Assembly (NCBI GenBank): GCA_963402885.1
Contig: OY727100.1
Span: 8,419,501-8,483,500 of the forward strand
DNA: 64,000 bases
Source: Antedon bifida
Taxonomy: Eukaryota > Echinodermata > Crinoidea > Comatulida > Antedonidae
Reading direction: 5' to 3'
Under the pieces are notes generated by a model. That model searched no databases. It was not told the DNA's origin and saw nothing but the letters and a program-made list of their open reading frames with translations. The translations under genes were made by a program, and so were the position numbers. Below are positions 1-64,000 of this stretch, piece after piece. How positions within the stretch are numbered: the first letter of the stretch is position 1; the number at the start of each line of letters is the position of its first letter.

Positions 1-960
1 ATCGTGTAACAGTTTCCTTAGTTGGTTAGAGATCCATGGTTTTTCATTTGCATACATCTTTTTTGTTACTTTAGGTATAACCATATCAACACAAAAGGAT
101 ATGTATGCTGAGATTGTAGATACCCTTACATCAAGAGTATCATCGTCATCGAGCATAATATCCCAATCAGTACATGCTAGACAGCCACGCAACTTTTCAA
201 CCACCTCTGTACTCCACAACTGCTGTTGTATAACTACTGGTTTTGACTGTTTTAATTTTGTCTTGTATTTTGGCATAATATGTATATTGTTATGATCAGA
301 ATTTCCAATTTTGAACAGATTTTGCTTGTGTATGCTTTTTTCACATTGCAGTAGCATAAGTCCAGCGTAGCACTGCCTCTTGTTTCTACAGAGATTGCTT
401 GTTCATAAGTAGGTAGCACATCCTTCAAAGTGCATTTGTTGAAGTCTCCTAGAATTATTTGTGGAGCGTCCGGTGCCATTGTTTCATACCGGTGAACAGT
501 ACTGGAAATAGTCTCACTCGCATTATCAATATTTGCATTTGGGTGTATGTAGCACACTGTAAGGAAAATTTGAGAAAACTCTCGTGGTAGATAGAAGGGT
601 CTTGCACTTATGGTCAGTAATTCTATATCCGGCGTACAGAGTTGTTCACGTATCCTCCAGTTACTACACCATGCTTTATTTATATAAAAACATACTCCTC
701 TTTCGGCGCTTTCGAATACCTCCACCTTTACCCCTTTTCCTCAACTTGACTTCCCGTGGAAACTGACAATAGCCTTCAGGTTTCGGGTTATCGTGACGCC
801 TGAGCCGCAATAGTTCATTCCTGGCGTAGGATATTGCAATTGATACAGGCCTAGGCCTAGACATATTTGATACAGAAATCGGCGTGTACAAACAACTCAG
901 AAAAAGACAGACGCATATATAAGTTCCTAAAAACATCTATAAAAACGTACAGACAGAAAA
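1..960 (-). mobile_element. LINE (L2-like) 5' part: leader and endonuclease fragment
   Basis: Two overlapping minus-strand reading frames (676-936 and 252-725) carry the N-terminal region and part of the apurinic-type endonuclease of a non-LTR retrotransposon. The motif GDFN (catalytic Asp/Asn of the exonuclease-endonuclease-phosphatase fold) is visible, preceded by a block starting RPFYLPREF that is typical of L2-type elements of fish and invertebrates. The change of frame between the two ORFs shows the copy is dead. No reverse transcriptase follows in the window because the element runs off the left edge in its 3' direction. It lies downstream of, and in the same orientation as, the lipid-transfer gene. 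Confidence 0.7.
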
Positions 961-1108
961 GTATATATATATAATGGGTGCATAAAGTGAGAAAAAGAAC
1001 AATCTTATAGACAAATTTGCCAGAATTCTGGTCGCCACAGTGCAGCGCCCTCTCCCTCTCCGATAGGAACGTTTCCTCCACACATCTGCCTTCCCATTCT
1101 TCTGGCGT

Positions 1109-2634
1109 CAACAATGAAAGAAGGAAAAAAAGAAATAAAATCAGAGAGAGAGAAACAGGTGTTTTTTCAAAAGAGATTTAAAGGAGGAGAAATTGTAAGA
1201 GTTACGAATGCTTAAAGGTAGAGAATTAAAGAAAGAAGGAGCATTGAAACTAAAAGAAAGTTTAAAGATTTCAAGTTAAGGATGAGGGATAAGAAGATCT
1301 CCTTTAGTAATTTGCCTAGTGTTCATACGGCCGTTGGAAGTTACTTTAGTTAAAAGCTGACAGATAGTAAGAGGAGCAGAGTGATGTAGAGCTTTGAAAG
1401 ATAGACATGCAAGCTGAAAGAGGTATCGTTCATGGAAGGGGAGAGTCTTAGCACTGGAAAAGTGATGAGGAGAGAGATGTGTAGTGGGAGATAGCTTTAT
1501 TCTGGATTTTTCTGAAGTTTAGTGGTAGAAGAAGGTTTAGAACCCCAGACAGAGCAGCAGTAGTCAAGTCTAGAAAGGAAAAGTGAATTGTACAGAAGAT
1601 GAAGAGAAGATTTGTTTGTAAATTTAGAGGTACGTTTGAGTAAGTAGATAATAGAATTGAGTTTTTTACAGAGGGAAGATATGTGAGATTTCCAGGTTAG
1701 AGTATTGTCAATTATGATTCCAAGGTGTTTATGAGAAGTAACAGATTGAATTGGAGAATCATTAAGAGTAAGGGTGATAGAGTTAGATTTAGGTTTTTGA
1801 GAAGAGCCAATGAGCATAGATTTAGTTTTTGAGATATTGAGTGTTAGTCTGTTAGATTTTAGCCAGGTAGAGAGATGAATTAGAGCATTATTAAGATTCT
1901 GTTCAATAAGTTTAGAAGAGGAGTTAGAATAGTAGATGATGGTATCGTCAGCATACATGTCAACATGTAGATTAGAGTTATGAGAGATTAGAGAAGATGA
2001 AAGGTCGTTAATGTAGATGGAAAAGAGAAGAGGACCAAGAGTGGAGCCTTGAGGAACTCCAGTAGAAAGAAAACCAGAGGAAGAAAGAGTTTTTTCAAAA
2101 AGAACTTGTTGAGAACGATTAGAAAGATAAGATCGGAGCCAAGAGATAGTTGAAGGAGAAAATCCATAGTAGGGTAATTTAGCAAGAAGAACATTATGGT
2201 CAATAGTGTCGAAAGCTTTTTTGAGATCGATAAAGATAGTGCCAGTAAGTTTCTTATTATTGATATTGTGAAGCCAGTTATCATATGTGTTGGTAAGAGC
2301 AGTAAGGGTAGAATGTTGGGGACGAAATCCAGATTGAGAAGTAGATATTAAGTTATTAGAGTCAAGGTAAGAATAGGTTTGTTGGGAAATAGATTTTTCA
2401 ATAATTTTGGAGCAAAGGGGAAGGATAGAGATAGGCCGGTAGTTGTTAAGGTCATTTCTTTTGCCTGATTTAAAGATAGGAATAACTTTAGATGTTTTCC
2501 AGGCAGAGGGAAAGCAATTAGAATTGATAGAAAGATTAAAGATAAAGGTAAGATGAGGAGCAATAATAGCAGAAGCAGCTTTAAGAAATTTACCATCAAT
2601 TAAATCAGGTCCGGTAGATGTATTGGGATTGATT
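1109..2634 (-). mobile_element. CR1-like LINE copy 1 (truncated at both ends, RT domain)
   Basis: A 382-residue reverse transcriptase ORF (1497-2645, first codons host-derived) begins at a segment equivalent to the middle of the related copy at 34-36 kb. It contains the RT blocks with the catalytic YADD box and the C-terminal RT thumb, then loses frame near 1500. Nucleotide identity to the 34-36 kb copy is very high by eye over about 1.5 kb, including the 3' untranslated part to about 1109. The 5' end is truncated at about 2634, directly against coding sequence of the lipid-transfer gene. The terminal 3' tail present in the other copy is missing here, so the right and left junctions are not a simple target-primed insertion. 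Confidence 0.85.
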
Positions 2635-4563
2635 GCTCTCCCCATTCTCCAGGACCAAATCCAACGGCCTCTTTCAAACTTGTAGTTTCCGAATCATCAA
2701 ACACCAACGTAGAACATCGAAGAATATCTGGACGACTTGTAGTTAAAAACCTAGGGGTCAGTCGACCGACAGGGAGAGTGATGTCATAGGTATGAATGTT
2801 ACATGTCGTTCTTGACACTAAACCTTCGCTATTTATGGCTTTCACAGTAAAATGTAACGGCACTCCACTTGTCATGTCCTGTAATTAAGTAATACTAAAA
2901 TATACACACAGTCTCTGAATTTGAAAGTAATAACTTTGATCACTTGAAATTTATATTTAAACTCCATAATCTTTTTGCTTTTCTTGTTATTATTTAGCCT
3001 ATACTCTTATAAGAAATTTAATACTAAAACATAATTATAAATATTGAAATTTGTTAATACCTTGATGACTAGTTGGGAGCAGGAATGCTAGTAGACCAAA
3101 CCCAGTACACCTTTGATTTGAAATAACATTTGTGTTTCTTTTTTCATTAGAAAAAAATGAATAATGTGAAATAAAACTAAAATTTGAATAATCTTACTAT
3201 GTTTGCAGTTGTTACAGTGCCTCCAAGCTCCATATCTGAGACGACATCACTTCCACCAGGCACTGTTCCAATATCTAACGTGTAAACCAATTCACTCTGA
3301 CTATCATGTGCAAGGAACACTAGTTCAAATGCGGGATCAGTGTAGTCACGCCCAATAACTTGCTTCACAATGCAGCCTGTAGATTCTGCTTGAGTTTTTA
3401 TTGCTGCATTTTGGTTATTGTTGTCAAAGAACTATAAGAATTTTATACAGCAGTATTAAAACAAATATAATAATATATTACTACTAATGATATAACTGAT
3501 AAATTAGATTAACATTAATTTTTATAAATAGTTTATCCAATCAAATAACATAAGTGCAAATAGAGTATATTAACTCATGGAAAAAAAACCATCAATTAAT
3601 TAAGTATGTGTTGTGCTTTGAATTATAACTAATAATAATATATTATAACTATATAACTATACACTATAAGTTTGGGGTAGCAAACTGGGTTACGTACGCC
3701 AGCTTGATTCAGTGTTTATTATCTCAGTTTTTCACTCAAATATATTACTGGGGTAAACTACATATCGATCAAGTGAAATCAAGGATTTTAATATTAATCT
3801 GCTCAAAGATGTAACATGTCTCACTCATTTTATTCAATATATATCTAGACCAACTAGAAAACAAGATCAGAATAGTAACATTAATCACAACATATTTTCA
3901 AATACAATTTCTGAAAAGATTTTATCTGATCTCGGACATCTCAGTGCAGAGTGGCTTGGAGTATATGAAACGACAAATACAGACCTCGCTGGTAAAGGAT
4001 TGTAAGAGGAGAAAGAAGGCTGGGGAACCGCATTATCAAAATGAGATATTTTAATTATCAGCCAATATGACACCTATTCATTTACACAGTTTACAACATA
4101 CTTAAACTATAGGCCTATCATAGCTATGTATACCCCTCTCATTTTCAAGCTAAAGTTGAATTGAATTTGTTTTTAAAAGAGAGTGTGTGGTTTTATTGAA
4201 GAGTGGTGGAGCTTGGCGAGTATAGGGAGATACTGTCGTCGGATGTTATGTACTGAGAAGGCTTTAAACTAATTTTGAAACCCGCCTTGGGGCGGGTATA
4301 ATTGCTAGTGACTAAATAAATGTGAATGAATGAAAAAATTAGATAAGAGCCAATGTATTCTGTAAATTTCTCGTACCTTATCAAAACTTGGCTCAATTGA
4401 AGCAATGTCGAAAGTCATATCATAAAGACTTTCATTTCTGTAAAGAATGTCATATTTCCATACATTATGCCTCCAAATTACCACTCGCAATATTCTTTTG
4501 CCTATTTGAATTATACCATTTGCCTCCTGCCTTGCGAGTTCAAGCTCGACACCAACAGTAACA
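2634..4563 (-). CDS. LLTP-like gene, exons 34-36, last exon interrupted by LINE copy 1
   Basis: Exons 4377-4563, 3198-3431 and 2634-2878 (phase 0 joins). Exon 34 reads VTVGVELELARQEANGIIQI. Exon 35 reads KQVIGRDYTDPAFELVFLAH and TLDIGTVPGGSDVVSDMELG. Exon 36 encodes a fibronectin-like strand set: GVPLHFTVKAINSEGL, then TYDITLPVGRLTPRF, then VFDDSETTSLKEAV, and stops being host sequence at GPGEWG where LINE copy 1 begins. No convincing continuation of the exon is seen on the far side of the LINE, so the gene's true 3' end is lost or outside the window. Confidence 0.65.
4140..4345 (+). mobile_element. LINE 3' end remnant with GC hairpin and AATG-type tail
   Basis: Plus-strand sequence shows a short GC hairpin (CCCGCCTTGGGGCGGG at about 4281-4296) followed by TGACTAAATAAATGTGAATG and a GAATGAATGA tail. 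This layout is typical of the terminal 3' untranslated region of CR1/RTE-type LINEs. No ORF remains. It sits in the intron between exons 34 and 35 of the LLTP-like gene. Confidence 0.4.
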
Positions 4564-5033
4564 CTGGAGTGATAAAAACAAAATTGCTTTGTTTGTTCTC
4601 GTCAGCTCAAACTAACAACAAACATCATATGTAAAACAGTATGAGTTAGATTTGCTTAAATGTTATTCTTTGTGCAGTAGATATACAAAGATATTTTTTG
4701 TAATATATTGTACAATACCATGATTTGTTTGCCTTGATTTAAGTAGAACCTTAGCTGATTGTTAAAACATGTTTATTGCTAATGTGTTGTGCCTGAGCTA
4801 AGTGTAAACCAAACTGTTTACAAAACCATCTAATATAACAAAACTGAAAACAATGGTTGAAATTTCAAATAAAAAAAGGTTTTTATGTTATTTTATTTAT
4901 TTATTTGTTGACCATGTATCTTTGGATCGGTGGCACTCACCATATGCGGTGCGGTCTAAAAAACAAAACTAAAAATAAAAATGAAAACAGTTAGTGCTCA
5001 TTTCTGCTATATGTTATAAAAAAGTATCTTTAC

Positions 5034-8000
5034 CTTAGAGTTAGTATTTTGAATAATCTCATATCAACTCTGGTTGGCAAATTAACTGATACTATTTCTC
5101 CGTTTGCTTCCATTCCAATATATAAATTATGCCCAATTGTTAAACGGCCAAAGACATTTGCCTCGCCAGAAACATTAAGTTCAGCCTTTGAGAAAATAAC
5201 AGAACAAAAATTAGTTTTAATTTGACAAAGAATGAGACAGTGAAATCAATTCAGAATATTTACAAATCACAATATCTTAGTATATGCAGAAAAATGTTCA
5301 AACTAAAAAAATATAAAAAGAATTGAAGCCCAGCTGCATATTTGTGACCAACCCATGTGCGACTATACTCAAATGAGGTTCTGCACAGTATAGGAAGATG
5401 ATGATGTCAGATGATGAACTGTGTGGATGAGAACTGATATTTAACTGTTGATGAACTTCATAATTGTATCCACAAACAAAAATTACAAGTTCAATAACAA
5501 GAACAAGTTCATTTTCATAAATAGGGCAAGGCATTACAGATTTTTCAGCATACACTATAATCTATTTACATAGAAAAACAATTATTGCAGCAACTATACA
5601 ACGTCAGGCTAGGTATATAGCTAGCGTACGATGTTCGTACGTTACCGATGTTTACCAGCTAGGCCTACAAAACTAAGCCTAGCTAGGCTAGGCCTAAAGA
5701 CCGTCCACAACAGGTCACTCGCCGCGAGCTACTTAGGTAGTGCATTGTTTCTCACTTTTTATCATAATTTACCATAAAACGTACATTTAAGACAAGGAAT
5801 GACCTGGTTTAATGTTTTTAAAGTAATATATATGTATTATTTTTACAAAACGTCACAAATTGTAGGGAAGGTGTCTTTAATATAATATAATAATAATAAG
5901 CTCTGTCTACACTATCAAATTAGTTTGACAAAAAAATTGTGATGTGCCCAATTATGGTAGTGATATGCATAAAGATGGCACACTGTATGAAGGCATGGAA
6001 GCTATCTTCTACAAAGTTATGGGACTACTGTCAAACTGAACCAGAAACAGACAAACACATGCTATTAAAGTGTAAAAGTGTTCAACTTGCATGGAATAAT
6101 TTAAATTCCATGATTCAAGACTGCTATACACTTAACGAAACAGTTAATAACTAGATAGAAATAGCTACTGGAACAAAAATTAAAAATGTAAATGAATTAA
6201 TCTCATTGTTAACCTTCTGTATTTACAAATATATCAAATCTTCAAAAAAGTATACAAAAAGCTCAACAATGATTTGGAGCTTGTTCCGAGTAGAACTCAG
6301 AAACTTATTAGCTAACCAATATGCTTGTAATGTAAATAATGGGCTAAAGTAAAAGATAAATTAATGAATCACATTTCATAAAATCGAAATGAAAACTCAA
6401 TTTTTCTTTTCTCTTTCTTTCTTTTTCTTTCTTCTATATTGAGAAAAATTAAAAAGAATTCAAAAGTAACTTTTATACACTTATTGTATTTTACTATAAA
6501 ACAGAAAGATGAAAAAGAAGGAAAGAAATATAGAAAAAAAAAACAACGCTTCAATACGTTAGCCAAATTTTATAAGAGGGTATGTGCCAATATAACCAAT
6601 TATGTTATGTAATAAAAGATATCCAATTATGTTATGTTTTAAAAAGATATCTCTTTTAACCATATTATTGTACATAGATGTTATAAACACTTTTTTAAAA
6701 TATGTAATCTTTGTATATCTTTGTCATGGAATGGAATAATGAATAAAAGTGGGCTAAACCCACGAAAGAGAGAAAAAAAAGATGGTAGTGATATGACATC
6801 GCTATGTTCATATATGGGCACAGCACATAAAGTTTGATAGTGTAGACAGAGCTTCAGACAGTATGACATCAAAACAAAACTTCCTTTAGCAAATATCCAG
6901 CAGCTGACCGAAGAATAAACTAGAAATTGCAAGCGCTGTGAGCAGACATATGCCTACAAATGTCCTCAAACAAAAATTGTAAAAGCGGCGGATCCAGTGT
7001 ACTTGAAATTAGATAGGGAGGGGGTTGAAAGCTGTAAACTTTTTGTAGACAAACCATCACCTTTCAGATCTGACAAGCAATGAAGCGTGATATGAGGATG
7101 AGGATTATATCAGACATAACAGAAATAAAAACATACTTACATTTGCTGTACCGTTTTTAAAAAATGCATCAAAACATACACTTGGTTCAACTCTTCCATG
7201 TAGCTTAAACCCTTAAATAACAAAGTAACAATTAAAAAATAAGGCAGGGTATATCAAATGTTGATTTCAGATTTTATAACTTAATTTTACTAAAATGAAT
7301 ATTCTCGTCAAAATTTCAGATTGAGATTCACATATGTAGCACAACAATTTCATGTTAAAAATTGGTGATTATATTATTAAAATATGGCACAATAACAAAT
7401 GATTCAATTTATTTAATTAATGATTTATAGTGAAGTAAAAAAACATAGAGGTTGACTTACTAAATCAAGGCAGACGGCTTTCGTTCTCACACAAAGCCTG
7501 CCTCATATTGCATGGAATGTTCCTAGTAATATTACTAGGTCTTGAGCAGATCTGGTTGATGCCGGCATGGTACCGACGTGACCCGTCCTAACAGAAAACC
7601 ATAATGGCACATATAATATATTTCCCATACTTCCGGCTTCACATTTGTTTTATACAACTAACTAAACTCATCTTTGTATTGGTTGGTAAACTGTTTTAAA
7701 ATATATTGTAACTTAGTTGAAATAATATTATGCAAGTCAACTGTAGCCTCAAAATCTTTGATGGTCATATTCATAATTTTAACAAGGAAAGCTGTCACAC
7801 CATTTTCTATGGAAAGATAAACTCAGGTTATATAAATACACCTTAAACCTTAGAGTTGAATAAAGACAAATATGTTTTACAGTTTTTCCATCAAGGTTTT
7901 TCCACTTTTGATGGATAACCTTGGCTGATTTGTCTTTGTCCCATTGCTGGTATACTAGGGGACTGTTTCTGCTGGGAAAAAATAACCCATTAATAACCAC

Positions 8001-11000
8001 TAGAGGGTTCGCTCGCGCACCCTCTAGTGGGTGTACTCGAATGGTCCTCGAAAACATGACCAACGCCTCTGGAAATTGAAGCCCGGGTGACACCTATGCA
8101 TATGACTGATGAGTAATGTATGTTTATTTTGTGATGTTTCATGGTGGTCCATAAATTAGGTACGCCAAACATATCGCTTCCAGGGTAATATAGCAAATTA
8201 GAGTTTAAAAAATGTACGAATAGAGAACAATATAGGCTAATTATTATATTCGGTCTTCCGCCGAATGTGTGTGTGAGATTTGAACCTGTACTGAAAATAA
8301 GTTTGGTAAGATGCGAAATGTATACCAATTATGATTGATTACGTCCCCTGTCCGATTAATGATGTATGGACACTTGACAGCAATCGGTGGTTAGGAACGT
8401 AAGGGGAAAAGTTACTCAATAGATTTATTTATTTGTAAACAAAATGTACATTAATTCTCTCTGTAATGATGTAAAAACTTTGAACAATTGGTATTACAAC
8501 AATTGGTATTAATGCAAATAATATAATTGTAAAGAACAGTATACGTATAATAGACATATTTTATTATTATATATATTATCTGAACTTTACACACAGGAGG
8601 AAACCGTTAATAGGGGTCATCAATCACTGAAACAGTCTCTATAACGTGACCGTACCAAGAGACCAAAAGCATATATCAACGTGGGTGACAGTGAGCGGGC
8701 TTTAACATTTTTATCACAATATATCATGACAACAGCATCTTGTTAATTTTGGAACAAAATTATCAAATAACAACTTTCGTAGCCTACTTATATTTCGGTC
8801 GTAGTAGACACTTTATAAATATAAATAGAGAAAGCAACAGAAATAATCGATAAACAGTAAAGGTGTTTCCCTAGTAGGCCTGACCTCCTATGCTATTATG
8901 CTATTTATTAATCATTTTATCAAATTTAGGTGCGATTCAATGTTACTATAATAGTAACATTGAATCGCACCTAAATTTGATAAAATGATTAATAAATAGC
9001 ATAAATAATTAGTTAAATTACTAAAACAAATTGTATTTCACGTAAAGTAAAGGCCTTTATAATTGATATTTGAATATCTAAAACAAATAAATTGTAGTTC
9101 ACGATTCAGTTGAATCACTAAAATCACATTGTAGTTCACGTAAAATTAATAAAGGCCTTCAATAATAGTGAAATTACAAAAACCAATTTTAGTTCTCGAT
9201 CACTAAAATCACATTGTAGTTCACATAAAAGTAAAGGCCTTCAATAAAAGTTAAATTACTAAAACAAATTGTAGTTCACATAAAGTAAATGCCTTTAATC
9301 AATATAATTGATTAGTTAAATATCTAAAACAAATTAATTTCAGTTGAACCACTAAAATATTTTTTTATTTAATATTGAATGGCGCCACCAACGGCCATTT
9401 TGCCGGAAGTGACGGACCCGGAAGCCAGTTGAACAACAGCGCGAGTGTGTGAAAATAACCCTGTGATATCCACAAATTTCGATAGGTAACGCTAAATTTT
9501 GTCGTTGTAAAAGACAAAAGTGGAACAATAGCGTCGATGTGAAAACTAATGTTATCAAATCTATGTTTCGCGGTACATCTGAGATAGATTTGTACCGAAG
9601 TTTTTGCATTGTGCTCGCCTATGTCAGAATTAACCATAATTTATATATAGATGTGCATAAATTACCTCAACATTCTTTGCAGCAGGACTAGTACCCTTTT
9701 CACACCAAAAGCAAAACTCTGGAGACACTCCGGAGTTGATGTCCCAGTGTTTTGGTGTGAAAGGTAAAATCAAACAACTCTGGAGTTCAAAACACCAGGG
9801 TTGAACTATGGAACACCTCCTCTGCCTTCAGTTCACATTTATCATGCAGTACACACCAATCGTCATGCAGTACACACCAATCGTCATGCAGTACACACCA
9901 ATCGTCATGGAGTACACACCAAACACCATGCAGTACACACCAATCGTCATGCAGTACACACCAAACATCATGCAGTACACACCAAACATCATGCAGTACA
10001 CACCAATCGTCATGCAGTACACACCAATGGTCATGCAGTACACACCAATGGTCATGCAGTACACACCAATCGTCATGCAGTACACACCAATCGTCATGCA
10101 GTCAAATATTGCGTAATTTATACCGCCACCTATCGACAAAATCGAATATCACGTGACGTTTATTAGACGGTTGTAAAACTAAGACTATTTATTTCTTTAT
10201 CTCTTCTTCTTTTATGGAATTCAATAATTGCAATGGCCTCCTAGTCGCGCTTGTGTCTCGCATAATAAATTATTGTATATATAAAAAACAGAGCATTCAC
10301 AGAGATGTGTAGCGGTTAAAATAAGTCCAGTATGTCAAGCATAAAATAAATCTTAAAGTCGATGGCCTTAGTTTTACAACCGTCTAATAAACGTCACGTG
10401 ATATTCGATTTTGTCGATAGGTGGCGGTATAAATTACGCAATATTTGACTGCATGACGATTGGTGTGCACTGCATGACGATTTTTAAAAGTAAAGTTAAA
10501 AAGTATCTACAGGAACGTACACTTGCATTAGAAACTATTTAATAAGCGCTACTTCTATATTTGATAGTCTTATTGTTAGTTTTTTTATTAATTATTATGT
10601 TTCATTGTATGTCTTTTTTGCTGTTCTTTCAAAGGACCTCATTGGAAACAAGTCCGTAGAGGACTTTTATGAGTTATCCTTGGCATCCTTCTTGTTTTAT
10701 TCATGGTTTTTTATATATGCTATTTTTAATTATGTCTGTGATTTTTTTATGTACTGATGCCGAAATAAATCAAATCAAATCAGACCACCAACTGATTAAA
10801 AAAAAAATTGTTGGGAGCAGAAACAGGAACGTGTTCAATATAAAAATTATGTTTTTATATCTATTTTCAAATAAACAGTCGGACCGCTTTATGGAAATCC
10901 TTCCTTGTATGCTTGTATTACTTGACTATAAATTTAGTGTGGTGTGAAAACATTTCCAAATATAAGTTACCTGTTAAACCTTGTCCAACTGCTCTAAGAC

Positions 11001-11282
11001 TACCATTAATGCTAAGGTCTGGAACAATTTCACCAAGAAGTTCTAAAAACAAAATGTAAAAGTTGTATCTTACATTGAAGTATAACGCTCGTATTGGAGA
11101 CGGTTTTACGGCATATCGTCACTTTACATTTTGTGCTTTAAATTCAGCATCTACACATGCTCAATTAAGGTTTACATTACAATTTTTTTTAACTTTACCT
11201 TTCACTGCTGGGCATTCATTGATAGTATTTGCAACTTTCTTCAGCTTAAAAGCTGCCTTGGTTCTTCTGCTAGTTCTTTCAT
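5034..11282 (-). CDS. LLTP-like gene, exons 30-33: basic linker and repeated beta segments
   Basis: Exons 11199-11282, 10971-11042, 7141-7211 and 5034-5185 chain in phases 1, 1, 0, 2 without a stop. Exon 30 is strongly basic (ERTSRRTKAAFKLKKVANT). Exons 31-33 give short related beta modules with G-x-h motifs (DLSINGSLRAVGQGL, KLHGRVEPSVCFDAFF, AELNVSGEANVFGRL), consistent with an amphipathic beta-sheet region. The introns between them are occupied by LINE ends, a minisatellite/foldback element, a palindrome and a MITE described separately. Confidence 0.6.
5569..5880 (+). repeat. Inverted copy of the LLTP-like gene's 5' flank/leader
   Basis: Read on the plus strand, about 300 bases here match the minus strand of 43270-43570 closely, with shared blocks such as CAACTATACAACGTCAGGC, AGCTAGCGTACGATGTTC and ACTTAGGTAGTGCATTG. 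The match ends a few bases short of the position equivalent to the start codon. It is therefore an inverted copy of the promoter-proximal sequence of the same gene, placed in the intron between exons 32 and 33. Alternatively both are copies of a dispersed repeat that happens to supply this gene's leader. Confidence 0.7.
5898..6854. mobile_element. MITE with 22-bp perfect terminal inverted repeats, split by a LINE
   Basis: The ends are perfect inverted repeats of 22 bp beginning AAGCTCTGTCTACAC. Without the inserted LINE the element is only about 130 bp and has no coding capacity. Superfamily is not assigned because flanking target duplication is not clear. Confidence 0.75.
5968..6781 (+). mobile_element. 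5'-truncated LINE with 14-bp target duplication and A-rich tail
   Basis: The 14-bp sequence ATGGTAGTGATATG occurs at 5954-5967 and 6782-6795 and brackets this insert, which ends in GAGAGAAAAAAAAG. These are the marks of target-primed reverse transcription. The 5' portion (5939-6154 and on to about 6350 with one stop) encodes the C-terminal zinc-binding region of a LINE polyprotein, pattern C-x-x-E-x-ET-x-x-H-x-L-x-x-C (DYCQTEPETDKHMLLKC). The insertion lies inside the MITE at 5898-6854 and is therefore younger. Confidence 0.8.
7212..8897. other. Intronic DNA with a GC hairpin, no gene seen
   Basis: No exon or conserved ORF is visible between exons 31 and 32 in this stretch. A perfect 12-bp inverted repeat (CCACTAGAGGGT with its complement, 10-base GC-rich loop) lies at 7997-8030. 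A related hairpin is found at 19816-19856, so both may be tips of the same MITE family. Confidence 0.4.
8898..9002. repeat. 105-bp perfect palindrome (52-bp arms, 1-base centre)
   Basis: 8898-8949 is the exact reverse complement of 8951-9002, with a single A at 8950 between them. The arms are AT-rich with a GGTGCGATTC core. Such a palindrome can extrude a cruciform and is usually unstable in cloning. It may be a recent inverted duplication or the hairpin remnant of a foldback element. Confidence 0.95.
9008..9362 (+). repeat. Degenerate tandem repeat, about six units
   Basis: Units of roughly 50-70 bp share ACTAAAACAAATTGTAGTT, then a CACRTAAAGTAAAGGCCTT-like block. Spacing and sequence are imperfect, indicating an old array. 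It directly follows the palindrome. Confidence 0.6.
9380..9655 (+). repeat. Partial copy of a dispersed repeat (family also at 19.9-21.1 and 44.0-45.0 kb)
   Basis: The segment ending GTCAGAATTAACCATAATTT is shared with 20880-21085 on the same strand and with 43975-44180 on the opposite strand, including CGCGGTACATCTGAGATAGA. The overlapping short ORFs here are not protein genes. No transposase is visible, so this is a non-autonomous repeat of unknown class. Confidence 0.65.
9844..10102 (+). repeat. 21-bp minisatellite, about 12-13 units
   Basis: Units of ATGCAGTACACACCAATCGTC follow one another with a few substitutions (ACCATG, ATCATG, GGTCATG variants). Because 21 is a multiple of three, frames on both strands stay open, but the peptides are pure repeat translations with no other coding sign. 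The last units merge into the left arm of the foldback element to the right. Confidence 0.95.
10070..10481. mobile_element. Foldback element with about 100-bp inverted arms containing the minisatellite unit
   Basis: 10070-10172 and 10368-10481 are inverted copies: both contain ATTTATACCGCCACCTATCG, the CACGTGA core and GACGGTTGTAAAACTAAG. The outer part of each arm is made of the same 21-bp unit that has expanded to a dozen copies on the left and only about two on the right. The 195-bp interior has no ORF. Confidence 0.8.
10482..10790 (+). mobile_element. LINE 3' end with AAATC tail
   Basis: The sequence GGACCTCATTGGAAACAAGT followed by GTAGAGGACTTTTATGAGTT and ending in GAAATAAATCAAATCAAATC is a CR1/L2-like 3' untranslated region with a tandem AAATC tail. 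The only ORF in it is non-conserved. It begins immediately beside the foldback element. Confidence 0.55.
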
Positions 11283-11439
11283 CTGGACGTGAATAGAAAA
11301 ATATCAGACTTCATGAAGGTTTGCAAAGGAAGACAGATAATTGCTAATATAAGTTTTTTAACAGTATAAAATGCTGATAATCAATAATCATAATTTAAAA
11401 TCTAAAAATACATACATAGAGTGTGCACTTTATGGGATT

Positions 11440-11578
11440 TAAATACGATATTATACAAATAATGAATGTTTATGAGTTGGATGGTGAAAATATTTCATGA
11501 GTTGACAAATGTTAGGCCATTCAAAAAAGCATTGCTCCAACTTAGGACGCGGAGAACAGTTGTAGACGACACGCACAA
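11440..11578 (+). repeat. Host repeat interrupted by the Ty3/gypsy element (left part)
   Basis: This flank and 16216-16270 together resemble one continuous copy at 23690-24065, sharing blocks around ATATTTCATGAGTTG, GCTCCAA and GACGCGGA. The retroelement thus landed inside an older dispersed repeat, and the 23.7-24.1 kb copy shows how the site looks without it. Confidence 0.65.
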
Positions 11579-11753
11579 TGTCGTGTATTAAGACATGGGT
11601 GATTGGTCTACGCGCATTGATATTATGGGTAGAATAGTATAATAGGCTGTTGTTAATAAATGCCTCGGTCACTTGGAATCCACACCTGACTGAGTCGTAT
11701 CTATTATACCTGTGTACTGTTGTTAGTGTCTTTAACGTGTACGAAACATAACA
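11579..11753 (+). repeat. 5' LTR
   Basis: 175 bp, starts TGTCGTGTATT and ends CGAAACATAACA. It is identical to the 3' LTR except for one C/G difference. The sequence TTTGGCGACGAGGATGG follows directly and is where a tRNA primer-binding site would lie. A TATA-like TAGAATAGTATAATAGG region is a candidate promoter. Confidence 0.95.
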
Positions 11754-11766
11754 TTTGGCGACGAGG

Positions 11767-13140
11767 ATGGCCGTTAAAGACCATTATATGCCGATGTTTG
11801 AGCAGTATAATGAAGCCGAGAATTTTGACTGTTATTTGGAGCGGTTTGAAATTTATGTGGAGGCGATTGGACTAGGCCTACGTGGACAGCCGGATGCAGA
11901 TGATGCAGGTGGTACTGTTGGAGCTAGAGTGGTAGCCATTTTCCTGAACGCGATAGGTCGTAAGTACTACGGTATTTTGAGGGACTTGGTTAGCCCAAAG
12001 GCGCCCAAAGATATTCCATATGATGAATTAAAGTCTACACTTAAGAAACATTTTACTAAGCCGATAATTACCATTGCTGAAAGGCATAAGTTTATTCAGC
12101 GTAATCAACGTCCCGATGAAAAGACTTCTGAATACATAGTTGCTTTGAAACATTTAAGTTTGAATTGCAAGTTTGGCGAGAAGCTGGACGAGCAACTACG
12201 TGATAGGTTTATAAGCGGGATGAGGGACCAAAATACGTCATTGAAATTAATGGAAAAGGCAGGTGCGGCTGAGTTGAGTTTTAATGAAGCAGTAGAAGTT
12301 GCTTTAGCGAGAGAAAGTGCTAAGGATGAGTCCAAGTATCTGAGAGAGTCTGCTATAAATACAGAGGTGTATACAATTAGTGCATACTCTAGTGGTGGTA
12401 AACATGGAAGCGGCGAGCGTAGAAGTAATAATAACAATAAACATAAAAAGGGGAATAAAGAACGTAAGATGTGTAACCGGTGTGGAAGAAAATCACATGA
12501 TCAACAAAATTGTTGGTTTAAAGACAAGAAGTGTAACGTGTGTCAAAAAGTTGGACATATCAGTCGTGTGTGCTACAAAAGGTCACAAGGTGTATGTACG
12601 GTAGAGATGGATGACAGCGATAGTGATATTGAAACTACATTACCTTTGCCTATTTTTACAACAACTAAATCATCAGATGCTATTTGTGTTAATATGAATG
12701 TGGATGACCGGAACTTTCAGTTTGAATTGGACACTGGTTCTGCAGTAACTTTGATATCTGAACAGGCTTATAAAGAACATTTTAAGTATAAACGTTTGCA
12801 AGAGAGTTCTCGAACATTTACTAGTTTTACGGGGGAGATTGTAAAACCCCTTGGTAAAATCAGTGTTAAAGTGGTATATGAATCACAATGTCATTATTTA
12901 TCCATGTATGTTGTTGCTAATACTAAACATTCTCTTTTAGGGCGAGACTGGTTAAATGTTATTAAGTTAAATTGGCAAGAATGTTTTCACACTAATTATG
13001 TTAATAAATTGGAATGTAAGGATGCTCTTAAACAACTCTTGGATAAGCATGAGGGTCTGTTTAAAGGGGAACTGGGACTTTTAAAGCGTATTAAAGCTGA
13101 TGTTTTATTAGCAAAGCATACCGGGTTCCCTATGCCTTAA
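11767..13140 (+). CDS. gag and aspartic protease part of the gypsy polyprotein
   Basis: The first ATG after the LTR (11767) lies in the GACGAGGATGGCC context. About 457 residues: a helical capsid-like region (1-200), two CX2CX4HX4C zinc knuckles at about 236-249 and 256-269 for RNA packaging, and the protease active-site motif LDTGSAVTLIS near 320. The frame closes at 13140 because a short coding segment just before the RT is missing and the remaining bases shift frame at about 13123. Genuine Mag elements usually keep gag and pol in one frame, so this is damage rather than a regulated break. Confidence 0.85.
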   Translation: MAVKDHYMPMFEQYNEAENFDCYLERFEIYVEAIGLGLRGQPDADDAGGTVGARVVAIFLNAIGRKYYGILRDLVSPKAPKDIPYDELKSTLKKHFTKPIITIAERHKFIQRNQRPDEKTSEYIVALKHLSLNCKFGEKLDEQLRDRFISGMRDQNTSLKLMEKAGAAELSFNEAVEVALARESAKDESKYLRESAINTEVYTISAYSSGGKHGSGERRSNNNNKHKKGNKERKMCNRCGRKSHDQQNCWFKDKKCNVCQKVGHISRVCYKRSQGVCTVEMDDSDSDIETTLPLPIFTTTKSSDAICVNMNVDDRNFQFELDTGSAVTLISEQAYKEHFKYKRLQESSRTFTSFTGEIVKPLGKISVKVVYESQCHYLSMYVVANTKHSLLGRDWLNVIKLNWQECFHTNYVNKLECKDALKQLLDKHEGLFKGELGLLKRIKADVLLAKHTGFPMP

Positions 13141-14651
13141 GGTCTGACGTTGATAATGAGTTAGATAGATTGGTCAACATTGGGGTTCTGACACCAGTGA
13201 CGCATAGTCAGTGGGCCAGTGGTATAGTAACCGTTCGAAAAAAGGATGGGTCTGTTAGATTATGTGGAAATTATAAGCCAACAATTAATCCAGTGCTACA
13301 ATCTGTTGCCCCACCTAACATTAATGTTGACGACATTCTGTCTAATCTTGCGGGTGGTGAAACCTTTACCAAATTAGATCTGGCACAAGCCTACAATCAG
13401 ATGGAGTTGTCCGATGAGTCTAAAAAGGTACTCACAATTATTACTGAAAAGGGCTTGTTTCAGCAAAATCGATTGGTTTTTGGCATAACGTCCGCGCCAG
13501 CAATTTGGCAAAACGCAATGAATGTGATCTTGAAGGATCTCCCGGGGGTACAAGTGTACCTTGACGACATCTTAGTCACAGGGAAAGACGATCAAGAGCA
13601 CCTTAGTAATTTAGAGAGGGTCCTTGTCCGTTTGCAGGATTATGGATTGAGACTAAAACGGGAAAAGTGCGAATTTATGAAGCAGTCTGTTGAATATCTG
13701 GGACATTGTGTTGATAAACATGGTGTTCATAAATCCGTAGACAAAATTGATCATATTTTGCAAATGCCGTTGCCTTCCGACATTACTACTTTAAGATCGT
13801 ATCTGGGAATGGTGAATTATTACCGTTCATTTGTACCTCAATTAGCCACAATATTAATATTATCACCTTTAACTAATATGTTAGAAAAGGGTAAAGAATT
13901 TAAGTGGACAGAATTGGCTAGAAATGCATGGGTGAAATCAAAGGAAATGCTAAGACATTCGGGGTTTTTGGTTCACTATGATCCCAATTTGCCTTTAACA
14001 GTAGCTACGGATGCTTCAGGTGAGGGGGTAGGTGCTGTTTTATCCCACATTGTAAATGGGAAAGAAAGGCCTATTAAATTTGCATCTCGTGCATTAAATA
14101 AGACCGAAAGAAATTATCCGCAACTAGAAAGAGAAGCCTTGGCTATCGTGTATGCTTGCAAAAAGTTTTGTTCCTATATCTATGGCCGAAAGTTTATTTT
14201 GATAACTGACAATAAGCCCCTAACTACTATATTTGGTCCGAAGAAAGGGTTACCAGTTTTGGCTGCTGAGCGAATCCAGCGATGGGCTCTTTATTTGTCT
14301 GGGTTTGATTATAATATTAAATTTAGGAACAGTCAAGCGAATGCGAACGCGGATTGTTTATCCCGATTACCGGTTGAGGGTTCCCCACGTCATAGCGAAA
14401 TTTCGGTTGCGCATATTGGTTCTAGTAAGATTCTTCCGGTAACTAGCGCCGAAATAAGAAATAATACAAGTAAAGATGTAATATTATCTAGAGTAATGCG
14501 TTATCTTATGGATGGAAGTTGGCCCCAAAGCGATGAGAGTTTGAAACCTTATTTTAACAGACGAAACGAACTGACTATTGAAGGGGGTTCCACCAAAATT
14601 GCGACAACAGGTTTTAGAGGAATTGCATGTAGGCCATATTGGGGTTGTTAA
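13125..14651 (+). CDS. reverse transcriptase and RNase H part of the gypsy polyprotein
   Basis: This frame opens directly after the break at 13123-13125 and runs about 508 codons. It contains the RT palm blocks with KLDLAQAYNQ, FGITSAP and the catalytic YLDD (13557-13568), then RNase H with TDASGEGVGAVL and the later TDNKPL. A second break occurs near 14586, ahead of the integrase, after which the reading frame ends out of frame at 14651. Confidence 0.85.
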   Translation, partial: VPYALRSDVDNELDRLVNIGVLTPVTHSQWASGIVTVRKKDGSVRLCGNYKPTINPVLQSVAPPNINVDDILSNLAGGETFTKLDLAQAYNQMELSDESKKVLTIITEKGLFQQNRLVFGITSAPAIWQNAMNVILKDLPGVQVYLDDILVTGKDDQEHLSNLERVLVRLQDYGLRLKREKCEFMKQSVEYLGHCVDKHGVHKSVDKIDHILQMPLPSDITTLRSYLGMVNYYRSFVPQLATILILSPLTNMLEKGKEFKWTELARNAWVKSKEMLRHSGFLVHYDPNLPLTVATDASGEGVGAVLSHIVNGKERPIKFASRALNKTERNYPQLEREALAIVYACKKFCSYIYGRKFILITDNKPLTTIFGPKKGLPVLAAERIQRWALYLSGFDYNIKFRNSQANANADCLSRLPVEGSPRHSEISVAHIGSSKILPVTSAEIRNNTSKDVILSRVMRYLMDGSWPQSDESLKPYFNRRNELTIEGGSTKIATTGFRGIACRPYWGC

Positions 14652-15750
14652 AATGAAAGGGTTAGCGCGGTCTCATTTCTGGTGGCCGTTGTTAGATGCG
14701 CAAATTGAGGAAACTGCGAAAAAGTGTGACTCATGTCAGCGTATACAAAATAATCCTACCATCGCGCCTATGCATCCTTGGTTACCTGTTTCTAACCCTG
14801 GTGAACGTGTACATGTAGATTTCGCGGGTCCATTTGAGGGTCTTACATATCTTATTGTGGTGGACGCTTTTTCAAAATGGCCTGATGTTTTTATTATGCA
14901 ATCGACAACTTCACAGAAAACTATTGGGGTATTAAGAACTTTGTTTAGTAGAAATGGTTTGCCCCAAGTTCTAGTGTCTGATAATGGACCACAGTTTACG
15001 TCTGGGGAATTTAAGAGTTTTATGGCTATGAATGGTATTAGTCACAAATTATCTGCACCTTATCATCCTAGTACGAATGGACAAGCAGAGCGTTTTGTTC
15101 AATCGTTAAAACAAGGATTAAGGGCTGCTCGAAATGATTTAGGTGATCCGCAAACTAAATTAGACAGGTTTTTGCTTTCTTATAGAAATGCAGAACACTC
15201 TTTGACTAAAGAGACGCCTGCAAAGTTGTTTTTGAACCGTTCTATAAGAACTAGATTAGATATCCTTCGACCCAATATTAATGATTCGGTGAGAAATAGT
15301 TTACACAAAGCCATGCATAAACGAGATCGAAAGTTGCGTTTATACGAAATAAACGATTTGGTTTATGTGCGAAATTATATAGAACAAACTAAGTGGGTCC
15401 CTGGTGTTGTTGTAAACCAGGAGGGTCCTCTAAACTATAAAATTGATGTTGGAAATAAAATGGTTTGGAAAAGACATGTTGATCAAATTAAAGATAGAGG
15501 TGTAAATGTAGATTTTGAAAATAAAGAAGGGGAGGATATGGATACGGAATATGTAGATAAGAGAGTAGAAGAAATTTTGAGTAGAAAGATTAAAGAAAAT
15601 TGTATAAGTGATAATGTCAAAAGTAATGTTACTGAACAGACTAAAGAAAATTGTGTAAATGATAATGTCAAAAGTAATGTTGCTACTGAACCAAGTGTGT
15701 TAAGAAGGTCAACCAGAGTGCGCAAAGCGCCAGATCGGTTAAAATATTGA
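14578..15750 (+). CDS. integrase part of the gypsy polyprotein
   Basis: Coding content begins at about 14587. It holds the HHCC zinc-binding region (ELHVGHIG ... CDSCQ), then the DDE catalytic core with HVDFAGPF (first Asp), SDNGPQF (second Asp) and GQAERFVQSL (Glu). The C-terminal tail is lysine-rich and has a 16-residue internal duplication (KENCISDNVKSNV / KENCVNDNVKSNV) before RRSTRVRKAPDRLKY, a chromatin- or DNA-binding type basic tail common in Ty3/gypsy integrases. Stop at 15750. Confidence 0.85.
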   Translation: MKGVPPKLRQQVLEELHVGHIGVVKMKGLARSHFWWPLLDAQIEETAKKCDSCQRIQNNPTIAPMHPWLPVSNPGERVHVDFAGPFEGLTYLIVVDAFSKWPDVFIMQSTTSQKTIGVLRTLFSRNGLPQVLVSDNGPQFTSGEFKSFMAMNGISHKLSAPYHPSTNGQAERFVQSLKQGLRAARNDLGDPQTKLDRFLLSYRNAEHSLTKETPAKLFLNRSIRTRLDILRPNINDSVRNSLHKAMHKRDRKLRLYEINDLVYVRNYIEQTKWVPGVVVNQEGPLNYKIDVGNKMVWKRHVDQIKDRGVNVDFENKEGEDMDTEYVDKRVEEILSRKIKENCISDNVKSNVTEQTKENCVNDNVKSNVATEPSVLRRSTRVRKAPDRLKY

Positions 15751-16027
15751 ATGATAATGTTTTTGTAGTAGTGTTTGTATAAGCAGCATGATTGACTTTA
15801 CTTTGTCATTTTAAAACATAACTCTATAGACAGTCATCTTTGCAGTATTTACTGTAGTATTCTGATCGGTTGTACATATGTAATAACTAACTTTCATTGG
15901 TCTATTCGACTATCCAGTGTATAAGTTCTGCGTAAATATTTTGGTGTATTGTTAGTTTTAATAAAATGTATTGAAAATCTGTAAAAAAAAAAAAAATATA
16001 TAAAATGTGAAAATAGGTTTCCAAATT

Positions 16028-16040
16028 AAAAAGGGAGAAA
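16028..16040 (+). other. Polypurine tract of the gypsy element
   Basis: AAAAAGGGAGAAA lies immediately 5' of the 3' LTR, the position used to prime plus-strand DNA in LTR retroelements. Confidence 0.85.
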
Positions 16041-16215
16041 TGTCGTGTATTAAGACATGGGTGATTGGTCTACGGGCATTGATATTATGGGTAGAATAGT
16101 ATAATAGGCTGTTGTTAATAAATGCCTCGGTCACTTGGAATCCACACCTGACTGAGTCGTATCTATTATACCTGTGTACTGTTGTTAGTGTCTTTAACGT
16201 GTACGAAACATAACA
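16041..16215 (+). repeat. 3' LTR
   Basis: 175 bp, same ends as the 5' LTR, one substitution at 16075. It is followed by CACAA (16216-16220), the second copy of the target duplication. Confidence 0.95.
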
Positions 16216-16396
16216 CACAAGTTGTTTTTGAACACATATCAGTCAACAATGCCGCATGGCAAACATTCTCAAAATGAGCTAGTGCTGAATGACATGTAAT
16301 ACGTAATCAACCAATCAAATTGCACTGCAAAACAATCAGGTGTACTATAATGTTTAATAATAATATTGAGTAAAATCTCATCTGTTAAAAACCCAC

Positions 16397-16624
16397 CTTG
16401 TTCTTTTGCTTCTTCATCAGTTATTTTGACAGACATTGTAGATAAATCAAGCTTCCATTCAATGTTCAAATAACCATTAATAAACTCCACTCCATTATCC
16501 AGCTGACCCTGCCAGAACTTTACCACTTTATCTTTTATATATATGATGGCGCCGTCTTTGAGAATTTCTGTTGTGCTAAATAACCACTGCATGGCGGATC
16601 GCGCAAAATATTTTTTAATATTTA
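16397..16624 (-). CDS. LLTP-like gene, exon 29: beta-rich segment
   Basis: A 228-bp exon with acceptor after 16625 and donor at 16396, phase 1 in and out, fully open. The product has alternating-strand character (MQWLFSTTEILKDGAIIYIK, then LDNGVEFINGYLNIEWKLDL, then MSVKITDEEAKEQ). It matches no domain I can name. The next exon downstream is 5.1 kb away because a Ty3/gypsy element has inserted in this intron. Confidence 0.6.
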
Positions 16625-16875
16625 CTGCAATGTAAAAAAGAACAATTATAAATCAAATGAACATAATTATATTAAATATATGCAAATTCATTTCTAAAAA
16701 AAAAAAGAATTTTCAGTTTTTAGCTATGGATTTTTTAAAATAATGGCAAATAATGAAATATCAGGTTTTATGAATGCATATCAAACTATACAGTGTGCTA
16801 TCACAAATTTATATAGTTTATACTCAGAGTAAAAATAACATTTTGTTTGCTATGGTATTAAATAAATTGACTTAC

Positions 16876-18278
16876 TATCTTTCCATCCAAAAGCCCCATT
16901 AGGATAACGGAATGGTATTGGAATGAGCATGTCTGTTAGTATGTCTTTAGTATGTCTTTGACAGGCTCACAATCATCATGATCAGAGACTGAACACAGCT
17001 GACACTTCATATCTATGTATAGTTCACCATTTTCTAAACCAGCCGAATATCTGTTAAAATTAAGCATAAAAATAAATAAATGTGGTTCCTGGTCATAACA
17101 AAAGTTTTATGTGAAGATAATTATTTACTTACTGTAGGTTACAAAAAATGTAAATCCATTGTTAAAATTTGAATAACCATTGTTAGAAATAGCAACTAAC
17201 CTGTATCATCATACCGTAGTTAAATATAATGTCAACAACAGCCTAACATGTGAGCGTTTGCTCACTCACTGTGTAACAAAAAAGAACATGCAAAACAAAA
17301 TTGCAGTATTCCATAATGACAAGGCATGCTCGAGTGTGCTACATCACATTTATTTTATATCATATGACCCCACAACGTTCAATCAAATAAAAATAACCTA
17401 CCTAGGCATTTTATAAATAAAAGTGTCCCAATAATAAGTTCCATTCCAAATTGTTTCCATCCACTTTCTACGATAACTATTTCTTTTGAAATTTCTGTTT
17501 AACATTAAAGAGTGTTTTACTTATTTTTTTAAAGTACTATTATGCATATTACTGTTGATATAATCATAGAATCAATGTGACATCTTTATCTGAATATAAA
17601 TATAGCAAAACAATTTTATTCTGATACAACTGAAAGAAATGATAAAACTGGAAGAAAAGAGAGGCATCAATAGATTGAATTCTTGGTAGAAAAAAAAGTA
17701 GTAAACAATTAATTAGTTTGTTTCAAATTTGCTTACCAAAAGGAAATAATATAATATTAGCTATGATGTATTCTCCCAGCCCAATGCAAATGCATTTCTT
17801 ATTGTTTTAATTGTCATATTATCTAAAAACTAAGGTGTTAGAATGGATAAAAATAAGTAAAATTAAGGAAAAAAATATCAATAAACTTACTGGGATCTGG
17901 CTGACTAAATCTGGCCAATAGCTCTTCCCGACTACCCCCTGTAGGTAAGCCTCTTTCTTGTAGAAGTGTTCTCAGATAATCATTAGTTAAGTGATTTGGT
18001 AGAAAGTTCTTAAGTCCATCAATTTCAGACTGGGTTATAAAAATAAGCACATATGCATTTACATTGGTAAAGTAATCTTAAATTTGATATTTTTAAATTA
18101 TAAACATCAATAACACCTTTTCACTTTATATATAAAACTATTATTTCTTGTTTACCTTAAAGTCAATCAACGTATCAATAACTTTCTGTTTAAGTTTGTT
18201 TCTTTCAAAAGCTCAATTGCTTCCATAACTGAGCACATTGGAATATCAGAAAAGCTGTAGGAATTGAATGCTGTAGAC
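16876..18278 (-). CDS. LLTP-like gene, exons 26-28 (plus small exon), SAP-like motif and two frame lesions
   Basis: Exon 26 (18156-18278) reads FSDIPMCSVMEAIELLKE and then continues only in another frame as RNKLKQKVIDTLIDFK, a frameshift near 18205. Exon 27 (17891-18029) encodes NDYLRTLLQERGLPTGGSRE and then ELLARF, which matches the SAP-type helix-hinge-helix (L-x-x-L-L-x-x-x-G-L-x-x-x-G-x-x-x-E-L-x-x-R). A further exon, 17402-17494, extends the frame (KEIVIVESGWKQFGMELIIG). Exon 28 (16876-17050) contains a four-Cys patch (DMKCQLCSVSDHDDC) and an exact 11-bp tandem duplication at 16937-16947/16948-16958 that shifts frame, after which PIPFRYPNGAFGWKD resumes. Confidence 0.6.
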
Positions 18279-18479
18279 CTAAAATTGAATAAATTAAGTA
18301 AAATGATTTTTCATATGAAAACAGTATAGCACATTCTGTTGGTAGCAATCAAATGTTTCGTATCAAAATATTTTCTTAAAGAAAAGAATATACAAAGAAT
18401 GTATAAAAAATGCTGAGTAGTGTGGCTTTTAAAAAAAATTGTTCATTACATTTTAATATTTTAAAATCACTATACATAC

Positions 18480-19669
18480 CATAATTGGGTCGTCTGATAC
18501 CCATTGCTGTGGAATTATGTTGTCAATTGTTAAAATAGTGTCAGATAATGATCCACCAGAGATTTCAATTTCAATTTTTTCTTCACTTAACAGCGTAAGG
18601 AAGCCAGAAAATGGAGCAACAATCTATAAAAAAAACTAGCATTACATTAATAGCAATTGCAGTCATCCGTCAGGATGAATTTTAATATTAGATTTTAAAA
18701 TATCAAGTGGAAGGTTAATTAATGATCTTTTGTGGTGGTATAGTCGACAACCGTTATTTTTTCTTTGTTATTTGTTCATTTAAAAAATACCATACAATAA
18801 CATTTTGCTTATCATAATAAAAAGCATTATTAAAAAGTATTATTAATTAAATATTTATCCTCACATAAGTTTACTATTGATTTAAAAAGAATTTATTAAA
18901 ATAGTAACATTATTTTCAATTTTACTTGTTCACTCTTTCCAATTATTAGGTCGATTCCATAGTCGCTGAATCTATCAGAGTTTGTGGTGGGATAAAAGCC
19001 ATCATCTGGACAAATATCAGATCCTTCACGGAATACTCGTGGAAACTTTGCATCAAATCGAACACCAAATATCTCTTCGATTTCAAATCTTCCTTTGTCA
19101 ATGCTGTTATAAAAATGTTGTACTGTTTATTAAACATTATTTAAAAAGTATGGAATCACTAACAAGAACAATCATGTTGGCCCAGTGGTGGATTCAGGAT
19201 CTTATTTGTGGGGTGGCTATGGTCGTTAGATGAGGAGCAATGTTTTTTTAGTCAAAGGAGGTTATTATCATTTACGCAACAGTACTGACTAGAGGGCTGC
19301 CGGCACAGGATCCATTTCTACCTCCACCCTTGGCTCCAACAATGTGGCCATGTAATGATAAATACCCAACTTGTGCCAACAGTCACAAAGAACTGCAAAA
19401 TGCACATAACCACCAATTAATTTTTGTATTTTACAGTACAATTTATATATGTACAGCATACATTATTCCAATGATATTTAATATGTTAGAAAGTCTTACA
19501 CTCTTTGTAAGATGTTTACAACTGTTTCGTTTAGGTGTTCCATCCGAGATGTAACATGACTCAGAGCTTCCTTGAAAGGATTTGAAATGTCTGTGACTTT
19601 TGTAAGTGTTTCATTGATCTGGTGTAATGCATCTCTTACAAGATTCAAGATCTTTCGTTGCTGAACATT
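18480..19669 (-). CDS. LLTP-like gene, exons 23-25: helical spacer and LECT2/M23-like domain
   Basis: Exons 19500-19669, 18926-19103 and 18480-18623, phases 2, 0, 0. Exon 23 is helical with two N-E-T glycosylation sequons (NETLTK, NETVVN). Exons 24-25 encode a compact domain: Cys-Pro then DRFSDYGIDLIIG, followed across the splice by IVAPFSGFLTLL and IEIEISGG, ending LTIDNI. The order resembles the LECT2/M23 peptidase-like core, where G-[VI]-D is followed by a short gap, then APF-[ST]-G and a paired strand. Zinc-ligand histidines expected of active M23 peptidases are not seen (the usual HxG(V/I)D His is replaced by DYGID), so a non-catalytic binding fold is more likely. Domain call is by pattern only. 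Confidence 0.6.
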
Positions 19670-19909
19670 CTAAATTATAATAATAAATGTGTAAACAGTG
19701 AAGACATTGCTTAAAACAAATATTGTATAATCCACATTTTATTTTTTAATTTGTTAGACCAAAAAATCTATTTTATAATAAGTTAATTTAACAAGTCTTG
19801 TATTGTAATTGTTATTTACTAGAGGGTAAGCTCGCTTCGCTCGCTACCCCTCTAGGAAGTGTAGACGATGGTTACCATTATTGAAAATGCTTGACATTTG
19901 TAAAACTAA

Positions 19910-21085
19910 ACTATCCTGTTTCACAGTGTCTTAGATGATTAATAACGTTTTAAAGTATAGTCTTAATTGTTTGGTAGGGCCCTTATAGGGCGGAGGTGGG
20001 GAGGCAGAGTTCATTTGAGGGAGGTGCTTATTTGAGGGATAGATTTTTTAGTTTTAATAATATGGTAACATTTATAATCAAATGAAATCCTCTAATAGAT
20101 ATGAAAAGTGGTAAAAAAGAATAACAAATGCTTGGTAAATGGTAGATAAAAGTGCGATGAATTCTACTACAAATAGTATAATTGTGTTATTATAAATGTG
20201 GATGAGATGGACGTTCATTAGATAGTTGGGTTGGTGGTGGGGGGGGGGGGGGGGGGGGAGGGAGGGGGATTATTATTCAAAGTGATGTTTTATTGGAGAG
20301 GCTTTTATTCAAATAAATATCATCCTAATAAGACCAAGAAAGAAAACATTACGGCTTGCAACATGGGCAGACATCTCGGTCCTAACGGGACACAGATAGC
20401 CTACAGTTATTCCTGCCAGCTTACATAATAAAACTCAGCTATCGGGATTTCACTCGATTAATGTCTTATCATCAAATCTTGTAATTTTATAATACTATTC
20501 CCCACAATATATTCCGATTCTTTATGGCGTATACTTAATTTGATCTTTATTAATTTGCAGTATAATTTTTATTTTTTAACTACTGTACCTTTCACATGCG
20601 CGGTTCGTTCCTAAAATAAACAAAAAACTAAAATGGCTATGACTAATGGCCAACTTAAGCTCCAGTCCTACTATCTGTTTTTTCTTCCGTCTTCCAAAGG
20701 GACACTGTATTGATTGATGGAAAGTGCCAGTTTCCAGTCACCTTTAGGGTCAAATCTATTATTTTAACTGCTCCCTTGTGTATAAATGTTGAAACCATGT
20801 TGCTGCAGGTGAACTCATCATAAACCCGGAAATTACTTGACCGCGAAGAATTGAAATTGAGTAGAAAATCTACTGTTGAAATCATAAATGTTGTTAAAAA
20901 ACTCTTTATAATATCTTCCTAAGATAGAAATATGGAACAATAGCGTTGATCTGAACACTAATGTTATCAAATCTACGTTTCGCGGTACATCTGAGATAGA
21001 TAAGGTAGCTATCCAAGGCGGAGATTTGTACCAAAGTTTTTGCATTGTGCTCGCCTATGTCAGAATTAACCATAATTTATATATA
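19910..21085 (+). repeat. Dispersed 1.1-kb repeat, copy A
   Basis: Shares sequence along its length with 43971-44995 on the opposite strand: CACAGTGTCTTAGAT at one end, AAAGTGGTAAAAAAGAATAA, the GGGACACAGATAGC block, AAAATGGCTAT, and the end ATAATTTATATATAGATAT. No transposase ORF. A run of about 20 G with flanking G-rich sequence (20238-20270) lies inside it. Confidence 0.7.
20238..20272 (+). repeat. Poly-G tract
   Basis: An almost uninterrupted G run of more than 20 bases followed by AGGGAGGGGG. It can form G-quadruplexes, and its exact length is unreliable in any assembly. Confidence 0.9.
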
Positions 21086-21146
21086 GATATGTATATCAAT
21101 ATCATATCATTAATAATATTATTATTATTTAGAAATTACACATTAC

Positions 21147-24100
21147 CTCATTTGCCCAATCTTCTAAATCTGTTTTAATCTTTTCATCGATGTCTTTTAT
21201 TAATGCTTTCTTTACTTCTACAACTTTACCAATACTGTTGTACCATTCTGGTTGCAGACCTTTAAACATAAAATAGAAATTAACTCACAGGAAATGCTAC
21301 ATAAGGCCTGGTTTCCATAAATAACTGTTATGCAGTGCATATAGTATATTGACGCATTGCAAGATAGTCTTTGACACAGTCAGAGAGCATGTTGGTTTGT
21401 CGCAGACGAAATCCGCACTAGTACTTGACCATTTGGTTTAGAAAGAGGATTTTGTTTATCTGAATTACTTGAAACTTCTTACCTTTCAAACTAGCGATTC
21501 TTTTTCTAATTCTTGATTTTGACTTTGTAAACTTATACAATGCTTGCTTGGTTCTACAACAATATTAATTTCTATACTTAAAACATTTCTAAATCAGATT
21601 AAGTATTGTTAAATGACTTTAATATTCCCTTGTTGAACCCACAAATGTGAAAACGCCCACAAATGTGAAAACAACCACAAATGTGAAAACGCATCACCCA
21701 CAAATGTAATAAAACAGCGCCCACAAATGTGAAAACGACCATCGCCCACAAATGTAAAAAAAAAATCAAATCAAATTTAGTGCTAGACTCAAACAAGTTT
21801 GATCAAGTAAATACATTATATCATGTGTATTGAGTTGTTTCAATAATTGTGTGTTCACGATACGTCTGTTAGGGTCGTCATTAACGCGTTGGAATATTAC
21901 CATGTTCTATGTTTTTTGCATCGACTTGGAACTATACGTACATAATAGTAAGTCAACCAGTTAACAACTACACAACTACAAGCAACAATGATATAACATG
22001 GCCTTGATCTGGAAGAAAGTATCGTGCATGCGCGCAGCAAATATCGTCTTGAACTATACGTACATTAAACCACCAACGAGTTAACATGCAAATATCGCGC
22101 GCACGAGCAGTAAATTGTAATAATCCAACGCGTTAACGACGACCCTAACAGACGTATCGTGAACACACAATTATTGAAACAACTCAATACAATGTATATA
22201 CATTAACATTAACTCGATTAAAATTGTTTGGGTCTAGCACTAAATTTGATTTGGATTTTTTTTTACATTTGTGGGCGACAACATCTCTCTTTTTTTCACA
22301 TTTGTGGGCGCTGTTTTCACATTTGTGGGTGATGCGTTTTTACATTTGTGGTTGTTTTCAAATTTGTGGGTGATGCGTTTTCACGTTTGTGGTTGTTTTC
22401 ATATTTGTGGGTGATGTGTTTTCACATTTGTGGTTGTTTTCACATTTGTGGGTGATGTGTTTTCACATTTGTGGGTTCAACATCCCTTCTGATGAAAACC
22501 TGGATATTTAAAATGCTTAAAAAGTTTTAGTAGTTTGGTAGTTATATACAAAAACCACAATATCTACTAGTAATGTACTGTACTAGTAAAATAGGTATGT
22601 TTTTAATACATACTTGTCTGACATCTCTAATAGATCAGCTATAGCTTCTTTAGGATTGTCGTGGAACTTGTGTACAGCATCTTTCATAGCTTTCACTGTT
22701 TGGTAAATTTGCTGTACATCCCATGGAATTTCAACAAGCACATCTCCTATATAGTCCTACAAATATTCAATACATATAATTATTTAAATTGTGTTAATAA
22801 ATAATAAAATAAACATAGAAATACTAGACAAGCATGAGTGTTTAATTAGTCAAATATATCATCACTTGCACTGATGAAGGGCTAGTGTTGCCCGAAAGCT
22901 CTGCTAACTTTTCTGGCTGTTTACTTTATCGTTTTGATTTAGCTTTTCACTTTTTTTTTTGTATCTCCATTGAGATCCAGCCACTGATACCCACAGCATT
23001 GTCATTTTTTTCAGTAATCCAAAGGCAAATTACTGAAAAAAATGACAATGCTGTGGGTTGGCTGGATCTCAATGGAGATACAAAAAAAAAAGCGAAAAGC
23101 TAAATCAAACGATAAAGTAAACAGCCAGAAAAGTTAGCAGAGCTAAAATTTCCTGCTTTATAAGCAACCATTTCTGCTTTGTACCCCATAGCTTTTGGAG
23201 GCGTGCCTTTATAACTATGCCTTTTGTTTGTTAACATCTTTGATTGGCTGATTTGTTTTATTATGTAATTTTGTAACTTATATATGTTATCCTTTGTTAC
23301 AATTCTCTTCACCTGATGATGGGCTATGCCCGAAACATGTCGTAAAAATAAACTTATATTGAGGCAGTTTTAACTTATTTGATCTTGATTTTTTTATATA
23401 TATATATATACAGTATATATATAGTAAAGAATTGAACTACCTATTTAAAAAATATTTTTAATTTGGTATTTTACCTCAAGAAATTGTATAAGGTCCGCCT
23501 TAGTATCGGCAATAAGTTGATCTCCATTTCGTATAATGCAGATAGCAACTGAAATCTCATCAGGAACAGCGTTAAGATCTATAACTCAAAGTTCATCAAT
23601 AATATCAGCAACTGACATTTTCTGAAACAATGAAATTAGTACAGTAAGTCAGTAAGATCCTGATTGTTTTGATTTGAATATGGTTTTCAGCCTTACGGCA
23701 ATCATACAAATAATTAATGTTAATGAGTTGAATGGTGAGAATATTTCATGAGTTGAACAAATTGACTGCTCTATTTAACGAGGCGGAACCGAGTTAAATA
23801 GAGCAGTCAATTTTTAACTAATGAAATATTCTCCCCATTCAACGAATACAAAACTATTTGTTTTATAACACACCTACTTTTATTCAAGTTATCCATCGTA
23901 AATCATTGACGAATGCTAGGCCGGGAAGCTATGTTATTAAAAAAGGCAGTGCTCCAATTTTAGACGCGGAATAGAACAGTTATAGGCGGCGCGCACAACA
24001 AGTTGATTTCCGAACGCTTCAGTCAACGTCGCTTGGCAAAAATGTTCAAAATGTTTACAAAAATATTCCCTACTACTAGGGAATAGTCCACTAATTCAAT

Positions 24101-24614
24101 CAATAAGACACATTAGGCATACAGTATATAGTACTATTGACTTGGTTTTTATTCGGACACAGATTCAAATTTTATCACAAGGAGACTATATACTATATCT
24201 CAAGATAAAGTCAAGGGATATAGTATGGGCTGTATCAAGTCAATATTGATATACTGTACTATCTGCCTATCCTGATACTGTAAATATTATGTGACCAAGT
24301 TTACGTTGGGTAGCTGTGTGATATTGTGTGTGTTAGGTGAATTTGCCAATGTAATATTAATATTTGCTGAATAACCATAATATATAAATCAAAACCTAAA
24401 AATGTACAATACACTTACTAGTTTGACATTTTCTTACCGTTATATCGTCTAACAGGGTCTTGTAACAATCTACAAGCTCTAAAGCGGATTCATCAACTCC
24501 CATATTTAATGAGCTTATAACTTTATTTAGGGCATTTATTAGTTCTGGTAAAAACCATGATAGTAACTGATCCAGTCGTTTTATGGCGTTTGGTAAAGCA
24601 GTGACTCCGTAATC
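21147..24614 (-). CDS. LLTP-like gene, exons 18-22: helical middle region, second in-frame TGA
   Basis: Exons 24438-24614, 23475-23621, 22614-22756, 21483-21553 and 21147-21259 chain in phases 0, 0, 2, 1, 0. All are predicted to be mainly amphipathic helix: IKRLDQLLSWFLPELINALN in exon 18, VQQIYQTVKAMKDAVHKFH in exon 20, the strongly basic KSKSRIRKRIASLK in exon 21, and WYNSIGKVVEVKKALIKDID in exon 22. Exon 19 has TGA at 23586-23588 as its 12th codon, while the rest of the exon remains open and protein-like. I recognise no named domain here. Helical amphipathic stretches are common between the N-module and C-terminal domains of LLTPs. Confidence 0.65.
21628..22485. mobile_element. Foldback element with subterminal tandem repeats
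   Basis: The left end holds about six CCCACAAATGTGAAAACG-type units (21637-21760). The right end holds the reverse-complement units (TTTTCACATTTGTGGGTG, 22260-22475). Inside these, a long inverted repeat pairs about 21765-21900 with 22130-22250, including ACGATACGTCTGTTAGGGTC and its complement. A further inner repeat includes GAACTATACGTACAT. No ORF. The tandem-repeat termini plus long inverted arms match foldback-type DNA elements. Confidence 0.8.
22871..22897 (+). ncRNA. Hammerhead-ribozyme-like core, motif 1
   Basis: CTGATGA is followed by a hairpin GGGC-TAGTGTT-GCCC and then GAAA, the three-part core of hammerhead ribozymes. Flanking stems I and III are not clearly formed, so it may be inactive. 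Penelope-like retroelements are known to carry such minimal hammerheads, and a second motif lies 442 bp downstream in the same orientation. Confidence 0.5.
22898..23144. repeat. 247-bp near-perfect inverted repeat (about 118-bp arms)
   Basis: The left arm starts AGCTCTGCTAACTTTTCTGG. The right arm ends with its complement at 23144. The loop is about ten bases (CCAAAGGCAA). A handful of mismatches exist (for example GTGGGTTGGC versus GATACCCAC). A short piece of the same sequence recurs at 25055-25096 (ACCCACAGCATTGTCATT), so the unit is dispersed. Confidence 0.9.
23313..23345 (+). ncRNA. Hammerhead-ribozyme-like core, motif 2
   Basis: CTGATGA at 23313, hairpin GGGC-TAT-GCCC, GAAA at 23332, then CATGTC, which offers a one-base-pair stem III and a UC cleavage position, followed by GTAAAAATAAACTT. 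The arrangement closely resembles minimal Penelope-type hammerheads. Activity is inferred, not shown. Confidence 0.55.
23690..24065 (+). repeat. Dispersed repeat with internal 19-bp-stem hairpin (uninterrupted relative of the gypsy target)
   Basis: Contains ATTGACTGCTCTATTTAAC (from 23760) and its exact complement about 20 bases later, plus outer weaker inverted sequence around GAAATATTCTCC. The part AGACGCGGA ... GCGCACAACAAGTTG corresponds to the flanks of the Ty3/gypsy insertion joined without the element. Confidence 0.65.
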
Positions 24615-24797
24615 CTTAAACAGAAATATGATTAAAGTTAAAAAAGATTAAGTTTTTAGATTCTAAAAACTAATAAAAATATCTTAACCAAAACCAGTAT
24701 TAGCACAATAGTATACACTAGGCTTAGCCTGGCAATAGACTCAAGATTAAAACAATAGAGGCAATACAACAAGTGTTAAACCATTATTTATCTGTAC

Positions 24798-25885
24798 CCC
24801 AAGAAAGTGAAAAAGTGATTTGCTTGCCTCTAGTACATTCAAATTATACAATGATTCCAAATGGAGATGAGATTCTTGATATGCCACTGCAAAATTCTCG
24901 TTTGGTTCAAACATCTTGACTAAAAGCTTAAAATATCCAGTCAAAGATATATCGTTTACCCATTTGGTTTCTTGAGGATCTGGGGGTAAATAAAAACATG
25001 GCAATAATCTTTTTTTTTTCCACTAGATAAATTTATAAAATATAAAACAAAAACCCACAGCATTGTCATTATTTTCAGTAATTTGCCTTTGGATTATATT
25101 ATAGGAAATATTTAATGTATGATATTTTCATACTCCTCCAAATCAATTAAGTGTTACTTGTTCAGATCATATTGTATTAACATGTACTGTTCTCCTTTAT
25201 TGTCAAATTATTTTAAAAAGGATATAAACCAACATGTTATAATGATGCTTTCTTTACAAACAACTTACTGTTTTCCAGCTTACTATATGATTTTTGGCTA
25301 TATTACAAGTAAGTAATTTAAATCAGAATAATTTAATACATGAGACTATATCCATTGCACTGCTTACTGTCCCACCATAATTGCCACCAATATGTTCGTC
25401 CCCTTCTGTACCATCTGTTAAATGATTCACCTCTGGTATTGACAAATCAAATGCATTTCTAGCAGATCGTTTACCTCTGCTATGAACATACCCTGTCCGG
25501 TTAAGTGATTGACCGGGTTGCATTTTGACAAGACTGTCGCTAAAATCAGTCTCTGTCCTACAAAATTTGAATTTACTGAATATTCAATATAAACAATGCA
25601 AAATAATTTTGAAAAAAATCATTTCCTTGGCAGAAATGATGCTATAAATAATTTCATAATCAATCATTTGTATAGCATCATTTCTAACGATCTCAGCATG
25701 GCACTGATACACAAGAAAATAAAATTGTACAACTAAAAAATAAAAAGAAACCGGTCTAACTGATCATTTACTTACGATAGTATTAGGTTAGATGCCACAG
25801 GGTTCTTTTCACAAAGTTTCTTGTAGGTTCATTTAAAGTTTGGGTTTTCTTCCATTTTCCATGCCTTAACAAGTGCATCAGCAGC
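24798..25885 (-). CDS. LLTP-like gene, exons 15-17, with in-frame TGA and possible furin-type site
   Basis: Exon 15 (25776-25885) has TGA at 25829-25831 in its 19th codon, with open coding on both sides (MEENPNFK then TYKKLCEKNPVASNLIL). Exon 16 starts at 25557. Its frame stays open through SRGKRSARN (R-G-K-R at 25467-25478, a furin-like R-X-K-R pattern) to a strong donor at 25367. The phase wanted by exon 17 (24798-24979) is met instead by an earlier donor after 25475, which would remove the basic site. Exon 17 encodes helical sequence ending SLFHFLG. Which donor is real cannot be settled from sequence alone. Confidence 0.6.
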
Positions 25886-26359
25886 CTAAACAAACAAGGG
25901 TATTGCAATCTGAAGATATTACGATGCATTTTGAAAAATTGGCACCAACTAAATTCATTATAGAGTTCTACGGTGAAACTGTCACTACATCATATGTATA
26001 CTGTAACTGTTCAAATTTAGAAACAAATACACAAAACTCACATATGGTAGTCTCTGATTGAATTACAGTTTTGAACCAATAGAAATATGGGGAGAATGCA
26101 TTGAGCTCAAATCTGAGTATCATATCAATGCTGTACTGTGATGTCAGATCGTACAAGTATGGTAACATTTTAGTACTTCTTACTATTTAAAATTAAATTA
26201 AGAACTGTGGTATACAACAATGCACCAATAAAAGGTAACAGAAAGGTTATGTACTTTTTTTTCCCTTTTTTTTTTTATTTCATACGCATCCAACAACGAG
26301 TAACTCGCCAGTTACATGATGGATAAACTATTTTATAATTTATCATGCTTATAAACTAA

Positions 26360-26452
26360 CTAAGTCTCATTTGCGGCTTACGAGTGGAGTTGAACGAGGT
26401 CTGGATTGCGATTGGAAAGCAAGCATGTTAACCACCAAGCTACAGCTCCATT
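26360..26452 (-). repeat. tRNA-derived SINE head (A and B boxes)
   Basis: On the minus strand the segment reads GGAGCTGTAGCTTGGTGG (A-box-like) and later CTCGTTCAACTCC (B-box-like), with tRNA-like spacing and a T-rich stretch nearby at 26262-26280. The stems do not form a full cloverleaf, so it is a tRNA-derived repeat rather than a tRNA gene. Confidence 0.45.
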
Positions 26453-26572
26453 TCTTGACTTAAATTACAGTAAGTACCATAATATTTTAAAAGTTTGCGA
26501 AAGTACAGTTTGGAGCTTGATTATTAAATTGTAATACTGTCTATTGTTTTGCCATTAACAACTGAATCTCAC

Positions 26573-27977
26573 CTCTGGTGTATGGATATTCTCAAGTGCA
26601 TACAACCCCGACTCTTGGAAGTATTTAGGTGTTTCTGTTGAATTTGTAAAACTCAAGATGTAATCGGCTGATTTTGGATGAGCTGCGTTTCCTAAAGCTC
26701 CGAGTAAGACTACAACATCTCTTTCGTAACGCTGTAACTTGACATGTGAGATTGTTGATCTTCTTCGTCGATGATGCCATGGGTCTTTAGGTAAATAATT
26801 TAATTATATAAAATAATTTATTCATATAATGCCATTGTATAATATAATGTGGTATTCATTTATTCATTCTTTACTTCAGTAAATGATAATCCATATATTT
26901 TGAAGGGTATCAGAATAAAATTAAATAAATAAATGATTTTTATGATGATGGGTTTGACTCTTTTTTTAATACTATTGATTGGTCCAATTCTTGTTTGTAT
27001 TAAAGTTTCTTCAATATTCATGAAAAGAAGGCACACAATATTAAAAAACATGATTCAAAGGAAAGTCTCACATTAAACCTCATTCTCTTTCAGAATTAAA
27101 TATAGATTGCTTAACAATCCCCTATTTTCACTTTAAATGTGATTTTAGATCATTATCAAGAGACTAGGAGGAAAAAAAGATTTAAAAAAAAATTATTGTC
27201 AAATGAAATAAAAAGAATTATTGTTGACATTATGAATGTGATTTTACAACAATGAAGCTTGCGATCACAACATACAGAGCTCCAGTATGTGAGTGTATAT
27301 TACTAAATTTAAATTTAGAAATTTACCAAATATTCCAACTTTCTGATGTATTTTCTCAACTATTTCTTCAGCCTCATCATCTCGACCCTCTCCTTTAAGA
27401 ATTTTAGCAATTGCACCAATAATGAAGGTAGCCAATTCCCGTAATCGTATTTCCTCCGGAGAGTCTAAGATTGAAATTAATTGGTTTAATCAAATTTATC
27501 CTCTGCTAAAATTCATAAAAGTCTAGCACAAATAATATTTACAATATAATATTTGAAATATAACATTACAATATTTTGCACCGTATAAGTTTATTTAAAA
27601 AAAAAATAGATTGCACAATATTTTGCACTCCTCTTTAATGCTTTTTTTAACCCGATTAGATATGTTGTACTTAATGCTAAGATACAATACAATGCAAGTT
27701 GAAAGTTTATCTAAAAAAGATACACAATATAAATACCCCTATGTCACGTAGTATCATTAATAAATGTATTTGTCACGCAATTAGATTACGTTGTACTATG
27801 GTTAAGATAAGAAAATTGTCAGATAACAAACTTAACACAAATAACTTGGTTTTAATGCAGTCATTACTACTGTAGTCATTTTTAATGGTTTATATAAAAT
27901 ATTAGTATGAAAAACAATGACGTACCTCTGTATTTTGAATTTGTAATTGCTAACTCTTCAACTGCTCGAATCATTTT
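26573..27977 (-). CDS. LLTP-like gene, exons 12-14: alpha-helical superhelix with LGNAAHP motif
   Basis: Exons 27926-27977, 27327-27464 and 26573-26784. They encode MIRAVEELAITNSKYR, the helical EEIRLRELATFIIGAIAK, and then a basic patch WHHRRRS followed by YERDVVVLLGALGNAAHPKS. The LGNA(A/G)HP block is a hallmark of the vitellogenin-type superhelix and is the best single family signature in the gene. Exon 13 and 14 phases fit (1, 1, 0). Exon 12 reads openly only in a phase different from the one left by exon 11, so either a small exon is missed in the 3.4-kb intron between them or another frame lesion exists. Confidence 0.75.
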
Positions 27978-28004
27978 CTAAAATAAAAAAAAAAAAATAA
28001 CAAA

Positions 28005-31000
28005 TTATAACTAGAATTTAATTCGTCACTTTGACGAATATATATTTTTATAATTTTATTGACATTAATATTTTTTAAACATGCACGTATGTTAACATAC
28101 AATCAGAAAATGTTGATGTATGCCATCCTATTATACGTCTATACTATAGTGCTGTGCCTAATATATGCCATATACATTATGTACAGTATATACTGTATAT
28201 CTATATACAGTGTAGCATTGGTGAAATTACGGACACGTATCATGTTCTAATTTTTCGGCACTGATGACATTATCAAAATAAACTTGTGGATAACAATATC
28301 GAAAGATAATGAATTGAGCAATAAAATATAACAATTGGAAGAAAATTTGGCACGTAGAAGGGCGGTGCACGCTCTTTAAAAATTGTATAACTTTGACGAA
28401 AGATTTTATAATAATTCATATCTACATTTCACCAGCTCTCATAATAAGTTATAAACATCAAGGTCAACTTTAACTAGACATGGAACTCGTCACTTGAGGA
28501 CGAGTTTGGTTATCCGCCCGCAACAAAACGTATCTTGCGCATTCAAGTACTTTTCATTTATGACTTTTCCAAAAAGTATCCTATTCAAAATTAAAACTGC
28601 CCTTTCGGTGTAATAACCAAATAAATCCTTTTACTTAATTGTTTTCGCCTGATGGGATTCGAACCCGGTACCTCTGATACCAAAGGCGGTTGCACTACAC
28701 ATCGAGCCATATGAGCACCTGCTGAAGAAAATCCGAAGAAAGATTACTCGTTCAAGAAAGAAGAATAAGAAAAAACTAGAATTTAATTCGTCACTTTGAC
28801 GAATTATAGGTGATCATTTTTATCATTTTACTGAAATTAATTTTTTTTAAACATGCACGTACGTTAACATACGATCGGAAAATGTTGATGTATGCCATCC
28901 CATTATATGCTTATAGTGCTGAGTTGTGCCTATATGCCATATACAATATGTACAGTATATACTGTATATCTATATACAGTGTAGCATAGGTGAAATTACG
29001 GGACACACATGTTCTAATTTTTTGGCATGATGACGTTATCAAACTAAACTTTAAAATGACAATTTCGAAAGATAATTAATTGAGCAAAAAAATATAAGAT
29101 TTGGAAAAAAATTTGGCACGTAGAAGCGCTGTGCGCGCTCTTTGAATTGTGTATAACTTTGACGAAAAATATGAAAAAACTACTTTTTCACTTCAACTGG
29201 CCATATGTTAACATCACAACATCCGATAGGCTTAATTTTTATATGAATTAATATCTACATTTCATCAGCTTTCATAATAAATTATAATCATCAAGGTAAC
29301 CTTCAATTCTGAAGAGCTGTAAGATATTCAAATTTACTGCGAAGGTGAAATTACACGGCCTACGTTATTCAAGTTTTTACGCGTGATGACGTCATTAAAA
29401 TGAAGATAGTGTCAACTCATGATAAAGATAATTAATTAAGCAAGCACATACTGAAAGTTGTGCGAAATTCGAGCACACATAACCAAGATGCGCTGTTGAA
29501 TGTGATAATCTACACAAAAAGATAACAAATCCTAATTTTTAAATTCAAGTGGCCATTTGATGACGTCAAAACATTTTGTACGTAAAATGTGTACATGAAT
29601 TCATATCTACAACTCAATGGCTTCCAGAATAAGTTAAAAAAATCGGGGGTCATCTTGCATTCTGAAGAATTATTTTCATTTAAAAAAAGACCTATTTTTC
29701 ACCATTTTCAGAACTTTTGTAAAATTAATGTGCGCATTTTGTCATTATTAACGTGCTCGTATAGCGTTATTTTAAGTCGGAACTGACTCAAATTTGGTGA
29801 ATGTACTAAGGATGGTGAGTAGAATAAGATTTGTAAAAAAAATTCATATTTTTTACGCTTTTTAAGTATCGCGCGCGCAAAAACGCATTTTGCGCAGTAA
29901 TTTTTTGAAACACGCAAATGGCCTAATTCATGCTCTAAATTGATCAAAACTTAATTTTGAGCGTTTTAAATTTTTAACGCGCGATATCACGCGCATGAAC
30001 CTACGTGCGCGTGCGTTTTTATTTGCTAATATTTTTACCCTTGATCTGAAGTTTACGTGTAGTAAATTTCATTAATAAGTGATAATGAATTATGGAGATA
30101 TGATTGATAATGTGATTTCGCAAAATGGCGTATAAATGTCGTCACGGATGAGTGATCACGCTGGAAAGCTTATTAGGATTAAGTTATATTATTTGAAAGA
30201 TATTCTGAAATTTTTGTAATCATTGACATTAAACTTTTTGAGATAATTGTTACACAAAATAGTGTACAGAAACAATAAAAAGAAAAAAAAAAATAATAAA
30301 GATTTTATACAATAACAATAGGTGATCATTTTATTCTAAATGATCACCTAAAAAGAAGAAGAATATGATTTCGTACAATCACAAGGGGTTATCCAGCAAC
30401 TTCGTTGTGGATAACCAATTCAGAAGAGCTGTAAGTTATTCAAATATACCTTGTAGGTGAAATTACGTAACCACCGTTATTTAAATTTTAAGACGTGATA
30501 ACATCATCCAAATAAAAATATTGGAAACTCATAAGTAACATAATTGGTTGAGGTAAGTATATTTAAAATTTAAAGAAAATCGATCACAGATAAGCGAGTT
30601 GCGCTCTGTTGAATATGGTGGTCAATGACAAAAGGGGAAAAAACCCTATTTTAAAAATTCATGTGGCCAAATGATGACGTCATACCATTTTGTACGTCTA
30701 ATGTGTATATACATTTATATCTACAACTCATTGGCTACCATAATAAGTTAAAAAAATTGGGGGTCACCTTCCATTCTGAAGAGTTATATTCATTTTAAAA
30801 AGGCCTTATTTTTTACCATTTTTAGCACTTTTGTACAATTAATGTGCGCATTTTGTCATTTTTAACGTGCTCGTATAGCACTATTTTAAGTCGAAATGGA
30901 CTTAAATTTGGTGAATGTACCAAGGAAGATGAGTAGAATGCAATTTGTACAAAAAATTTGTATTTTTTACGCTTTCTATGTAAGCACGCGCAAAAACTAA

Positions 31001-31295
31001 TTCATGCTCTAAATTGATCAAAACGTAATTTTGAGCTTTTTAAATTTTTAACGTGCGATTTCACGCGCATGACCCTACGTGCGCGTGCGTTTTTATTTGC
31101 TAATATTTTTACACTTGACCTGAAGTTTACGTGTAGTGAATTTCATTAATATGTGATAATGAATTATGGAGATATGATTCATAATGTGATTTCACAAAAT
31201 GGCGTATAAATGACGTCATGGATGAGTGATCACGCTGAAAAGCTTATTAGGACTAAGTTGATCATTTTATTCTAAATGATCACCTAATTAAGGAG
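28005..31295. repeat. Block of diverged tandem and inverted repeat copies
   Basis: 28008-28330 and 28775-29170 are direct copies (both start ACTAGAATTTAATTCGTCAC). 29290-30350 and 30420-31290 are another direct pair (both contain TTTTGTCATTNTTAACGTGC-type sequence and end in AAATGATCACCTAA). Each pair ends with a hairpin: TCACTTTGACGAAT types at the start and AGGTGATCA...TGATCACCT at the end (30321-30350). A GGTTATCC...GGATAACC hairpin at 30387-30412 links it to the arrays at 52.6 and 54.8 kb. No coding region. This fills the intron between exons 11 and 12. Confidence 0.6.
28636..28712 (-). repeat. tRNA-like sequence (pseudo-tRNA or SINE head)
   Basis: The minus strand has ATGGCTCGATGTGTAGTGCA (A-box region) and GGTACCGGGTTCGAATCCCA (perfect B box GGTTCGAATCC) spaced as in a tRNA. 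The acceptor ends do not pair convincingly and only part of the T stem forms, so a working tRNA is unlikely. Confidence 0.5.
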
Positions 31296-31369
31296 AAAGT
31301 TGAAGGCCCATGCGAATTGAGTTGTTTATTTTCTTCTACTTTATTTCTATGTTTTATTATGTATAATAC

Positions 31370-33732
31370 CTGTGACTTTATGGTTTGAAAGAATGGTACA
31401 CGAAATCATCAACTCTGGATTCCGATTGGGGGAGGTGAGAACGAGGTCATTTAACAGGTCATGGTTGTAGTTGGCATGAATCCCAGTAATGCCATCCAAT
31501 AGAAAGTTCCTATTCATTTCATCTTGAGTATTACTAAAAACAAATAAACATAAGGCTCATATTATACGTGGTGGGTACTGTAATTATAGTTAAGTCACAT
31601 TTTTAGTACATTTATCTTTCTTTTTTGCAATCAATAGAATCATTTTTTTTTAAATTAATTAACAGGGAAAATATTGTAATGTATTTATTCAACATGATTG
31701 AAATTTTAAAAAAACATTGTATAAGTATTTGTATAATTACTACCAAATTTAAAAAATGAATAATGTCAAGCGTTTACATGAATTATACATTTGTATTGGA
31801 CACACTTGAGAAATGTACTCATTGGATGTTAGATAATTATTAATAAATAGTGCACAGATTCACAAGTGAGTACAGAATCCAGAGGCTTATTAATGCAAGT
31901 TAAATATTCTTCCAAAATTCCTTATGTAGGTAGCAACAAAGTATTAATCAATATGTTTTTTATCAGATTGCAAATACCTTAGCGGTGTGTCAAAATACGG
32001 ATGACCAAGTTGTTTTATTTGTTTGTATGATAACCTCTCTAATGCCATGCAAAGTCCACCATAACACATGCTAATCTTACTTGAAACTGAGAAAAAATAA
32101 CAAGATTGACAGGCCTACATGAATTATATCTTAATTCAAAGTTGGATAAAATCTCTACTTAAAACTACTGTAATAATGATGTGTAATAATTACGTTTTGC
32201 ATTGTTGTTTTCTCTAAGACAGGTCAGATTTCCTCTGATATGTGTCATGGTTTCTTCTTCAGGTACATACTCATCATCAAAATCAAAACCCTGAAAACAT
32301 AAAATACATTGTACTATAACAATTAATGTTTTTGTCATCTCAAACATCTCTTACACTAACTTCATCATTTTATATACATTCACTTTCCTCTGATCATCAT
32401 TTGTGTCAAATTCTGTTATTATACTTCAAATAGGAAAAAAAGGTTCTTACTTCTTTGACTTCTATTGTATCATCTATTAAATTGTATGGTCTTGACATAT
32501 GTATCATAGAAGGAATTGCATTTACTGTTTGCATAAACACTCATATCCGGTACTAAAGAAGGTAAAAACATTTATATTTCCATAGAAATTACAATAAACA
32601 AATTTGTATACAAATAGCAATATTGATGTATTTATTGATTAATTAAATTTTTATGAAAGCATAATTTTAAATTGCAAATAAACTTCTTCACAGAAATTAA
32701 ATAGTATTAAAAGAATGTAAATGACACATGTTGCAAAGATGAAAGAGCGTTTGAAAATATTTGTAGGCTACCCCAAGCTGTGAAAAGAATAAGTTTACTT
32801 ACATGACTTCTGTTGCTTTGTCTTTTCTAAAGGCTCAAAGACTTTGGTTCCAGCACCTTCACTATAATAAAATATGATATTATTTGGTATTATTGCAAAA
32901 TAAAAGAAAACACTGTACCCTCTGCCCATGCATAACTTAACAAACAGAGGAGCCTGTATTTTTGTTTTTTTTTAGAGGATTGATCTAATCTAGAGCTAGT
33001 TTTTTATATTAAATTAATGGAGCTTAGATAAAAACTGGTCAAACAATTTGGTATAATTCACTATGAATAATACTAACGACAATTTAAAAGAAAGTTGTTT
33101 ACTACGGTCTCGTCCACCAAATGGTATCTCTTCACTTATTTCTATTAAATGAGGAACAGTCATGCCAGATTTAATATAGACTTCCTAACAAAAAAAGAAT
33201 GATTCAGTTTAGTTAAATTGTTCATATGAAAGGAATAGAAAATTAAGAACATGAATGCATTTGAATATTAATGAACTAGGTCTAGAAAACAAATTATAGT
33301 GTGATTTAATTATATTTTAAAATTCATTAAATATGTATGCAAAAGTTAACTATACAATGGCTGTACTAAAGTTGTTAACAATATCTGTAAACAAAATTGA
33401 CAACCCCTTGTGTAATTACCCTAATGTTATCACTGTTATATTATAGGCTATTTATTAAAACCGATATCAACATGTAACTAGCTTCCTAATCGCAGGGCAA
33501 ACATCTTATCAGGGCAGACAATTAACTGGATGATGATAATATTATCTACATATTTACATACCTTATTGTGATAGAAGTTGATTTTCTTTGGCCGTACGTG
33601 AGCTGTTCTTTTCTTTCTTATATGCAAATCACCTGCACTATTTTGATACACTGTATAATTTGCATGATGATCACCTGTATGGTCACGCTCTGTCGAGTTA
33701 AATGACCAGGTGGATGAACCATCTGGAACATT
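31370..33732 (-). CDS. LLTP-like gene, exons 5-11: N-domain continued
   Basis: Seven exons: 33562-33732, about 33106-33184, 32803-32856, 32451-32539, 32194-32290, 31978-32086 and 31370-31533. Each has clear donor and acceptor sites, and phases chain when internal AGs are used as acceptors for exons 7 and 8. The product includes NFYHNK, then EVYIKSGMTVPHLIEISEE, the basic patch EKTKQQKS, ENNNAKR with a potential N-glycosylation site (NLT) just upstream, and a Cys-pair segment MCYGGLCMALERL. Exon 11 gives FLLDGITGIHANYNHDLLND. This corresponds to the barrel-to-superhelix transition of LLTPs. No lesion is visible in this block. Confidence 0.75.
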
Positions 33733-34619
33733 CTGTTTTGAAAATAAAATGAACTAGATTTGAACTCGAGTTCGGGTTATCTGCGCAAACGCAACATAAG
33801 CATATCTTAAAATATGAACATACGTTAAAATGTGAACGCCAAAAATGATTATGCCATCCTATTTATTTTTATTTTATTTTTATTTCAACAATATTTTATG
33901 AGGGTGGTCCATCCAGCATCAGCTGATCATTAGGGACCCTCAAACAAACAGTAAATACAAAATAAACTATAAAAACACAAAATTAACAAAGATATAAAAA
34001 ATAAATATATATATATATATATATAAAAATATACAGAAAGCCAACAATGAAAGAAGGAAAAAAAGAAATAAAATCAGAGAGAGAGAGAAACAGGTGTTTT
34101 TTCAAAAGAGATTTAAAGGAGGAGAAATTGTAAGAGTTACGAATGCTTAAAGGTAGAGAATTAAAGAAAGAAGGAGCATTGAAACTAAAAGAAAGTTTAA
34201 AGATTTCAAGGTAAGGACGAGGGATAAGAAGATCTCCTTTAGTAATTTGCCTGGTGTTCATACAGCCGTTGGAAGTTACTTTAGTTAAAAGCTGACAGAT
34301 AGTAAGAGGAGCAGAGTGATGTAGAGCTTTGAAAGATAGACATGCAAGCTGAAAGAGGTATCGTTCATGGAAGGGGAGAGTCTTAGCACTGGAAAAGTGA
34401 TGAGGAGAGAGATGTGTAGTGGGAGATAGATCGAGTAGTAGACGGATAGCTTTATTCTGGATTTTTTTAAGTTTAGTGGTAGAAGAAGGTTTAGAACCCC
34501 AGACAGAGCAGCAGTAGTCAAGTCTAGAAAGGAAAAGTGAATTGTACAGAAGATGAAGAGAAGATTTGTTTGTAAATTTAGAGGTACGTTTGAGTAAGTA
34601 GATAATAGAATTGAGTTTT

Positions 34620-36026
34620 TTACAGAGGGAAGATTAGAGTATTGTCAATTATGATTCCAAGGTGTTTATGAGAAGTAACAGATTGAATTGGAGAATCATT
34701 AAGAGTAAGGGTGATAGAGTTAGATTTAAGTTTTTGAGAAGAGCCAATGAGCATAGATTTAGTTTTTGAGATATTGAGTGTTAGTCTGTTAGATTTTAGC
34801 CAGGTAGAGAGATGAATTAGAGCATTATTAAGATTCTGTTCAATAAGTTTAGAAGAGGAGTTAGAATAGTAGATGATGGTATCGTCAGCATACATGTCAA
34901 CATGTAGATTAGAGTTATGAGAGATTAGAGAAGATGAAAGGTCGTTAATGTAGATGGAAAAGAGAAGAGGACCAAGAGTGGAGCCTTGAGGAAGAAAACC
35001 AGAGGAAGAAAGAGTTTTTTCAAAAAGAACTTGTTGAGAGCGATTAGAAAGATAAGATCGGAGCCAAGAGATAGTTGAAGGAGAAAATCCATAGTAGGGT
35101 AATTTAGCAAGAAGAATATTATGGTCAATAGTGTCGAAAGCTTTTTTGAGATCGATAAAGATAGTGCCAGTAAGTTTCTTATTATTGATATTGTGAAGCC
35201 AGTTATCATATGTGTTGGTAAGAGCAGTAAGGGTAGAATGTTGGGGACGAAATCCAGATTGAGAAGTAGATATTAAGTTATTAGAGTCAAGGTAAGAATA
35301 GATTTGTTGGGAAATAGATTTTTCAATAATTTTGGAGCAAAGGGGAAGGATAGAGATAGGCCGGTAGTTGTTAAGGTCATTTCTTTTGCCTGATTTAAAG
35401 ATAGGAATAACTTTAGATGTTTTCCAGGCAGAGGGAAAGCAATTAGAATTGATAGAAAGATTAAAGATAAAGGTAAGATGAGGAGCAATAATAGCAGAAG
35501 CAGCTTTAAGAAATTTACCATCAATTAAATCAGGTCCGGTAGAAGTATAGGGATTGATGGATGTTAATTCAGTTTGGACAAAGTCTTCATCGATGCAGCT
35601 CAGAGAAAAGAAAGAGTTGCAAAAAGACAGATAAGAAGACGGGTCAGGACAATTAGAGGCGTCAATAAGAGAAGAAAGCTTAACAGCATTGTTAGTGAAG
35701 AAAGAGTTGAAAGAGTCGGCAATAATTAAATGATCAGAGATGTCTGAACCATTAATTGAAAAAGACGGAGGGAAGGTATTAGATTTAGAAGGAAGAAGAT
35801 CTTTCAGGCCATTCCAGATTTTTTTAGTATTACCTTTGTTGTTATTTAAGAAAGACTTATAGTAAATTGCTTTAGCATCTCGACATAGTTTAGTTACAGA
35901 ATTTCTAATTTTACGGTAGTTTTTAAAGTCAATATCGTTTTTGGTTTTATAAGCTTTGACTTTTAAAGCATCTCTTTGGTGAAACATATCAAAAATGTCA
36001 TGTCTATTATTGAGCCATTTCGGCAA
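34620..36026 (-). CDS. LINE copy 2 reverse transcriptase ORF
   Basis: 468 residues. Residues 1-150 are a basic linker (CRDAKAIYYKSFLNNNKGNT). The RT domain follows with the fingers motif NDLNNYRPISILPLCSKIIE, palm motifs including FIDLKKAFDTIDH, the PQGSTLGPLLF loop and the catalytic YADD. Compared with copy 1 it lacks four residues before PQGS and loses its C-terminal part through a small deletion, after which 34285-34521 continues in another frame. Confidence 0.9.
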   Translation of the reverse strand: MPKWLNNRHDIFDMFHQRDALKVKAYKTKNDIDFKNYRKIRNSVTKLCRDAKAIYYKSFLNNNKGNTKKIWNGLKDLLPSKSNTFPPSFSINGSDISDHLIIADSFNSFFTNNAVKLSSLIDASNCPDPSSYLSFCNSFFSLSCIDEDFVQTELTSINPYTSTGPDLIDGKFLKAASAIIAPHLTFIFNLSINSNCFPSAWKTSKVIPIFKSGKRNDLNNYRPISILPLCSKIIEKSISQQIYSYLDSNNLISTSQSGFRPQHSTLTALTNTYDNWLHNINNKKLTGTIFIDLKKAFDTIDHNILLAKLPYYGFSPSTISWLRSYLSNRSQQVLFEKTLSSSGFLPQGSTLGPLLFSIYINDLSSSLISHNSNLHVDMYADDTIIYYSNSSSKLIEQNLNNALIHLSTWLKSNRLTLNISKTKSMLIGSSQKLKSNSITLTLNDSPIQSVTSHKHLGIIIDNTLIFPL

Positions 36027-36296
36027 TGTCCTTTTAAAACGTCTAGTGACATAAGGGGCAAACTTGTCGCAAATATGCGAGAATTTGGAGGTCCAAAACG
36101 TGAGTGCAGCATCGACATTCGTTAAGTTGTAGAGATCTTGCCAATTCTGGTGTTGAAGCTCATTTAAAAAATTAATTTCGTTAAAAACGTTTTGGTGTAG
36201 TGATTCATCTTTGGTGTTTTTGATGATAAGCAGGTGTATACATATTCGTGATCACTAAAGCCACAAGGAAAGACAGAAGTGTGAAGATGTAAATAC

Positions 36297-37172
36297 TCAC
36301 AGTTTGTTATAAATAAGATCAATTGTTGATTCAGAAGTTTCAGTGATCCTTGTAGGAGTTAAAATTAACTGTTTAAGACCAAAAATATCCATAATATCAT
36401 TAAGATGGTTATGGTTAGTTGATCGAGTTTGAGTGTTAATGTTAAAGTCACCAATTGCAATTAAATTACTTGATTTGTCTGACCAGAGATGAAGACAGGA
36501 CTCTAGGTCCGTAAAAAACTCAACTGGAGCACTAGGAGGTCTGTAGATAGTGGTTAAGAGAATGGAACTGCCAGATGGAGGTTTGATTAATATAGCAACT
36601 GACTCGATGCTAGCATTTTCAGGTTGACTGATCTCTTCAAAAACAATTGAATCTAGAAGATACATTGCCACACCACCACCGTGTCTTGTTCGGTCTCGCC
36701 TGATCATTGTATAGCCAGGTATACTGATTTCTGTTGAATGAATGGCTGAACATAGCTTGGTCTCAGAGAGACATAATACATGTAGAAGATTGTTCTGCAA
36801 TAGATTTAAAAGCTCATGATGCTTACTAGTAAGACTGTTAACATTAACATAAGCTATTTTCAAACCTGAATGAGCTTTGGTATCCGAAATCGTAATAGTA
36901 GAATGTTCAGTTTCATCTGGTCCAGGATTGTATTCAACATCTCCAGCAGCAAGAAGTAGAATGTTAAGACAAGCGGTATGATTAGAGTAGTATGCAGTAG
37001 GCGATTTTCCAAACTTTAGCTTGAATTTAGGCAGTGAATGTTTGTTCACAGAGTCGTTTAAAATCAGTTGAAAGTCAAACTGACATGAAGAAACATTAGC
37101 TAGAACAATTAGTCCTACAGCAAAAGCCATGTAGGCTTGGGTGGCAAACTTCCTGGTTGGCTTTGTCATCAT
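36297..37172 (-). CDS. LINE copy 2 N-terminal ORF: hydrophobic leader, 2A motif, endonuclease
   Basis: 291 residues. Residues 1-30 include a signal-like hydrophobic run (AYMAFAVGLIVLANVSSC). Residues 72-85 form a 2A translational-skipping motif. From residue 95 the apurinic-type endonuclease begins (IAYVNVNSLTSKH, LSETKL, RRDRTRHGGGVAMYL, IGDFNI, with S-T-ID near the end). The ORF runs out before the RT, with the connecting 270 bases frameshifted. In related elements endonuclease and RT are one polyprotein. Confidence 0.85.
   Translation of the reverse strand: MMTKPTRKFATQAYMAFAVGLIVLANVSSCQFDFQLILNDSVNKHSLPKFKLKFGKSPTAYYSNHTACLNILLLAAGDVEYNPGPDETEHSTITISDTKAHSGLKIAYVNVNSLTSKHHELLNLLQNNLLHVLCLSETKLCSAIHSTEISIPGYTMIRRDRTRHGGGVAMYLLDSIVFEEISQPENASIESVAILIKPPSGSSILLTTIYRPPSAPVEFFTDLESCLHLWSDKSSNLIAIGDFNINTQTRSTNHNHLNDIMDIFGLKQLILTPTRITETSESTIDLIYNKL
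36918..36959 (-). other. 2A-type ribosome-skipping motif
   Basis: Encodes LLLAAGDVEYNPGP, matching the D-V/I-E-x-N-P-G-P consensus with the preceding leucine-rich helix. In the elements where it has been tested, such a motif makes the ribosome skip the Gly-Pro bond and release the upstream peptide. 2A motifs in APE-type LINEs of sea urchin are known, which supports both the assignment and an echinoderm-like host. Confidence 0.85.
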
Positions 37173-38204
37173 TGTTCAGTAAAACAAAGAAAGTACTGGA
37201 CAATAGGCCTAGTAATCTAGGCAGGATGTTCCAAGTTTAATCTTGATAAATAACTATTGTTCAGGAAGAAACAGGCTTGAAAGCCAGCAGTCTGGTAGCT
37301 TTATTGACCGAGCGAAGAAACACTTCAGGCTAGGAAGAACTTACAGAAAAATGCAAAAAGCAGCCAAAGTTGTCTTGAAATGATAACAAGCCTTGATGTC
37401 ATATAATCCAGAAAGAATAAGCTCCAATTAGATATGCAATATAATCAGTACAAAAGACAGGTTCATGAAATATTTATTAGAAAGACAAGCAGCGAAAATA
37501 TAGGTGTACACTCATTGATGTACACATGAAGTGAATGTTTACAGTGACAAAGTGTCTATTTTGTGTCATACAGTACACATTATTTTTACCGAATACACTG
37601 TATATTATTATATACCAGTACAGTGTAGACGAAGAAATTGTGAGACACATTTTTTATTTTAATTTTTAACATGATGATGTCATCAAAATGAAACATGAAG
37701 GTAATAATTTTAGAGCATAATCTACCATAAATAATTGACCGTTATTATTAGGCCATAAGCAGTAGCTCAAAAGATGCCTAGAACATGGATTTCGTTCCCA
37801 CCTCTTGGATCTACATTTTGAAAGTTGATATTGTGAAATGAATATGTTACCCATACTATATCAAAACTTCTCCATGAAATACCTGTACACTTTTGAGGAA
37901 TGGCCTCTCAAAGGTACCCCACTACTGCAAAAAAGGCACTTTTTGAGGTCTGGAGGTACTTTTATGGGCCAATATCCTTAAAAGTATTTGTCCAAATGCA
38001 ATTGTCTTATCCAAAATTTTAAATTTTAAAAATAAGTATTTTGTATGTGAGAAAAACTAAAAAATTACAATTATTTAGTTGTAAATGCACTTTTCAAGAT
38101 TTTTAAGACACAATATCTTCGTAACTAATTGACATACCCTATTTAAATTTTTTGCCCAACTATTTGAGAGGGTTGTTAACCAACATTTAAAGTTTTAACT
38201 TGTC

Positions 38205-38840
38205 AGCTTCAGGAAGTTTTTATTTATGAAGATGCAAAAACTGAGATTTGGCCAATTTTATAGATAATTTTAATATTTTTTAGTTGTTTTTTGAGCAGTT
38301 ATATCTTGATAATCAACCCTCACTATGTATTTATATTCATGCAATGGGTATCCTAGTGAGTTAGTGACACACAAGTGAAGTTTCAACGCAAAAGAAATTA
38401 TTATGCAATAATAATATGATTGTAACTTACATTGCACTTTTTTTGTTTTTAGTGCCAATATTGTGTGAACTCGACTCAAACCGTAAAAGGCGCCTGCATA
38501 AATACTATCCCTTTTCTGTTCAACTACATGAGAGGGTTGATAAACAACCTTTTGAAACCAGCTTGATGATTTGTTTTTATATAGGAAGATGTGCTGCACC
38601 AGCTGAGAATTTGCTAATTTTATAGATAATTTTGATGTTTTATTTGTTTTGAGGAGTACGTAAGTCTACGTGATTTCTTAGAAAGTGACTTGCCATAATA
38701 ATATTTATATTCATGCAATGGATGCTAGTAGGTTAGTGACACCCGAGTAAATTTTCAACACAAAAAATAAATGATTATGCAATAACTTATTTATTGTAAC
38801 TTAAATATTGCATTTTTTGGGAGTTTTTAGTGCCAATTTA
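38205..38840 (+). repeat. Diverged tandem duplication, about 360-bp unit
   Basis: 38205-38458 and 38565-38840 share ATTTTATAGATAATTTTRAT, ATTTATATTCATGCAATGG, GTTAGTGACAC and TTTTTAGTGCCAAT in the same order. No coding sign. Confidence 0.65.
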
Positions 38841-40939
38841 GGCCAGGAGCTTCCATAAAAACAACCCCTTTTTTCTGTGAAACACCAGATAAGTAGGCCT
38901 GCCATCCCATTTTTACTGTTGTTATATTGATAACATAAATGTAACTCTTGTGGAGAGAATTATTGTTGATAATGATATGAACTGGACATATATACACACA
39001 ATATAAAAACAAATACCTTGTGTACACATGTACCTCATGGTACATGTATTTTCATTTATTTTTTATTTTTTGTTTCTTTTGGATTTGTGTTTTTTTACAA
39101 CCCTACATGTTGCCCAATATACAATGTATATAATCCTACTCTTCTCTAGATATGTTGTACCAGCATAACTAGTAGTCAAGTAGAAAAGTTGTCAATTTCA
39201 GGTGCGGCATGGCCAGTGTACAATGGAAATAGCAAATATACCTTAACTATGTAGTAATAATTACTATGTAGAATATCCTTCATATACAGTATGTACATAC
39301 TACATGGTAGGTAGGTACAATTAAATATTGTGCTGTTGAAATAAAATGTGATCAACAGAGATTCAGCAACATTTGCAGTAAGTATTTTACATTCAGCCAG
39401 TTGATGGTTGTGAAGTTTATGAAAAATTCAAGATGATGACAATTGTTTTGAAGCTGGTATCATTTCTGTAACAAATAATCAAGAATAGATTATCTAATTT
39501 ATATCGATTACTTAATATTTTAGTTAAACTGAATATTATTAAATTACAATGAATCTTTTTGGTTTATATTTAAAAATTAGTTCAGATTTGTGGTAAACCA
39601 TAAACAGAAATGTTGAAACATTCTCAACTTTACTTACTCTACCACACACTTTACATTACTATATAGTGTTTATTGACAATGCAACCTGGCATTTAAAACA
39701 TTTTTAAAGTAATGGATGTTTTTCAGCTATTTATTGCATTCATTACTATTTTTAACTTTCATTACTAATTTTACTACTATTGTACATAATTACATCAAAA
39801 CATAAATCATTTGGCATTTCTCATCTCTACATTAAAAAATGATCCAAAACTTACCAGAATCAGTGAACATGTTAAGCATTGTTGAATTGAAAAGATACAG
39901 TTGAAATGAGATATATTATTTTAAATTAAAATGAAGCATTTATAAATAAAAATAATACCGGGCTGATGTATGAATACTAGGCCTGGTCCGAGGATGAATG
40001 AATGCATAATAAAATACTAAATAGGATAGCCTAGGTACAGTATATAGGGAAAGCCTGCTTAGGCCTACTAGGCCAGACCAAATTAATTATTTCAAACAAT
40101 AACAGAATTAAACAACAGTAATTATTAATAATAATAAATAACAATCAATATATTAATCTTAATGTGTATTTATTGTCTTTGCTCAAAATGTACTAAAATT
40201 ATGCTATCCTCACCTGTGTCTTTGTATTCCGTTTGTCACCGTTTTAACTTAATAATAGCCCATAGTTATAGTTTAGTAGCAGGCCTAACTGTACTGTGCT
40301 GTTGCTGGGCCTACCTAGCCTATGCCATCTTGAGAGTAGTGTGCTACCTTAAGCCTTTAGGCTAGAGCCTAAAGACGTAGCTAGCTAGCCTAGGCTAGCC
40401 TTTCTGTACGAATATTAATATAGCACACTGGTTTAAGTGGTAACATTCTAAAAATCCCATTTCCTATATCAGCAGGAGACTATTTCAATACAATAGGATG
40501 ATCATAAGATGCATCATTTCTTCGTTTACAGTAGCATTTGTTCGGTGGGGAAATCCTTTTCTTCCACGTCTAGTTACTCCATTCATGATTGAATATTTTT
40601 GTCCACGTGTGACGTTGCCGTGTGTGAGTTTTGGGGATTCCCTCATCTGTAACCAGAGCATGATTGGTGAAATACGATCACGTGGTACAGTTTTTAAGAC
40701 GTTGAGGATAATTTGAACATGTAACGTTCGGCCCGACCAAATCACTCACGCGGTGTATATTAAAATAAAGTACCAAAATAAAACAGTCATTTCTCAAAAT
40801 TGTCTAACACGATTATGGAGATGTTGTTATTTATAAAATTATTATTCTAAATATGTAAAGAAATTGTAGATCCATGACATCGGAACGAGATGAAACGTTA
40901 GAATTTACTGCTTTATGGCCTAACCTAAATTGTTTTTGT

Positions 40940-41095
40940 TATAAAATTAGTAAAAGTGTATAACTTTGTATTGTATAGTTCTTTAGATATATATATATAT
41001 ATATATATATATTGTATGTTATTCTATTCTGTAAGGGGTTTCCCGCGGCGCTGTTGAATGAGATTGAATAAAATAAAAGTAAAAAAAATAAAAAT
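40940..41095 (+). mobile_element. LINE 3' end with TA repeat and AAATA tail
   Basis: GTATAACTTTGTATTG, a (TA) run at 40987-41011, then GGGGTTTCCCGCGGCGCTGT, GAATGAGATTGAATAAAATA and an A-rich tail. This is the layout of CR1-type 3' ends. No ORF remains. Confidence 0.5.
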
Positions 41096-41582
41096 AAATT
41101 AGGCCTAGGCTAGGCCCTATAGGCTAGGCTAGTCATAAAAAGTTGAAGAATTTTTGGCACGTAAAATCAAGATTAATATTATATTGACCTCCGTGGTACA
41201 GCTGTGTACCAACCTAGCCATACCTGGCGAAAATCAAATTTCTACCTACTAGCCTAGTTGGTCTACTCCTACTGGGCCCTAGGCCTATACCAAACTCAGC
41301 TTAGGCGCCAAGTAATGGACAGCAGTTTGTCCTATTGTTGTCTAGCCTAGCCAAGGTCTAGCCTAAGGCCTCATGAGTACGTCTCTAATAATTTTCATGT
41401 GCTTTTTTTCTGTAATTTCGTACAATTTTATACAGTAACTTCAACTTCTAAAATATAGGAAGGCCTCGTCTCGCTGTCGTAGGTGATAAATTTACACTTT
41501 TTAAAACAATTATTAATAAAGTTGTTGACGTCACATCAATCACCTCGTTGATTGGACAGAATCCAAACTTTTTTAGATTCTG

Positions 41583-41935
41583 TTAAAGATGTATTGTCCC
41601 CCTGAAAAAATAATTCTTAAAAATTTTTTTGTTGAATATTCTATTTTAATGTAACATAATAGTTATCCACTTTGACCAAAAATTGGATCGAAAAAAAATG
41701 TATTTACCTAAAAAAATGTAATTTAAAGCAAAAAATGGTCAAATTGGCTGCCAGCCAATGTATTTTTGGTTGAATTTAACCATTTATTTTGTCATTTTAT
41801 AAGTGAAAACATGATCTTTTTCGTTTCTTTTTCTATGGAAGTGATTAACTTTATTAAAACTACAAAATAACATATTCAAAGTCTGATTTAATTAATCTTC
41901 ATTTTTCATGTTTTTGGGGGACAATACATCTTTAA
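41583..41935. mobile_element. piggyBac-like MITE with TTAA target sites
   Basis: A 345-bp element with perfect 16-bp terminal inverted repeats AGATGTATTGTCCCCC, flanked on both sides by TTAA (41583-41586 and 41932-41935), the target duplicated by piggyBac transposases. No ORF, so it depends on a transposase made elsewhere. Confidence 0.85.
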
Positions 41936-42103
41936 AATATTCATTTTTTTGTTTGTCAATTGCCTTGTTTACGATGCCCACATTTCATCATTTGTTTTCT
42001 CAAGTGAGGTCAATTTATTTAGAAAATTAATAATAATATTCTACTTAAATACTGTCTCTACTCTGCACTAAATGTGTTACTTGTAGTAGCATACTGTACT
42101 TAC

Positions 42104-43252
42104 AAAATGTTCATGGTGAAGTCTGGTAGCAATAACTCCAGCCAAACCTTTCTTGATGTTAACTGATTTCATATCATCATCCTCTTCGTGAATGACTCGC
42201 AAAACATCACCATTGTGATCCATAATAAAGGAAAACCTAGTTAATTTAATAACAATAAATAATAATAAATTGTTCTCTAATTCTTCTTTAAAAGTCTAGG
42301 CCTATGAGCCGCACATTAAACATTATACGTATAGGCCTAGTAGGCAAAGCAATATTTTATTAGCAATTAATTTCAAATAGGTCTTACATGCCAAACGGTA
42401 GAATTTAGTAAAACTTAAAATATGAAAGGAAATAAAGTAGGTTCTTCTTCCAACTCACCATTTTTCAAAATCAATTTCCATCTCATCGTCAGAAACTTTT
42501 AAAAAGAAACAAGAAAAAAAAATAGTAATAGGCCTACTAATAATTAGACACACCAGGAAAGAGTGAATTGTAATTTCACGATTCCCTGGTGTGGACACAC
42601 TGTTAATTGGTTTCCACTAGGATACAGAAGACTCATGTCAAGTGCGTACATGAAACGTAAGAGCACGCACACACACAAGGTGCAACGTGTCAAACTTGGC
42701 TCTATGTTCGTTGCCAACATTCTTCTTGACGAAAAGTGTAAAAAAACTGTGTACTGTAGGCATACCTGTGTTGCTCTTGTATGACACGGAATACGATTTG
42801 ACTTGGAGGTGTATTTCATGGCAGTCATCGTCTGTTTCTCCAATCCACTGAAAACCAATCTGAGAAACAACAAAACAAATTAAATTTGCTAACAAACAAA
42901 AGTATTATATAACCATAATGATAAAATTCTATCATGATAAAACATGGACAATCCGATTTTAACAACACAAGATTCCATTATGATTCAACATTAAAATTGT
43001 ATTTGTACCTCGTAACCTAAGAAGATCTAAACATGATTCGAACCTACGCCTACAACAGTTTTTTTTCTTACAAATTATACAATATACTACCTTTGCCTTT
43101 GCATCCATTCGTCCCACATTAGTTAAATGCGTAGCTGTATCAACATCATATTGGTAGTCAAGTCCCGGTTGAAAATTAAAAACTCGGGTTGCATCCGTCA
43201 AAGTAATAATTAAGACAAAATACAAAAAACGTTGGCACAACAAGGGCCCCAT
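42104..43252 (-). CDS. LLTP-like gene, exons 1-4: signal peptide and start of lipid-transport N-domain
   Basis: Exons at 43091-43252, 42766-42859, 42459-42495 and 42104-42236 join in phases 0, 1, 2, 0. The start at 43252 is chosen because it opens a hydrophobic signal peptide (residues 1-20, core FLYFVLIITLTDA) after which the LLTP opening FNFQPGLDYQYDVDTATHL appears. Exon 2 gives a beta segment with IHLQVKSYSV, exon 3 an acidic stretch ending in DFEKW, and exon 4 the block FSFIMDHNGDVLRV and NIKKGLAGVIAT. That block matches the conserved hydrophobic-strand and N-K-G motif of vitellogenin N-domains. The short ORFs on both strands around 42544-42895 are shadows of exon 2. Confidence 0.8.
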
Positions 43253-43575
43253 TTTTCGTTTTATGTAGTGCTTAAAGACCCCTTCCCTGCAATTTTGGAC
43301 GTTTTCTGGAAAATAATACATATATATCACTTTAAAAACATTAAACCATGTCATTCCATGTCTTAAATGTACGTTTTATGGTAAATTATGATAAAAAGTG
43401 AGAAACAATGCACTACCTAAGTAGCTCGCGGCGATCGACCTCTCGTGGACGGTCTTAGGCCTAGCCTAGCTAGGCTTAGTTTTGTAGGCCTAGCTGGTAA
43501 ACATCGGTAACGTACGAACATCGTACGCTAGCTATATACCTAGCCTGACGTTGTATAGTTGCTGCATTAATTGTC
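43253..43575 (-). promoter_or_regulatory. Putative promoter and 5' leader of the LLTP-like gene
   Basis: Lies directly upstream of the start codon at 43252 on the minus strand. It contains AGGCCTA-rich DNA, a palindromic CGTACGATGTTCGTACG block and a leader ending AAACGAAAA before the ATG. Its inverted copy sits at 5569-5880. No TATA box is obvious at a fixed distance. The promoter role is inferred from position. Confidence 0.45.
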
Positions 43576-43604
43576 TTTCTATTTTTGCCAGACTCCGTTG
43601 ATAC

Positions 43605-43790
43605 AAATTGGGGAAAACCCGGTATTTTCGCTAAAAAGTTAGGAGTGTTCCATTTGTTTTGACCTCACGATCGATCGAAAAGTGGGCGAATTACAGTTGA
43701 AAAACAAAAATATCAATCCGCGCGCAATGCATTTTGGGATTTATAGCGGGCCGCTATAATTATTAGAATCGACTTATTTTTCACATTTTT
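43605..43790 (+). repeat. Dispersed repeat shared with 62915-63060
   Basis: The plus strand here and the minus strand at 62915-63060 share ACCCGGTATTTT, CACGATCGATCGAAA and TTTATAGCGGG in the same order. This points to a small interspersed element of unknown type. Confidence 0.5.
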
Positions 43791-43970
43791 AACCGTTTAA
43801 AGACGAAAAAAGTTATCGCAATAGGACCATATAGTATTATTTTTACATCAAATATAGTTTGTGATCTTAAATTAGATCTAAAAAACGTAGGGAAGGGGGC
43901 TTTAAGTGTTTTACGAATACTTCTACTAGCTCCGCTGGCAATCAGCTGCTGATTATGTGTGTAGTCACTA

Positions 43971-44995
43971 AATCTATATATAAATTATGGTTAATTCTGA
44001 CATAGGCGAGCACAATGCAAAAACTTCGGTACAAATCTCCGCCATGGATACCTACCTTATCTATCTCAGATGTACCGCGAAACGTAGATTTGATAACATT
44101 AGTTTTCACATCGACGCTATTGTTCCATATTTCTATCTTAGGAAGATATTATAAAGGGTTTTATAAGAAATTTTCTGATTTCAATCGGTAAATTTTAACT
44201 CTACGCGCGGTAGAAGTTATTTCCGGGTTCACGGTAAGGTGTTTTAATCACCTTGCAAGTTCCCTGCATCGTTGGTTTCAACCAGGGAGTTATAAAACAA
44301 CTCCCTGTTTCAACTAAGTTGGCCGTTGGTGTTTGGTGGCGATAGCCATTTTGGTTTTTTGTTTGTTTTCGGACCGCGCGTGTGAAGGTATAGTAATTAC
44401 ATAAAGATCAAATTAAATATATTCGTAAAACATAGGAGTAAATTGTGGGAAATAATTATATAAAATGACATCGAGAGAATTGATGTCATTGATGTCTTTT
44501 GTTTGAAATCAAATGAAACCCCGATAGCTGAGTTGTTGAGAAGCTGCCAGGACTTTATGTATACTGTGCGCTATCTGTGTCCCGTCAGGACCCTGGGATA
44601 CTTCAGCCCATGTTGCAAGCCGTCTAAAACGTCTTCCTTCTTAGGCCAAAACGGCTCACCGTGTCGCGGAATAATGTATTAATTATACCAATTAGGATGG
44701 TATTTATTTGAATAAATGCCCGGAACACCTCCTCAATAAAACATCACTTAAAATAATTATCGCCACTCAACCCCCACCCCCTCCAAATACCATCTAATAA
44801 ACGCCCATCCACATTTATACACACAATATTGTATTATATTTATAACACAAGTATACTATTTTTAGTAGATTTCATCGGACTGTTATCTACAATTTACCAA
44901 GCATTTGTTATTCTTTTTTTACCACTTTTCATATCTACAATAAACACTTTACGTAAATTTATTATCTAAGACACTGAAACAGGTTAGTAAGTAGG
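43971..44995 (-). repeat. Dispersed 1.1-kb repeat, copy B (inverted relative to copy A)
   Basis: Reverse complement of most of 19910-21085, including the CCGCGAAACGTAGATTTGAT end, AGCCATTTTGGTTTTTTG, CTGTGTCCCGTCAGG-type block and CAAGCATTTGTTATTC. It occupies the DNA just upstream of the LLTP-like promoter. Confidence 0.7.
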
Positions 44996-47291
44996 TAAGT
45001 CGGACACTAAGTATTCAGGACATTTCCCCCCTCCCCCCACCCTTGAGGGGGAAAACTTTGTTTAATGACACCCCTAGATGGCCGGAAATGGCACTCTCGC
45101 ACATAACATTCATGATAAATGGCACCTCTAATTGGTCGGAAAAGACACTCTCATGCAGCATGCTACCAATGAGCAAAACGATCGTATTCGCACTTCTTCC
45201 TCCTCCTCACACACGTGGACTATTTAACCGCCGATTGTTTGATCATTCACTCGGTATTTTGTTCTACGTTCAAGTTCAATGTGAACGTAGGCCTACGCCT
45301 AGGGGAATCCCCGAAAAAAGCACACTTTGAGTGAAAGAAGGCAAATTCAATGCTTATTATAGCTCTACTTGTATTTTCACAGCAATTTGAGGAAATTAAT
45401 TACTAATCAACGTAAATAGGTGGTATGGTATTGATACAGTTCAGTACGTATCGGCTGGTAGCCCTAGAAAAAAATAATCGGATGCTATAATAATATAAAC
45501 TACAGTATATGATACCATAGATATTATAGGGTAATATATTAATATTCACTATAATCCTCTATGATGATGATACACTATACTTCGTAGCCACACATAAATA
45601 ACCGCAGCGTTCCATTTTTTATGTACGTCGGAAGGCTATACCGTAAATCTTTCTAATAGTAACCAACCTTATAAGTCAATCTATAATAATAATTCACTAC
45701 TCTAATAGTAACCCATGGGTTAATATTAGAATCACAAAAACTATTGACAAAATTACATTATGAATTGAAGACTGGTCATTTATGATGCAGCCGTATTTTG
45801 AAAATAAGGAGATAATGCATGTTGATCTCAGGAGTGGGGGAGGATTGAGTGTTTTTGAGTTTATAAAATAAAGTTAGAGTTCAAACAAATTTGTTTATTC
45901 GTACTGTTTTATTATTTTGCTATGATTTGCTGAATGAAATAGTTAAAGTGAGTTACTATTTTCAAGTGCCTAATTTAGGATTAGTAATAGTAACCCACTA
46001 CTAAAAAACAGTAAAAAAGAATAATAACCCAGGGTTACAATTAGAAGATTTATGGTATACTTTATGCATGCTGACTGGCCGTGATCTAAACAATATAGGT
46101 ACGCGGTTGTCTGGCGGTGTCCTTTGTACGAATCGTTCGTGCACGTACCAGCTCACTGTATGAGTGCGATACACGCGTCAATATCATGTTACATCCAGGG
46201 ATTTCAGGTGAAAATTCATTTGCAACTCTTGGAAATTTACAGACACGTATCGCTCGACGTACGCTCATACAGCGAAGAATGTATCAAGTTATTCACGAAC
46301 GAGTTTACGAATTTTTCAATTTACGAATAACCTTTTGTACTGTGTGGGGCACTTATTTGGTGGATTATCAGAGATGAGGGTGAGGTATTGGGCATGTCGG
46401 GATGGGGGTTTGCAGTCGGTTAAGGGTGGTTCGCTGTAAAGGGGGGGGGGGGGGGGGGGGGTTCGCCCGAACTATAAAAACCCCCCTGGCTACGGGCCTG
46501 TATAGACTATTCCCAGATAATGTACTTAGCACGACAAGTATATTAGTGTCTACCCAGGTTTTGATGCAAACTCTTGAATTTAACAGACACTAGAAGCACT
46601 GAGATGTTACGGTTCAGTGTAGGCTACAGCAACCATTGTTGTCATTAAACTCATTGATTTTTCAGCCTACCATTACTGTTCACCAGAAGAAACAACAACT
46701 GGTAAAGTATAAATCAGTACATTATAGAAAACATTGACATACGTCCAGTATCCTAAAGTTTACAGAATCTAATATAGTACGTTAATGCAACTGGGTTTTA
46801 GAGTTATACGAAATACTGTTGATTCCTGAATATTATAATGTATTGAAGAAAATGGAATTTTAATTTATAAGGCTGTATTTCCAATAAACTGCAATAGGTC
46901 AGTGATAATATGGGTATAACCATGGAGGTATTATACCTCCATGGTATAACTATAATATTATTATATCTGTCTTTTAAAGACTTGAAACAAATTGTAAAGT
47001 TGGCCCCTGTGTTTTATAAAAGGCAACAAGATTATCTAAAATTTCGAAAGAGCAGTAGGACTACCTTGGTGTAGCCTATTGGTCGACCTCAGTAGTCCCC
47101 GTGGCGTCGTGGACAGACGAATGACCGCCGTTTGGTGGTAGCACCCAACATGTTTGGGGAGATACAATTCCACTGTGCCTACGTTACTGTATAAATACGA
47201 ATTCATTCCAAATAACCTTTTTCATTATAGTTTTGATGTTGCTGTCATCTTAGATATTAAACATCACTCTAATAATCCAAGAATAGAAAAA
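44996..47291. other. Intergenic region, no gene seen
   Basis: Overlapping short ORFs on both strands (45043-45330, 46086-46377, 46402-46593) have no recognisable domains or supporting splice context. A run of about 20 G lies at 46441-46460, and an imperfect palindrome TATAACCATGGAGGTA with its complement at 46914-46950. This is the stretch between the divergently arranged LLTP-like and NLR genes. Confidence 0.5.
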
Positions 47292-47826
47292 ATGGCAGAT
47301 TCTGCAACAAAAGAAAGGTTAAATATATTGACAGCTAATCTCAGTGACTGCTACGACGGCGACATCATGCGCCTTCAGTTAAAATGCATCCTATTTGATC
47401 ACTTAGCTAAGGGTGCTATTACAGATCCAGATCTTATCGGACATGATTTATTCAATAAACTGGAAAAAAAAGGTTCCATCTCACCTACTAATATTAACTT
47501 ACTATTAGAGATTACGGAACTATTTGGAAATAAGAAGGCTAAAGATCTTGTTAAAAGGTATATGAATGACAATGACACTCAGAACACAGTTGCACCGAAG
47601 TTGTCATCTTATCGCAAGCGACTGTTTAAAGCAATGGAAAATGTCAGTCGAGGTGAATTGCGAAAAGTTATTGCTTGCTACAAAATAGGCCGATATAACT
47701 ATACAAATATTTGAGACGTAGTGCTTCGTCTGGAGATTGCCAAACAGCTCGAAGATGAACCAGAGAAAATACAAAGGTTTGCAGACCGTCTCAGTCAAAC
47801 TGCAAAAGACATTCTACTTGGTAATG
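47292..47826 (+). CDS. NLR pseudogene exon A: death-effector-like module 1
   Basis: Start at 47292 (AAAAATGGC context). Residues 8-85 resemble a death-effector domain (LTANLSDCYDGDIMRLQL, then DLFNKLEKKGSISPTNINLL), with the hydrophobic spacing of helices 1-5. A second helical block begins SSYRKRLFKAMENVSRGELR and would continue through a Trp that is TGA here (47712-47714) to VLRLEIAKQLEDEPEKIQRF. The open continuation after the stop to a donor at 47827 shows the stop is a recent point change. Confidence 0.7.
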
Positions 47827-48113
47827 GTATGTATTTTATACTACTATCTCTACAAAATATATCACAAAATAAACGATACGATGGGTCGATGGGTGACAGT
47901 AGGCCTAACTACGCTATATTTTGTCACATTCGTTGATTAATCAATAGTCTAAACAAAGTTCAACGTTTGTTTGGTTATGTATCTTACGATATACAACACA
48001 AATCCAAAGTTTAACATAGCATGGACGAATTAAACTTATTCCTCCATGATTATTTTAACTCAATTGGTATAGAAGTGAAATTAATGTACAGTAATGTAAT
48101 TTACGCTTTGCAG

Positions 48114-48640
48114 ATGATATTAATGGGAAGTTTCAAAGCTTGATAGCTGATCTCAGTAAATGCTATGTTGACGGTGAAAAGCCTAGATGCCTATGGTTAC
48201 GATTCTGCCTCTTTGAACAATTAGGTAGAAGTCACTTTGACAATACAGAAATCAGTGGTGATGACTTATTCAATGATCTTAAAAGCCAAGGTTTAATCTC
48301 ACCTACTAAAGTTAACCTTTTGTTAGAGATTACGAAACTTACCGATCTTAGGGGTGCTGAAAAGTTGGTAAGAGGGTATAAGATGGACAATAATGTTCAG
48401 TATACTAAAACTAAGTTTTCATCGTTTCGTAAGCGACTGTTTAAAGCCATGGTACATATTCACAAAGGAGCTCTCATAAAACTTATTGATAAGTACGAAC
48501 TAAGCGAATATGATTTTAAAAATGTTTGGGACCTAGTGCTTCGACTTGACTTGACTCACGGCTAACAGATAATCCAGGGCAAATAAAAATGTTTGCGGAT
48601 TGTCTTGGAAAAATTGCAAAAGGAAAAATATTTGATGATG
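48114..48640 (+). CDS. NLR pseudogene exon B: death-effector-like module 2 (paralogue of exon A)
   Basis: Acceptor at 48113, phase 1. Same layout as exon A: LIADLSKCYVDGEKPRCLWL, DLFNDLKSQGLISPTKVNLL, SSFRKRLFKAM, then VWDLVLRLD with the Trp intact. After LTHG the frame is shifted near 48562, and the expected block (TDNPGQIKMFADCLGKIAKG) continues in another frame to the donor at 48641. Exons A and B clearly arose by tandem exon duplication. Confidence 0.7.
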
Positions 48641-49436
48641 GTATGTATAATTATTATTATTATTAGTATATATTATTATTATTATAATTAATCATGAGTC
48701 AAAGTTCAAAGCTTAAAATTAAAATTATTTTACTGAAATCAATTAATTGTGATTGTATATTACAATATGAAATACATAAAAGTTAAATAAAAAGATTAAA
48801 ACATTAAGATAGAAAAAAGTTTCACTAAAACAGTTTTTAAATTAATATTTTGTATCCACCTTCTATCTCTTTGAATTGAAATGTGTGAAGTGAACGAAAT
48901 GGGCCAGGGGATAGAGGGCTGCCAATGGACTCTTGGAAATTTCTAGTCAGGTTACGATTACATAATATGGTAAATTTTATGAGACTAAATAATTATGTTT
49001 GGAGATTAGACATTTATTTTGTTTTGTCCGTTTTAAACTCACATTCGATTATTTTTATTTAAAATAGGTATTAATAAACGTAAATTAATCCACTGGAGAT
49101 CAAAAATTAATCGGCCGATTATACGAACACTAAATGCTGTTACTTTGAACTTTTACAATATGAAAGGGACGGGTAACTGTAGTAAATACCATTCAATAAA
49201 ATCAAATAGACGTGTGATCAAGAATTATTAGTAGTAGGCCCAAGTAACTGTGAAACGGTATGCTTCATGAAAAATTGTACTTAGGCCTATAACATAAAGA
49301 CAAATTGAAAATGTTCTCGATGATAAGTGACGGCTATATCGTTGAGTTGTTGAAGTAGACATTGCTATGGTGTGGTTAAGCAACACGGGTTTATGGTTTA
49401 CAATTTATATATTTACTCTAATTTTGTAACCTACAG

Positions 49437-49472
49437 TGTTGATTCAAGATAACTGGATATTTAAAGTTAAAG
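49437..49472 (+). CDS. Possible small linker exon of the NLR pseudogene
   Basis: A 36-bp segment between CTACAG and GTAAGT, phase 1 in and out, encoding VLIQDNWIFKVK. It fits the phase chain between exon B and the NACHT exon, but it is too short to be certain. Confidence 0.35.
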
Positions 49473-49999
49473 GTAAGTGTTTTAAAACATTTTTATAACA
49501 ATGGGAAGTGTTTCCTAGAGACATAGCCGTTATGGCTGGTCGCTAAAAATAGTCTCCCCCTTTAAAAAAAGATTGATTAAAGTTATTTCCAAAACGTTTC
49601 TGAAAATTAATTCACATTACCAATAGGAAAAGGGCAAACATTAATTTACGACAAACGAAGGTGATCTTAAACCGCAAAACAAAATCGTATGTTGGTTGGG
49701 AACTGTATTCTTTAGTTTGGAAGGTACCGTACTTTTGTTTGTTTGCAACCTTAAATAAAATAGTTGTAATTAATAAAATTAGGTCATGAAATTAAAATGT
49801 TTTGTTTGCTTTTTTATAGTAGGCATAGCTCTGGTCTTCACGACAGTCGCATTCATATATTAATAGTGCACTACATTTCCAACCATGAATTAAGACATGG
49901 TAAGTAGGCCCGATGTTAATTTTATTGTTTCTAATGTATATTATATTTATTTTAATAGATGGTAGGCACAGTTTATAATCTTTCCATTCTTGATTTCAG

Positions 50000-51498
50000 A
50001 TGAGATTATTCGCAACTATCTAACAGCACACCAGAAACACAAATTAAAAAACCACAAAGTAAGACCACCAACGTGGAACGTAAACTATACGGAGATCAGT
50101 TATAATATTTCGCAGCTGTTCACCAATCCAATACTACATACCACTATAGAAAAAATTGAAACGTATACATTCAAAGATTTACTGGGCATTATAAAATCCA
50201 GAGACTCATGTAAAGTATTGATGATCGGAAATGGGGGAATTGGTAAGACAGCATTACTTCGATATATATCTTATAACTGGGCAACCGATTCTGATGATAC
50301 GTTTGCTGGTAAAATATTATTTTTTGTAAACGCCAGAGACAAACAATTACAGATATAATTGTAAATACTACTGTTAAGCTGAATACATTTTGTGAAAAAA
50401 CGGGTATCTATATAGGGGATGAAACTATAAGACGTTTTATCGAAGACACGCCAAAGAATTAGTTGTTCTAGTAGATGGATTCGATGAGTTAAACTCTGGG
50501 GTTGACATTACAATAATATCAAAAAGTGAAGAACTGGAAAACAGCACAGTTATTCTTACTTCACGACCGGGATTTACTGCACATACATATTATGACGTAC
50601 ATGTAAAAGTATAAGGATTCGCTTCAGAAAGTATAAAGCATTATATTACCAGGTATTTCAAATTTATTGATAAGCCTGATCTGGGTCAGTCATTGATCAA
50701 AACATTTAAACTTGATTCTCATGATAAACGAGTTTGGGGTGGTGATCACAAAAACATATTTGAACTGTTTTCATCACCATTTTTGTTACTTAAAATGTGT
50801 ACTTTATGGCAATACAAGCCAGTAATTCCAAAAGATTTGAAACAATATTTAAAAGAAATGTTTCGGTCTGTAATAAATCAGTCTATTAACAGAAGTGATA
50901 AATCTACTACAAAACCGATATCAACATTTGACCAAATCCCAACTGACTACGAAAATGCAATTTTAATACTAGGAAACATTAGTTACATTAATTTACAGAA
51001 AAATGTACTTAATTTTGATGACACACTATTTAAAGAACTAGGAAGAGATGAAACTGTAGTTGACTTATCACTGAAAATAAGATTTATTTACAAAGAAAAT
51101 CTTATTATTCCAGATAGTCTTGTGGATACTTACCGATTTCCACATAAGCTATTGTCAGAGGCATTAGCCGGGTTTTACTTGTCTAACAAAATTGAGACTT
51201 TAGATTCTGAGGAATGCGAGAAAATCAGGACAAACGAGTATTTACACATGACAAGAGTTGTCACTATCAGTTTTTTAGGTCCGAATGCTACAAATTCATG
51301 AAACCCTGGTTGGTAAATAGGGCCTCAAATTATTACTCAATTTCAAAATATTTTAAATATGTGGATGAAAAATACGAAAAAGAAGTTCTGAAATCATTGG
51401 ACGAACCAATATCTTCAGAAATGAAAAAATATTTTGCTTATTTAAGTAATTCCTTTACAATAGTTCTTAGAAGGGACAATTTGCACTTAATCGAGTGA
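50000..51498 (+). CDS. NLR pseudogene NACHT exon
   Basis: Walker A GNGGIGKTALLRYISYNW at 50227 onward binds the nucleotide. Walker B LVVLVDGFDEL (50459-50491) is in a different frame because of shifts near 50345 and 50455. The sensor-1 block ILTSRPGF follows, then TAA at 50612-50614 before GFASESIKHYI. The winged-helix region (50693-51301) contains SSPFLLLKMCTLW and ends with the FPHKLLSEALAGFYLS motif typical of the NACHT-associated helical domain. A last shift near 51290 leads to a helical tail ending with TGA at 51496-51498, exactly where the tandem duplication begins. Confidence 0.75.
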
Positions 51499-52625
51499 GC
51501 TGTAGAGTCGCGTTTGCACGAGACTAAAAATGTGAATGTATTAAAATAATAGGAAAAACACCCACACACAAACAAACGTAAACAAAAACAATTAAAAGCA
51601 GTTTCATATTACTTGTGAGTAGAAATACTGTATTTGTCCTAGTTTGCATGGAACAGTGCTGTGTCTGCCGTGGATGTGTTCTTCCAGTTAAAATTGAGAC
51701 AAATATAATTATACTCATTTTCATTAAACTAATAGTTCACGATTTTGTAATCTGTATCAATTTTGTGTTTGTTTGTAACCTGTTAAAAAGACATTATTAA
51801 TTTTAAAGTCCATCGTCGCTGATTAAACACAAAGTGTCAACAAGATTGGCGGTTATCAAGAACTATGGACTTATAACAGAGCCTTTCGAGATTACGAGTA
51901 GAAACAGTGAAACAATATTAGTGATGTTATTAACTATGGCAAGGCAATTACTGCTGCTCGGTTTTATTGTAATTACACTGAGATGCCTGCTTGTTGGTAA
52001 GTCAATTAATTATAATAATAAATAACACTCTAACAAAACGGTACTTAATGATTCCTAATTTTTTCTGAGAGCCTACCATTTGAGTGAAAATATTGTTAAT
52101 ATAGTTATTTAAAAAGTTTGTGCAAGACACAAGTTTTTTTATAGACAAGCATCATTTTTTAATGAATACGCTGGAAAACTGTTATATTTTGCTCTTATTT
52201 AACATCATTTTCATGTTCATCATGTTAATCTACAAGTTAAAAATAAATTACAAGTCAATAGTTAATATGGTTTTGTATATACTTAATGAAGGGCCAAAAT
52301 ACACATAAACAACAATTAAAGTTAAAGAGTTGTTAAAATTAAATTGAATACTGTTCATACGATTATACTTAACTTGACCTACTACACCGTACTTAAATGT
52401 TAACTTTAACAAAGTTAGTGATCAACATGACTATAACACAAAATGTGTACATTTCAATCCATCTAAAAAATCCACACGATAAATTCTATGCAACTACCAT
52501 AAGAGAACTGTAGAAACACTGACATTATTCATATAGGCCTAATATATTGTTTTAAATGGTGTTTACTTCCTTAATTGGTTATCCGCACTTGGCGGATAAC
52601 CCCTTGTTATTGTCAGGATATTTTT
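51493..52625 (+). repeat. Tandem duplication unit 1: lectin promoter and first exon
   Basis: Starts GAGTGAGCTGTAGAGTCGCG and is nearly identical to 53732-54875, with small indels only. The period is about 2,239 bp. It carries one copy of the signal-peptide exon. The sequence right of it (52.9-53.7 kb) is related to 55.25-56 kb but much more diverged. Confidence 0.9.
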
Positions 52626-55600
52626 TTTTTATTTGGTTATCCGCACGTGGCGGATAATCCCTTGTTATTGTCACGATCTTTTTTTTGGTTATCCGCACTT
52701 GGCGTCACGATCTTTTTTTTTTTTTTTCTTTTGGTTATCCGCACTTGGCGGGTAACCCCTTGTTATTGTCACGATCCTTTTTTTGGTTATCCGCACTTGG
52801 CGGATAACCCCTTGTTATTGTCACGATCTTTTTTTTTTCTATGTTCTTCTTTCTTTCCACGAATTTTGTTGCGCGTGTATCTCTAAATCTTCTCAACATA
52901 ACATTGTATAACTTTATCAGAAGATTGACCTCTATCTGAAGATGTCGTAATAAGGTTGTCGGTCCAATGCGATTTGCGCAGCGTAAGTTACGCGCGATTT
53001 TATGAATTTCAATGATTGATGATAGATTAAAACACTTGGTAAAAATTTAAGTCATATCTAGTGCAAACTTTCTATGTATTAAAAATGGAATACTTCATAA
53101 AAAGTTACGCGCACACGCGCGTTTAAAAATTCAAAATGGGAAAAATCAATTTCTAATCAACTTTCTACGCGTTTCATGTAATGTTAAGCATGTCAAAAAC
53201 ATTCAAATAATTATTAAAAACTCGTTTATTTAAGTTATCTTTTGACTAATTTCTCTATTTTTTGTTTTAATGTAAATCGTATTGGGGCTATTAGCATAAT
53301 GCCCTCCATCAAGCCTGATTTTATTTAGTCTTTTTGAAGTCTATCATTGAGATAATAATGCTCCTAATTAACTTTCTTTCGCTAGGTTTATTCACGATAT
53401 GATATTATACCAAATCGCCAGTCGACTCGCTTGAATCACTGTGATTCTTCTGTCTGTCGCACAGAGTTTAAATCGCCAATATTTCTTTCTCTTTTACCTA
53501 TATGTAACAATATCAGCTACTATACATAATTTAGTCGTTGATGCAAAACTCCTTCTTTCATCTGCCTATGATGAATCACTTCAATTGTGGACCTACTTTT
53601 TCTTGTTTTAGTAAAATAATTATATATTCTCTATTTAACAAGGCCATATACATGGCTGCAGTCGTGTGCACACATTGAGTTAGTGTTTACCGAACAACCC
53701 ACCGACAGACCGACCGACCAACCGACCAACGGAGTGAGCTGTAGAGTCGCGTTTACACGAGACTAAAAATGCGAATGTATTAAAATAATAGGAAAAACAC
53801 CCACACACAAACAAACGTAAACAAAAACAATTAAAAGCAGTTTCATATTACTTGTGAGTAGAAATACTGTATTTGTCCTACTTTGCATGGAACAGTGCTG
53901 TGTCTGTCGTGGATGTGTTCTTCCAGTTAAAATTGAGACAAATATATTATACTCATTTTCATTAAACTAATAGTTCACGATTTTGTAATCTGTATCAATT
54001 TTGTATTTGTTGTTAAAAAGACATTATTAATGTTAAAAGTCCATCGTCGCTGATTAAACACAAAGTGTCAACAAGATTGGCGGTTATCAAGAACTATGGA
54101 CTTATAACAGAGCCTTTCGAGATTACGAGTAGAAACAGTGAAACAATATTAGTGATGTTATTAACTATGGCAAGGCAATTACTGCTGCTCGGTTTTATTG
54201 TAATTACACTGAGATGCCTGCTTGTTGGTAAGTCAATTAATTATAATAATAAATAACACTCTAACAAAACGGTACTTAATGATCTCTAATTTTTTCTGAG
54301 AGCCTACTATTTGAGTGAAAATATTGTTAATACAGTTATTTAACAAGTTTGTGCAAGACAAAAGTTTTTGTATAGACAAGCATCATTTTTTAATGAATAC
54401 GCTGGAAAACTGTTATATTTTGCTTTTATTTAACATCATTTTCATGTTCATCATGTTAATCTACAAGTTAAAAATAAATTACAAGTCAATAGTTAATATG
54501 GTTTTGTATATACTTAATGAAGGGCCAAAATATAATGTAGGACAATACACATAAACAACAATTAAAGTTAAAGATAGAGTTGTTAAAATTAAATTGAATA
54601 CTGTTTATACGATTATACTTAACTTGACCTACTACACCGTACTTAAATGTTAACTTTAACAAAGTTAGTGATCAACATGACTATAACACAAAATGTGTAC
54701 ATTTCAATCCATCTAAAAAATCCACACGATAAATTCTATGCAACTACCATAAGAGAACGGTAGAAACACTGACATTATTCATATAGGCCTAATATATTGT
54801 TTTAAATGGTGTTTACTTCCTTAATTGGTTATCCGCACTTGGCGGATAACCCCTTGTTATTGTCAGGATATTTTTTTTTAATTGGTTATCCGCACTTGGC
54901 GGATAACCCCTTGTTATTGTCACGATCATTTTTTTTGTTATCCGCACGTGGCGGATAACCCCTTGTTATTGTCACGATCTTTTTTTTTTATCCGCAACTT
55001 AGTTGCGGATAACCCTTGTGATTGTAAATATCTTTTTCTTCATCTTCTTGGTTATCCGCACTTGGCGGATAACCCCTTGTTATTGTCACGATCTTTTTTT
55101 AGTTATCCGCATTCAGCGGATAACTCCTTGTAACTGTATGAAATCATCTTTTTTTTTTCTGTATTATTAGTTATCCGCATTGAGCGAATAACTCCTTGTT
55201 ACTGTCCTGGATCAATTTCTTTTATTAATTTTTTTGTGTCTCCTGTATCTCTAAAATGTGTTTAACTTTGTCAACATATGAACATTCATATGAAGTTGTG
55301 CAGCAGTTTAAATACGTCAGAGTTGCGCAACATGACTTACGTGCGATTTTATGAATTTCAATGATTGATCATAGATTAAAAACCAAGCATAATTTTTTTT
55401 GACACTTTGTGAAAATTTAAGTCATATCAAGGGCAAACTTTTTGTGGATTAAAACTGGCATGTTTTACAAGAAGTTACGCGTGCACGCGCATTTAAAGTT
55501 TCAAAATGCGCAAAATTAATTTCTAATAACCTTTCTACGCGTTTCATGTCATTTTAAGCATGTCAAAAATTCCCACGCATGCGCAAATTTTTGTGCGCGC

Positions 55601-58600
55601 GGTGTACACAAAGCGTGAAATACGTCAATGTTTTGCGTAAATCATATTTGACCAGCCTTTTATAGTAATTTTACCAAATATGGAACCATTTCGACTTAAA
55701 ATTACGTCATACGAGCACGTCGAATTGTACAATTTGCGCGTGTTTTTGATGAAAAAGTTCAAAAATTCGTCAAATTCATGCCTTTTTTAAACAGTCGTAG
55801 TTTCTAAACTAAACGGTGAAAGTTATTTTTATTACATGTTCTGGAAGTTGATGAGTTGTAGATATCGGATCATGCTTTAAAATGGCTAACCGGACATTGT
55901 GACGTCATCGTTTGTCCACGCGAATATTAAATATAAGATTTTTGTATCTTTCGTCATAGCTCATCACATTTAATAGAGCGCGTCTTCACTTATCTGTTTT
56001 TCATTTTTACCCCGATTTTGATTTTGTCTAGGTCAATCAACTATCTTTCGCATGAATTAAAAATATTGTAATTTTTATGACGTCATCAGGTCTAAAAATG
56101 TAAATAGCGTGGGTCACTTATATTCATCTTTACAGTAACTTTTAATCTGTTATAGCTCGTCACAATAAAAAGTGATAATCATGATTATAATGTTTTCAGG
56201 AAGCTATTGGATTGTAGATACGAATTCATGTGAACATTTTGCCAATCAGATGTTGTGACGTCATCATATGGCCAGTTAAATAAAAAAAAAGTCGTATTTT
56301 CATCTTTTGCGTCATAGTTCATTACATTTAAAAGAGCGCGCATCAATAGTTCACGTATTCAAATTTCTTCAACACGTTAATATGTTGTTGCTGAGATAAA
56401 GGGAGGTTTTGCAACCTTACGAATACGATAACGAAAACGGATACGTCACACATTTGTGAAACTTTTGAGCTGATCCCCATTTCATATTCGTAACTACAAA
56501 ACGAGTATAGTTTTTGATCTATTTTGCACATTTTGCATTTGAATCAGGAATGATTCATGATTATAATATAATTATACTTTTATTGAAAGTAATTTACTAA
56601 AGTAATTTACTAAAATGTCAGGTCAATTTTGATAAATAGCAGTTTTTAAAGTTCTCACTCGCTTTGATGTTACGCTAGGCCTAGGCAGCCAAGCACCAAG
56701 CAACACGTACCTGGCTTCGCTCAAATTTACCGCAGTCATATTTTGGACGGCGCACTCAATATTTCGTTGCCATGCGAAACAGATTTTTACAGATTTACGA
56801 AAAACGAATACGTGTGTGTGACGTATCCGTTTTCGTTATCGTATTCGTAAGATTGCGAAACCTCCCTAATTTCCTTCCGAAACTACTATCTTAGTTTTTC
56901 ATTTTGAAACATGTTAAAAATTTGAATAAATAGCGGGTCCCATAATTTCACCTATTCTACACTGTATGTGATATGTATACAGATTGTACTGTGTATACTA
57001 TATGACACAAATTAACAGAATTCAGCAATAACAACATATCATATTCTTCAGTTCAGGTCATAATTCCATAGTCTTTTTCTGTGTGCAAAATTTCAACGTC
57101 GTATGACGAGCACGTGGCGTTTGTCGTGCGGATAAGTAACTCGTCAAAGTGACGAGTTACATGTCTAGTTCTTTCTTTCTGTCAATTTTGTGTCTCGCGT
57201 AACTCAAAAACGTGTAAACATAACATTTTATAACTTTGTCAACATGTGGGCATTCACGTGAAATTGTGCACCTCCTATTGTGAATGACGCCAGAGTTGCG
57301 CAACATGACATACGCGCGTTTTTACGAATTTCGCGTATTGAATATAGATCAAAAACCATAAAACAATTTAAATTGAAACTTAACAAAAGTTGCGCTTATC
57401 TTGCGCTAACTGACTGTGGGAAAAAATGGAATGCTTCAAACGAATTTACGCGCGCACGCGCGTTTAAAATTTCAAAAATCAATTTCTAATCAACTTTCTA
57501 CGCGCTTCATGTCATTTTAAGCATGTCAAAAATTCCCATGCGTGCGCATTTTTTTACGCGTGCGGTGCATTTATGCGTGATTTATGTTTTTCCACCCTTT
57601 TCTAGTAATTTTACCAATTTCTAAACATTTTCGACTTAAAATGACGTCATACGGGCACGTCGAGTTGGATAATTTATGTGCGTTTTTGATGAAAAAGTTC
57701 AAAAATTCGTCAAAATTTTACCTTTTTTTAAACAGTCGTAGTTTCTAAACTAAACGGTGAAAGTTATTTTTATTGCATATTCTGTGAGTTGTAAATATCG
57801 GATCATGCATTAATATGGCTTACCGGACATTGTGACGTCACCGTATGGCGACGCGAATACAAAATTTAGGATTTTGTATTTATTTTATTTATTTATTTAT
57901 TTATTTATTTATTCAGGTTTATACAATAAAAAACATGCAGCCCGAAGGCTGAAATTGTTGATTTACAAAAATATATATATAAATATATGGAAACAGAAAC
58001 ATTAAAAAAAATACAAAAATTTATACAAAACATTAAAAAATTTGAAAAAATCAGTTAAAAAAATAAAATTATGTTATGTTAAAAAGATTACAAAATTTAT
58101 ATACAAATGCATAGGCCAATATATGTAAATATTTATAACATAGCCATCTTCAGCGTGATCAGGTACTGTTTGAATTAAGGATTCTACTTATGGTAAGGGC
58201 AGGCGAAGTCTTGAGACGGTTAGTTCTGCAAACAGGTATATTAATTAGGGGTTTATCTACCGTGGTTGATCTAAGCTCTCTATTAATAATGCGGTAGTCG
58301 GGCAAAATAGTTCTGTACAATTCCGATTTCAAGAGCCTTTCTCCAAATTTTTGAATCAACGTCTCTCGTCTGGATGCGAGAGTGGTCATATCAGTAAGCT
58401 CAAGAGCTGAATCATACGTACGGAAAGCGGGACCCAGAATAATACGTAAAACTCTCTTTTGCACTCTTTCAATGGTCGATATTTGGGCCTTATTGATGCT
58501 TCCATGCCACACAGGGCAGGCGTATTCTAAGATTGGGCGAATATAACAAACATAAACGGATATCATATCATGAACTGGTACATTGGCCCTTCTAAGGATA

Positions 58601-61600
58601 TATAACGTATACAACCTTTTGGATGCTCTTTTTACCATGTCACTGACATTATTATCCCATTTCAAGTCATCCTGGATTATAAGTCCAAGGAGCTTCATAT
58701 ACGAAACAACATTAAGTGTTGTACCGCTAAGGTAATAATTAGGAGGGGGAATATTTCTTTTCAAAAAATTAACTCTCATGATATGACACTTAGAGGGTTT
58801 AGGGACCATGTGATTTGTATCACACCACTCAGTAAGGTCATCAAGACAAGATTGAAGTTTAGGGGCATTACCATGTTTAACAGTGTCACCAAGAGTGAGA
58901 TCATCAACATACTTCCACCATCTGCAGCCTTCCATAGAGATATCATTGACTAATATAAGAAACAAAATTGGCCCAAGCTTTGTACCCTGTGGAATCCCAC
59001 ATGTGATGTTGGCATAAGGGGAAAAGGATGAACCAAGTTTAGTATTTATTTTACGATCCGTCAGAAAGCTACAGATGGTGGGAATAATAGATGTTCTCAC
59101 TCCGATGTCGACAAGCTTTCTAACAATGACCGTATGGTCAATTCGGTCGAAGGCCTTCGTAAAATCAACGGCACAAATATCCACAAAAGAATCACCTTTT
59201 TCAATATCACTAATTACAGACTGAATCATGTCCACAAGATAATGGCTAGTAGATGAGCCTTTACGGCAACCAAATTGTTTAATATCTAAATGTTGATGAA
59301 TGTCACTAGTCACCCAATCAGTAAGGAATGACTCAAACAACTTGGCAAAGATGGGGGTAAGTGAAATTGGCCTGAGGTCTTGAAATGATGTCACATTAGA
59401 AACTTTTGGAACAGGAATGGCTGTTGCTAACTTCCATAACTCGGGAAATACACCTTCATTAAGACAACAATTAAAAATATGGGCAAGTGGGGTAGCAATT
59501 TCAAAGGCGAATTCTTTTATAAGTTTAATTGGCAAGTCATCAGGGTGACTAGACTTCTTTGACTTTAGTTTATTAACCAATCGTCTGACTTGTCCAGGAA
59601 AAATTTTTGGCGGGGGTTCAGGTGAAGGCAAATATGCAGGAAGAGCATTTACATCAACTGGGGGAAGCTGTCGGCACACAGATGCAAAGTGATTATTGAT
59701 ATCATTTGCAAGATCTTGATTTAAGTGGCCAGGGAATTTTAGCATGGTTCGATTTTTTAGATTGCACAGTTTACGTACACTGTGATGCCATGTTGCCGGA
59801 TCATTATTTTTAAGGCCTCGCATTGATTTATCATAAAACATTTTCTTTGCTGAACGAATGCTTCTCTGGATAGCATTGCGTGTTTCTCTCCATTCAGCTA
59901 TTGAGGGCGCTGATACAACTACAAGACCTCTAGGGATTTGTCCCTCAAATCTTCTTTGTTTTTCTTGTTTTTTTAATGGTCATTTGTTTTTTTTTATGCG
60001 GTGTGTTTGTAAAGTGAAATTGTATTAGATCAGAACCCCACCTTATTTGCTGGTGTTTTGGTGATTTTTGTTGATTATTATTGTATCTTTCGTCATAGCT
60101 CATCACATTTAATAGAGTGCATCTACACTGATATTGTCTAGGTCAATCAACTGTCTTTCGCATGAGTTAGAAATATTTTAATTTTTATGACAAGCAATTT
60201 TTGTTTTATGATAAGCATGTCAAAAATTCCCACGCGCGCGAAACATTTACGCGTAAGGTGCGCACGGAGCATGAAAATCATGTGTCTTTCTCTTGAATTA
60301 TGATTTTACAGCCTTTCCTAGTCATTTTAAATAAGATTGACATCATTTCAAATTAAAATGACGTCATACGAACACGTTGATTTAGACCATTTGCGCGCAT
60401 TTCAGTTGAAAAAGTTAAAAATATTGTCAAAATAATGCCAATTTTGAATCTATTATAACTCTTCAGTATCACAGGTGACCCCCATTTTTTAAAACTTATT
60501 ATGTAAGAAGATAAGTTGTAGATATGAATTCATGCAGAATGTTTACCTCTCGGATGTTATGACATCATCGTCTGGCCACACGAATGTAAAATATAGGATT
60601 TTTGTCTCTTTCATTATTGCTCATCACATTCAACAGAGCGCATCTCGCTTACATTTCCACTAAGATTTTAATATTGTCTACGTCAATCAACTATCTTTCG
60701 CATGAGTTCAAAATATTTTAATTTTTATGACGGCCAGAATTAGATATAGGCCTACGCTGCAAATAAAATTCGTGGAAAGAAAGAAGAATATAGAAAAAAA
60801 AGAAAAAAAAAAGATCCTGACAATAACAAGGGGTTATCCGCCAAGTGCGGATAACCAATTATTAAGAAAGTTGGTAAACACCATTTAAGTCTTTATTCAC
60901 AATTCACAATTACAATTTACAATTTCAATTATTACAATTTACAATTTTACATCAGTAGGCATATAATAGGCATAATGTTTTTGTTTATTTTCTCATCTTT
61001 TTTTTAGTATGTACTCAATATCATTTTTTTAGTTTCTTTTTTAACAGAGTATAGATATTTTATTCTATTGGTTTTATAGAGCGCGTTTAAAGTATTTGGT
61101 CCGTGAATGAATATGAATCTATTGCAAGTCTGGAGAATGGTATGCACATTTTCGTTGAATTTCTAACGGTTTTTGCGCGTTCACTTTTTTACTTTGATCA
61201 AGGATTTCACACAAGGGAGAAGGTAATTGTCGAGGATGATATGAGTCATAAAACATACTGCCTGTAACTTATTTAAATCATAAATTGTGAGTAGGTTAAA
61301 TTGTTTAAATAAGGGACGTGATCTAGTATCTCTCTTCGAGTTCGTTATTATTCTAACTATTAATTTTTGTAACTTATGTAGTTTTTCAATATGTGTTGAG
61401 TATTCATTTCCCCATACAATGTTTCCATATTGAAGATGTGACAAGATAAGAGCGTTATATAGATGTATTAATATGTGTACAGGAAATAAGGAAAGTAATT
61501 GTTTTGTTTGCACCTCAATGGAAACAAAATTTCGGTTTATCCTGGTCAAAATATTTAAGTTAATATTGTCTAACAGTTCTTTTATAAACTTGTCTTTAAA

Positions 61601-62701
61601 TGTTAATCTTTATTTCATGTTTTTTTCTTTTAATTTAAGGTTTATACCTTTTTAACTCCTATTTCTAATATATTGCTGTTATATTGTTCTGTTACTGTTA
61701 TTGTTATTGTAATTAATTTAATTAATGAATGAATGAAAGCGTGTATCTTCTTTGGAAATTACAATTATAAATAGTGAAGATGATACAAAAGATATTTTAA
61801 ACATTAGATTGCAAATCTGTTTGCCCGTCTGGATGGAATGGTTATGGTTCATATTGCTACAGACACATTGCATCACATGAGAAGTGGGGATCAGCTAGAA
61901 GCGACTGTGAAGGACAGGGATCTAATGTTAACATTGTATCTATACATTCATCGAATGAAAACGTAAGTAATGGACACCGACAACAATCTACACAATGCTA
62001 CAACAAAATACTTGTTCAATAGTTCTTTACGAAATATCCAGTAACATTCTGTACTGATAACTCCACATATTCTAGTATTTGCGAAATCACCTATGCTTCT
62101 ATAAATAATTAAGGGCTTTAGGATTATTTGGATTTCATATTCGGTTCTGTTTCTTATTCGTTGTGTTATGTTTTTCAGAGTTTTATTTCCAGTTTGATAA
62201 GTTCTGATACATGGATTGGATTTTTCGAAGATGATGACGGTAATTATCGTTGGGCAGATGGATCATCATCATCTTATTCGTAAGTGTCTGGTTTACATAT
62301 GTGTGTGGTCTACATAAAAACGTCTGAGGGGAGGGTATTTGTCCGGGTGGTAATTCTCCAGGTGTACCTTATTTCATAATGAATTAGACATTTACAAAAT
62401 GTAAACCTTGTTCGATCTGGTTTAAGATATAACAGTGGCCTATTGTTTTCTTTTTGTATGTTTCTTTTTATAGGTGGTATAGGATACTTACACAGTGTAT
62501 AAACTTTTCAGAATGAACAGCAGTTATGCTGAATATCATATTCATTTTTTTTTTTGTAGTTATTGGGGTCCAGGTGAACCTACTGGGAACGGCATTTTTG
62601 CCGATCCTGATTGTGCTAGGATGCAAAATGCTGACGCCCGATGGAATGATATGGAATGTGACACTGAAATTGGCTATGTATGTAAGACACTATGTAAGTA
62701 G
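51936..62701 (+). CDS. Secreted C-type lectin-like protein (four exons)
   Basis: Exons 51936-51996 (or the duplicate 54167-54227), 61808-61962, 62179-62279 and 62560-62701 join in phases 1, 0, 2 to 152 codons plus stop. Residues 1-20 are a signal peptide (MARQLLLLGFIVITLRCLLV). A second ATG four codons upstream is possible. The rest is one carbohydrate-recognition domain: Cys pair near CKSVCPSGW, WGSARSDCEGQG, WIGFFEDDDGNYRWADGS, YWGPGEPTGNG, and WNDMECDTEIGYVC. EPT replaces the EPN/QPD sugar-specificity triplet, while the WND calcium-site motif is kept, so sugar preference cannot be predicted. No lesion is visible. It is the only gene in the window that looks intact. Confidence 0.8.
52577..52840 (+). 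repeat. Tandem array of hairpin units (5 copies)
   Basis: Each 50-58-bp unit reads GGTTATCCGC-ACTTG-GCGGATAACC (10-bp perfect hairpin arms), then CCTTGTTATTGTCACGATC and a T run. One unit is internally deleted. The ORF crossing the array is repeat translation only. It closes the first tandem duplication unit. Confidence 0.9.
53732..54875 (+). repeat. Tandem duplication unit 2: second lectin promoter and first exon
   Basis: Nearly identical to unit 1, preceded by a CCGA-rich simple repeat (53696-53731). Contains an intact second signal-peptide exon (54167-54227) with the same GTAAGT donor, so either first exon could splice to the lectin exons at 61.8 kb. Confidence 0.9.
54828..55215 (+). repeat. 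Tandem array of hairpin units (7 copies, more variable)
   Basis: Same unit as at 52.58 kb. Arms vary while keeping complementarity: CCGCAACTTAGTTGCGG in one unit, CCGCATTCAGCGG in another. Compensatory change in both arms suggests the hairpin itself is selected or copied as a structure. Confidence 0.85.
55216..57880 (+). repeat. Composite interspersed repeat, no gene seen
   Basis: Contains recurring blocks also present at 52.9-53.3 kb, 57.2-57.85 kb and 60.1-60.7 kb: GCGATTTTATGAATTTCAAT, TTCTACGCGTTTCATGTCAT, AAGCATGTCAAAAATTCCCA, TGTGACGTCATCG and CATAGCTCATCACATTTAA. 55.25-56.1 and 57.2-57.88 kb are direct copies. An internal foldback pairs 56395-56445 with 56800-56870 (ATACGATAACGAAAACGGAT). 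No conserved ORF. Confidence 0.6.
57880..60080 (-). mobile_element. L2-like LINE nested in the composite repeat
   Basis: The element starts at a TATTTATTT repeat tail (57882-57915) and extends to about 60080. The host repeat reads GATTTTGTAT on one side and TTGTATCTTTCGTC on the other, giving a short TTGTAT target duplication. The long RT ORF is intact, but the endonuclease part is absent (5' truncated). Confidence 0.8.
58159..59841 (-). CDS. L2-like LINE reverse transcriptase ORF
   Basis: 560 residues without a stop: a connector (RKLCNLKNRTMLKFPGHL), RT fingers and palm (LRPISLTPIFAKLFESFL, AVDFTKAFDRIDH, GIPQGTKLGPILF), catalytic KYVDDLTLGD in place of YADD, and the thumb and C-terminal ILEYACPVWHGSI ... 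RVQKRVLRIILG. The F/Y-V-DD form with EYACPVWH is typical of L2 elements. The undamaged ORF indicates a recent insertion. Confidence 0.9.
   Translation of the reverse strand: MFYDKSMRGLKNNDPATWHHSVRKLCNLKNRTMLKFPGHLNQDLANDINNHFASVCRQLPPVDVNALPAYLPSPEPPPKIFPGQVRRLVNKLKSKKSSHPDDLPIKLIKEFAFEIATPLAHIFNCCLNEGVFPELWKLATAIPVPKVSNVTSFQDLRPISLTPIFAKLFESFLTDWVTSDIHQHLDIKQFGCRKGSSTSHYLVDMIQSVISDIEKGDSFVDICAVDFTKAFDRIDHTVIVRKLVDIGVRTSIIPTICSFLTDRKINTKLGSSFSPYANITCGIPQGTKLGPILFLILVNDISMEGCRWWKYVDDLTLGDTVKHGNAPKLQSCLDDLTEWCDTNHMVPKPSKCHIMRVNFLKRNIPPPNYYLSGTTLNVVSYMKLLGLIIQDDLKWDNNVSDMVKRASKRLYTLYILRRANVPVHDMISVYVCYIRPILEYACPVWHGSINKAQISTIERVQKRVLRIILGPAFRTYDSALELTDMTTLASRRETLIQKFGERLLKSELYRTILPDYRIINRELRSTTVDKPLINIPVCRTNRLKTSPALTISRILNSNST
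60780..60860 (-). repeat. Inverted terminal copy of the hairpin unit
   Basis: The minus strand reads ATTGGTTATCCGCACTTGGC, GATAACCCCTTGTTATTGTC and CTTTCTTTCCACGAATTTTA, as at 52.6-52.87 kb on the plus strand. The composite repeat from 52.58 or 54.83 kb to 60.86 kb therefore has the hairpin unit at both ends in opposite orientation. Confidence 0.75.
61181..61549 (-). mobile_element. LINE C-terminal RT fragment
   Basis: 122 residues matching the C-terminus of CR1/L2-type polyproteins: HLYNALILSHLQYGNIVWGN, then IEKLHKLQKLIVRIITNSK and LFKQFNLLTIYDLNKLQAVC. The catalytic part is missing. It lies just upstream of the lectin exons, in the first intron. Confidence 0.8.
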
Positions 62702-62914
62702 CCTTGCGTCAGTGATAATTTGCGATTTTAATTTGTGTAAACAATTAATTTGTTTTGCCCTAAGCAATTTGTTCAGGTTATGCATATGCTCTTCCTGTAT
62801 GATATGCTATGGGTTTAAGTTAAATACACTATCCTTACATTTTTTTGATCTAATTTAAAGTCGCAAAATGCATTATATTTAAAGATAAATACTATTTTGG
62901 CCTGTTTAACAGTC

Positions 62915-63060
62915 AAAAATAGGTAGCGTCCCGCTATAAATACCAGCATATCCCGCGTTGATTTATATTTTTTTTTTGCTTGTGTGTTACACTCACTTTC
63001 GATCGATCGTGAAGAAAAGTTTTCAGCAAAAATACCGGGTCTTCCTCGATTTTTATTAAC
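62915..63060 (-). repeat. Dispersed repeat shared with 43605-43790
   Basis: Contains CCCGCTATAAAT, TTTCGATCGATCGTG and AAAATACCGGGT, the reverse complement of the blocks at 43.6-43.8 kb. No ORF. The stretch 62702-63160 otherwise shows nothing. Confidence 0.5.
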
Positions 63061-63159
63061 GAAAAAAAATGAAAAAAACTAAATGTTTAACAGAAAATCA
63101 TCAAAGCCTAAACTTTTATGCAAACAAAGATGACACCGTGACACGTCATTGAAAGTTAG

Positions 63160-63885
63160 AGTATTATTAGACATCCTTTTCATTACATATCTAGCACATA
63201 TACTACAAAAATATGAACAAGAGCAACAACAAAACAATATACACCCGAATTCACATTAAACATTCAATATGCAGATGACATATCCTTCTTATTTACCTCA
63301 CAAGAATACATAAATGAATTAAATACAGACATTCCACGCTATCTACAAGACTATAATCTAAAAGTTAACCCATCAGAAACAGAAGATTTTACAGTAAAAT
63401 GGAAAGGAAATGAAGACTGGCGAAACTGCAAATTCCTTGGAAGCAAGTTGGGAACCAGAGAGTATGTAAATAACAGAAAACGTCTCGCATTAGCAGCTTT
63501 CAGCAAGATAAATCACATACTCCAAAATAGAAAAATAACAATAAACCTGAAAATGAGAGTCTTTAGCGTAAACATTACAAGCATCTTTTTGTATAATTGT
63601 GAACTGTGGACAATGACAGTATCACTACAGAGCGAAATCGATGTCTTTCAAAGAAAATTCCTAATATAAAGAGAATAATAGGTATAAGGTGGCCGGAGAA
63701 AATAAAAAATGAATATTTATACAAAAGAAATTGAGTGGCGTAAGAAAGTAAAGAAAAGAAGGCTAACATGGTATGGTCACCTGATCCGTTTAAATGGCTA
63801 AGATCTCACTCGGAGAGGCTCAGAGAAAGACCAAAAGACTAAAAGGAAAACTAAAGACAACATGGATGGCAAACATAAAATGACC
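63160..63885 (+). mobile_element. Degraded LINE RT fragment (Cys-poor, YADD-containing)
   Basis: Reads IQYADDISFLFTS near 63266, then LQDYNLKVNPSETEDFTVKW, CKFLGSKLGTREYVNNRKRL, FLYNCELWTMT and IDVFQRKFL, then in shifted frames RWPEK and RLTWYGHLIR. This is the palm-to-C-terminal part of a non-LTR RT of a type common in cnidarian and echinoderm genomes. A stop at about 63667 and frame changes show it is dead. Confidence 0.75.
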
Positions 63886-63899
63886 TTCGGAGATTCCGA

Positions 63900-64000
63900 G
63901 TTACTGAGATAATTATCTTAGAAACACGGAATAAAGCAATCGATATGACGGAATTCTCAGATAGTTTATCTCGGAAAGACGGAATTCTTAGATAGTTTAT
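63900..64000 (+). repeat. Start of a short tandem repeat at the window edge
   Basis: GACGGAATTCTCAGATAGTT at 63947 recurs at 63978 as GACGGAATTCTTAGATAGTT, a 31-bp period. The array continues past the window. Confidence 0.7.

Follow-up and report, generated by a model that had tools for sequence, protein, structure and literature searches.

The question raised by this locus is whether an LLTP-type gene carries within it a domain related to the M23 peptidases and to LECT2, and whether that domain still belongs to an intact protein. The window, by which we mean the whole stretch of DNA analysed, spans 64 kb (C13:8419501-8483500), and the genome searched was the 315.6-Mb assembly of 27 contigs to which it belongs. 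We put at about 0.7 the probability of the following reading, which is built on sequence comparison: the window holds a broken gene copy, and its unbroken relatives would encode a Vitellogenin_N carrier with a degenerate, non-cleaving, partner-binding M23/LECT2-like module.

The segment that drew attention to the locus lies on the minus strand. The initial annotation had placed DYGIDLIIG and IVAPFSGFL on either side of a splice, and this was confirmed: exon 23 (19103-18926) contains SDYGIDLIIG and would form the start of the domain, and exon 24 (18623-18480) contains IVAPFSGFL and the strands that follow it, and would form the middle. Exon 23 runs from phase 1 to phase 0 between tttataacag and gtaaaatt, and exon 24 from phase 0 to phase 0 between ttttttatag and gtatgtat; the splice sites are fair and the phases compatible. 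The span 18480-19103 corresponds exactly to these two exons and a 302-bp intron. On the minus strand the junction reads ...SDYGIDLIIGKSEQ/IVAPFSGFL..., and the full translation of the joined exons is IDKGRFEIEEIFGVRFDAKFPRVFREGSDICPDDGFYPTTNSDRFSDYGIDLIIGKSEQ/IVAPFSGFLTLLSEEKIEIEISGGSLSDTILTIDNIIPQQWVSDDPIM. Exons 23 and 24 score 16.1 and 11.6 in their coding frames and below zero in the two remaining frames of each, scores that are partly circular, since 19 exon pieces of the same gene, exons 23-24 among them, served to train the codon table.

To what extent do these two exons by themselves resemble M23 or LECT2? A Pfam scan of exons 23-24 returned no family at E<=10, PF01551 included, and searches of NCBIfam and PHROGs gave 0 families each; human LECT2, the positive control of the Pfam scan, matched PF01551 at 3.1e-8. 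We also used a profile of 11 sequences, namely LECT2 and ten bacterial or viral M23 sequences (10 of 16 viral and bacterial loci, near-duplicates having been dropped); the M23 alignment held nine of these ten loci, the one without its N-terminal part being omitted. With this profile the joined exons ranked first among 3,587 sequences (584 window ORFs, 3,000 shuffles, one reversal and two query forms), yet with just 8.5 bits. A second set comprised 10,005 sequences; there the window domain came sixth, after the paralogues and a single one of the 10,000 shuffles (9.9 bits for this best shuffle versus 9.2 bits), and with LECT2 removed from the profile it came seventh. BLASTP against human LECT2 gave 22.7 bits and an E value of 6e-4 for the single pair, and two of 5,000 shuffles scored at least as high as the window in a Smith-Waterman comparison. 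When single bacterial or viral M23 sequences were compared with the window, the best two scores were matched by 10 and 12 of 1,000 shuffles and the other eight by more. An AF2 model of exon 24 alone (48 aa) has three strands with a pLDDT of 67, and a fold search with it found no match at E<=0.001. Prokaryotic relatives of the window domain were also sought: 100 stretches fit a pattern and none encodes a relative. Since the motif was picked from 64 kb, we regard the window fragment by itself as suggestive of an M23/LECT2 relationship and not as proof.

Further evidence came from the rest of the genome. Exons 23-24 gave six matches there, which represent three copies of the gene: that of the window, one elsewhere on C13 (C13:8616558-8617112, about 178 kb away on the opposite strand) and one on C16 (C16:2783083-2782016). 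Exon 23 of the window is 96.6% identical to the C13 copy and 79.3% to the C16 copy, and exon 24 is 89.6% and 72.3% identical, respectively. The window gene was represented by 39 exon pieces, two exons being entered in two alternative readings, and these are matched in the same order in both paralogues (tblastn, E<=0.01), 39 of 39 in C13 and 37 of 39 in C16. C16 gave no match to one reading of exon 8 or to exon 33, and a diverged C16 exon sits where exon 33 is expected. Splicing of 33 exons (1-29 plus 20b, 24b, 24c and 26b) gives stop-free reading frames of 1,524 codons in C13 and 1,523 in C16, where exon length, and not a GT, defined the ends of exons 7 and 29. In C13 the exon junctions are phase-compatible from the signal-peptide-like exon through the M23-like domain and onward. 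A separate transcript for exons 23-24, an explanation that we considered, is ruled against by these phases and by both paralogues; as far as sequence can tell, the domain exons belong to one transcription unit with the exons upstream, as had been presumed.

Both paralogues have two exons between exons 24 and 25 that are missing from the window copy. The lost exon 24b contains VYKGDIIGLASKSNCQPFNYIHVAMKK...IDPSPFL in both copies, and in C13 it reads VYKGDIIGLASKSNCQPFNYIHVAMKKHHDGQTGYIDPSPFLEKVKMKCPKF. Judged by its layout, V..GD.IG ... HxH ... DP..yL, exon 24b is the predicted second half of the M23/LECT2 fold. The motif call is settled because both paralogues continue with the half of the fold that the window lacks; the domain of the broken copy becomes recognizable only once the paralogues supply this other half. 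A third exon assigned to the domain in the initial annotation (18278-18156) proved not to be part of it: it is the inside of the later exon 25, with a 1-bp deletion, to which the initial 7 bases of exon 24b have become joined.

With both halves in hand, the match to M23/LECT2 extends over the whole domain. An alignment of the C13 and C16 copies compared with the LECT2 and M23 alignment gave a probability of 95.5% in hhalign over 105 columns, with an E value of 1.5e-8 that refers to one comparison. The hhalign score was 52.1, versus 23.8 for the best of 300 column shuffles, and without LECT2 in the profile it was 48.7, versus 22.0 in shuffles. Our own M23/LECT2 HMM gave 31.9 and 26.8 bits for the two copies, the best of 10,000 shuffles reaching 9.9. 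PF01551 is the top Pfam match in C13 and C16 (E values of 0.0045 and 0.056, covering profile positions 4-91 and 4-90 of 96), with scores of 17.6 and 14.1 bits that lie below the curated cut-off of 28.7. On these comparisons the domain of the intact copies is a complete but degenerate M23/LECT2-like fold; in view of its active site, described below, we class it neither as an M23 peptidase nor as LECT2. The proposed presence of such a domain inside an LLTP-type gene is thus borne out by the whole-domain match of the intact copies together with their Vitellogenin_N region, and the profile comparison that had been suggested is positive for the intact domain but not for the window exons taken alone. 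A free M23 gene in the same genome was considered as a near source of the domain and rejected; PF01551 had no matches at E<=10 when exons were searched singly, and the control matched in 10 of 14 genomes.

The M23 peptidases are defined by the motifs H(x)nD and HxH, and the account of the family in PMC9662197 ties activity to both. In all three copies the place of H(x)nD is taken by D-Y-G-[IV]-D, that is, D-x3-D. The place of HxH is taken by Y-I-H in C13 and C16, and this part is missing from the window copy. The histidine that lies about 30 residues ahead of HxH has no counterpart in the intact copies. Two of the three zinc-ligand positions are kept in the intact copies, the third being Asp. 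The earlier suggestion that the zinc histidine is lacking therefore stands for the first histidine, which is Asp in all three copies, but not for the second histidine of HxH, which survives in the intact ones. The M23-like fold is probably degenerate and non-catalytic, and given the loss of the first zinc histidine from all three copies, a binding role, as previously proposed, is a better guess than a peptidase role. Between C13 and C16 the dN/dS ratio is 0.207 over the domain exons (172 codons), which corresponds to purifying selection, and 0.235 over exons 1-29. The purifying selection on the domain exons therefore suggests that the module has been retained for a role independent of the peptidase residues.

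Two other readings of the domain need to be weighed. The domain could have a different β-rich fold that resembles M23/LECT2 in short motifs alone, and several observations point that way: PF01551 stays below its cut-off, and the hhalign alignment is poor in mid-domain, with gaps across the strands that separate APFSG from KGD. A phmmer search of the PDB with the whole domain recovered no LECT2 or M23 chain; its best matches were to designed Pizza propellers, at 9.7e-5 when the repeats were summed and with no single stretch passing by itself, and to HIV-2 protease, at 0.32. Set against this, the two halves align in the right order across 105 columns and far above shuffles, also when LECT2 is left out, and the first half suggested the family before the second half had been found, so that we give a different fold very little credence. 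It is somewhat easier to imagine, though still improbable, that the domain of the intact copies retains metal binding or acts as an atypical hydrolase in which Asp replaces the first histidine. In C13 and C16, H(x)3D retains its Asp and HxH its second His, and the Asp at the third ligand position could itself be a ligand. Neither the first His of HxH nor the other active-site His ahead of it is present, however, and the dependence of M23 activity on both motifs, as given in the family account cited above (PMC9662197), argues against this reading. A degenerate M23/LECT2-like fold that does not cleave is the reading that we prefer.

The broken state of the window copy emerges from its exon map. 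The gene lies on the minus strand, starts at 43252 and can be traced, past an LTR element, to 1062. Exons 1-4 (43252-43091, 42859-42766, 42495-42459 and 42236-42104) encode a signal-peptide-like start, its hydrophobic stretch MGPLLCQRFLYFVLIITLTDA in exon 1 having been read by eye, and the first part of Vitellogenin_N, which continues in exon 5 (33732-33562); exons 1-5 joined match PF01347 at 9.7e-8 with 31.5 bits, above the cut-off of 24. Exon 6 (33182-33097) has lost its splice donor, reading GACCGTAGTAAAC where C13 reads GACCATAG up to the exon end and GTACAAC after it. Alignment to C13 reveals a 14-bp deletion in exon 8 (about 32550-32451) and an 11-bp deletion in exon 11 (31534-31370). 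Exon 14 (26784-26573) belongs to the Vitellogenin_N region as well, matching PF01347 positions 464-525 at 8.3e-5 when joined to exons 11-13, with 21.8 bits, under the cut-off of 24. In-frame TGAs occur in exon 15 (25885-25776) and exon 19 (23621-23475). Exon 16 (25557-25340) contains a furin-like site, SRGKRSAR, identified by eye and common to all three copies. The donor of exon 17 is GC at window position 24827 and at C13:8614102, and GT in C16. Exons 20-22 (22756-19500), with compatible phases, encode a helical segment ahead of the domain.

Beyond the domain exons, a deletion of about 1.04 kb takes out the sequence between the beginning of exon 24b and the inside of exon 25, and with it the second half of the domain. 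Exon 26 (18029-17891) encodes a SAP domain (PF02037, 3.2e-7, 30.3 bits, cut-off 23.9), and its C16 form scores 16.9 bits, under that cut-off. Of exon 26b, 207 bp long in C13 and C16, a remnant is left at 17787-17737, where the last 51 bp or so alone align to the C13 exon. Exon 28 (17050-16873) contains a frame-breaking 11-bp tandem duplication (16929-16959), and exon 29 follows at 16624-16397. Exons 32-35 (5191-2633), which comprise a conserved region and repeat-type exons, are collinear with C13 8623241-8625321. LINE sequence at 2632-1114, with a reverse transcriptase ORF at 1497-2693, then replaces about 4.9 kb of the gene, its flanks aligning to C13 8625321 and 8630231, and a remnant of a later exon (LTPEEWEGR...) at 1113-1062 is 96.2% identical to C13 8630231-8630282.

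In comparison with C13, the window copy thus has two in-frame stops, indels that break the frame at four places, an exon without its donor, the deletion of about 1 kb, an exon of which most is gone and the LINE replacement. It looks like a pseudogene that is no longer able to make this protein. We considered whether the copy might instead be functional, with the stops and frame breaks reflecting assembly errors or allelic differences. Its dN/dS ratio against C13 is still 0.285 over 1,308 codons, and base errors in the assembly would also fit the overlapping pol frames of the young LTR element in one of its introns (LTRs 99.4% identical, 177 bp). Such errors cannot yield the 1.04-kb deletion, the loss of most of exon 26b or a LINE in place of some 4.9 kb, and both stops alter codons on which the two paralogues agree; a functional window copy is in our opinion highly improbable. 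The breakage of what we take to be a pseudogene seems young, because dN/dS against C13 is still 0.285. Recoding or selenocysteine insertion at the in-frame TGAs was rejected: the two confirmed sites, in exons 15 and 19, are CGA and GGA, respectively, in both paralogues, and two more TGAs in 18278-18156 are apparent, arising from a wrong-frame reading of the fusion exon. As a candidate for a new architecture, the window locus retains the motif in an LLTP-type gene, but it is a broken copy, and the whole module is found only in C13 and C16.

Vitellogenin_N regions belong to lipid carriers. In the C13 copy this region scores 48.3 bits (7.8e-13; cut-off 24), and in having an N-terminal Vitellogenin_N (LPD_N) above the Pfam cut-off the gene agrees with the known LLTPs (MTP, vitellogenin and apoB/apolipophorin). 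The order in the unbroken copies is Vitellogenin_N, furin-like site, long helical segment, M23/LECT2-like domain, SAP-like domain and a long tail with PAN and repeats. The PAN domain is in a C13 exon at 8625685-8625957 (PF00024, 2.7e-8, 33.9 bits, cut-off 21.4), and the repeats that follow it in the intact copies, with the pattern D.esGi..Y.lgiG, matched no Pfam family in the two pieces scanned. In PMC10799875, LLTPs are described with few accessory domains, namely LPD_N, DUF1943, DUF1081 and VWD, and vitellogenin is recognized by LPD_N, DUF1943 and VWD together. Unlike these proteins, the present gene has M23/LECT2-like, SAP and PAN domains, and DUF1943, DUF1081 and VWD had no match in the pieces scanned, which cover part of the gene tail. 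Other Vitellogenin_N matches in the same genome number 11 in five places (L017-L024), all on C11 and apart from the C13/C16 family. The downstream tails of the two intact copies (C13:8625016-8640000 and C16:2756700-2771400) show similarity, scored as conservation, even outside likely exons, which may reflect gene conversion or exchange more recent than in the gene body.

Comparison with other proteins containing an M23 fold places the module among degenerate members. Human LECT2 (PDB entries 5b0h and 9non), the sole mammalian M23 member so far according to PMC9662197, shares the fold, the stretch G.Y...S.R..(x)GxD...(V)APF(S/T)G and a degenerate active site. It is, however, a separate small protein of 133 residues that keeps H(x)3D and HxH, whereas here D-x3-D and YxH occur within a giant protein. 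The M23 peptidases LytM and lysostaphin share the whole-length profile match and differ in the catalytic motifs, which are absent here. EnvC and NlpD, degenerate M23 folds that act by binding partners in the description given in PMC9662197, offer a parallel for the proposed mode of action, but they are bacterial cell-division proteins and have no LLTP context. In the open-licence literature we found no LLTP described as having an M23 or LECT2 domain, in agreement with the initial annotation; automatic annotations of this combination may exist.

By analogy with EnvC and NlpD, the M23-like module would cleave nothing and would bind a partner, which might be a receptor, a glycan or a peptidoglycan fragment. 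The N-terminal part would carry lipid, like that of other LLTPs, and the protein would be a secreted or matrix lipid carrier. A bolder and rather doubtful extension is that, in an animal lineage, an LLTP came to be joined to a LECT2/M23 pseudoenzyme as well as to SAP, PAN and repeat modules, giving a giant recognition lipoprotein in which the M23-like fold attaches to fragments of bacterial wall or to an immune receptor and the LLTP part carries lipid. A conserved LECT2-like pseudoenzyme within an LLTP would couple lipid transport with a chemotaxin fold, and the intact copies provide a definite protein for testing.

Several other elements were noted in the window. Within an intron of the broken gene, at 11450-16240 (about 11.4-16.2 kb), lies a plus-strand Ty3/gypsy-type LTR element; its LTR pieces are 99.4% identical over 177 bp, and gag/pol extend over overlapping ORFs in different frames. 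The LINE copies at 34623-37175 and 1114-2632 are related and have reverse transcriptase ORFs. Exons or ORFs at 47142-51498 on the plus strand include a DED-like piece (PF01335, 8.7e-5, below cut-off) and a NACHT-like piece (PF05729, 1.2e-5, just below cut-off); this region may be an NLR-like gene, perhaps broken, because its ORFs shift frame. Tandem arrays are found at 9842-10102 (21-bp unit, 12.4 copies) and, with a related 52-bp unit (TTGGTTATCCGCACTTGGCGG...), at 52575-52836 and 54828-55131. C-type lectin-like exons lie at 61801-62701 on the plus strand; the first piece had no match, and the second matches Lectin_C (PF00059) at 4.2e-5, above cut-off.
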